Of a DNA stretch of 33,655 nucleotides, positions 1 through 33,655 are shown piece by piece. The stretch comes from Paenibacillaceae bacterium ZCTH02-B3 (GTDB lineage: Bacteria > Bacillota > Bacilli > Paenibacillales > Paenibacillaceae), in NCBI GenBank assembly GCA_002159065.1, contig LZRV01000037.1, positions 1 through 33,655 on the forward strand, given 5' to 3'. A program made the position numbers and the translations under genes. Positions within the stretch are counted from its first letter, which is position 1, and each line of letters opens with the position of its first letter. The notes beneath the pieces are model-generated. The model searched no databases, had not been told where the DNA came from, and was given only the letters and a program-made list of their open reading frames with translations.

Positions 1-803
1 CGCTGCTGGCAGCAAATGCCCGAGGATTCGGCGATGCGCAGCCACAGCTCTTTCGGTTCCTTGCGGAGGTTGGCTTTAATGATGTAGTCCACTTGTTCAC
101 GGTGACATACGCGCAAATTGTCGATGCTGTCGTTTCCCGCGTCCATGCGGACGAGAATCGGCAGATCCGTCACGCGCCGCGCATACGCGATGCTCCGGGT
201 CAAAAAAGCAGCCGTTCCGTTCTGGACATGCGTGCTGCCTTCCCGCAGTTCGACGTTGACGCCGTAACCCTCCTGGCCCAGGTAAGCAAATATGGGCGCG
301 TAGCCGTCGAAACCTTTGTAGGTGCGGCAGACGCCTTCTTTTCGGGTGCCGGAATTGTCAAAGGGAGAAACGTCGATGTCCAGCGGTACAAAGACGACCG
401 AACCGGCCTGAACACCGGTAAGCGGCGCCTGGACGCGGCGAATCAGATCGGCCGATTCCTCCAGAAGAATCTCGTTCCATCCCGCCGCTTCTGTCGCAGC
501 ACGATCCAGGCGTTGCCGCAGCGTCGGACTGTAGGGCACTTTTTGCAGTTGCAAACAGATCGGAAATACATCGTCGTTCCGAAACGGCTCAATATGGTCG
601 AAATCACTCTTGCCTTGGCAGAGAAGCCCGATGTAACTTTTCATCACGTCGGCATGAGAATGATAGGGGTTCTCCATCTCCGAAAGGCGTGTATGGTTTA
701 AACGTTTGGTTAATCTGGTATGTGCAAGCAATGCCCCTACGGTTGCAAGACCGGCATGAGTGGAAAGGATAAGCTTCTTGGAGCGGACGAACTTGATTTT
801 CAT
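1..803 (-). CDS. IS1380-family transposase, 3' end outside window
   Basis: DDE transposase that would cut and move its own insertion sequence. Translated on the minus strand from the ATG at 803, the protein opens MKIKFVRSKKLILSTHAG and reads open to the window edge, giving about 267 residues. The middle carries the IS1380 hallmark: a catalytic Asp in VPLDIDVSPFDNS, followed by TRKEGVCRTYKGFDGYAP. A second acidic segment, LPILVRMDAGNDS, follows. IS1380 transposases are usually about 430 residues or more, so the C-terminal part is missing only because the window ends. The gene lies inside an element whose outer end is near 909 and which seems to have inserted at the start of a TRAP permease gene. 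No internal frameshift or stop was seen in the visible part. Confidence 0.9.
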   Translation of the reverse strand, partial: MKIKFVRSKKLILSTHAGLATVGALLAHTRLTKRLNHTRLSEMENPYHSHADVMKSYIGLLCQGKSDFDHIEPFRNDDVFPICLQLQKVPYSPTLRQRLDRAATEAAGWNEILLEESADLIRRVQAPLTGVQAGSVVFVPLDIDVSPFDNSGTRKEGVCRTYKGFDGYAPIFAYLGQEGYGVNVELREGSTHVQNGTAAFLTRSIAYARRVTDLPILVRMDAGNDSIDNLRVCHREQVDYIIKANLRKEPKELWLRIAESSGICCQQ

Positions 804-909
804 ATGACACCCCGCAGGTGAATGTTATCTTGTTTATGTCATTCGCCTTCGGGGGTGTATTTGCCTGCTTTTTCTCGCATTTTCATCAGTTGATGATCAC
901 GGATTCAGG
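1..909 (-). mobile_element. IS1380-like insertion sequence, one end only
   Basis: Transposase gene plus about 100 bp of flank. The probable terminal inverted repeat is at 901-909, reading CCTGAATCC outward on the minus strand; IS1380-type ends commonly begin with CC. The other end lies outside the window, so neither the inverted-repeat pair nor the target duplication could be checked. The end is placed here because the sequence just outside it (910-927) reads as the start of a permease gene. Confidence 0.6.
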
Positions 910-927
910 AAATAGTGCAACAACCAT
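910..927 (-). pseudogene. dctM: dctM fragment: first six codons of TRAP large permease, interrupted by IS1380
   Basis: On the minus strand an ATG at 927 is preceded by AGAGG at suitable spacing and reads MVVALF before running into the IS end. TRAP large permeases often begin with a short hydrophobic stretch of this kind, and dctM normally follows dctQ by a few tens of bases; here the gap from the dctQ stop is 43 nt. After the junction the frame meets a stop within a few codons. The call rests on only six codons plus gene order, so it is an inference. The rest of dctM should lie beyond the IS. Confidence 0.5.
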
Positions 928-970
928 GATTTAGCCTCTCTTCAATGTTCAATATCCACGATGCCGTTCT

Positions 971-1492
971 TCAAACTTCCTGGACATCATCGGATCTGGA
1001 AATCAAATCGTCCACGAAATGCCGGTCACGGATCCGCAGGAACAGGCGGACGATGTTCTGGAGGATGATGATGCCCATGGCCGCGCTCATGAGGAGGCCC
1101 GCGCCATAGACGAGATACATGGGAAGGCCGACGGCGGCCGATTTGGCCGCAAGATTGAGCCTGGTCAGTTTCAGGCTGCCGCTGAAAATCAGCCAGAGAA
1201 TGTACAGCACGATGCCGTTTCCCAGGAGGTAGACCAGGATTTTGATCGCCCAGGGAAGCCGTCGGACGAGGGAATCCACCACGAGGTGCTGATTGTTCCG
1301 CAGGGCGCCGATGGCGCCGATCAGCGTCAGCCAGACGAAAAAGTAGAGGGACATTTCGTTCGCGAACGTCAAACCGGAGTTGAAAACATACCGCAACACG
1401 ACGTTTACGAAGACAAGCGTCCCCATGCAGGCCAGGGATACGGCCATGAGCACATTGAAAACATGATCGAGCACCTTGTTAAATTGCCGCAT
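971..1492 (-). CDS. dctQ: TRAP transporter small permease DctQ
   Basis: Small membrane subunit of a tripartite ATP-independent periplasmic-type transporter, which takes up organic acids or sugar acids using an ion gradient. The 173 residues hold four hydrophobic segments, at roughly residues 11-33, 45-65, 83-105 and 124-147. Family features are VNVVLRYVFNSGLTFANE, then YFFVWLTLIGAIGA, then HLVVDSL. The ATG at 1492 has GGGAGG upstream and overlaps the end of the TIM-barrel gene by 14 nt, so the two are translationally coupled. The large permease dctM appears interrupted just downstream and no DctP binding protein is visible, so this transporter is probably not functional here unless its partners are elsewhere. 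Confidence 0.88.
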   Translation of the reverse strand: MRQFNKVLDHVFNVLMAVSLACMGTLVFVNVVLRYVFNSGLTFANEMSLYFFVWLTLIGAIGALRNNQHLVVDSLVRRLPWAIKILVYLLGNGIVLYILWLIFSGSLKLTRLNLAAKSAAVGLPMYLVYGAGLLMSAAMGIIILQNIVRLFLRIRDRHFVDDLISRSDDVQEV

Positions 1493-2345
1493 GCTTCGTG
1501 CCTCCCGAGCCCGTGTGCACGGTGGTTTCCATGAATCGCAAAAGCACGCTTCTTGCGTGGTTCAGTCCCTTCCGGATCCATTCCGTTTCCCGCCTCAGCG
1601 TTTCTTCTTCCGTGTCCGCCGGCGGACACCACTGTTCCAGTATTACGCTGAAACCGGTTCGATATATCGAAAGCGTTTTCAATACCTCCCCGGCGTCCAA
1701 CAGGCCTTCACCCAGCGGGGCCCCTGCAATATAGACTCCCAGTTGATCGGGGTGCGTTTCCAGCCTGTAATCCTTCAGGTGCAGGCTGAGCGCGTAAGGG
1801 GCCAGCATCGCCACCGTCTCTTCCGGCCATTCTTTCTGCCGGATGGAATTCGCCACATCCAGGCAGATGCCCACAAACGGGCTGTTCGCTTTCTCCACCA
1901 GACGAACCAGATCCGGGGAAGAGATGGTGAAATGATTTTCGATGGCGATGGACACCCCGGCTTCCGCAAATTGCGGCAGGACGTCCTTGATGGCTTGCAG
2001 GCCTTCTTCAAGGGTGGGGTGAATGTCCGGAGCGTGGAACGAAACCCGAAGCAGCCTGGCCCCGATGAGGCGGGAAATGCGCAAATACTCGAGCAGGCGC
2101 TCCGCGGTGACGCCTTCCATGCCGTTTTCCAGCTCGATGCCGTAAGCGTCGGCTTTTTTCTTCAAGGCCTTCAATTCATCGTCGCTCAGTCGGTGCAACG
2201 GAAGATTGTCCGCGAACTGCACGAGGCCCACCCCGAGTTCGCGGGCTTTTTCCAGCAAACCGAAGGCGTTCAGGGGACGTGCGGGCCGGAATGACGGCGT
2301 GCCGATCGCCCAGCGGAACAGATAGCTTCCCAGTCCAAGTTTCAC
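1479..2345 (-). CDS. Sugar-phosphate isomerase/epimerase-like TIM-barrel protein
   Basis: A 288-residue member of the xylose isomerase-like TIM-barrel superfamily, which are metal-dependent isomerases, epimerases, dehydratases or decarboxylases of sugars and sugar acids. It opens VKLGLGSYLFRW. Candidate metal ligands are the Glu of IAIENHF, the Asp of GICLDVANS, the His of LHLKDYR and the Glu of VILEQW. The GTG at 2345 is preferred because AAGGAGA ends directly against the ATG at 2351, too close for that codon but well placed for the GTG. It sits between rpiB and dctQ in a lacI-controlled operon. The substrate cannot be read from sequence. Decarboxylation of 3-oxo-isoapionate (OiaC-like) or tetrulose/pentulose isomerisation are possibilities, not assignments. 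Confidence 0.8.
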   Translation of the reverse strand: MKLGLGSYLFRWAIGTPSFRPARPLNAFGLLEKARELGVGLVQFADNLPLHRLSDDELKALKKKADAYGIELENGMEGVTAERLLEYLRISRLIGARLLRVSFHAPDIHPTLEEGLQAIKDVLPQFAEAGVSIAIENHFTISSPDLVRLVEKANSPFVGICLDVANSIRQKEWPEETVAMLAPYALSLHLKDYRLETHPDQLGVYIAGAPLGEGLLDAGEVLKTLSIYRTGFSVILEQWCPPADTEEETLRRETEWIRKGLNHARSVLLRFMETTVHTGSGGTKHAAI

Positions 2346-2432
2346 GTGCATTCTCCTTCTGTTGCGTGGTCGTTGTTCTTGGGTGCGTCAAAAACGAAAG
2401 ACCCTCATCGGGCCTCCACCGAAGGGACCGTT

Positions 2433-2927
2433 TCAGGAACAGGCGCTCCGGGACGACTCCTCCACCATTTTTCCGCTTCCGAACAATTCCTTTTCGCGAT
2501 CCGTAATCTGCCTGACTTTGGAAGCGGATCGGCTCGCCGGGTCGAAGGTGACGTTCAAATAGGCTTCGACCGCCTTTTTGGCCGATTCAATGCCAATGAC
2601 TTGCGCTCCGAGGGTGATGATTTGGGCATTGTTGCTCAGCTGGGCCCGCTCGGCCGTATACGTGTCATGCACGGTGGCGGCGCGGATGCCCGGGTATTTG
2701 TTGGCGGCGATGGCCACTCCGAGCCCGGTGCCGCAGACGATGATCCCCCTTTCCTGTTTGCCCTGGCTGATCGCTTCGGCGATGGCGAAGGCCACGCCGG
2801 GATAATCCACGGCTTCTTCCGAATGGCAGCCGTAATCCGTCACCTCGTGGCCCTTTTCGATCAGGAAAGCCTTGAGTTCCTCTTTCATTCGGTATCCGTT
2901 GTGATCGGACCCAAGCGCGATTTTCAT
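2433..2927 (-). CDS. rpiB: RpiB/LacA-family sugar-phosphate isomerase
   Basis: Aldose-ketose isomerase of the RpiB family, typically converting ribulose 5-phosphate to ribose 5-phosphate, with relatives acting on allose, galactose or tetrulose phosphates. In 164 residues it shows the SDHNG motif near residues 7-11, the catalytic Cys in IIVCGTGLGV and the phosphate-binding region VHDTYTAERAQLSNNAQII. Length is normal (about 150). The ATG at 2927 has a GGAGGAG ribosome site about 7 nt upstream. It lies 42 nt after lacI and 87 nt before the TIM-barrel gene. Because a regulated catabolic operon surrounds it, it is more likely a pathway-specific isomerase (for example a DerI/EryI-like tetrulose-phosphate enzyme) than the housekeeping RpiB. 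That specificity is inference. Confidence 0.9.
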   Translation of the reverse strand: MKIALGSDHNGYRMKEELKAFLIEKGHEVTDYGCHSEEAVDYPGVAFAIAEAISQGKQERGIIVCGTGLGVAIAANKYPGIRAATVHDTYTAERAQLSNNAQIITLGAQVIGIESAKKAVEAYLNVTFDPASRSASKVRQITDREKELFGSGKMVEESSRSACS

Positions 2928-2969
2928 GATGTCTCCTCCTTATGCTCCATGTCCTGCGCCCGAAACCGA

Positions 2970-3965
2970 TCAACAGCCGCACGATTTGCGGATGATCAGG
3001 GAAGTGGGCAGCGAGACGTGTTTATGATACTCGGGATTCACGATTTTGTTGGCCAAAATGTCGAAGGCGATGCGTCCGATCGTGTCCGGCTGCAGGCTGA
3101 CGTTTGTCAAGGGCGGATCGATGATGGCCGCCGCCTCGAAATCGCCGAATCCGATCAGCGCAATGTCATCGGGAATGCGGATGGACTGGTCGCGCAACTC
3201 CTGCACGACCCCGATGATCATGTGGTCGCTCAGGACGAAAATGGCCGTGATCTCCGGCGATTGCTGCAGCAGCGTCTTGACCGCCAGGCGACCGCCTTCC
3301 GTCGTGCCGAATCCCCGGACGATCCAAGATTCCTTGAAGGGAAGGCCGTACCGGAGGATGGCTTCCCGGTATCCCCTGAGCCGATTTTCCGTCGTCGTGA
3401 CGTGCGGAACGGAATAGATCACACCGATGTGGCGATGTCCGTGCTGGATCAGATGGGTGGTGGCGTCATAGCCGGCCTGGAAATCGTCGGCCGTAACCCG
3501 CGGAATGTCTTCAAACCGGGGATCGTAGCGGTTGACCAGCACGACGGGCAGATGGCGCTGAAGGTCCGCCAGATAGTCAATCCGGTTGGTGGCCGGAGAC
3601 AAAATAATGCCATCCACCATATTGGCCCGAAGCAGACGCAGCGCTTCCATCTCGTAGGCTTCGTTTTCGCTCGTGTTGACCAGCATGAGGCTGTATCCGA
3701 GTTCGCGCGCCCGGGTTCCCACGCCATGGATCAGCTTCGTCACATAATTGTCGGGATAGCTGGAAATGACTAGCGCAGCCGCTTTCGTTTTTTTCCGCCT
3801 GAGGTTTTTGGCGGTCATGTCGGGGACGTAGTTGTTGCGTTCAATGGCTTCCAGAACGAGCCGCCTCGTTTCTTCCGACACTTTTTTGGTGCCGTTGATG
3901 ACATGAGAAATGGTCGCGACGGAGACACCGATCTCCTTCGCAATCATTTTCATGGTGACCGACAT
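2970..3965 (-). CDS. LacI-family transcriptional regulator
   Basis: DNA-binding repressor that senses a sugar or sugar derivative. The N-terminal helix-turn-helix and hinge read VSVATISHVINGTKKVSEET, followed by VLEAIERNNYVP. From about residue 60 on there is a periplasmic-binding-protein-like sensor domain, including GIILSPATN, VVLVNRYD and a DHMIIGVVQEL helix. It ends RKSCGC, a common LacI/GalR terminus. Length (331) is standard. The ATG at 3965 has GGGAGGG 9 nt upstream; a second in-frame ATG at 3953 is possible. It is the first gene of the leftward operon and diverges from the SDR/transketolase genes. Palindromes overlap its own transcription start, so it probably represses both directions and itself. 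Confidence 0.93.
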   Translation of the reverse strand: MSVTMKMIAKEIGVSVATISHVINGTKKVSEETRRLVLEAIERNNYVPDMTAKNLRRKKTKAAALVISSYPDNYVTKLIHGVGTRARELGYSLMLVNTSENEAYEMEALRLLRANMVDGIILSPATNRIDYLADLQRHLPVVLVNRYDPRFEDIPRVTADDFQAGYDATTHLIQHGHRHIGVIYSVPHVTTTENRLRGYREAILRYGLPFKESWIVRGFGTTEGGRLAVKTLLQQSPEITAIFVLSDHMIIGVVQELRDQSIRIPDDIALIGFGDFEAAAIIDPPLTNVSLQPDTIGRIAFDILANKIVNPEYHKHVSLPTSLIIRKSCGC

Positions 3966-3983
3966 TCGACCGACCCTCCCGGA

Positions 3984-3999
3984 AGAAAAACGTTTTTCT
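3984..3999. promoter_or_regulatory. LacI-type operator candidate O1
   Basis: A perfect 16-bp palindrome, AGAAAAACGTTTTTCT, centred on CG as in LacI/GalR operators. It lies between the predicted lacI start site and its ribosome-binding site. The half CGTTTTTCTAA (3991-4001) recurs exactly at 4221-4231 next to the opposing promoter. Binding by the adjacent repressor is inferred. Confidence 0.55.
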
Positions 4000-4001
4000 A
4001 A

Positions 4002-4015
4002 TGTAACCGCTTCAA
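4002..4015. promoter_or_regulatory. CcpA cre-like site
   Basis: TGTAACCGCTTCAA matches the 14-base catabolite-responsive consensus TGWAANCGNTNWCA at 12 positions in either orientation. It overlaps the predicted lacI transcription start, where CcpA binding would block transcription. Alternatively it is another operator for the local LacI protein, since both families bind CG-centred sites. Confidence 0.35.
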
Positions 4016-4021
4016 TGATCT

Positions 4022-4050
4022 ATTCTATTTTAATTTTAATTCTATGTCGA
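4022..4050 (-). promoter_or_regulatory. Sigma-A promoter candidate for lacI operon
   Basis: On the minus strand TCGACA (4050-4045), a 17-bp AT-rich spacer and TAGAAT (4027-4022). The predicted start near 4015 falls on the cre-like site and just upstream of operator O1, consistent with repression. Confidence 0.45.
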
Positions 4051-4148
4051 CCGCTATCGGCGCACAAGTGGTAATTTTTTTTGCCGCGGAAAACAAAGAT
4101 TTATCCTTGTCTGGCAGCGATTTTTCGGCCATTTTTCCGATAGCGGTC
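4049..4148. repeat. 12-bp perfect inverted repeat, 76-bp spacing
   Basis: GACCGCTATCGG at 4049-4060 and its exact reverse complement at 4137-4148. The 76 bases between are AT-rich and hold no gene. The arms could be paired sites for a second regulator between the two divergent promoters, or the ends of a very small MITE-like insert. No target duplication was recognised. Confidence 0.6.
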
Positions 4149-4171
4149 TCCAGAATGCCATAATACCCCTC

Positions 4172-4200
4172 TTGACGGCGTTTACAAGAAAAATTAATCT
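4172..4200 (+). promoter_or_regulatory. Sigma-A promoter candidate for SDR/transketolase operon
   Basis: TTGACG (4172-4177), a 17-bp spacer and TAATCT (4195-4200). The predicted start near 4207 leaves a leader of about 175 nt to the SDR gene. An operator-like sequence follows immediately at 4216-4231. Confidence 0.5.
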
Positions 4201-4215
4201 TAAAGACAAGTAAGG

Positions 4216-4231
4216 TTAATCGTTTTTCTAA
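4216..4231. promoter_or_regulatory. LacI-type operator candidate O2
   Basis: TTAATCGTTTTTCTAA just downstream of the rightward promoter. It shares the 11-mer CGTTTTTCTAA with O1 at 3991-4001. Upstream, AGAAAAATTAAT at 4187-4198 partly mirrors it, so the -10 element is bracketed by related half-sites. Confidence 0.45.
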
Positions 4232-4383
4232 AAAGGGGGTGCGGAATTCGGCGCCTGGGTGCGAGAACGGGCACGCTGAATAGACGGAACATATTTCCGA
4301 ATCCTAGTTGTCGAACCAAGAACTAGAGAAAGAGAAAATATTTAACGGCGTATCAGTCACCAGACGGATAGGAGAGTCCAACT

Positions 4384-5151
4384 GTGAACTTCGAAAACCG
4401 AGTGGCACTTATCACGGGCGCAGGTTCCCAACGCGGCATCGGACGTGAAACCGCCAAGCAATTGGCCTCCCGCGGAGCCACCGTCGTTGTGGCCGACATC
4501 AATTTCGAGGGAGTCCAGGACACTGCAAAGGAAATTGAAAAAATGGGCAGGGGCCGTGCCTACGCCGTCCACCTGGACGTGACGGATAAAAACCAGGTGG
4601 CCGGCGTCGTGAAAGAAATCGTCGACCGCTTCGGGCGACTCGACATTCTGGTGAACAACGCCGGAATCACCCGTCCGACCCGTGTGATGGACATCCCGGA
4701 AGATGAATGGGATCTGATTTTCAAGGTGAACGTTAAAAGCATTTATTATTTGACCCTGGAAGCCTTGAAAGTCATGAAGCGGCAAAACTACGGCCGCATC
4801 GTCAACCTGGGGTCCGTATCGGGGAAACGCGGCGGCGGCGTGTTCGGCGGTGCCCATTATTCCGCCAGCAAAGCGGCCGTGGCCGGATTTACGAAAGCCG
4901 TGGCCCGCGAAATGGCGCCGTATGGTATCACCTGCAATGTAGTGGCTCCGGGCATGATTGAAACCGACATTACCGGTGGAATGCTGACGGAAGAAGCCAA
5001 GCAGGCCCAGATCCGCGCGGTGCCGGTCGGTCGTCTCGGCAGGGTGCAGGATGTGGCTTACGCCATCGCCTTCCTAGCATCCGAGGAAGCCGGCTACATT
5101 GTGCCCGATCCTGTATGCCGCCCTGGCGCTCCGCGGTTTCGTTCCCTATGA
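4384..5151 (+). pseudogene. SDR-family oxidoreductase, C-terminus lost at a deletion junction
   Basis: NAD(P)-dependent short-chain dehydrogenase of the classical FabG-like type, probably oxidising or reducing the pathway sugar, polyol or sugar acid. The GTG start at 4384 has GGAGAG upstream. It shows the nucleotide-binding TGAGSQRGIG near residues 11-20, LVNNAGI, the catalytic Ser in LGSVSGKRGG and YSASK. About 239 residues match the family, ending LASEEAGYI. The remaining 16 codons are out-of-frame transketolase sequence, so the usual C-terminal segment around VNGG, which shapes the active site and tetramer, is missing. The break at about 5100 also truncates the next gene. Activity is doubtful. 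An assembly collapse rather than a real deletion remains possible. Confidence 0.85.
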
Positions 5152-5722
5152 GGCGATCCACACGCTGCGCCAATACGGCTCTCCGTTTCAGGGGCACCCG
5201 GACATGAAAAAATGTCCGGGCATCGACATCTCCACCGGCTCGCTGGGGCAGGGGCTGTCCTGCGCCGTCGGCATGGCGATTGCCGGAAAACGGGACGGCA
5301 AAAGTTACCGCGTGTTCGCCATGCTGGGCGACGGCGAATGCCAGGAAGGCCAGATCTGGGAAGCGGCCCAGGCGGCCAACAAGTACCGGCTGGACAATCT
5401 GATCGTTTTCGTCGACGACAACAATCTGCAGATCGACGGGACCTGCGACGAAGTGATGCCGAACCTGGATCTGGCCCAAAAATTCGAGGCGTTCGGCTTT
5501 GAAACCTGGAGGATTGACGGGCACAACTTGGAAGAAATCGTTCGCACGCTGGACGAGGTGAAATCCAGAAAGAACGGAAAGCCGAAATGCATCGTGTACA
5601 AGGCCGTCAAAGGCAAGGGCGTGTCGTTCATGGAAAATGTGGCGGATTGGCACGGGAAAGCGCCCAACGAGGAAGAATACCGGAGGGCCATGGAAGAGAT
5701 TGCGGGAGGATTGAAGCCATGA
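5101..5722 (+). pseudogene. Transketolase N-terminal subunit, 5' truncated
   Basis: Thiamine-diphosphate-binding half of a split transketolase, which moves two-carbon units between sugar phosphates. Homology begins abruptly at CPILYAALALRGF, which corresponds to roughly residue 75-80 of a normal subunit of about 280 residues. The retained part contains the substrate and cofactor motifs HPDMKKCPGID, STGSLGQGLS, the diphosphate/Mg site GDGECQEGQIWEA, and KGKGVSFMEN. The lost part would carry the start codon and the conserved His residues of the GHA and HPGG segments. No proper ribosome site precedes the remnant. It overlaps the C-terminal subunit by an ATGA (5719-5722), so the original pair was translationally coupled. 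Confidence 0.85.
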
Positions 5723-6672
5723 CAGCGGTGCTAAATCAGCCGAAAAAGATTGCCACCCGGGACGCGTTCGGCGATGAAATCGTCGAATTGGGACTCCGAA
5801 ACCAAAATATCTATGTCATCGACGTCGATATCGGCAAGTCCTGCAAGACGACCGCCTTTGCCAAAAGGCTGCCGGACCAGCACATCAATGTCGGCATTGC
5901 CGAACAAAATGGCGCCGGCATCGCCGCCGGCCTGGCGACGACGGGCAAAATCCCCTTCGTCTGCACTTATGCCGTTTTCGGTTCCCTGCGGATGGCCGAA
6001 CAGATCCGCCAATCGATCTGCTATCCCTATCTCAACGTCAAAATCGCCTGTTCCCACGGAGGACTCACCCCCGGCAACGACGGCGGCAGCCACCAGGCCG
6101 TGGAGGACATGGGCGTGATGCGCACGATTCCAAACATGACCGTCATCATGGGGGCGGACTACTTCGCCGCGCGCAAGCTCACGGCGCTGGCGGCGGAGAC
6201 GTATGGCCCGGTGTACCTGCGCTTTACGCGGGATCCTGTTCCCGTCATCTACGATGAAAGCGCGGAGTTTGAGATCGGCAAGGCGAAAAAGCTGCGAGAG
6301 GGCAAGGACCTGGCCATCATAGCCAACGGCGATACGGTGCATCTCGCCCTCAAGGCGGCGGATGAACTGCAAAAGCAAGGCGTTTCCGTCAAGCTGTTTG
6401 ACATGCACACCCTGAAGCCGCTGGACCGGGAAGCCGTCCTGGAATGTCTGGACACCGGAAGAATCATTACCGTGGAAGACCACAACATTCTGAACGGATT
6501 GGGCAGCGCCGTTTGCGAAGTGGTCGCTGAAGAAGGGCGGGGCATCGTGCGGCGGATCGGCATCCAGGACCGGTTTGGCGAATCGGCGCCGTACGAAAAG
6601 CTTCTGGAGATCAACGGCATTACCGTGGAAAACATTGTGAACACCGCCCGGCAGCTGCTCGAAAGGCGCTGA
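5719..6672 (+). CDS. Transketolase C-terminal subunit
   Basis: Pyrimidine-binding and C-terminal half of a two-subunit transketolase, working with the truncated partner encoded just upstream. The ATG at 5719 overlaps the upstream stop, giving 317 residues, normal for this subunit. It shows the catalytic Glu motif HINVGIAEQNGAGIAAGLA, FVCTYAVFGSLRMAEQIRQ, HGGLTPGNDGGSHQAVED, and a C-terminal domain with AIIANGDTVHLAL and a HTLKPLD segment. In such catabolic loci the enzyme often feeds pentose or tetrose phosphates into central metabolism. With the N-terminal subunit damaged it is probably idle unless another copy supplies the partner. No terminator was recognised after it. Confidence 0.92.
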   Translation: MTAVLNQPKKIATRDAFGDEIVELGLRNQNIYVIDVDIGKSCKTTAFAKRLPDQHINVGIAEQNGAGIAAGLATTGKIPFVCTYAVFGSLRMAEQIRQSICYPYLNVKIACSHGGLTPGNDGGSHQAVEDMGVMRTIPNMTVIMGADYFAARKLTALAAETYGPVYLRFTRDPVPVIYDESAEFEIGKAKKLREGKDLAIIANGDTVHLALKAADELQKQGVSVKLFDMHTLKPLDREAVLECLDTGRIITVEDHNILNGLGSAVCEVVAEEGRGIVRRIGIQDRFGESAPYEKLLEINGITVENIVNTARQLLERR

Positions 6673-6726
6673 AGGACGGGAAGAAAGATTAAAAATCCAT
6701 CACCCTGGCGAAACGGATTTATCCTC

Positions 6727-6870
6727 CAGGAATCTGTCCGCACGTACGAGCATATAGATGCATACCCTCCGGAAGAGAATTCGATGGGGATGGGCGAGAC
6801 CGTGACGGTGAGCGGAAGGCGGCTTGGCGCTCTGCGGTCGATCCGGCCATCCCCACCCCACATCCATTCC
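6727..6870 (+). pseudogene. Degraded copy of the YheC/D-like gene start region
   Basis: This stretch resembles 7408-7580 (upstream region and 5' end of the YheC/D-family gene). Both contain ATCCAGGAA- or CTCCAGGAA-like starts, CTGTCCG, then an identical 21-base block at 6798-6818 and 7489-7509, encoding TVTVSGR. This is followed by CTGCGGTCG and ATCCGGCCAT-type sequence. Indels and a missing segment after the shared block remove any usable frame. It is best read as a decayed tandem duplication. Otherwise the non-coding stretch 6673-6923 shows nothing clear. Confidence 0.6.
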
Positions 6871-6923
6871 ACCTGTTTGAACCGGCTGATGATTTTTTCG
6901 ATTTGTGCATTTAATGGATTTTC

Positions 6924-7274
6924 GTGAATTATTTTTTAAGATCTATGGGTAAAAGGAAAAGAGGAAGGCGGCCGTTATTGAGACTCAATGCCATCGGCGC
7001 CCTGTACGGGTTCGCCTACATTTCCCATGCCGAGCTGTGGGTCAACTCTTACAGGATCCAGCGGATCACGGGGATTCCGCATGTGTGGGAATGGAGTCTC
7101 CTTCTGGTTGCCTGCGAATATCTGGCGGTCACCGCGGCGGCTTACCGGCTCACCAAAAACGGTTTGGGAAATCGGAGAATCAAACATCTGTTGCCCGTGT
7201 TGCGGGTTCCGTACGCGTACATATTCATACGGGGGTTTGACTCCACGTATCCGATCACGGATCCGCGGGATTAG
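6924..7274 (+). CDS. Hypothetical small membrane protein
   Basis: I do not recognise a family. The frame gives 116 residues with a strongly basic N-terminus (GKRKRGRR), one hydrophobic stretch near residues 21-35 and a clearer membrane segment, EWSLLLVACEYLAVTAAAY, near residues 57-75, then a basic C-terminal part ending ITDPRD. Starts are uncertain: GTG 6924, ATG 6945, or TTG 6978, which has the best ribosome site (GAGGAAGG about 9 nt upstream). It lies between the two YheC/D-like copies. Amino-acid composition and codon use look protein-like, but other frames are also open here, so a real gene is likely rather than certain. Confidence 0.5.
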   Translation: MNYFLRSMGKRKRGRRPLLRLNAIGALYGFAYISHAELWVNSYRIQRITGIPHVWEWSLLLVACEYLAVTAAAYRLTKNGLGNRRIKHLLPVLRVPYAYIFIRGFDSTYPITDPRD

Positions 7275-7480
7275 GCGCTTCCCGCCGTCGGACTCTTCCT
7301 CATGTTTGTCGCGTTATTTTATTGTCTTAACATTGCCATTATCAATTTCCTGGCCTTCCCGGAACAGTAACCCGAACGAAAAATGGGTGTATCGCCGCCG
7401 TCATCCATCCAGGAACCTGTCCGTTTGTATGAGTATGTATGAGTGACGAGCTTATTTCCTTTCAAAAGGAGACGGATGCG

Positions 7481-8164
7481 ATGGATGGGACCGTGACGGT
7501 GAGCGGAAGACAGCTCGCCAACAAATGGCTCAAAACCAACGCCCTGCGGTCGCATCCGGCCATCGCCCGCCACATTCCGCCCACGTCGTTGTACAGCTCC
7601 GCCGCGCTGAGGCGCATGCTGGACCTGTACGGTTCGGTGGTGCTGAAACCCGTGCGGGGAACCGGCGGCCTGGGCGTCATGAAAGCTTCGCGGGAAGGTT
7701 CACGCTATGTGTTGCGGCATATGTCCGGTGCGCGGAGCTTTCCGGCGTTCGAAGGACTGCGCAGGGCGGTGGATGCGAAACGCCGCGGCCGCGCGTATCT
7801 GATCCAGAAGGATGTCCGGCTGGCCACCGTCGGCGGAAGGCCCGTCGATTACCGCGTCAAGGTGGTAAAGACGGCGGGCGGCGAGTGGGTGTTCCGGTCC
7901 ATGGTGGGACGTCTCGCCCGCAAGGGGCTTTTCGTCACCAATCTGTGCCGGGGCGGCACGCTGTTGAAGGCGGCCCACGGCATCCGCATGTCGCTGTCCC
8001 CGCGGCTTGTCGGCGTGAAGAAGCGGCAGATGCGGAATTTGACGAGAACGGCGACCAGCCTGCTGGAAAGCCGGTTTCCGGGCCTGACGCAGCTCGGATA
8101 CGACTACGGCATCGACCGGAACGGACAGATCTGGATTCTGGAAGTCAATACTCGACCGCACTAA
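7481..8164 (+). CDS. YheC/YheD-family ATP-grasp protein, possibly frameshifted at the C-terminus
   Basis: Member of the endospore-coat-associated YheC/YheD family, which has an ATP-grasp fold and presumably ligates or binds a small substrate; its role is not well defined. The ATG at 7481 is chosen because AAAAGGAGA lies 8 nt upstream. Visible parts are ANKWLKTNALRSHPAIARH, the ATP-binding VLKPVRGTGGLGVMK near residue 50, DYRVKVVK, the NLCRGG loop and the terminal metal-binding ILEVNTRP. The frame stops directly after NTRPH, whereas relatives normally run on for roughly 15-30 residues. In the adjacent frame the next codons read NPQVF and stay open for about 20 codons to 8225, so a single extra base near 8162 may have truncated it. 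Confidence 0.8.
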   Translation: MDGTVTVSGRQLANKWLKTNALRSHPAIARHIPPTSLYSSAALRRMLDLYGSVVLKPVRGTGGLGVMKASREGSRYVLRHMSGARSFPAFEGLRRAVDAKRRGRAYLIQKDVRLATVGGRPVDYRVKVVKTAGGEWVFRSMVGRLARKGLFVTNLCRGGTLLKAAHGIRMSLSPRLVGVKKRQMRNLTRTATSLLESRFPGLTQLGYDYGIDRNGQIWILEVNTRPH

Positions 8165-8257
8165 TCCGCAGGTTTTTACAACTTTTTCTATTCACGCCTT
8201 TAATCAGAAAAAAACGCGGCAATGAAACATTTTTATGGGATTGGGCACGCGCCGGCC

Positions 8258-8357
8258 TGTGCATAACTTCATCCACATTTTTCACGCTGTTCCGACCGGG
8301 GTGGGCGACGGTTTTCAACAACTTGCCCACAACTTGTCCACATCCGGCTGTGAATAG
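8258..8357. promoter_or_regulatory. Cluster of DnaA boxes upstream of sda
   Basis: One consensus DnaA box (TTATNCACA) lies on the minus strand at 8258-8266 (TTATGCACA). Near matches with one mismatch are at 8269-8277 (TCATCCACA), 8334-8342 (TTGTCCACA) and 8349-8357 on the minus strand (CTATTCACA). A two-mismatch site is at 8323-8331. All lie within 110 bp of the sda promoter. In B. subtilis DnaA binds such boxes and activates sda, linking replication status to sporulation, so the same wiring is inferred here. This cluster accounts for most of the gap 8165-8431. Confidence 0.75.
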
Positions 8358-8366
8358 AGGAAAATC

Positions 8367-8395
8367 TTGTCTCTTCATCCGGGCCGTGCTATGAT
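8367..8395 (+). promoter_or_regulatory. Sigma-A promoter for sda
   Basis: TTGTCT (8367-8372), a 17-bp spacer and TATGAT (8390-8395). The start near 8402 gives a 30-nt leader containing the ribosome site. The promoter sits just downstream of the DnaA boxes. Confidence 0.65.
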
Positions 8396-8431
8396 GCGGT
8401 CACCGAAGGATAAGGGAGAGGGTGAAGAACC

Positions 8432-8596
8432 ATGCTGCCGCTGTTGTCCGACGAACTGCTGCTGGACGCTTACCGGCATGCGGTCCGGATGAAACTGGAC
8501 AGGGAATTCGTCCAGATGCTGATGGCGGAAATCCGGCGCAGACGCCTGCACCTGCCCGAAGAAAGCGCAAGCGCCGCCGTCGCTTCCCCCGCGTGA
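8432..8596 (+). CDS. sda: Sporulation inhibitor Sda
   Basis: Small checkpoint protein that binds the sporulation histidine kinase (KinA in B. subtilis) and blocks phosphorelay signalling when replication is perturbed or active. The 54 residues begin MLPLLSDELLLDAYRHA and continue VRMKLDREFVQML and AEIRRRRL. This closely follows the B. subtilis Sda pattern of LSDELL, then Y.KA, then LNRDFI, then EIKRRSL, and predicts the same two-helix hairpin. A proline/serine/alanine tail of about 14 residues differs from B. subtilis. The ATG at 8432 has GGGAGAGGGTGAAG upstream. It has its own promoter and a DnaA-box cluster. No clear terminator follows before the convergent yumC. Confidence 0.9.
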   Translation: MLPLLSDELLLDAYRHAVRMKLDREFVQMLMAEIRRRRLHLPEESASAAVASPA

Positions 8597-8652
8597 ACGC
8601 GGCCGGGGAGAAGCGGCGGGGCGCTTGACCCGGGCGTCTCCGGACGGAACGG

Positions 8653-9669
8653 TCAGAACAGGTTCATGCTGCTGCTGTGTCCGGGAGACAGGCGCGCTTC
8701 CGGATCCAGATAGACCCTGGCGTTGTTGACGGCGATCGGCGCTTCGCCGAAGCCGACGGCGATCAATTTGACCTTGCCCGGATAAGTCGCGATGTCCCCG
8801 GCGGCGAAAATGCCGGGGATATTCGTTTGCATGCGGCTGTCGACCACGATCGAGCCGCCTTCGAGTTCAAGCCCCCAGTCGGCGATGGGCCCGAGGGAAC
8901 TGACGAAGCCGAAGCTGACGATGACGTCGTCGACGTCGAGGATCGTTTCTGCTCCCGATTTCGCATCCCGGATCGCCACCCGCTCGATGCGCTCTTTGCC
9001 ATACAGGGCGGCGGGTTCCTTGGGCGTCAGCACGCGGACGCGGGACTGCATCAGCTGCGCCACGCTGGCTTCGTGGGCGCGGAATTTGTCGCGCCGGTGC
9101 ACCAGCGTCACTTCCTCGGCGATCGGCTCCAGCATGAGCGCCCAGTCCACGGCGGAATCTCCGCCGCCGCAAATGAGCACCTTCCGGCCGCGGAACGCCT
9201 CCATATCGTTCACAAAATAATGGAGGTTGGTCTTTTCGTATTTATCGGCATCTTCCAGTTCCAGCCTGCGCGGTTCGAAAGCGCCGATGCCGGCGGTGAT
9301 GATGACCGAGCGTGCATGATGGATGCCTTTGTCGGTCACAATCCTGAACAGGCGCTCTTCAAGTTTCGTCACCTGCTGCACCCGTTCTTTCAACCGGATG
9401 TCCGGCTTGAAGTGACCCATCTGGATCTTGAGGTTTTCCACCAGTTCCCCCGCCTTTACCTTCGGGAAGCCGGCCACGTCGTATATGTATTTTTCCGGAT
9501 AAAGGGCGGCGAGCTGCCCTCCCAGCTGCGGCATGCTCTCGATGAGCCGCACGGACAGCTGGCGCATGCAGGCGTAGAAGGTCGCGAACATGCCGGCGGG
9601 TCCGCCCCCGACGATGACGATGTCCACCACGTCGGATAGATCCTTTATGTCCTTCGTTTGGTCGTTCAA
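8653..9669 (-). CDS. yumC: Ferredoxin/flavodoxin--NADP reductase, YumC type
   Basis: FAD-dependent thioredoxin-reductase-like ferredoxin-NADP+ oxidoreductase that moves electrons between NADPH and ferredoxin or flavodoxin in the cytoplasm. It shows the FAD motif [12 protein letters not shown], then MPQLGGQL and [13 protein letters not shown]. The NADPH motif [16 protein letters not shown] and the closing [24 protein letters not shown] follow. There is no CxxC redox pair, as expected for this family. The TTG at 9669 gives 338 residues, close to B. subtilis YumC; AGAGGTG lies about 8 nt upstream. A GTG at 9678 overlaps that ribosome site and is less likely. It diverges from yumB, as part of a conserved Bacillales neighbourhood. 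Confidence 0.93.
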
Positions 9670-9714
9670 CTGCTGCACACCTCTGTCTTTATGAAAATTG
9701 TCCCCCAGGTTTTC

Positions 9715-9720
9715 ATTATA
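9715..9720 (-). promoter_or_regulatory. -10 element for yumC
   Basis: Consensus TATAAT on the minus strand, about 46 nt before the TTG start. The matching -35 at 17 bp is poor (TGGCAT), so only the -10 is listed. Confidence 0.4.
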
Positions 9721-9820
9721 GCCTCCCGTTCCACGGGATGCCATGGAAGAAGCAGGAGAATTCCTTGCGGACGTCATTTAATTTTTGTGACAAAATTCCT
9801 TGCAATACGCAAAACCCGGC

Positions 9821-9849
9821 TTGCAAGTTGCCTCCGGTGGGACTACAAT
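9821..9849 (+). promoter_or_regulatory. Sigma-A promoter for yumB
   Basis: TTGCAA (9821-9826), a 17-bp spacer and TACAAT (9844-9849). The start near 9856 gives a leader of about 114 nt. A single TTGTGA at 9785-9790 resembles half of a Rex site but lacks the partner half. Confidence 0.55.
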
Positions 9850-9969
9850 GCTTGTTAGAGCACCGGCGTTCAAGCATATGTCATCTTCATTGTGTTTTTT
9901 TTCACAAGCGGGATGACCGTCGGAGAGAGAAAAAATCACGATCACAGAGGACAACGGAGATTGGATGGG

Positions 9970-11169
9970 ATGGAAATGAACGGCATTCCGAAGATTGTCA
10001 TCCTTGGTGCGGGCTACAGCGGCATCATGACAGCCTTGCGCCTGCAGAAGGAGTTGAACTATAACGAAGCGGACGTCACGCTGGTGAACAAGCACGACTA
10101 CCACTACTTTACCACCCAGCTGCACATGACCGCGGCCGGAACCGACAATCCGGAAAACAACCGCGTCAGCATTCTGAAGCTGATCGACGAGTTCAAGATC
10201 GATTTCGTCAAGTCGACGGTGGTCCAGATCCGTCCGCAGGATCGCAGGGTCATCCTGGAAGACGGCACGCTCTCGTACGATTATCTCGTCATCGCCCTCG
10301 GCGGCGAATCGGAAACTTTCGGCATTCCGGGGCTGGCCGAGTATGCCCTGACCATCCGGAGCATCAACTCGACCCGCCTGATCCGGGAGCATATCGAATA
10401 TCAATTCGCCCGCTTCAAGCGGGAACCTCACCGGACGGATCTCCTGACGATCGTGGTGGGCGGCGCCGGCTTCACCGGCATCGAGTTCGTCGGCGAGCTG
10501 GCCGACCGGGTGCCGGAGCTGTGCCGCCAGTTTGACGTGGATCCTTCGCTGGTGAAAATCATCAACATCGAAGCGGCGCCGACGGTGCTGCCCGGCTTTG
10601 ATCCGGAACTGGTGGAATACGGCATGCGGGTGCTGGAGCGGAAGGGCGTCACCTTCCGGATCGGCACGCCCATCCGGGAATGCACGCCGGACGGGGTGAT
10701 CGTCGGCGACGGGGAAGAAATCAAGGCGGCCACCGTCATCTGGACGGGCGGCGTCCGCGGCAACCGCCTCGTCGAGGAAGCCGGCATCGAGACGGTGCGC
10801 GGTCGCGTGAAGGTGGACGAATATCTCCGGGCTCCCGGATACGACAATATTTTCGTCATCGGCGACTGTTCCCTGGTGTTCAACGAGGAAGGAAAACCGT
10901 ATCCTCCCACCGCCCAGATCGCGGTGCAGCAGGGCGTCAACTGCGCGCAGAACCTGGTGGCGTGCATCCGCAACCAGGCCCTGAAGCCGTTCAGGTATCA
11001 GCACAAGGGGACGCTGGCTTCGCTGGGCAAGGGAGAGGCCATCGGCATCGCCTTCGGTCGGAAGTACCGCGGCCGCACGGCCGCCTGGATGAAAAAGGTC
11101 AACGATCTTCGCTATCTGTTTGTGCTCGGGGGCATCATGCTCGTCCTGCGCAAGGGCAGGTTCATCTGA
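9970..11169 (+). CDS. yumB: NADH dehydrogenase-like flavoprotein (NDH-2 type), YumB-like
   Basis: Single-subunit FAD enzyme of the type II NADH:quinone oxidoreductase family, expected at the inner face of the membrane passing electrons from NADH to menaquinone without pumping. The 399 residues contain the FAD motif IVILGAGYSGIMTAL and the NADH motif IVVGGAGFTGIEFVGELAD. VIGDCSLVF, PPTAQIAVQQG and GTLASLGKGEAIG follow. The C-terminal RYLFVLGGIMLVLRKGRF is an amphipathic or hydrophobic anchor. The ATG at 9970 is chosen for GGAGA 9 nt upstream; ATG 9976 is an alternative. Matching motifs and its place beside yumC and yuiB favour B. subtilis YumB as orthologue. The electron acceptor is inferred. 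Confidence 0.9.
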   Translation: MEMNGIPKIVILGAGYSGIMTALRLQKELNYNEADVTLVNKHDYHYFTTQLHMTAAGTDNPENNRVSILKLIDEFKIDFVKSTVVQIRPQDRRVILEDGTLSYDYLVIALGGESETFGIPGLAEYALTIRSINSTRLIREHIEYQFARFKREPHRTDLLTIVVGGAGFTGIEFVGELADRVPELCRQFDVDPSLVKIINIEAAPTVLPGFDPELVEYGMRVLERKGVTFRIGTPIRECTPDGVIVGDGEEIKAATVIWTGGVRGNRLVEEAGIETVRGRVKVDEYLRAPGYDNIFVIGDCSLVFNEEGKPYPPTAQIAVQQGVNCAQNLVACIRNQALKPFRYQHKGTLASLGKGEAIGIAFGRKYRGRTAAWMKKVNDLRYLFVLGGIMLVLRKGRFI

Positions 11170-11187
11170 AAAGGCAGGTCATTCCAC

Positions 11188-11493
11188 ATGCGGCACTGCA
11201 GCGTGCAGGTGCGGGGGCTGCTCACCCGCGAGGAGCTGGACCGCTACAACGCCCTGATGGAAGTGGGGCATTATCTGGAGTCGCAGAACCGGTACGACCT
11301 CGCCGCTGTCGTCCAGGCGGAGATCGATCTGCTCATTATGCCCGCCATTGAACGGCTGAAGGCCAAAAGCCGCGAACGCGACCGCATGACGCGGGAGTTC
11401 CTGGAGCAATACGGCGCCGGATGGCCCGGCGCGGGCGACGACGCCGGAGACGCCGCGGGGCGCGGGGCGGAAGGCGAATCGCCGGACGGCTGA
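11188..11493 (+). CDS. Hypothetical helical protein downstream of yumB
   Basis: A 101-residue protein I cannot place in a family. It starts 19 nt after yumB and is probably co-transcribed. Residues 12-75 are predicted helical and charged (TREELDRYNALMEVGHYLES, then YDLAAVVQAEIDLLIMPAIE, then SRERDRMTREFLEQYG). The last 25 residues are a low-complexity Gly/Ala/Asp/Glu tail. No signal peptide, Cys pair or membrane segment is present. Codon use matches the neighbours, and a hairpin follows it. A soluble accessory or regulatory partner of the dehydrogenase is possible, but nothing in the sequence proves it. Confidence 0.65.
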   Translation: MRHCSVQVRGLLTREELDRYNALMEVGHYLESQNRYDLAAVVQAEIDLLIMPAIERLKAKSRERDRMTREFLEQYGAGWPGAGDDAGDAAGRGAEGESPDG

Positions 11494-11530
11494 GAGGCAG
11501 ACGGCGATTCGCGAACCTGAAGACCCGAAA

Positions 11531-11574
11531 GCAAGGCGCCGGCCGGATTGGCCACCATCCGGTCCGGCGCTTGC
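11531..11574. terminator. Hairpin between convergent genes (yumB side and hemQ)
   Basis: GCAA-GGCGCCGG-CGGAT-type left arm at 11531-11548 pairs with the right arm at 11557-11574 across an 8-nt loop, with one small bulge. The stem is long and GC-rich but the downstream T-run is weak in both directions, so terminator function is likely rather than certain. Confidence 0.5.
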
Positions 11575-11595
11575 GCTTTCAGCGCCTTCGCATGC

Positions 11596-12339
11596 TTACC
11601 GCAGGTAATTTTCCAGCCCATCGCGGGTCAGGAGGTTCCCGACCAGGAACGGGCCGAATTCGCCGTAACGGGCGCTCACTTCGTCGAACCGCATCTCGTA
11701 GACGAGCTTCTTGAACTGCAGCGGGTCGTCCGAAAACAGGGTGACGCCCCACTCCCAATCGTCCAGGCCGACGGATCCGGTGACGATCTGCCGCACCTTG
11801 CCCGCGTACTTGCGCCCCGTCATGCCGTGAGCCTGCATCAGCTCACGGCGCTTGTCAAAGGGCAGCATGTACCAGTTGTCGTCTCCCAGCCGCCGCTTGT
11901 TCATCGGGTAGAAGCAGATATGCTTCGTCTTCGGCAGAATCGGCTTGAGGCGCGCCGCGATTTCCGGCACCTGCATCGGGTCGACGTTCGGGTCCCCCGT
12001 GTAGCCGCTCAGCTCGACGACGCTCACGTAGGACCAGGCAGGGCTGGTGAACCGTCCGAACGCGGACCGGTTCAGCTTCGTCTCGATGGCGCCGAGTTCC
12101 TCCAGCGTCTCCCGCAGGTTGAGAAACAGCAGGTCGGCTTTCTGTCCCACGACGGCGTAAACGGCATAGCTGCCCTTTTTGTCCGCTTCCGCCGCTTCCC
12201 ATTCGGCCACCTGCTCCAGAAGCTCCCGGACGGCGCGTTCCTTCAGGTCCGCCGTAGCTTCCTCCCAGGCCGTCCAGTCCATCGTGCGAAAATCGTGCAA
12301 GGCATACCAGCCTTCAAGGGTCTGCACCGCTTCGCTCAT
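11596..12339 (-). CDS. hemQ: Coproheme decarboxylase HemQ
   Basis: Last enzyme of the coproporphyrin-dependent heme pathway of monoderm bacteria: it oxidatively decarboxylates coproheme III to heme b using peroxide. The 247 residues match the family length. Recognisable blocks are [15 protein letters not shown] and the active-site Tyr segment [29 protein letters not shown] carries the proximal His, and [21 protein letters not shown] with [17 protein letters not shown] completes the set. The ATG at 12339 is chosen because AAAGGAGAG lies 6 nt upstream. It is transcribed on its own leftward, divergent from ung. The motifs separate it from true chlorite dismutases. Confidence 0.95.
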
Positions 12340-12414
12340 GCCCATCTCTCCTTTGGCGCCGCGCCCGGCGGCAGGCGCGGCGTGTCGTGCTTGTCCCTGT
12401 TGTGCTCCGATCCC

Positions 12415-12444
12415 ATTGTAGCCGACCGGTCCGGCAGGAAGCAA
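12415..12444 (-). promoter_or_regulatory. Promoter for hemQ
   Basis: Minus strand TTGCTT (12444-12439), an 18-bp spacer and TACAAT (12420-12415). Start near 12408, giving a leader of about 70 nt. Confidence 0.45.
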
Positions 12445-12455
12445 ACGAACAAACG

Positions 12456-12484
12456 GTGACGAAAGCGCGAAATTCCACTAGAAT
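12456..12484 (+). promoter_or_regulatory. Promoter for ung
   Basis: GTGACG (12456-12461), a 17-bp spacer and TAGAAT (12479-12484). It diverges from the hemQ promoter and gives a leader of about 45 nt. Confidence 0.45.
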
Positions 12485-12534
12485 GGTGTCGGATGGACAT
12501 GCGCGCAAGGACGTTCGGGAGAGGTGGACAAAGG

Positions 12535-13278
12535 GTGGCCATTTTGCGCAACGACTGGGCGCCGCTGTTGGAGCAGGAATTTTCCAAGCCCTACTATCTC
12601 CGTCTCCGCGAATTCCTCAAGGAAGCCTACCGCAGGGAAACGATCTACCCGGACATGTACGACATCTATAACGCTTTTCACCTGACGCCGTACAGCAAGG
12701 TGAAAGCGGTGATCCTCGGGCAGGACCCCTACCACGGGCCGGGGCAGGCCCACGGGCTCAGCTTTTCCGTCAAACCGGGCGTTCCGCAGCCTCCTTCGCT
12801 GCAGAACATATTCCGCGAACTGCGCGACGATCTGGGCTGTCCGATTCCCAACCACGGGTGCCTCGTCAAATGGGCCGAAGAAGGCGTACTGCTCCTGAAC
12901 ACGGTGCTCACCGTGCGGGCGGGCGTCGCCAACTCCCACCGCGGCATCGGCTGGGAGACGTTCACCGACCGGGTCATCGAAGTGCTGAGCGCCCGGGAGC
13001 AGCCGATGGTGTTCATCCTGTGGGGCAGCCATGCCCAGTCGAAATTGCCGCTCATCGACACTTCGCGCCATCATGTGATCTGTTCGCCGCATCCCAGTCC
13101 GCTGTCGGCGAGCAGGGGGTTTTTCGGGAGCCGGCCGTTCTCCCGCACCAACGCGTTTCTGCGCAGCGCGGGCATGGAGGAAATCGACTGGACGATCCCG
13201 GACTTGCCGGACCTTCCTCCGTATCGTCCCCAGGGTTCCGGAACTTACGCCGCCCGGCCGTCACGGCGGGCGGGATGA
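12535..13278 (+). CDS. ung: Uracil-DNA glycosylase
   Basis: Family 1 uracil-DNA glycosylase, which excises uracil from DNA to start base-excision repair. It carries the water-activating motif [18 protein letters not shown], the uracil-binding [12 protein letters not shown] with NSHRGIGWE, and the catalytic-His and DNA-intercalation loop [21 protein letters not shown]. The GTG at 12535 gives 247 residues and aligns with the B. subtilis start; GGAGAGGTGG ends about 7 nt upstream, whereas an ATG at 12493 would sit before that ribosome site. The last 25 or so residues, rich in Pro, Gly and Arg, extend beyond the usual C-terminus and are probably disordered. Confidence 0.96.
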
Positions 13279-13294
13279 CGGCCGGTCCGGCGGT

Positions 13295-13324
13295 TTGACG
13301 GGCGCCTCCGCCATTCGGTAAACT
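13295..13324 (+). promoter_or_regulatory. Promoter candidate for yuiB/gtrA
   Basis: TTGACG (13295-13300), an 18-bp spacer and TAAACT (13319-13324), about 57 bp before yuiB. Confidence 0.45.
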
Positions 13325-13380
13325 GGAACAAAACGCGCCGCCGGGAGACCGGACGGGCGCAGGGGGATCGCTGACAAGAC

Positions 13381-13689
13381 ATGGGAAGCGTCATCATAAG
13401 CGTCCTGCAGGAGATCGTGGGGACGCTGCTGATTTTCGTGCTGTTTTTCGGTATCGGCTTCATTTTGAACATGCTGGTGAAGACCACCTGGCTGCCGACC
13501 GTGCTGTACGTGGCGTTGGTCATTCCGATCGGCATCTGGTACGCCTGGAAACCGGATCTGTCGCTTGGGCAGAATCTCGCGGCGTTTTTCCTTGTCTGGT
13601 TTTTCCCGCTCATCGGCGGGGCCGTCGGCGCGGTCGGAAGCGGCTGGGCGATCCGTGAACTCAGGCGCCGGGGCTACCGGATGTTCTGA
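13381..13689 (+). CDS. yuiB: YuiB family membrane protein
   Basis: Conserved small membrane protein of unknown function found in Bacillales. The 102 residues have three or four hydrophobic segments: LLIFVLFFGIGFILNML (residues 16-32), TVLYVALVIPIGIWYAW (40-56) and FFLVWFFPLIGGAVGAVGSGWAI (69-91). It ends RRRGYRMF. The VLFFGIGFILNML core and the GYxMF end match B. subtilis YuiB. Its position near yumB and yumC repeats the B. subtilis arrangement, which supports orthology. The ATG at 13381 has only a weak ribosome site nearby. Confidence 0.82.
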   Translation: MGSVIISVLQEIVGTLLIFVLFFGIGFILNMLVKTTWLPTVLYVALVIPIGIWYAWKPDLSLGQNLAAFFLVWFFPLIGGAVGAVGSGWAIRELRRRGYRMF

Positions 13690-13753
13690 CCGGATGTCCG
13701 GGTGCGGCAGGGAGCGGTCATGGCCGATGATCCTTGGTCCGGAATGGAGGAGA

Positions 13754-14155
13754 ATGACGAAATTCGCGCTGGTGGGCGCGCTGAACACCGGCGTGGATTT
13801 CGTCGTTTTTGCGCTGCTGGCGCTGGCCGCCGGCGTCCCCGCGCTCTGGGCGCAATTTTTCTCGTACGGCGCGGGCGTGATGAACAGCTACTTGTGGAAC
13901 CGCCGTTGGACCTTTCAGGTGACCCGCCGGCCGCATCCTGGCGAATGGCTGCGGTTCGCAGCGAATCAGGCGGCCGCCTTTGCCGCCGCCACGGCGGTTC
14001 TCCTGCTTCTTGCGGAAGGGGCCGGGTGGCCTCCGCTGTGGGCGAAGGCGGTTTCCATCGCCGCGTCCCTGGCGGTGGGATACGCGGGGAGCCGGTTTTG
14101 GGTTTTTCGCCTGCGGACCAAAAAAAGCATTGACGTCGGCGGACGGGCGGAGTAA
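13754..14155 (+). CDS. GtrA-family membrane protein
   Basis: Small four-helix membrane protein of the GtrA family, members of which are thought to help flip lipid-linked sugars (for example bactoprenyl-glucose) or act in cell-surface polysaccharide or teichoic acid modification. Typical features are FALVGALNTGVDFVVFALL at the start, the FFSYGAGVMNSYLWNRRWTF block and the terminal VGYAGSRFWVFR. The ATG at 13754 has GGAGG only 3 nt upstream. An in-frame ATG at 13724, with GGGAGC about 10 nt before it, would add MILGPEWRR and is a good alternative. The gene follows yuiB closely, and its 3' end contains the promoter of the next gene. Confidence 0.85.
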   Translation: MTKFALVGALNTGVDFVVFALLALAAGVPALWAQFFSYGAGVMNSYLWNRRWTFQVTRRPHPGEWLRFAANQAAAFAAATAVLLLLAEGAGWPPLWAKAVSIAASLAVGYAGSRFWVFRLRTKKSIDVGGRAE

Positions 14156-14158
14156 GAT
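14130..14158 (+). promoter_or_regulatory. Sigma-A promoter for O-acetylhomoserine sulfhydrylase
   Basis: TTGACG (14130-14135), a 17-bp spacer and TAAGAT (14153-14158), partly inside gtrA. The -10 is identical to that of the sbp promoter at 29484-29489. Confidence 0.6.
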
Positions 14159-14174
14159 GAGGATAATCCCAATT

Positions 14175-15536
<1,362 letters not shown>

Positions 15537-15563
15537 AAAAGCGGACCATCGCCGCGGAACGGC

Positions 15564-15605
15564 GGGAGAACCGCGGGGCAAACGCCCCGGGTTCTCCCTT
15601 ATTTT
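15564..15605 (+). terminator. Rho-independent terminator after the sulfhydrylase gene
   Basis: Left arm 15564-15579 (GGGAGAACC then CGGGGC) and right arm 15584-15598 form a stem of about 15 pairs with a 4-nt loop and one bulged G, followed by TTATTTTGTTT. It isolates the upstream gene from the pel-type cluster. Confidence 0.9.
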
Positions 15606-15782
15606 GTTTCATGGCATTTTGTCGACGAAGTGCGAATGTTCCGGTGCGTCCGCGCATGTCCGCCGTTCGCCGTCCGCCGGGCCTTCTTTCCGTTGTCCTT
15701 CCCTTTGGAATGTTTTTCCCTCAGCCTGAATATGAAATGAACAAGGTTGTCATCTTCAAAACGGAGGAAAGAGGAACCCAAA

Positions 15783-17999
15783 ATGAGAGTTTTGGTTACC
15801 GGCGGATACGGTTTTGTCGGTTCTTTCGTGGCCGAAAGGTTTTACCGGGAAGGATGGGACGTTTCCATCCTGGATAACCTGTCGACGGGCCGCAAGGAAT
15901 ACGCGGATTTCAAACACCGAAGTTACGTCATGTCCGTGGAAGATCCGGCCTGCGAAGAGGTGTTCCGCAGCGGCGGCTTCGACGTGGTGGTGCATCTGGC
16001 CGCGCAGACGGACGTTTCCTCGTCTCTCGAAAATCCGCAGGGGGACGCCCGGTCCAACGTGCTGGGGCTCGTGAACATCCTGAACCTGTCGGCGAAGTAC
16101 GGCGTGAAAAAAGTGATCTTCGCCTCCTCCGCGGCCGTGTACGGTCCGCAGGAAGAGGTGCCGATCCGGGAAAGCGCGCCGTGCGCCCCGATATCGCCCT
16201 ATGGGATCAGCAAATGGACCGGTGAACAGTACCTCTTGAAGTGGCGGGACATGTTCGGTTTGGAAACGCTTTGCTTCCGCATCGCCAACATTTACGGCCC
16301 GAGACAGGGGCACGGAGGCGAAGGGGGCGTCGTCTCCGCGTTCATCCTGAGAGTCCTGGCCGGCGAAGAACTCATCGTGTACGGCGACGGCGAGCAGACC
16401 CGCGATTTCATCTACGTGGGAGACGTGGCGGATGCCGTCTACCGGGCCGCCTTGTCCGATCTGTCCGGCGTGTACAACCTCTCCACGGGAACGGAAACCT
16501 CCGTGAACGACCTGGCGGATGCCATCGCCAATCTGCACGGCGTACCGGTTCCGAAGGTCCACCGGGACCCCCGTTTCGGGGAGATCCGGCGTTCGGCCCT
16601 CGATTCCTCGCGGCTGCGCCGGGATCTGGACTGGGCCCCGCGGTATTCCCTTGAGGAAGGGTTGGCCAAAACGTACGAGTGGTTCCGGGACCAGATGCGC
16701 AAATCGTCCCGAGCCGCCGGGAAATCCAAAGGCGTTGGAGTTGGAGTGCGGATTCGGCGCTTTTTCGGCAGGGTCGCCCCGTTTCTGGAACACGCCGTAG
16801 TGTTCGCGCTTGTCGCCTGGCTCATCCTTGCCCAGCCGTCATGGGCGGCCGCCTTTCCCGATCTGAAGCTGCTGTACATCGTGCTGATGGGCGTCCTGCT
16901 CGGCTGGGCGCATGCCGCCGTCGCCGTCGCGCTGTCCTGGGGACTTCATGTGTATGACCTGCTGGTTTCGGGACGGGATCTGCTCGTGCTCGTTCACGAT
17001 CCCAACTTTTTCTTCCAGCTGGCGGCTTATCTGATCGTCGGTCTTGTAACCGGGTACGCCATCGAACGGAAAAAACGCGCGCTGAAACAGCAGGAAGAGC
17101 AGGCCGCGGCGCTCGAGGAACGGTACCGCCTGCTGCGGGAGGTATACGACGAAACCCGGGTCCTGAAAGACGAATTGTACGAACAGATCCTGAACCACCG
17201 GGAAAGCTTCGGCAAGATCCGCGCGGCGACACGGGCGCTGGAAAGCCTGGAGCCGGAAGTCATCCTCACTTCCCTGGCCGGCGCCGTCGAAAACGTCCTG
17301 CGCACCGAAAGTGTAGCCGTTTACATAACGGGCCGGTTCGGCGAACCGCTGCGCCTTGCGGCCCGGTCCGCCGGCTGTGACGCTCCTCCCGTTTTGCAGG
17401 CCGAGACGTCCCCCTGGCTTCGCCGGTTGCTGGAAGAACGCCTGGTGTTTGTCAATCGCGAGCTGCACCCCGAAGCCCCCCTGATGGCCGCTCCGGTGGA
17501 GGACGGCCGGACGGTTCGGGCGGTGATCGCCGTGTTCGATCTGCCGTTTGCGCGCATGTCCCTTCATTACCGGCTTCTGTTGGCCCAGACCGCGGATCTG
17601 GCTTCTTCCGCCTTGCGCCGCGCCGTCCTCCATGAGGAGGCGACAAGCGAACTTCGGCGCGTCGCGGGCACCGATGTGCTGAAGCCGCAGGCGTTCGCGG
17701 CCCTTCTCGAGCATCGGCGGAATCTGCGCGAGAAGCACGGCATGGGGTACGCGCTGCTGAAGGCGGAGCTTCCCGAAGAAGCCGCGGCCGGAACGGGAAG
17801 CGCGGCATGGGTCCGCACGGCGCAGAAAATCGCCCCGCACCTGCGCCAGACCGACTTCTTGGGGTGCGATTGGCAGGGACGGCTCCTGGTGCTGCTCTCC
17901 GACCTGGACGCCCGGGAAACCGCCGACCTGATCGCCCGCATCGAGGCCTTGGGTGTCCGGCTCTCACCCGCGGAAGAGGGGACGCGCCATGCCGGATGA
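15783..17999 (+). CDS. pelD: GalE-like epimerase fused to PelD-type c-di-GMP receptor
   Basis: A 738-residue bifunctional protein. Residues 1-310 are an extended SDR nucleotide-sugar epimerase with TGGYGFVG at 6-13 and the catalytic Y140-x3-K144, probably making a UDP-hexosamine precursor. Residues 337-426 hold about four membrane helices, then a basic, Gln/Glu-rich coiled coil (427-480) and a GAF-like domain (about 485-625). Last is a degenerate GGDEF domain. There the inhibitory-site motif RxxD is kept (R688-Q-T-D691), and five residues later the GGDEF position reads WQGRL, so it should bind c-di-GMP but not make it, as in PelD. The ATG at 15783 follows GGAGGAAAGAGG. It heads a cluster with pelE, pelA-like, pelF and pelG. 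The region 15611-15782 shows no convincing promoter. Confidence 0.88.
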   Translation: MRVLVTGGYGFVGSFVAERFYREGWDVSILDNLSTGRKEYADFKHRSYVMSVEDPACEEVFRSGGFDVVVHLAAQTDVSSSLENPQGDARSNVLGLVNILNLSAKYGVKKVIFASSAAVYGPQEEVPIRESAPCAPISPYGISKWTGEQYLLKWRDMFGLETLCFRIANIYGPRQGHGGEGGVVSAFILRVLAGEELIVYGDGEQTRDFIYVGDVADAVYRAALSDLSGVYNLSTGTETSVNDLADAIANLHGVPVPKVHRDPRFGEIRRSALDSSRLRRDLDWAPRYSLEEGLAKTYEWFRDQMRKSSRAAGKSKGVGVGVRIRRFFGRVAPFLEHAVVFALVAWLILAQPSWAAAFPDLKLLYIVLMGVLLGWAHAAVAVALSWGLHVYDLLVSGRDLLVLVHDPNFFFQLAAYLIVGLVTGYAIERKKRALKQQEEQAAALEERYRLLREVYDETRVLKDELYEQILNHRESFGKIRAATRALESLEPEVILTSLAGAVENVLRTESVAVYITGRFGEPLRLAARSAGCDAPPVLQAETSPWLRRLLEERLVFVNRELHPEAPLMAAPVEDGRTVRAVIAVFDLPFARMSLHYRLLLAQTADLASSALRRAVLHEEATSELRRVAGTDVLKPQAFAALLEHRRNLREKHGMGYALLKAELPEEAAAGTGSAAWVRTAQKIAPHLRQTDFLGCDWQGRLLVLLSDLDARETADLIARIEALGVRLSPAEEGTRHAG

Positions 18000-18972
18000 T
18001 CCTCTCTTGTGGCTGAGCGGTTATGGGGGATATGTCGCAATCTCAGCCGTGTTGCTCGCCTGGTTTTACCGGCGGGACTTAAAAGCTTGGGCGGTCCGGT
18101 TCGTGTTTGCCGCGGCTTTGCCGGTCGCCGGTTTGCTGATCGCCGGGCCCCGTCCGGCGGGCAAAAACGCGGCGCCCGGGAAAGCCGTTTCGCGGGGGAG
18201 GGCAGAATCGCCGGGTGGACTTGCCCTTCCCGAGGACGCTTTTTTGACCGCCGATCTCAAGGTGCCGGATGACGAGACCCGCTTCCATCTGGACCGGGCG
18301 AAGAACGCCCGCACGAGGGACGCGGTGCCCCTGGAGGAGGCGCTTCTGGCCGCCGACGTGCCGATCCGGCGCCGCATGCTGCTGTCCCTCCTCGGCCGCG
18401 AAACGCCCATCGATCCGGATCTGCTCGCCCTTGCGGCGCGCAACGACGATACGGAAACGTCGCACTACGCCGTCAGCGTTGTTCTGGAGCGCAGGCGCAA
18501 GGGGACCCTGGCGGTGCAGGAATGGTCCGCCCGGTATGAGGCGGACCCGTCCGATCCCGGCGCGATGCGGGCCTACGCCGCCGCGCTCAAGGAAATCCTC
18601 GCCGGCGGGTTTCTGGATCCCGTTTCCCGGCGGGAATTTCGGCTGAAGCTGGCGGAAGTGCTTCAGCGGTTGGTTGACACGGACCCGGATGCCTGTCGCT
18701 ACTATCCGGATCTGATCGAAACCGAGCTTGCGCTGCGCCGCCACGAACGCGCCTCGGAGCTGGCGGAGGAATTCGTCCGGCGCTTCCCGGAGAAGGAAGA
18801 GGCCTACCTGGCTTTGCTCCAGACGGGGTACGCGCGGCGGTCGATGGAAGCCATCCGTGACGCCCTGAACCGGCTGATCGGGGCCCCGGTCCGCCTGTCC
18901 GGCGACGCGCTGGCGGCGGTCCGTTTCTGGCTGGGGGGTGCGGACGATCCGGTCGTTACGTCTCGGCAGTGA
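17989..18972 (+). CDS. pelE: PelE-like membrane/helical-repeat protein
   Basis: Probable counterpart of PelE, the inner-membrane scaffold of Pel synthase complexes that pairs with PelD. The 327 residues begin with two membrane helices (about residues 11-29 and 38-55) and a charged, disordered linker. A long all-helical region of TPR/HEAT character follows, with segments such as RRRMLLSLLGRE, LALAARNDDTETSHYAVSVV and ACRYYPDLIETELALRRHERASELAEEFVRRFPEKEEAYLAL (read in pieces). The ATG at 17989 overlaps the pelD end by 11 nt and has AGAGGGG upstream. The 3' end overlaps pelA by 35 nt. Sequence identity to characterised PelE is not obvious by eye, so the call rests on architecture and position. 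Confidence 0.75.
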   Translation: MPDDPLLWLSGYGGYVAISAVLLAWFYRRDLKAWAVRFVFAAALPVAGLLIAGPRPAGKNAAPGKAVSRGRAESPGGLALPEDAFLTADLKVPDDETRFHLDRAKNARTRDAVPLEEALLAADVPIRRRMLLSLLGRETPIDPDLLALAARNDDTETSHYAVSVVLERRRKGTLAVQEWSARYEADPSDPGAMRAYAAALKEILAGGFLDPVSRREFRLKLAEVLQRLVDTDPDACRYYPDLIETELALRRHERASELAEEFVRRFPEKEEAYLALLQTGYARRSMEAIRDALNRLIGAPVRLSGDALAAVRFWLGGADDPVVTSRQ

Positions 18973-20764
18973 AGTGTACATCATCCTGTTCGCCGTCCTG
19001 CTCCTTGGTTTCTCCTTTCGCATTGCCACTTCCGGAGCGTTGTCCCCATTCCGGCATGACGAGGAACTCCTCCGGCAGTTTTCCGCCTGGAAAGCCGACG
19101 GTGCACATGTTCCGGCACCCGAAGGTCCGCCCATCTGCGCGGTCTACCGGTCCGACGAAAAACCGAGCCTAAACGTGCAGAAGCATCTGGAACGCGTGCT
19201 CGCCTACATGAAAAAACCGGTCCGGTCCATCGACGTCTTGCGGGAACCGCTGGACCCGGCGGGGTGCGAGGCGGTGATCGCCAGCGTACGGCAGCTTGAA
19301 CAGCTCGGCGATCCCATCCGGCTGGCGGCTTATGCGGAAAACGGCGGATCCATCATGATTACGCTGCCGCCGGAAATCAATGACGCGTTTTACCAATGGT
19401 ACAGGAAATTGGGAATCATCAACTTCGGCCGGTATGACACCAAACCGGGCGTGGAACTGACCGGAAACGTCCTGATCGGCGAGACAGGCCTCCGCATCGC
19501 GGGAGAAACGTTCGCGAACTGGTCCCTGGAGGTGGAGCTGGATCCGGAGAGCCGGCTGCTCGTCCGGTCGGCGGACGGCAATCCGCTTCTGTGGGAGCGC
19601 GCCTACGGACGGGGCAAAGTGATGGTGTTCAACGGCACGATGCTGGAAAGCAAGTCCAGCCGCGGACTCCTGGCGGGCGCCGTCAGCATGCTCGTGCCCG
19701 ATTTCCTCTATCCGGTGTTCGGCAGCAAGGTCGTCTTTCTCGACGATTTTCCGGCGCCGCTGAGACCCGGCACCACGGAGGACATCTACAGATTGTACAA
19801 GCGTGACATTCCGGCGTTCATCCGGGAGATCTGGTGGCCGGACATGCTGCGGATCGCCCGGCAGCACGATCTGGTGTACACCGCGGTGCTGATTCAGAGT
19901 TACAACAACCGCGTGGAACCGCCGTTCGAGGAGCCCGTGGACGAAGATGTGCGGGGACTGGCCACATTCGGAAGGGAAGTGCTGCGCGGCGGCGGGGAAA
20001 TCGGCCTGCACGGCTACAATCACCAGTCGCTGGAAAACCGCCGCAGCGTGTACGACTACAATGTCTGGCCCGGCATCGAACCGATGCGGGAGTCCATCGG
20101 GGAGGCGCTTCGCCATCTGCAGCGCGCTTTCCCGGATTACCGGCCGTTCACGTACGTGCCCCCGTCCAACGTGCTGAGTCCCGACGGACGGGAAGCGCTG
20201 AAACAGGCCTGGCCGGAGCTGGCCGTCATCGCTTCGCTTTACGTCGAAGACGCCCAAGACATCGCTTACGTGCAGGAATTCGAAGTGGCTCCGGACGGCA
20301 TCGTGGAGATGCCCCGCGTCACCACCGGCTATGGGGAGAACGATTATTTCCGGTGGGTGGAGGCGAACGTGATCACGCTGCACGGCTTCTTTTCCCACTT
20401 CATCCATCCGGACGACGTGCTTGATCCGGAAAGAAACCTCGGGGAATCGTGGGACCGGCTCCGGGAGCTGTTTGCGGAAGACATGGCCCGTGTCCGGCGC
20501 ACCCATCCCTGGCTTAAGCCTGTGGGCGCGGCGGAAGCGGCGGCGGACATGGTCCGGACGCTGACCGGACGCCTCGTCCTGAAACGGGAGGGCCCGGTCC
20601 TGCGGGCGGAGTGGGAACCGGAACCCGCGGGAACGCTGGATTTCATCCTGCGGACCGGACGGGCCCCCAAACGGACGGAAGGCGCGACGGCCGTCCGGAT
20701 CGACGAAGGGGTCTATCTGATCCAGACCGGGTCCGCCCGGTTTGCCATCGAATGGGAGGAGTAG
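18938..20764 (+). CDS. PelA-like DUF2194 protein with deacetylase-type domain
   Basis: A 608-residue membrane-anchored extracytoplasmic protein at the pelA position. An N-terminal signal anchor (IILFAVLLLGFSF, about residues 15-27) is followed by an alpha/beta region to about 250. A polysaccharide-deacetylase-like domain comes next, with the metal-binding pair D269-D270 in VFLDDFPAP, H358-GYN-H362, the TYVPPSN segment and HFIHPDD at 487-493. It probably de-N-acetylates the polymer during export, as PelA does. It lacks an obvious glycoside hydrolase domain and is shorter than P. aeruginosa PelA (about 950). The GTG at 18938 overlaps pelE. A C-terminal beta-rich tail may bind glycan. Confidence 0.8.
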   Translation: MRTIRSLRLGSEVYIILFAVLLLGFSFRIATSGALSPFRHDEELLRQFSAWKADGAHVPAPEGPPICAVYRSDEKPSLNVQKHLERVLAYMKKPVRSIDVLREPLDPAGCEAVIASVRQLEQLGDPIRLAAYAENGGSIMITLPPEINDAFYQWYRKLGIINFGRYDTKPGVELTGNVLIGETGLRIAGETFANWSLEVELDPESRLLVRSADGNPLLWERAYGRGKVMVFNGTMLESKSSRGLLAGAVSMLVPDFLYPVFGSKVVFLDDFPAPLRPGTTEDIYRLYKRDIPAFIREIWWPDMLRIARQHDLVYTAVLIQSYNNRVEPPFEEPVDEDVRGLATFGREVLRGGGEIGLHGYNHQSLENRRSVYDYNVWPGIEPMRESIGEALRHLQRAFPDYRPFTYVPPSNVLSPDGREALKQAWPELAVIASLYVEDAQDIAYVQEFEVAPDGIVEMPRVTTGYGENDYFRWVEANVITLHGFFSHFIHPDDVLDPERNLGESWDRLRELFAEDMARVRRTHPWLKPVGAAEAAADMVRTLTGRLVLKREGPVLRAEWEPEPAGTLDFILRTGRAPKRTEGATAVRIDEGVYLIQTGSARFAIEWEE

Positions 20765-20769
20765 AACGG

Positions 20770-22254
20770 ATGCGCATCTGCCTGATCGCCGAAGGATCCT
20801 ATCCCTACGTAACCGGGGGAGTGTCCAACTGGATCCAAACCCTTGTCACCAGCATGCCGGAACACGAATTTGTGCTTCATACCATCGGCGCCCACGAATC
20901 CCAGCGGGGGCAGTTCCGGTACGAACTTCCGGCCAATCTGGCCGCCGTGCACGAGACGTTTCTGGCCCCCCATTCCTTCTCCCGGAAGCGGTGGGGACGC
21001 CTGATCCGCCTGACGGAACGGGAGAAGGCGGCCCTGGCCGGCCTCCTCGGATGCGGCGGCACCCGGCCGGAACAGGCGGAGGAAGGCGTCCCGACGCCCG
21101 TCGATGAGGTGGATTGGGAGGCGCTCTTCGGCCTGTTCCGTTCGCGGCGCCTGCGCCACCCCGCCGATTTTCTGGCCAGCCGGGATTTCCTCGATCTCCT
21201 GGTCGTTTCGGGCGCCGAAAGATACGGCCACATTCCGCTCACCGAACTGTTCTGGTCCGTCCGGTCCATGCTGCTTCCCCTCATCCTGACGCTTCGGCAG
21301 CACGTCCCGAAGGCCGATCTGTACCACGCCGTCACCACGGGCTACGCGGGCGTTTTCGGGGGACTGGCCAGCCATATGTACGGCAGGCCCCTCGTGGTGA
21401 CCGAGCACGGGATCTATTCGCGGGAACGGGAAGAAGAAATCCTCAAGGCGGACTGGGTGCGGGAACATCTGAAGGAACTGTGGATCGAGCACTTTTACCG
21501 CCTTTCGGCCTGCGCCTACCGGTACGCCGACCGGGTGCTGACGCTGTTTGAGCGGAACCGCGAGATCGAAATCGAGCTCGGCTGTCCGCCGGAAAAAACC
21601 GCCATCGTCCCGAACGGCATCGACGTCGATGCGTACGACAACCTTCCCTCCGCGCCGCCGGACGGCCGGTTCCGCATCGGCGCCATCGTGCGGGTCGTCC
21701 CGATCAAGGACATCAAGACGATGATTCTCAGCTTCGCGCTGATCAAACGGGAATTGCCGGAGGCGGAATTGTACATTATGGGGCCGGTGGATGAAGGCGG
21801 CGAATATGAGGCGGAATGCCGCCGGCTTGTCGAATCCCTGGGCCTTGCGGATGTGTATTTCACCGGCCATGTGAACGTCCGCGAGTGGCTGGGCCGTATG
21901 GATCTCATGTTGCTGACCAGCGTCAGCGAAGGGCAGCCGCTCGCCGTGCTGGAAGGAATGGCGGCCGGACTGCCGTGGGTGGTGACGGACGTCGGCGATT
22001 GCCGCGGGTTGGTGGAGGGAAGCGGCGACGGGTTGGGCCCGGCCGGCATCGTCGTGCCGGTCATGCACGTGGAGCGGATTGCCGCCGCGGCCGTGCGGCT
22101 TGCCCGGGACCCCCGGCTGCGGGCGGAAATGGGCCGCAGCGGCCGGGAGAGGGTGCGGCGGCTGTATACGCGGGAACGCTTCATCGACGAATATCGCCGG
22201 TTGTATGCCGAGCTGGGGGAGGCGGAAGCATGGCGGGCATCGGCTTCGAACTGA
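20770..22254 (+). CDS. pelF: PelF glycosyltransferase (GT4)
   Basis: Cytosolic GT-B glycosyltransferase that polymerises the Pel chain from UDP-sugars, likely UDP-GalNAc/GlcNAc. The 494 residues start MRICLIAEGSYPYVTGGVSNWI, the family's Gly-rich N-terminal loop. They continue with LYHAVTTGYAGVFGGLAS, LVVTEHGIYSRERE and IVPNGIDVDAYDN. The donor-binding Ex7E motif is at E387-E395 (EGQPLAVLE), followed by GMAAGLPWVVTDVGDCR. Length and motifs fit PelF well. The ATG at 20770 lies 5 nt after the previous stop, with GGAGG in the upstream coding end, and the gene overlaps pelG by 25 nt. It sits between the PelA-like gene and pelG exactly as in Pel operons. Confidence 0.93.
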   Translation: MRICLIAEGSYPYVTGGVSNWIQTLVTSMPEHEFVLHTIGAHESQRGQFRYELPANLAAVHETFLAPHSFSRKRWGRLIRLTEREKAALAGLLGCGGTRPEQAEEGVPTPVDEVDWEALFGLFRSRRLRHPADFLASRDFLDLLVVSGAERYGHIPLTELFWSVRSMLLPLILTLRQHVPKADLYHAVTTGYAGVFGGLASHMYGRPLVVTEHGIYSREREEEILKADWVREHLKELWIEHFYRLSACAYRYADRVLTLFERNREIEIELGCPPEKTAIVPNGIDVDAYDNLPSAPPDGRFRIGAIVRVVPIKDIKTMILSFALIKRELPEAELYIMGPVDEGGEYEAECRRLVESLGLADVYFTGHVNVREWLGRMDLMLLTSVSEGQPLAVLEGMAAGLPWVVTDVGDCRGLVEGSGDGLGPAGIVVPVMHVERIAAAAVRLARDPRLRAEMGRSGRERVRRLYTRERFIDEYRRLYAELGEAEAWRASASN

Positions 22255-25200
22255 AAAGACTGTACCGGAAGGAAGGGGTTCTCGCCCAGCTCCGGGCGCA
22301 CGCCTATGCCATCTCGGTGGCCGTCGGGCCGATGCTGCTGGCTATGGCCCAGATCCTGGCCCTGCTCGCCCTCATGACGGTGAACGGCGCGTCTCTCATG
22401 GAGCGGGAGCTGTTTCTGGCCACGGCGATATACGCGTTCATTTTCTCGCTGCTGTTGACCGGCGGACTGACCATGGTGCTTTCCCGCTTTTTGGCGGACC
22501 GGCTGTTTCACCGGGACTACGTCCATCTGTCGTCCTCCTGGCACGGCGCCGCCGCGCTGGGCCTGGCCGCCGCGTTCGTCGCCGCATGGCTGTTCCTCTG
22601 GCGGGCGGAGACCACCCTCTGGCACAAGGCGGCCGCGTATCTGCTTTTCGCGGAGCTCACCGTTCTCTGGGTGCAAAACGTGCATTTGACCGTGCTCAAA
22701 GCGTACCGGAGAATCGCCCTGCACCAGTTGGCCGGCGCGCTCACGTCGCTGGCCGCCGCCTGGCCGCTTTTTGTCCTGGCTCCGGAAACCGGAGCGGCCG
22801 GCGCGATCGCCGCGATGGACGCCGGTATGTTCGTCGTGTTGCTCTTCACCGCGCGGTATTGCGGGAAAGCTTTTCCCCCGGCGGACAGCAGCCGGTACGG
22901 GGCTTTTCTCGCCTATTTCCGGAGGACGCCTTCGCTGTTTTGGACGGGGATGTTCCTTTACGGAGGCGCGTTTGTCCATCTGTTCGTGTATTGGTCGGGG
23001 CCGGAAGCGAGGGAGATCGCCGGCGCGTTCCGCGTGTCGCCGTTCTTCGACCTGCCTTCGTTTTACGCCTTCCTGACGGTGGTGCCCACCCTTGTGACGT
23101 TTGTCGTATCGGTGGAGACGCACTTTTACGAAAAATTCCGCGACTACTACCGGAACGTGCTGGGCGGCGGCACGCCCCGCGACATCGCGAAGGCGAAGGA
23201 AGACATGCAGAGGGCGCTCGTGCGGGAGATCCGGTTTGCGATGGAAGTGCAGCTCATGTTCACGGTGCTCGCGCTGGCGCTGGGCGTGAAGCTCCTGCCG
23301 CTCACCGGTTTCACCGCCCGGCAGCTGGATCTGTTCATCACGCTGGCGCTGGGCTACTACCTGTACATCATCGCGTTTGTGCTGGTGATGATCCTGCTCT
23401 ATTTCGACGACCGGAGGGGCGCGCTGACGATCGCCGCGGGGTTTGCCGCCGCCAACGCGGGGCTGACGCTGTGGTCGATGGATGGGGCGCTTGACGGGCT
23501 GGGCCTGATCATCTCCGCTTTCCTGGCGCTGATGGCGGCTCTCGTCCGCCTGATTCACCTGCTCCGGCATCTCGATTACCGCACCTACTGCTCCCAGCCG
23601 GTCGGGCCGGGTCCGCAGCGGAAAGGGCGGCGGAAGGGAGGCCCGGCGTCGGGCATGTTCATGGTCCTTGCCGCTTGCGCGCTGCTTACGGCCGGCTGTT
23701 CGTCCCAATCCGGCCCGTCCGCCCAGGCGACGGAGCCGCCGCCCGGCATCATGACGGCGGGCCTGAAGGAAGACAAACGGCTGTATGAACGGGACGACGA
23801 CCAGTCGGTGCGCACGCTGTACGTGACGGTGCTGCCCGACCGCCGCGGCGGCCCGGATCCGCTGACCTGGTATAAGCTGAACCGGGTCCGGGATCGCATG
23901 GAAGAAGGCGCGCTGGACATCATCCTGCAGGAAGGCGAGCCGGGCGGCGGCGGGCCGAAGCCGGGGATGTTCGGGTTCGCCGCGACCGAAGCCAACGGGC
24001 GGATTGAACTCAGGGGCGGCTCATCCCGATACGAACCCCAGCGCAATTACAGGATCAAGCTGAACAGGCAGGCCGGGCTATGGAACGACCAGCGGGTGAT
24101 CAACCTGAACAAGCACATTTTCGACCCCGTCCGCATCCGCAACAAGCTCAGCTTCGACCTGTTCGAACAAATGCCGGACATCGCCAGCCTGCGCACGCAG
24201 TTTGTGCACCTCTTTGTCCGGGACCTGTCGGAGGGCGCAAAGGTCGCGCCGTTTGAGGACTACGGCCTGTACACGCAGGTGGAGCAGCCGAACCGCATGT
24301 TTCTGCGCAACCATCTGCTGGATCCGAACGGGTATCTGTACAAGGCGGCCGATTTCGAATTTTTGCGGTATCCGGACGAGCTCAAGGACGAAAACGACCC
24401 GGACTACGACCGGGCGCTTTTCGAGACGCGCCTGGAAATCCGGGGGAGGGAAGAGCACGGGCGGCTGCTCGCCATGCTGGAGGATGTGAACAACCCGTCG
24501 ATCCCGATCGCGGAAGTCATCGAGCGGCATTTCGATCTGGACAACTACCTGACCTGGATGGCGGCCAACCTGCTCATGGACAACATGGACACGACCGCGC
24601 AAAATTTTTTGCTATATTCGCCGCTGAACCAGACCAAATGGTATTTCCTGCCCTGGGATTACGACGCCGCCTGGGAATGGCCCCGCGCCTACGAATATTC
24701 GGCCCCGTACGAGGGCGGACTGAGCAATTACTGGGGGAGCGTGCTGCACAACCGGTTCTTCCGCAGCACGGAGCATGTGCGGCTCTTGCAGGAAAAAATG
24801 GAGGAGCTGTACGCCTCGGCGATCAACGAAACCGCGGTGGCGGAACGCGTGGCCGCTTACCGGCGCACGGTGGAACCGTTTTTGCGGCGGGAGCCGGACG
24901 TGTATTATCTGCCGGTGGAGGCGGATCGCCTCGAGGAGGCTTTCGAGCTCCTTATGGGCGTGCCGTCGCGCGCCATGGAACGTTTCAAGGCTGATCTGGA
25001 GGTCCCCAAGCCTTTCTTTCTCGGCGATCCGGAGCCGCTCGGAGAAGGGACGTACCAATTTTTCTGGGACCCGTCCTATGATTTGCAAGGGGACGATCTG
25101 GTCTACGAATGGTCCCTCGCCAGGGACCCGCAATTCACCGACTCCGTGCGCCGCGTCCAGGGAATCCGGGAGACTTCGCTCATTGTGGACGGGCTGTCTC

Positions 25201-25328
25201 CCGGCGTGTATTTCTGGAAGGTCGTGGTGACCGATGCGGCCGGGCATTCGCAGATTCCGTTCGACCGTTTCCAGGATGCGGACGGGCGCCTCCATTACGG
25301 GGTTCGGGAATTTTTTGCGCACGAGTGA
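22230..25328 (+). CDS. pelG: PelG exporter in one frame with a CotH-kinase lipoprotein (1032 aa)
   Basis: Residues 1 to about 455 are PelG, the MATE/Wzx-like membrane protein thought to move the growing chain across the membrane. It opens MAGIGFELKRLYRKEG, has about 12 hydrophobic segments, and carries the typical VPTLVTFVVSVETHFYEKFRDYY region (read in parts) and the closing HLDYRTYCSQP. No stop follows. A basic linker (QRKGRRKGG) leads straight into MFMVLAACALLTAGC, a lipoprotein-type hydrophobic segment with Cys490, and then a CotH kinase domain. PelG elsewhere ends near residue 455-480. Either one polypeptide is made, with the linker acting as the cytoplasmic n-region of a thirteenth segment, or CotH starts internally at 23655. 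The frame is continuous on direct reading. Confidence 0.88.
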   Translation: MAGIGFELKRLYRKEGVLAQLRAHAYAISVAVGPMLLAMAQILALLALMTVNGASLMERELFLATAIYAFIFSLLLTGGLTMVLSRFLADRLFHRDYVHLSSSWHGAAALGLAAAFVAAWLFLWRAETTLWHKAAAYLLFAELTVLWVQNVHLTVLKAYRRIALHQLAGALTSLAAAWPLFVLAPETGAAGAIAAMDAGMFVVLLFTARYCGKAFPPADSSRYGAFLAYFRRTPSLFWTGMFLYGGAFVHLFVYWSGPEAREIAGAFRVSPFFDLPSFYAFLTVVPTLVTFVVSVETHFYEKFRDYYRNVLGGGTPRDIAKAKEDMQRALVREIRFAMEVQLMFTVLALALGVKLLPLTGFTARQLDLFITLALGYYLYIIAFVLVMILLYFDDRRGALTIAAGFAAANAGLTLWSMDGALDGLGLIISAFLALMAALVRLIHLLRHLDYRTYCSQPVGPGPQRKGRRKGGPASGMFMVLAACALLTAGCSSQSGPSAQATEPPPGIMTAGLKEDKRLYERDDDQSVRTLYVTVLPDRRGGPDPLTWYKLNRVRDRMEEGALDIILQEGEPGGGGPKPGMFGFAATEANGRIELRGGSSRYEPQRNYRIKLNRQAGLWNDQRVINLNKHIFDPVRIRNKLSFDLFEQMPDIASLRTQFVHLFVRDLSEGAKVAPFEDYGLYTQVEQPNRMFLRNHLLDPNGYLYKAADFEFLRYPDELKDENDPDYDRALFETRLEIRGREEHGRLLAMLEDVNNPSIPIAEVIERHFDLDNYLTWMAANLLMDNMDTTAQNFLLYSPLNQTKWYFLPWDYDAAWEWPRAYEYSAPYEGGLSNYWGSVLHNRFFRSTEHVRLLQEKMEELYASAINETAVAERVAAYRRTVEPFLRREPDVYYLPVEADRLEEAFELLMGVPSRAMERFKADLEVPKPFFLGDPEPLGEGTYQFFWDPSYDLQGDDLVYEWSLARDPQFTDSVRRVQGIRETSLIVDGLSPGVYFWKVVVTDAAGHSQIPFDRFQDADGRLHYGVREFFAHE
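23655..25328 (+). CDS. CotH-family kinase lipoprotein (internal start of the pelG frame)
   Basis: Alternative or domain-level entry for the 3' half of the preceding frame. CotH proteins are atypical kinases that phosphorylate spore-coat or surface proteins; polymer-associated homologues exist. The ATG at 23655 gives 557 residues with a lipobox LTAGC (Cys15). Catalytic elements, numbered in the fused frame, are K610 in NYRIK, D787 and N792 in the MDTTAQNF segment, and D810/D812 in PWDYDAAW. A C-terminal fibronectin-like beta region (about residues 935-1032) follows. GGAAGGGAGG ends 13 nt before the ATG, a loose ribosome site. The signal would lack basic residues, since those lie upstream in the PelG tail, and this argues for read-through. 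Confidence 0.7.
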   Translation: MFMVLAACALLTAGCSSQSGPSAQATEPPPGIMTAGLKEDKRLYERDDDQSVRTLYVTVLPDRRGGPDPLTWYKLNRVRDRMEEGALDIILQEGEPGGGGPKPGMFGFAATEANGRIELRGGSSRYEPQRNYRIKLNRQAGLWNDQRVINLNKHIFDPVRIRNKLSFDLFEQMPDIASLRTQFVHLFVRDLSEGAKVAPFEDYGLYTQVEQPNRMFLRNHLLDPNGYLYKAADFEFLRYPDELKDENDPDYDRALFETRLEIRGREEHGRLLAMLEDVNNPSIPIAEVIERHFDLDNYLTWMAANLLMDNMDTTAQNFLLYSPLNQTKWYFLPWDYDAAWEWPRAYEYSAPYEGGLSNYWGSVLHNRFFRSTEHVRLLQEKMEELYASAINETAVAERVAAYRRTVEPFLRREPDVYYLPVEADRLEEAFELLMGVPSRAMERFKADLEVPKPFFLGDPEPLGEGTYQFFWDPSYDLQGDDLVYEWSLARDPQFTDSVRRVQGIRETSLIVDGLSPGVYFWKVVVTDAAGHSQIPFDRFQDADGRLHYGVREFFAHE

Positions 25329-25345
25329 CAGCGGGGTGACGGAAC

Positions 25346-26053
25346 ATGCAATTTATGGGCCGGAAATTGCGCCACGAGTTGAAATATTACCTTCATCCGC
25401 ACACCTACGCGGACCTCCGCCGCCGGGTCGCCGTCCTGTTTCCGCGGGATCCCCATTCCGTCTGCGCCGACGGGTATTCGATCCGCAGCCTCTATTTCGA
25501 CGGGCCGCACGACCACGCCCTGTCCGACAAGAAGAGCGGCATCTTCAGCCGTGAAAAATTCCGCATCCGCATCTACAACGGCTGCGACCGCTTCATCCGG
25601 CTGGAGCGGAAAAGCCGCTACGGCGAATGGGTGAGCAAGGAATCGGCGCCGCTCACGCGGGAGGAATACGACCGGCTCCTGGCCGGGGACGGATTGTTCC
25701 TGGAAACGGGACCGAAACTGTATCGCGATTTCTATGACGCCATCGCCCGCAGAGGGTACAAGCCCTCCGTCATCGTCGATTACGTGCGGGAAGCCTATTT
25801 CTGCGAGCCGGGCGGGGCCCGCATCACCTTCGACAAGCGCCTGTCCGCCGCGGTCAACACGACGGACCTGTTCGATCCCGGCATGGTCACCGTGGAAACC
25901 CTGGAGCATTCGCTGACGATCATGGAAATCAAATACGGCGCGTATCTGCCGGAATTCGCGCGGCGGCTCGTGCAGGCGGACATGCGGCGCGCGGCCATCT
26001 CCAAATACGCCATCTGCAGGGACTATTTCTTGCGACACCATACCTTTGCATGA
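25346..26053 (+). CDS. VTC-domain (polyphosphate polymerase-like) protein
   Basis: Triphosphate-tunnel protein related to the catalytic domain of the yeast vacuolar transporter chaperone, which makes polyphosphate from ATP. The 235 residues keep the basic and acidic tunnel residues: RHELKYYL, YSIRSLYFD, EKFRIRIYN, RLERKSRYG, the ITFDKRLSA strand, IMEIKYGAYLP and AISKYAIC. The ATG at 25346 lies 17 nt after the cotH stop. VTC proteins of this size commonly sit next to CotH and DUF4956 genes in Firmicutes and actinobacteria, as here. Whether it makes polyphosphate or handles another triphosphate for the polymer system is not known from sequence. Confidence 0.85.
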   Translation: MQFMGRKLRHELKYYLHPHTYADLRRRVAVLFPRDPHSVCADGYSIRSLYFDGPHDHALSDKKSGIFSREKFRIRIYNGCDRFIRLERKSRYGEWVSKESAPLTREEYDRLLAGDGLFLETGPKLYRDFYDAIARRGYKPSVIVDYVREAYFCEPGGARITFDKRLSAAVNTTDLFDPGMVTVETLEHSLTIMEIKYGAYLPEFARRLVQADMRRAAISKYAICRDYFLRHHTFA

Positions 26054-26069
26054 AAGGGTGCATGAAAAG

Positions 26070-26771
26070 GTGCCTTCCGGTCATGGGGAAGTCTTTACGT
26101 TCCAGGATCTGCTTGATCTGTTCAAGCAGGGCGAGCTCGCCCTCGATTCCTTCCGCAGCGTGTCCTACTTCGACATGGCGCTGGTGCTGCTGTGCTCGCT
26201 ATGCATCGGCTTGTTCATCCATTGGGTGTACCGATTCACCTTTCGAGGCGTGGTGTACAGTTACAACTACAACGTGTCCTACGTGCTGATGACGATCATC
26301 ACCGCGCTTGTCATCATGACGATCAGCTCCAACCTTGTGCTTTCCCTCGGCATGGTCGGCGCGCTCAGCATCGTCCGTTTCCGCACCGCGGTCAAGGACC
26401 CGCTGGACATCGTCTACATGTTCTGGGCCATCGCCGCCGGCATCACCGCCGGGGCCAAGCTGTACCCGGTCGCGCTGATCGGCTCCGCCTTCATCGGCCT
26501 CGTCCTTTTCTGGGTATCCCGCAAAAAAATCCGCCACCAGCCGTTCCTGCTCATCGTCCGCTATACGGAAGAAGCGGCGGACGCCGTCCGGGAGCGCCTC
26601 GCGAAGCTCCCCTACACGCTGAAGGGAAAAACGGTGCGAAAAGATTACATCGAACTGACGGCGGAACTGAAGCTTCGGGACGACAACACGGCGTTTCTGG
26701 GCGACCTGGCGGCCATCGACGGGGTGGTGGACGCGTCGCTCGTCAATTATCGCGGGGATTACGCGCAGTAG
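26070..26771 (+). CDS. DUF4956 membrane protein
   Basis: Membrane protein of unknown function that regularly accompanies VTC and CotH genes. It has three to four hydrophobic segments (LVLLCSLCIGLFIHWVY, then SYVLMTIITALVIMTISS, then YPVALIGSAFIGLVLFWVS). The family signature is LSLGMVGALSIVRFRTAVKDPLD, read in two parts, followed by FWAIAAGITAGA. A soluble C-terminal domain of about 80 residues has a ferredoxin-like pattern. The start is uncertain: GTG 26070 (GAAAGGG 11 nt upstream) is chosen, but TTG 26046 and GTG 26058 are in frame, the first overlapping the VTC gene. It is the last gene of the pel-type cluster. Confidence 0.85.
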   Translation: MPSGHGEVFTFQDLLDLFKQGELALDSFRSVSYFDMALVLLCSLCIGLFIHWVYRFTFRGVVYSYNYNVSYVLMTIITALVIMTISSNLVLSLGMVGALSIVRFRTAVKDPLDIVYMFWAIAAGITAGAKLYPVALIGSAFIGLVLFWVSRKKIRHQPFLLIVRYTEEAADAVRERLAKLPYTLKGKTVRKDYIELTAELKLRDDNTAFLGDLAAIDGVVDASLVNYRGDYAQ

Positions 26772-26781
26772 GCCGATTTTA

Positions 26782-26790
26782 TGCTACAAT
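26782..26790 (+). promoter_or_regulatory. Extended -10 promoter candidate for dnaB-dnaI
   Basis: TG (26782-26783) one base before TACAAT (26785-26790), an extended -10. The -35 region is poor (CGCGCA). Start near 26797, about 32 nt before dnaB. Confidence 0.4.
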
Positions 26791-26828
26791 AGGGGACGAG
26801 CTTAAGGGAGAAGAGTGGCGAAGCCGCC

Positions 26829-28412
26829 GTGCGCGTGTCGAACGTGCTGGAATTTACGGAAAACCACCGGTTTGTCGCATACCGCGATTTTGCCCTGAGC
26901 GCGCTGGACCGCAAAGTTCTCGCCCTGCTGTACCAGCCGCTGGCCGGATCGCTGGCCGTGTCTTTCTATCTGCTGCTGTACCACCGGCTTGGCGAGGACG
27001 AGATCGGCTATACGCCGCCGGATCAGCAGCGCGGGCTGTTTCTCGGCCTCGGCCTGGATCCGGGCCTGGACGGCCGGCGGCGGCTGATCGAAGCGTCGTC
27101 CCGGCTGGAAGCCGTGGGATTGCTCAGGGTCTACCGGCGTTACGACCCGGTGACGGAAGAGACGCTGTACGAATACGAGCTTCGGCCCCCGCTGCCGCCC
27201 CACCGTTTTTTTGCCCACCCGTATCTCACGCTGCTCCTGCGGGACCGTATTGGTAGATACGCGCATCTCGAGCTGCACAAGGCTCTGGAACCCGATCCGC
27301 CCGCCGATCTGGACCGGTTTTTGAGCCGGGAGGACGTGTCCGTGCCGCCCGCGGAAATGTTCAGGCTGGGCAAGGGCGCGGGCGAACGCCCGGAACCGGA
27401 CGCCGCCGATCCCTTCGCGGAAGCGGCCGCCGCGCGGGAGGACGGACCGGAAGTGCCGGAGCGGATCCGCCACGCCGACATCCTGTTCCGTTTTCCGCGC
27501 GGATCGGCGAACCGAAAATGGGTGGAGCGGCTCCGCCACATGCCGGAAGCGATGGCCAGAATCAATTACCTCGCCTACAAATACGAGCTCAACGCGCCGG
27601 AAATCTGCCGCCTGCTGGACGAGGACGGCGCTTTCCGGGAGGACGGGCGGCCGGATTGGGACCTGCTCGACCGCCGCGCCCGCGAGTTGTACCGGCAGGA
27701 CCGCAAACGGGAGAAGGAGCGCGCCATCCGGCTCGCGCGGCTGAGCGCGGCGGGGGGAGACCCTGCGGAGGAGACGGACAGGCTTCCGCCCCTGGCCGAA
27801 ACCGGGGATCCCGAAGCCGGTGCCCCGGCAGGCAAGGAATCCGGCGCGGAGCCGGACGGGGCGGAATTCATCCTCGAGGTGCCGAAGCGTTTGCCCGCCG
27901 CCATGCCGGTTCAGGCGTACAACGACCTGTTGCGCCACAAGCCGTGGACGCGGGTGCTGAGGCTCTTTTTCCCGGGAGCGGTGCCGGACCCGTTCCTGCG
28001 CGTTTTCGAGAAAATCGACGCGGCCTACCGCCTGCCGGAGCCGGTGATCAACGTGCTGATCCATTACGTCCTGAGCATGGACGAAACGCAGCGGCTGTCC
28101 GAGCCGTTCATCGACGCCATTGCCGCCAACATGCTGGCCAAGGGAATCGCCACCTATGAAGAGGCGGTCGCCTATGTCCGCGGGCAGGAGAAACTGCGCG
28201 AGACATTGGAGCGAAGGGCCGGCGGCGGGACCGTCCGCGGGGAGCGGGCGGGCACCCAGGGCAAGGGCGCGGGAGGCGCCCGGGGAAGGTCCGCGGGCCG
28301 CAAACCCGACATGCCGGTGGTGGAGGATGACGGACCGGAACGGGAAATGACGCCCGAGGAACTGGCGAATCTGTACGAACTGGCGCGCAAGCTCAAGGAA
28401 ACGAATCCGTAA
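26829..28412 (+). CDS. dnaB: Replication initiation and membrane attachment protein DnaB
   Basis: Firmicute helicase co-loader (not the helicase), which works with DnaD and DnaI to place the replicative helicase on DNA at oriC and at restart sites. The 527 residues open with a DnaB/DnaD N-terminal winged-helix domain (LEFTENHRFVAYRDFALS, then VLALLYQPLAGSLAVSFYLLL). An acidic linker and a DnaD-like C-terminal domain with PVINVLIHYVLSMDE and FIDAIAANMLAKGI follow. The end is Gly/Arg-rich and disordered. The GTG at 26829 has GGGAGAAGAG upstream at a somewhat long distance. It precedes dnaI by 28 nt. In B. subtilis the same pair forms one operon, which supports the call. Confidence 0.92.
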   Translation: MRVSNVLEFTENHRFVAYRDFALSALDRKVLALLYQPLAGSLAVSFYLLLYHRLGEDEIGYTPPDQQRGLFLGLGLDPGLDGRRRLIEASSRLEAVGLLRVYRRYDPVTEETLYEYELRPPLPPHRFFAHPYLTLLLRDRIGRYAHLELHKALEPDPPADLDRFLSREDVSVPPAEMFRLGKGAGERPEPDAADPFAEAAAAREDGPEVPERIRHADILFRFPRGSANRKWVERLRHMPEAMARINYLAYKYELNAPEICRLLDEDGAFREDGRPDWDLLDRRARELYRQDRKREKERAIRLARLSAAGGDPAEETDRLPPLAETGDPEAGAPAGKESGAEPDGAEFILEVPKRLPAAMPVQAYNDLLRHKPWTRVLRLFFPGAVPDPFLRVFEKIDAAYRLPEPVINVLIHYVLSMDETQRLSEPFIDAIAANMLAKGIATYEEAVAYVRGQEKLRETLERRAGGGTVRGERAGTQGKGAGGARGRSAGRKPDMPVVEDDGPEREMTPEELANLYELARKLKETNP

Positions 28413-28440
28413 GGGACGGACAAGCGGGGAGTGAAGCGGT

Positions 28441-29436
28441 GTGCAATCGATGGGCGAACTGCTTCGCCGCTGGGCCGGAGCGGAACTGTCCCGGGATGCC
28501 GGCAGGCTGGCGGAACGGGTGCTGGCCGATCCGCTGGTGGACGAGCTCCGCCGGCGCTACCCCGGCCTGGACGACGAAACGCTGCGCGGCAACGTGAACC
28601 GGCTGTACCAATACATACGGGATGCCCGCAACTGCCGCGAGTGCCCCGGTCTTGAGGCATGCCCCAACGATCTTCCGGGCCACTATACCCGCATCGCCTG
28701 CACGCCGCAGGGAGGCGGGTGGCAACTGTTCGACCTGAAGACGCCTTGCGCCAAATGGGAGGCCTGCGAGCGGCAGCGGCGCATCCGCAGCCGCATTACG
28801 AGTTTCTACGCCAATCTGGAGCAGTTCGGCGAATTCGACCCGGTGGAAATGATCGAACGCGACCGGAAGCGCCGGCCGGCCGTGCATCAGGTGCTGGCCT
28901 ATATCGACCGGACGGTGAAGGACGGGCTGCAAAAGAAAGGCCTGTACCTGATGGGCGGGTTCGGCACGGGGAAAACCCATCTGGCCGTCTATCTGTTGCG
29001 CGAGCTGAGCAAAAACGGTTTTTCCGGCGTCATCGTTTACATGCCGGAATTCGTCGAGGACGCCAAGGCGCTGATGCTGGAACCGCAGAAACTGAAGGAG
29101 ACCCTGGATCTGATGAAGGAAACCGACATTCTGGTGTTCGACGACATCGGCGCGGAAAATCTGACGCCCTGGGTGCGGGACCACGTGCTGGGTGCCATTC
29201 TGAACGCCCGCATGAACCGCAAGCCGACGTTTTACACTTCCAATCACGACCTGGACGCGCTGGAACGTCATTTCAGCTTCACCCACAAGGAAGGGGAGGA
29301 GCTCCACAAGGGACGCCGGCTCATGGATCGCATCCGGCCCTACGTCGACGTGATTCGCGTGAGCGGCAGGAACCAGCGGGTGGCGGGTGCGTCCGCGGGA
29401 GCGGACCGTGAACCGCCGTCCGGTGCGGGCATATGA
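28441..29436 (+). CDS. dnaI: Primosomal helicase loader DnaI
   Basis: AAA+ ATPase that loads the DnaC-type replicative helicase in Firmicutes. The 331 residues have an N-terminal helicase-binding domain with a zinc-type Cys cluster (NCRECPGLEACPND), then PCAKWEACERQ. In the ATPase domain Walker A GGFGTGKT is at 172-179, Walker B VFDDIG starts at 232, a sensor-1-like FYTSNHDL is present, and an Arg-rich RRLMDRIRPYV segment closes it. The last 20 or so residues are variable. The GTG at 28441 has GGGGAG about 8 nt upstream. It is coupled to dnaB. The 168 bp after it hold the promoter and operator of the sulfate operon. Confidence 0.94.
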   Translation: MQSMGELLRRWAGAELSRDAGRLAERVLADPLVDELRRRYPGLDDETLRGNVNRLYQYIRDARNCRECPGLEACPNDLPGHYTRIACTPQGGGWQLFDLKTPCAKWEACERQRRIRSRITSFYANLEQFGEFDPVEMIERDRKRRPAVHQVLAYIDRTVKDGLQKKGLYLMGGFGTGKTHLAVYLLRELSKNGFSGVIVYMPEFVEDAKALMLEPQKLKETLDLMKETDILVFDDIGAENLTPWVRDHVLGAILNARMNRKPTFYTSNHDLDALERHFSFTHKEGEELHKGRRLMDRIRPYVDVIRVSGRNQRVAGASAGADREPPSGAGI

Positions 29437-29460
29437 TGGGCCGGGGCGGAATTTTTTCGC

Positions 29461-29489
29461 TTGACACCGGAGGGGCGGTTGGTTAAGAT
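29461..29489 (+). promoter_or_regulatory. Strong sigma-A promoter of the sulfate operon
   Basis: Consensus TTGACA (29461-29466), a 17-bp spacer and TAAGAT (29484-29489). Start near 29496, inside the CymR-like element, and a leader of about 109 nt to sbp. Confidence 0.75.
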
Positions 29490-29492
29490 GGA

Positions 29493-29518
29493 AATACCAA
29501 CTAAACAGGTAGGAATAA
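29493..29518. promoter_or_regulatory. CymR-like operator candidate at sbp
   Basis: A 26-bp element running from AATACC through GGTAGGAATAA, with TACC and GGTA as inverted arms and the GGAAT end typical of CymR sites as I recall the consensus. It overlaps the transcription start, where a repressor would block RNA polymerase. It resembles 14175-14200. Confidence 0.4.
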
Positions 29519-29604
29519 TAAAACTTTGACGACCGGACCACCGGAGCAAAGGCAAATCCGCCTGGCAAGATTTCATTCCAAATTCCGAGGAGTGTTATCG
29601 GATC

Positions 29605-30669
29605 ATGAAAAAAACGCGAGCTTGGCTTCCCGCGGTGCTTTCGGTCGTCCTCGCCAGCGCGGTGCTGGCCGCATGCGGAAACAGACCCCCGTCGGATTCC
29701 GCGGCCGGCGGTTCGTCCGGGAAAGACGCGAAAAAGACCGTGGAATTGCTCAACGTGTCCTATGACCCCACGAGGGAGCTGTACGAAGCGTTCAACAAGG
29801 CGTTTGTCGCCCATTGGAAAGCCGAAACGGGGCAGGACGTCACCGTCAAGCAGTCCCACGGCGGTTCCGGCAAGCAAAGCCGTTCCGTCATCGACGGGCT
29901 GGAAGCCGATGTCGTGACGCTCGCCCTGGCCTACGACATCGACGCCATCGTGCAGTACGGACTGATCAGGGAAGACTGGCAGCAGCAATTTGAGCACAAC
30001 AGTTCTCCCTATACCTCGACCATCGTTTTTCTTGTGCGGAAAGGCAATCCGAAAGGGATCCACGACTGGGACGACCTGATCCGGGACGGCATCCAGGTGA
30101 TTACGCCGAATCCGAAGACATCCGGCGGCGCCCGCTGGAACTATCTGGCCGCCTGGGGGTATGCGGAACGGTTGTACGGCGGCGACGAGGAGAAGGTCAA
30201 GGATTTCATGAAAAAGCTGTTCCGGAACGTGCCGGTGCTGGATTCGGGGGCGCGCGGAGCGACGACCACCTTTGTGGAACGGGAAATCGGCGACGTCCTT
30301 CTGGCCTGGGAAAACGAGGCGTACCTGGCGCTCAAGGAATACGGCGACAAATTCGAAATCGTCACGCCTCCCCTGAGCATCCTGGCCGAGCCGCCGGTGG
30401 CCGTGGTCGACAAAGTGGTCGACCGGAAAGGCACCCGCGAATTGGCGGAAGCGTATTTGCGGTATCTTTACACTCCCGAGGGCCAGGAAATCGCGGCGGA
30501 GAATTTTTACCGGCCTCGCCTGCCGGAGGTCTTGGAAAAGCACAAGGAAATTTTCCGGGATCTGAATCTGCTGACCATCGACGAACATTTCGGCGGCTGG
30601 AAGGCGGCCCAGGAAAAGCATTTCAACGACGGAGGATTGTTTGACCAGATCTACACGCCCGGGGCGTGA
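29605..30669 (+). CDS. sbp: Sulfate ABC transporter substrate-binding lipoprotein
   Basis: Extracytoplasmic sulfate/thiosulfate receptor for the CysT/CysW permease. The 354 residues start with a lipoprotein signal (MKKTRAW then a hydrophobic core, LAAC with Cys24). The mature fold shows [17 protein letters not shown] and the anion-binding [20 protein letters not shown] (read in parts). [31 protein letters not shown] and an LAWENEAYL strand follow. All are characteristic of Sbp/CysP. The ATG at 29605 follows GAGGAG by 12 nt, slightly long. It is first in the operon with cysT, cysW and yezD, from a strong promoter. Confidence 0.94.
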
Positions 30670-30838
30670 CGCCGGAACTTGCGCGCCGAAGCGCGGGATG
30701 CGCGCATGCGGACGGAACTTCCGGATTTGCGCTCCGGGACGGTAATGCGGGATTTGCAAACACGGACTTGAATTGTGCGGTTCACACTGGATCGGAAACG
30801 CGGGGGTTACCCGAAGGGACGGAGGAAGGAACGCGCGC

Positions 30839-31684
30839 ATGGCCTTGTTCAGACGGAGGAAAACGGGAAGGGCGCTGCCCGGTTTCGGCCTGACGATGGG
30901 GTACACGATGCTGTACCTCAGCCTGATCGTTCTCATTCCCCTCGCCGGGCTGCTGCTCAAATCGGCGGAACTTTCCCTTGGACAGTGGTGGGAGATCATC
31001 TCCACTCCGCGCGTCCTGGCTTCCTACCGCGTCAGCTTGGTCACGGCCCTCGCGGCGGCGGCGGCCAACATGGTGTTCGGGCTGCTGGTGGCGTGGGTGC
31101 TCGTCCGGTACCGTTTTCCCGGAAAACGCATCATCGACGGTCTGATCGATTTGCCGTTCGCCCTGCCCACCGCCGTGGCCGGCATCGCCCTGACGACGCT
31201 GTATGCGCCCACCGGCTGGCTGGGCTCCCTTTTGGCGCCGCTGGGCGTCAAGGTGGCCTACACTCCCATAGGGATCACCATCGCCCTCATGTTTGTCGGC
31301 CTGCCCTTCGTGGTCCGCACCGTCCAGCCCGTGCTGGCGGAGCTGGAGCGGGAAACGGAGGAAGCGGCGGTCATGCTGGGCGCGCGGCGCTGGCGCATTT
31401 TCCGCAAGGTCATCATGCCCGAATTGATCCCGCCGCTGCTTACGGGGTTTGCGCTGGCTTTCGCCCGAGGCATCGGCGAATACGGTTCGGTGGTGTTCAT
31501 CGCCGGCAACATGCCGATGAAGACGGAAATCGCTCCGCTTCTCATCGTGACCAAGCTGGAGCAGTACCAGTACGATCAGGCCGCCGTCGTCGCCGTCGTG
31601 CTGCTTCTCATCTCCTTCCTGATCCTGTTTGCCGTCAACGCCCTGCAGCGGTTTGTAGGCCGCGGCATCCGGCAGATCGCCTGA
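30839..31684 (+). CDS. cysT: Sulfate ABC transporter permease CysT
   Basis: Membrane permease subunit for sulfate/thiosulfate uptake, partner of CysW. The 281 residues have six membrane helices. Family blocks are [49 protein letters not shown] and [18 protein letters not shown]. The ABC-ATPase contact (EAA) loop [21 protein letters not shown] and [19 protein letters not shown] complete the set. The ATG at 30839 has GGAGGAAGGA upstream. The 169 bp before it, after sbp, hold no gene or clear terminator that I can see. Confidence 0.94.
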
Positions 31685-31702
31685 GGAGGGGGGAACGAAC
31701 GC

Positions 31703-32587
31703 ATGCATCCCACCGCAGCCTCTCACGCCGGGGCGGTCCCGGTGGCGAAGCCGCAGGAAAGCGTCCGGCCCCGCCACCTGACGGAACCGGCGGCGGTCAA
31801 ATGGCTGCTGATCACGGCGGCTGTGGCGTTTGTCGCCATCCTGATCGTCCTTCCGATGATTACGGTCATTTTCGAGGCGTTCCGCAAGGGGTGGGAGGCC
31901 TACGCGGACGCGCTGCGCGACCCGCACGCCCTGGCCGCGTTGCGCCTGACGCTCCTCACCGCGCTGATCGCCGTGCCGCTCAACACCATTTTCGGGGTCT
32001 GCGCGGCGTGGGCGATCACGAAATTCCGGTTTCGCGGCAAAAACGCCCTCATCACCCTGATCGATCTGCCCTTCTCCGTGTCGCCGGTCATTTCGGGCCT
32101 CATTTTCATTCTGCTGTTCGGCGCACAGGGCTTCCTCGGCCCATGGCTTCAGGAGCATAATATCAAGATCGTGTTCGCCATGCCGGGCATCGTGCTGGCC
32201 ACGATTTTTGTGACGTTTCCCTTCGTGGCCCGGGAGCTGATTCCGCTGATGGAAAGCCAGGGCGTGCAGGACGAAGAGGCGGCCGCCACGCTGGGCGCGC
32301 GGGGTTTCAGGACGTTCTGGAAGGTCACGCTGCCCAACATCAAGTGGGGGCTTTTGCACGGCATCGTGCTTTGCAACGCCAGGGCCATTGGGGAATTCGG
32401 CGCGGTCTCCGTCGTTTCCGGCCATATCCGGGGCGAGACGAACACGCTGCCGCTGCACATCGAGATTTTGTACAACGAATACCAGTTCACGGCCGCCTTC
32501 GCGGTGGCTTCGCTGCTTATGCTGCTGGCCATTGTGACGCTGATCGTGAAAGCCTGGATCGAGGCGAGGATGCATACCGGAAAATAA
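31703..32587 (+). CDS. cysW: Sulfate ABC transporter permease CysW
   Basis: Second permease subunit of the sulfate importer. The 294 residues have a soluble N-terminal extension of about 30 residues, then six membrane helices. Recognisable parts are [51 protein letters not shown] and the EAA loop [42 protein letters not shown] and [13 protein letters not shown] complete the pattern. The ATG at 31703 is 18 nt after cysT with GGAGGGGGG upstream. The ATPase gene cysA, which usually follows, is absent; yezD comes next. Confidence 0.94.
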
Positions 32588-32616
32588 CGGGACGGCTTGA
32601 AACGGGAGGGGAGAGC

Positions 32617-32823
32617 ATGTCGAATCCGTTGACACAGCCGGGCGATGATTGGCTTGCGCGCATCCGGGAGGCGGTGGAGGGGCTCCGCTACGGGACCGTG
32701 CAGATCGTCGTGCACGACGGACGGATCGTGCAGATCGACCGGACGGAACGCTTCCGTTACGACGCCGCGGCGGAAAAGCGGCGGAAGGCGGCGGCCGCGT
32801 CTCCTCCCGACGCGTCTTCATGA
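32617..32823 (+). CDS. yezD: YezD family (DUF2292) small protein
   Basis: A 68-residue protein of the DUF2292/YezD family, of unknown biochemical role, often encoded with sulfur-assimilation genes in Bacillales. The core WLARIREAVEGLRYGTVQIV and VHDGRIVQIDRTERFR is the family signature and suggests a small beta-rich fold. The Lys/Ala-rich tail is variable. The ATG at 32617 has GGGAGGGGAG close upstream. It lies 29 nt after cysW, is the last gene of the operon, and precedes a strong terminator. Its association suggests a role in the sulfate/cysteine response, which is inference. Confidence 0.88.
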   Translation: MSNPLTQPGDDWLARIREAVEGLRYGTVQIVVHDGRIVQIDRTERFRYDAAAEKRRKAAAASPPDASS

Positions 32824-32847
32824 AGCCGGGACCTTCCGTGAAACGGA

Positions 32848-32894
32848 AAAACCCCCGGGACCTTGCCTGACAGGACGCAAGGCCCGGGGGTTTG
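32848..32894. terminator. Bidirectional rho-independent terminator
   Basis: CCCCCGGG (32852-32859) with CCTTGC (32861-32866) pairs with GCAAGG (32877-32882) and CCCGGGGG (32883-32890), with one bulged A and a 10-nt loop. TTTGTTTG follows on the plus strand and GTTTTTCCG on the minus strand, so it serves both yezD and yqzM. Confidence 0.92.
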
Positions 32895-32930
32895 TTTGTC
32901 CGCATCCGCTCACGGCGGATACGATCGCAT

Positions 32931-33077
32931 TCAGGAAATCAGGGCTTTGATGGCCACGGCGCCGAAAAACACCACGACCATAAAGATGAACATGGCCGCG
33001 AAACCGGTCGCCACATCGGCGAAGTCGTTGCGCGGTTCTTCGTTGACGTGCAGCCGCGGATCGCGCGCGTTTTCCAT
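32931..33077 (-). CDS. YqzM-like small membrane protein
   Basis: A 48-residue protein with a hydrophilic N-terminus (MENARDPRLHVNEEPRND) and one membrane helix (GFAAMFIFMVVVFFGAVAI), ending KALIS. The pattern of RND, then a short acidic stretch, then a Gly/Phe-rich helix and IK near the end resembles YqzM of Bacillales, a tiny membrane protein of unknown function. The ATG at 33077 has a near-perfect AGGAGG 7 nt upstream, which decides the start over longer open frames. It has its own promoter and converges on the sulfate operon. The family call rests on a short pattern. Confidence 0.75.
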   Translation of the reverse strand: MENARDPRLHVNEEPRNDFADVATGFAAMFIFMVVVFFGAVAIKALIS

Positions 33078-33107
33078 GGTAATCCTCCTGATCCGATCGA
33101 TACCCCT

Positions 33108-33136
33108 AGTATACCCAACCAAGCTTTTCGTTGTAA
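33108..33136 (-). promoter_or_regulatory. Promoter candidate for the yqzM-like gene
   Basis: Minus strand TTACAA (33136-33131), a 17-bp spacer and TATACT (33113-33108). Leader about 25 nt. Confidence 0.5.
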
Positions 33137-33207
33137 AGGCGCAGGATGTGGCGGTGTTGTTGTTCTGTGATATTGTCAGGGTGTAACTGTTCCGAGAAAA
33201 TGTCAGT

Positions 33208-33655
33208 ATGAGTAAGGAGCAGATAACCTTGACGAAGAGCGAACTGAAACGTGCTATGGTTGTCGAGAAGTGGATGGAGGGCCGTCTCACGGAACAGGAT
33301 GTTGCGCGCACGCTCGGCATCAGCATCCGGCAAGCGTATCGGCTCAAGGCCAAATATCGTCACGGAGGTGCAAAGGCCATCGCTCATGGGAATCGGGGCC
33401 GAAAGCCCGTTCACACCTTGGCCGACTCGCTCAAACAACGCGTGATGTCCCTGTACCGGGATCGCTACTTCGGAAGCAATTCCACCCACTTTGCCGAGCT
33501 TTTGGCCGAACACGAGGACATCCATTTAAGCGTCTCTTCGGTCCGCCGCATTCTGCTGGAAGGCCGCCTTCGTCCCGCACGCTTGCGCCGTCGTCCAAAG
33601 GCTCACCGATCGCGGCCCCGTAAACCTCAAGCGGGCATGCTGTGGCAGATTGATG
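33208..33655 (+). CDS. IS1202/ISNCY-family transposase, 3' end outside window
   Basis: DDE/rve-type transposase beginning at the ATG 33208, open to the window edge (149 codons). It starts MSKEQITLTKSELKRAMVVE, then a helix-turn-helix (RLTEQDVARTLGISIRQAYR), a basic linker (HGNRGRKPVH) and a second DNA-binding region. It ends RPRKPQAGMLWQID, the first catalytic Asp of the IS1202-type integrase core. The left end of the element probably lies between about 33140 and 33207, where GTCAG occurs twice, but no inverted repeat could be confirmed with one end only. The adjacent yqzM-like gene and its promoter look undisturbed. Confidence 0.88.
   Translation, partial: MSKEQITLTKSELKRAMVVEKWMEGRLTEQDVARTLGISIRQAYRLKAKYRHGGAKAIAHGNRGRKPVHTLADSLKQRVMSLYRDRYFGSNSTHFAELLAEHEDIHLSVSSVRRILLEGRLRPARLRRRPKAHRSRPRKPQAGMLWQID

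What the first reader, a model, noticed from the sequence alone, without database searches (positions are those of the whole stretch)
22230..25328. PelG exporter and CotH kinase share one uninterrupted reading frame
Seen: no stop codon between PelG (ending near residue 455) and a lipoprotein-like segment MFMVLAACALLTAGC at 476-490. The basic residues a signal peptide needs lie in the PelG tail (QRKGRRKGG), not after the internal ATG. Inferred: the kinase may be made as the C-terminus of the exporter and possibly released as a lipoprotein by signal peptidase II at Cys490. That would place a kinase directly at the export pore.
Basis: partly seen in the sequence, partly recalled or inferred. Interest (0 to 1): 0.75.

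Follow-up and report, generated by a model that had tools for sequence, protein, structure and literature searches.

The report
Pel exporter with built-in lipoprotein kinase
In this bacterium and many relatives, one unbroken gene encodes both the predicted exporter of the biofilm sugar Pel and a CotH-type kinase domain, joined by a conserved lipoprotein-like signal at which the cell would likely cut the protein in two, so that one gene likely delivers exporter and surface kinase together.

Summary
PelG (22230-23600) and a CotH kinase domain share one open frame to 25328. I examined 177 proteins with the same fusion: 120 Bacilli-type, 55 of a Clostridia-type set and 2 more. In the wider PelG trees the fused state needs 8 changes. 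At the junction a basic linker, a hydrophobic stretch and a lipobox-like Cys are kept: Cys in 120 of 120, 55 of 55 and 1 of 2, within a poorly conserved linker. Internal starts are not kept: 7 of 33 fused loci have a start plus Shine-Dalgarno site (8.4 expected by synonymous reshuffling), 8 have no start codon, against 42 of 43 separate lipobox cotH genes. Best reading: one polyprotein whose internal lipoprotein signal is predicted to be processed by Lgt and LspA, freeing CotH as a surface lipoprotein one-for-one with PelG. Processing is untested. This genome's motif (TAGC) is a weak variant, and an ATG with a purine-rich site at 23655 leaves room for independent initiation here.

The parts
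22230..23600 (+). PelG domain (residues 1-457): predicted 12-helix Pel exporter, N- and C-ends predicted cytoplasmic
   Evidence: PF16933 4.8e-121; alignment-averaged hydropathy with positive-inside alternation; ATG with Shine-Dalgarno energy -11.5 kcal/mol
23601..23654 (+). Basic linker (residues 458-475, with QRKGRRKGG), predicted n-region of an internal signal
   Evidence: in 120 homologues the linker from QP to Cys is 27-42 residues and its part before the hydrophobic stretch carries net charge +3 to +9
23632..23641 (+). Purine-rich Shine-Dalgarno-like stretch GGAAGGGAGG, 13 nt before ATG 23655; possible internal start (rival reading)
   Evidence: sequence; -10.4 kcal/mol; such a site in all 200 synonymous reshuffles
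23655..23696 (+). Hydrophobic stretch (residues 476-489), predicted 13th membrane segment / signal h-region
   Evidence: best 12-residue hydropathy near the Cys at least 1.8 in all 120 homologues
23688..23699 (+). Lipobox-like TAGC with Cys490 (codon 23697-23699), predicted Lgt/LspA site
   Evidence: Cys at this column in 120 of 120 Bacilli-type fusions; window motif passes the PROSITE-like pattern but not the strict -3 rule
23700..25328 (+). CotH kinase domain (Pfam 592-896) and a C-terminal part with a weak FN3/PKD-like match, predicted extracellular; D787 and D810 match catalytic Asp of CotH
   Evidence: PF08757 3e-61; 5jd9 over residues 576-891, E 1.6e-15, and a weak match of 942-1006 to 6nz0, E 0.00098; D787, D810 invariant in 51 of 51
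15747..17999 (+). PelD-like: epimerase domain plus GAF
   Evidence: relative present in 21 of 21 fused named loci
17953..18972 (+). PelE-like TPR protein
   Evidence: 21 of 21
18938..20764 (+). DUF2194 / deacetylase-like, PelA-DA position
   Evidence: 21 of 21
20611..22254 (+). PelF-like glycosyltransferase (true start probably further in)
   Evidence: DUF3492 plus GT4; 21 of 21
25346..26053 (+). VTC-domain (polyphosphate polymerase-like) accessory gene
   Evidence: PF09359 1.1e-31; 21 of 21 fused named loci
26046..26771 (+). DUF4956 accessory gene
   Evidence: PF16316 7.9e-12; 20 of 21 fused named loci, the other (L042) ending at base 9942, shortly behind its VTC gene

Best explanation
One open reading frame encodes a PelG-family exporter domain followed in frame by an internal lipoprotein-type signal and a CotH-family kinase domain, and the single product is predicted to be lipidated at Cys490 and cut there by signal peptidase II, which would release CotH as a surface lipoprotein one-for-one with PelG. 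Shown: the frame, the fusion in many relatives, the near-invariant Cys, the absence of conserved internal start sites, and Lgt and LspA genes in this genome. Inferred: PelG spans the membrane 12 times and ends inside; the basic tail acts as the n-region; the hydrophobic stretch threads out through Sec like an ordinary signal peptide; Lgt lipidates Cys490 and LspA cuts before it; CotH then stays anchored by lipid on the outer face near the Pel machine and phosphorylates an unknown partner so as to raise Pel output. The last step leans on a Streptococcus intermedius mutant of the separate cotH homologue, which makes less Pel (PMC12345266, passages seen).
For: Fusion in 33 of 98 de-duplicated loci and in 177 proteins examined, 172 of them 1020 aa or longer. 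32 Bacilli fusions form one clade with SH-aLRT 100; the wider trees need 8 changes, at least 6 forced by starred branches, and a single Clostridia-type clade is rejected, p-AU 9e-10. Cys490 column entropy is 0 while 43 of the 48 columns at 459-486 and 492-511 exceed 2.5 bits. Cys kept in 120/120 and 55/55; strict lipobox 104/120 and 39/55, PROSITE-like 118/120 and 42/55. Internal start plus SD in 7 of 33 fused loci against 8.4 expected by synonymous reshuffling, no start codon in 8 of 33; controls are 33/33 pelG starts, 65/65 separate cotH starts and 42/43 lipobox cotH in the same search window. 80 of 120 have no Met in the usable part of the linker. Positive-inside alternation puts the tail inside and CotH outside. 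LspA and Lgt in the genome. D787 and D810 conserved.
Against: No processing data. The window's motif has Thr at -3, and its nearest homologues have Ala and Pro there. P0249 is fused without the Cys and P0245 has only LEGC. The window has an ATG with an SD-like site, and 7 of 33 fused loci have such a site. No start codon in 8 of 33 is itself what reshuffling gives (7.4), so it shows absence of upkeep, not selection against starts. No structure model was obtained. The lipobox passages seen in PMC9360617, PMC8048626 and PMC5817068 treat it as part of an ordinary signal peptide, PMC8048626 saying N-terminal, so an internal one is unproven as a substrate. Separate relatives near several fused rows also have a lipobox, so it may be partly inherited.
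Confidence: 0.68

Rival explanations
1. The fusion is real but stays uncut: the hydrophobic stretch is a 13th transmembrane helix that holds the CotH domain on the outside of the exporter.
For: Topology would work without cleavage. Some separate CotH relatives start with a plain hydrophobic anchor without Cys: 23 of 65 lack a lipobox by the pattern used. P0249 is fused without the Cys.
Against: A mere anchor needs no cysteine, yet Cys is kept in 120 of 120 and 55 of 55 with mostly lipobox-like residues before it.
Confidence: 0.17
2. Two overlapping in-frame products: the long fusion plus a CotH lipoprotein started internally at ATG 23655 or 23661, so that the fused frame is largely a by-product.
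For: GGAAGGGAGG lies 13 nt before ATG 23655, -10.4 kcal/mol; the 88% homologue P0002 keeps the Met.
Against: A signal starting there has no basic residue and only 14 residues before Cys. The 79% homologue P0003 lacks the Met. Start plus SD is no commoner than in synonymous reshuffles across 33 fused loci, and 8 have no start codon. The window's own site appears in all 200 reshuffles, so it is a consequence of the amino acids encoded.
Confidence: 0.11
3. Artefact: a missed stop or frameshift in the assembly joins two genes.
For: The genome is a draft in 187 contigs; separate genes are common in relatives.
Against: The same frame occurs in other records at 88%, 79% and 45-55% identity and in 15 of the 28 sampled family genomes that hold the locus.
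Confidence: 0.02
4. The fusion is cut at the junction by another protease, such as signal peptidase I, and lipidation is incidental.
For: P0249 has no Cys and shows an AXA-like RAEA after its hydrophobic stretch; LtaS is a multi-spanning protein cut by signal peptidase I (PMC10865820, passages).
Against: The conserved feature in the other 176 is a Cys; 160 of the 175 aligned ones pass the PROSITE-like lipobox pattern.
Confidence: 0.02

Closest known systems
Gram-positive Pel operon with cotH, polyphosphate polymerase and DUF4956 accessory genes (PMC7112168, passages seen)
   Same: Same gene set and order here: epimerase-PelD, PelE, PelA-DA, PelF, PelG, CotH, VTC, DUF4956.
   Different: The passages describe cotH as one of the accessory genes behind pelDEADAFG; no fusion is mentioned in them ('fusion' 0 occurrences in the main text). 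The supplementary figures were not seen.
SIR_1594, the separate CotH-like protein of the Streptococcus intermedius pel locus (PMC12345266, passages incl. part of the abstract)
   Same: CotH domain plus C-terminal FN3 domain by the authors' prediction, secreted, in a pel locus; its deletion lowered the Pel signal and, in artificial sputum medium, aggregation.
   Different: Separate gene; here it is the C-terminal part of PelG behind a lipobox.
LtaS / eLtaS (PMC10865820, passages incl. part of the abstract)
   Same: A multi-spanning membrane protein whose extracellular enzyme domain is cut free by a signal peptidase.
   Different: LtaS is cut by signal peptidase I (SpsB) between Ala217 and Ser218 and most of the product reaches wall and supernatant; here the site is of the lipoprotein type and the product would stay lipid-anchored.
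Dual Sec/Tat polytopic proteins such as Sco2149 and Sco3746 (PMC5449189, passages)
   Same: An internal signal sequence at the end of a multi-spanning protein exports a C-terminal domain.
   Different: Twin-arginine signal; the signal peptidase I sites in the passages seen were put in by the authors; 'lipoprotein' has 0 occurrences in the main text.
Spore coat kinase CotH (5jd9; D228 and D251 of B. subtilis CotH, PMC7821199 passages)
   Same: Homologous kinase domain with both catalytic Asp positions.
   Different: A spore coat protein; here a domain behind an exporter and a lipobox.

Membership tests
PelG exporter (PF16933) | Full-length match to the family model above its cut-off | tested here: met
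   405.3 bits against a cut-off of 29, positions 1-452 of 452
PelG exporter (PF16933) | Pel transport activity | not testable with these tools
   No experiment; inferred from the operon
CotH kinase (PF08757) | Match to the family model and to a solved CotH | tested here: met
   208.1 bits against 23.8; 5jd9 E 1.6e-15
CotH kinase (PF08757) | Catalytic Asp residues (B. subtilis D228, D251) | tested here: met
   D787 and D810 align with chain positions D224 and D247 of 5jd9, spacing 23 as between D228 and D251; invariant in 51 of 51. The mapping to B. subtilis is by spacing, an inference
CotH kinase (PF08757) | Kinase activity | not testable with these tools
   No experiment
Bacterial lipoprotein (signal peptidase II substrate) | Basic n-region and hydrophobic stretch before the lipobox | tested here: met
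   Only when read as part of the fusion; not met from the internal ATG
Bacterial lipoprotein (signal peptidase II substrate) | Strict lipobox [LVI][ASTVI][GAS]C (as given in PMC5817068, passage) | tested here: not met
   Window TAGC fails at -3; met in 104 of 120 and 39 of 55 proteins of the two sets; the looser PROSITE-like pattern (recalled) is met by the window
Bacterial lipoprotein (signal peptidase II substrate) | Signal at the N-terminus of the precursor | tested here: not met
   The signal lies at residue 476-490 of 1032; hence 'works like a lipoprotein precursor', not filed as an ordinary member
Bacterial lipoprotein (signal peptidase II substrate) | Lgt and LspA in the host | tested here: met
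   PF01790 2.3e-73, PF01252 3.6e-43
Bacterial lipoprotein (signal peptidase II substrate) | Lipidation and cleavage at Cys | not testable with these tools
   Needs labelling or mass spectrometry
Gram-positive Pel operon, CotH/PPP/DUF4956 type | pelDEAFG followed by cotH, polyphosphate polymerase and DUF4956 | tested here: met

The most novel reading that the evidence does not exclude
A bacterial polyprotein that evolved repeatedly: a 12-helix polysaccharide exporter ends in an internal lipoprotein signal, so that Lgt and signal peptidase II, known for N-terminal signals, split a multi-spanning membrane protein into an exporter and a lipid-anchored kinase. It would guarantee equal numbers and a joint birthplace, and cutting could be timed by export, much as LtaS cutting is proposed to be timed by its substrate.
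Probability: 0.5. Interest if true: 0.75.

Novelty: new variant of a known kind. Interest (0 to 1): 0.62.

Why it matters
If true, the lipoprotein pathway acts inside multi-spanning proteins, so lipoprotein predictors that look only at N-termini miss a class of surface lipoproteins. It would also tie an extracellular kinase to the Pel exporter at a fixed ratio, giving a direct handle on how Gram-positive bacteria control a widespread biofilm polymer. In the papers seen, the role of CotH in that setting is known only from one deletion phenotype. The test is simple: one tag, one Cys mutant, one lspA mutant.

Tried and rejected
Assembly artefact: rejected by other records with the same frame. Internal start conserved across relatives: rejected by counts against pelG starts, separate cotH starts and synonymous reshuffles. 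One origin for all fusions: rejected for the Clostridia-type set; the Bacilli fusions are one clade. 'Always a canonical lipobox': not so; 16 of 120 and 16 of 55 fail the strict rule, the window among them, and P0249 lacks the Cys. RNA fold at the junction (z 0.71) and promoter/terminator scan were not informative; the scan gave 2 promoter-like matches (0.6 expected) and 11 terminator-like (3.3 expected), which I did not follow up. The first genome-contig scan with the single protein found no relative. In the phylum sample 8 of 398 genomes matched at E <= 1e-60, none of them with a further fusion. NCBIfam gave no family for the fusion. Searches for print: CotH/PelG/pel operon, CotH/DUF4956/VTC, internal lipobox and related terms, PelG/Paenibacillus. 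Neither the listings nor the passages read from the 11 papers opened described the fusion or an internal lipobox; 'internal lipobox' occurs in 0 papers held. Many subscription papers are not held, most listed papers were not opened, and no paper was read whole.

Limits of the counts: one search lists 120 of 230 hits (the window itself is one), one search lists 120 of 939 (I took the 55 with both domains; one is L055 itself, five are shorter than 1020 aa), one search lists 120 of 594 (2 new fused). The sets hold near-copies. P0173 (CotH only by Pfam, 763 aa) was not examined. Of 108 loci, L097, L098 and L104 gave no CotH match and were dropped; six repeats of contigs already held (judged by equal contig length: L036, L040, L041, L060, L096, L109) and the broken L029 were dropped before the 33 versus 65 comparison. 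The tree used 15 of 32 Bacilli and 48 of 55 Clostridia-type fusions; one search used 20 fused rows and left out 20 of the 65 separate rows, and the tested group was named after the earlier tree had been seen. The separate-start control takes the best of all starts; one search repeats it in the search window used for fused loci. Two of the 7 fused loci with a site (L010, L035) have it 45 codons before the Cys, inside PelG.
Full report
What is there. The frame 22230-25328 on the + strand is open for 1032 codons. Residues 1-453 match PelG (PF16933, 4.8e-121) and 592-896 match CotH (PF08757, 3e-61). Upstream lie epimerase-PelD, a TPR PelE-like gene, DUF2194 and PelF; downstream a VTC-domain gene and DUF4956. 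This is the Gram-positive pel locus with the cotH / polyphosphate polymerase / DUF4956 accessory set described in PMC7112168 (passages), where cotH is one of the accessory genes behind the pel genes. Between the domains come a basic tail, a hydrophobic stretch and TAGC with Cys490.

The fusion is old and recurrent. In 148 genomes drawn from the family, 15 carry it unbroken, own genome included, 12 have two genes and one (G013) is split over several frames. A protein search lists 120 fusions, the window among them, the others at 45-88% identity; named ones are from Paenibacillus, Cohnella, Saccharibacillus, Psychrobacillus and Sporosarcina. A named-genome scan adds Brevibacillus, Rummeliibacillus and Solibacillus. 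One Lachnospiraceae locus, L055, is also fused. Using it as a query gave 55 fused proteins, itself included, which I call Clostridia-type, and a third query two more. On a PelG tree of 98 loci, 32 Bacilli fusions are one clade with SH-aLRT 100 and L055 stands apart, two changes in all. With 128 rows the fused state needs 8 changes, at least 6 forced by starred branches. In a 65-row tree under a mixture model it again needs 8, and holding the 14 Clostridia-type fusions together is rejected, p-AU 9e-10. These trees cannot tell gain from loss, so part of the 8 may be re-splitting.

The junction is conserved as a lipoprotein signal, not as a gene start. In 120 Bacilli-type fusions the Cys490 column is Cys in all, while 43 of the 48 columns at 459-486 and 492-511 exceed 2.5 bits of entropy. 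Position -3 is Leu in 102, -2 is Ser/Thr/Ala in 114, -1 is Ala/Gly/Ser in 120. The strict lipobox is met by 104 of 120 and 39 of 55, a PROSITE-like pattern (recalled) by 118 and 42; Cys is kept in 55 of 55 Clostridia-type fusions. Exceptions: P0249 has no Cys and P0245 has LEGC. The window and its two nearest homologues have Thr, Ala and Pro at -3, so the motif is weaker in this subclade.

Internal starts. In the 12-45 codons before the Cys, 7 of 33 fused loci have an ATG/GTG/TTG with Shine-Dalgarno energy of -4.5 kcal/mol or better; reshuffling synonymous codons gives 8.4. Eight of 33 have no start codon at all, with 7.4 expected. The same loci show a site before pelG in 33 of 33, and separate cotH genes in 65 of 65; in the matched search window 42 of 43 separate lipobox cotH genes pass. 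In 80 of 120 proteins there is no Met in the usable part of the linker. The cysteine is thus kept and the start is not. The window itself has GGAAGGGAGG 13 nt before ATG 23655 (-10.4 kcal/mol), but all 200 synonymous reshuffles also have a site, so it follows from the amino acids encoded. It could still be used.

Topology. Averaged hydropathy over 120 homologues, with two split peaks merged by eye, gives 12 segments in PelG, with basic residues alternating as expected for both ends inside. The tail at 441-476 carries 6.2 Lys/Arg on average, the stretch at 477-487 is a 13th hydrophobic segment, and CotH falls outside. That is the orientation of an ordinary prolipoprotein, with Cys490 at the outer face. 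The genome encodes LspA and Lgt.

How it most likely works. One message and one ribosome pass would make PelG and CotH. The tail of PelG would act as the n-region of an internal lipoprotein signal; Lgt would lipidate Cys490 and LspA would cut before it, leaving PelG with a spare 13th helix and CotH as a lipid-anchored extracellular protein. The CotH domain keeps D787 and D810, which align with the catalytic positions of CotH. Its target is unknown. Deleting the separate homologue SIR_1594 in Streptococcus intermedius lowered the Pel signal, and aggregation in artificial sputum medium (PMC12345266, passages), so the likely role is to promote Pel output. The closest precedent for cutting a multi-spanning protein free of its extracellular enzyme is LtaS, by signal peptidase I (PMC10865820, passages).

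What remains open. Nothing here measures translation or processing. The main doubt for this very genome is its weak -3 residue together with its usable internal ATG. For the family as a whole the main rival is an uncut 13th helix, against which stands the near-invariant cysteine.

Noticed in passing
L029 (G013, contig 149): A family genome in which the pelG-cotH gene (pieces 47-63% identical to the window's) is split over several frames; either a poor contig or a broken gene. Not mended.
   Followed up: partly
L017, L023, L024, L025 (G007, G038, G099, G115): Genomes with separate genes can carry a second cotH copy directly behind the first, 39-41% identical to the query CotH.
   Followed up: no
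P0249 (1097 aa): The only fused protein examined without the junction cysteine; after its hydrophobic stretch it has an AXA-like RAEA, as if a signal peptidase I site replaced the lipobox.
   Followed up: partly
L044, L045, L046, L050: Fused genes of Rummeliibacillus, Solibacillus and Psychrobacillus nest inside the Paenibacillaceae fusions on the PelG tree, suggesting transfer of the fused gene between families.
   Followed up: partly
window 28441-29436 and 26829-28412: Directly downstream of the pel genes lie a DnaI-like gene and a gene with a weak DnaB_2 match, i.e. primosome genes.
   Followed up: no
window 28393-31005 (-), 30782-32905 (-), 13674-15581 (-): Long antisense frames of 635-870 aa without any Pfam match, probably shadow frames of a G+C-rich genome.
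   Followed up: no
separate cotH relatives, for example L077, L083, L101: Some Pel-linked CotH proteins without a lipobox start with a plain hydrophobic anchor; 42 of 65 separate ones match the lipobox pattern used.
   Followed up: partly
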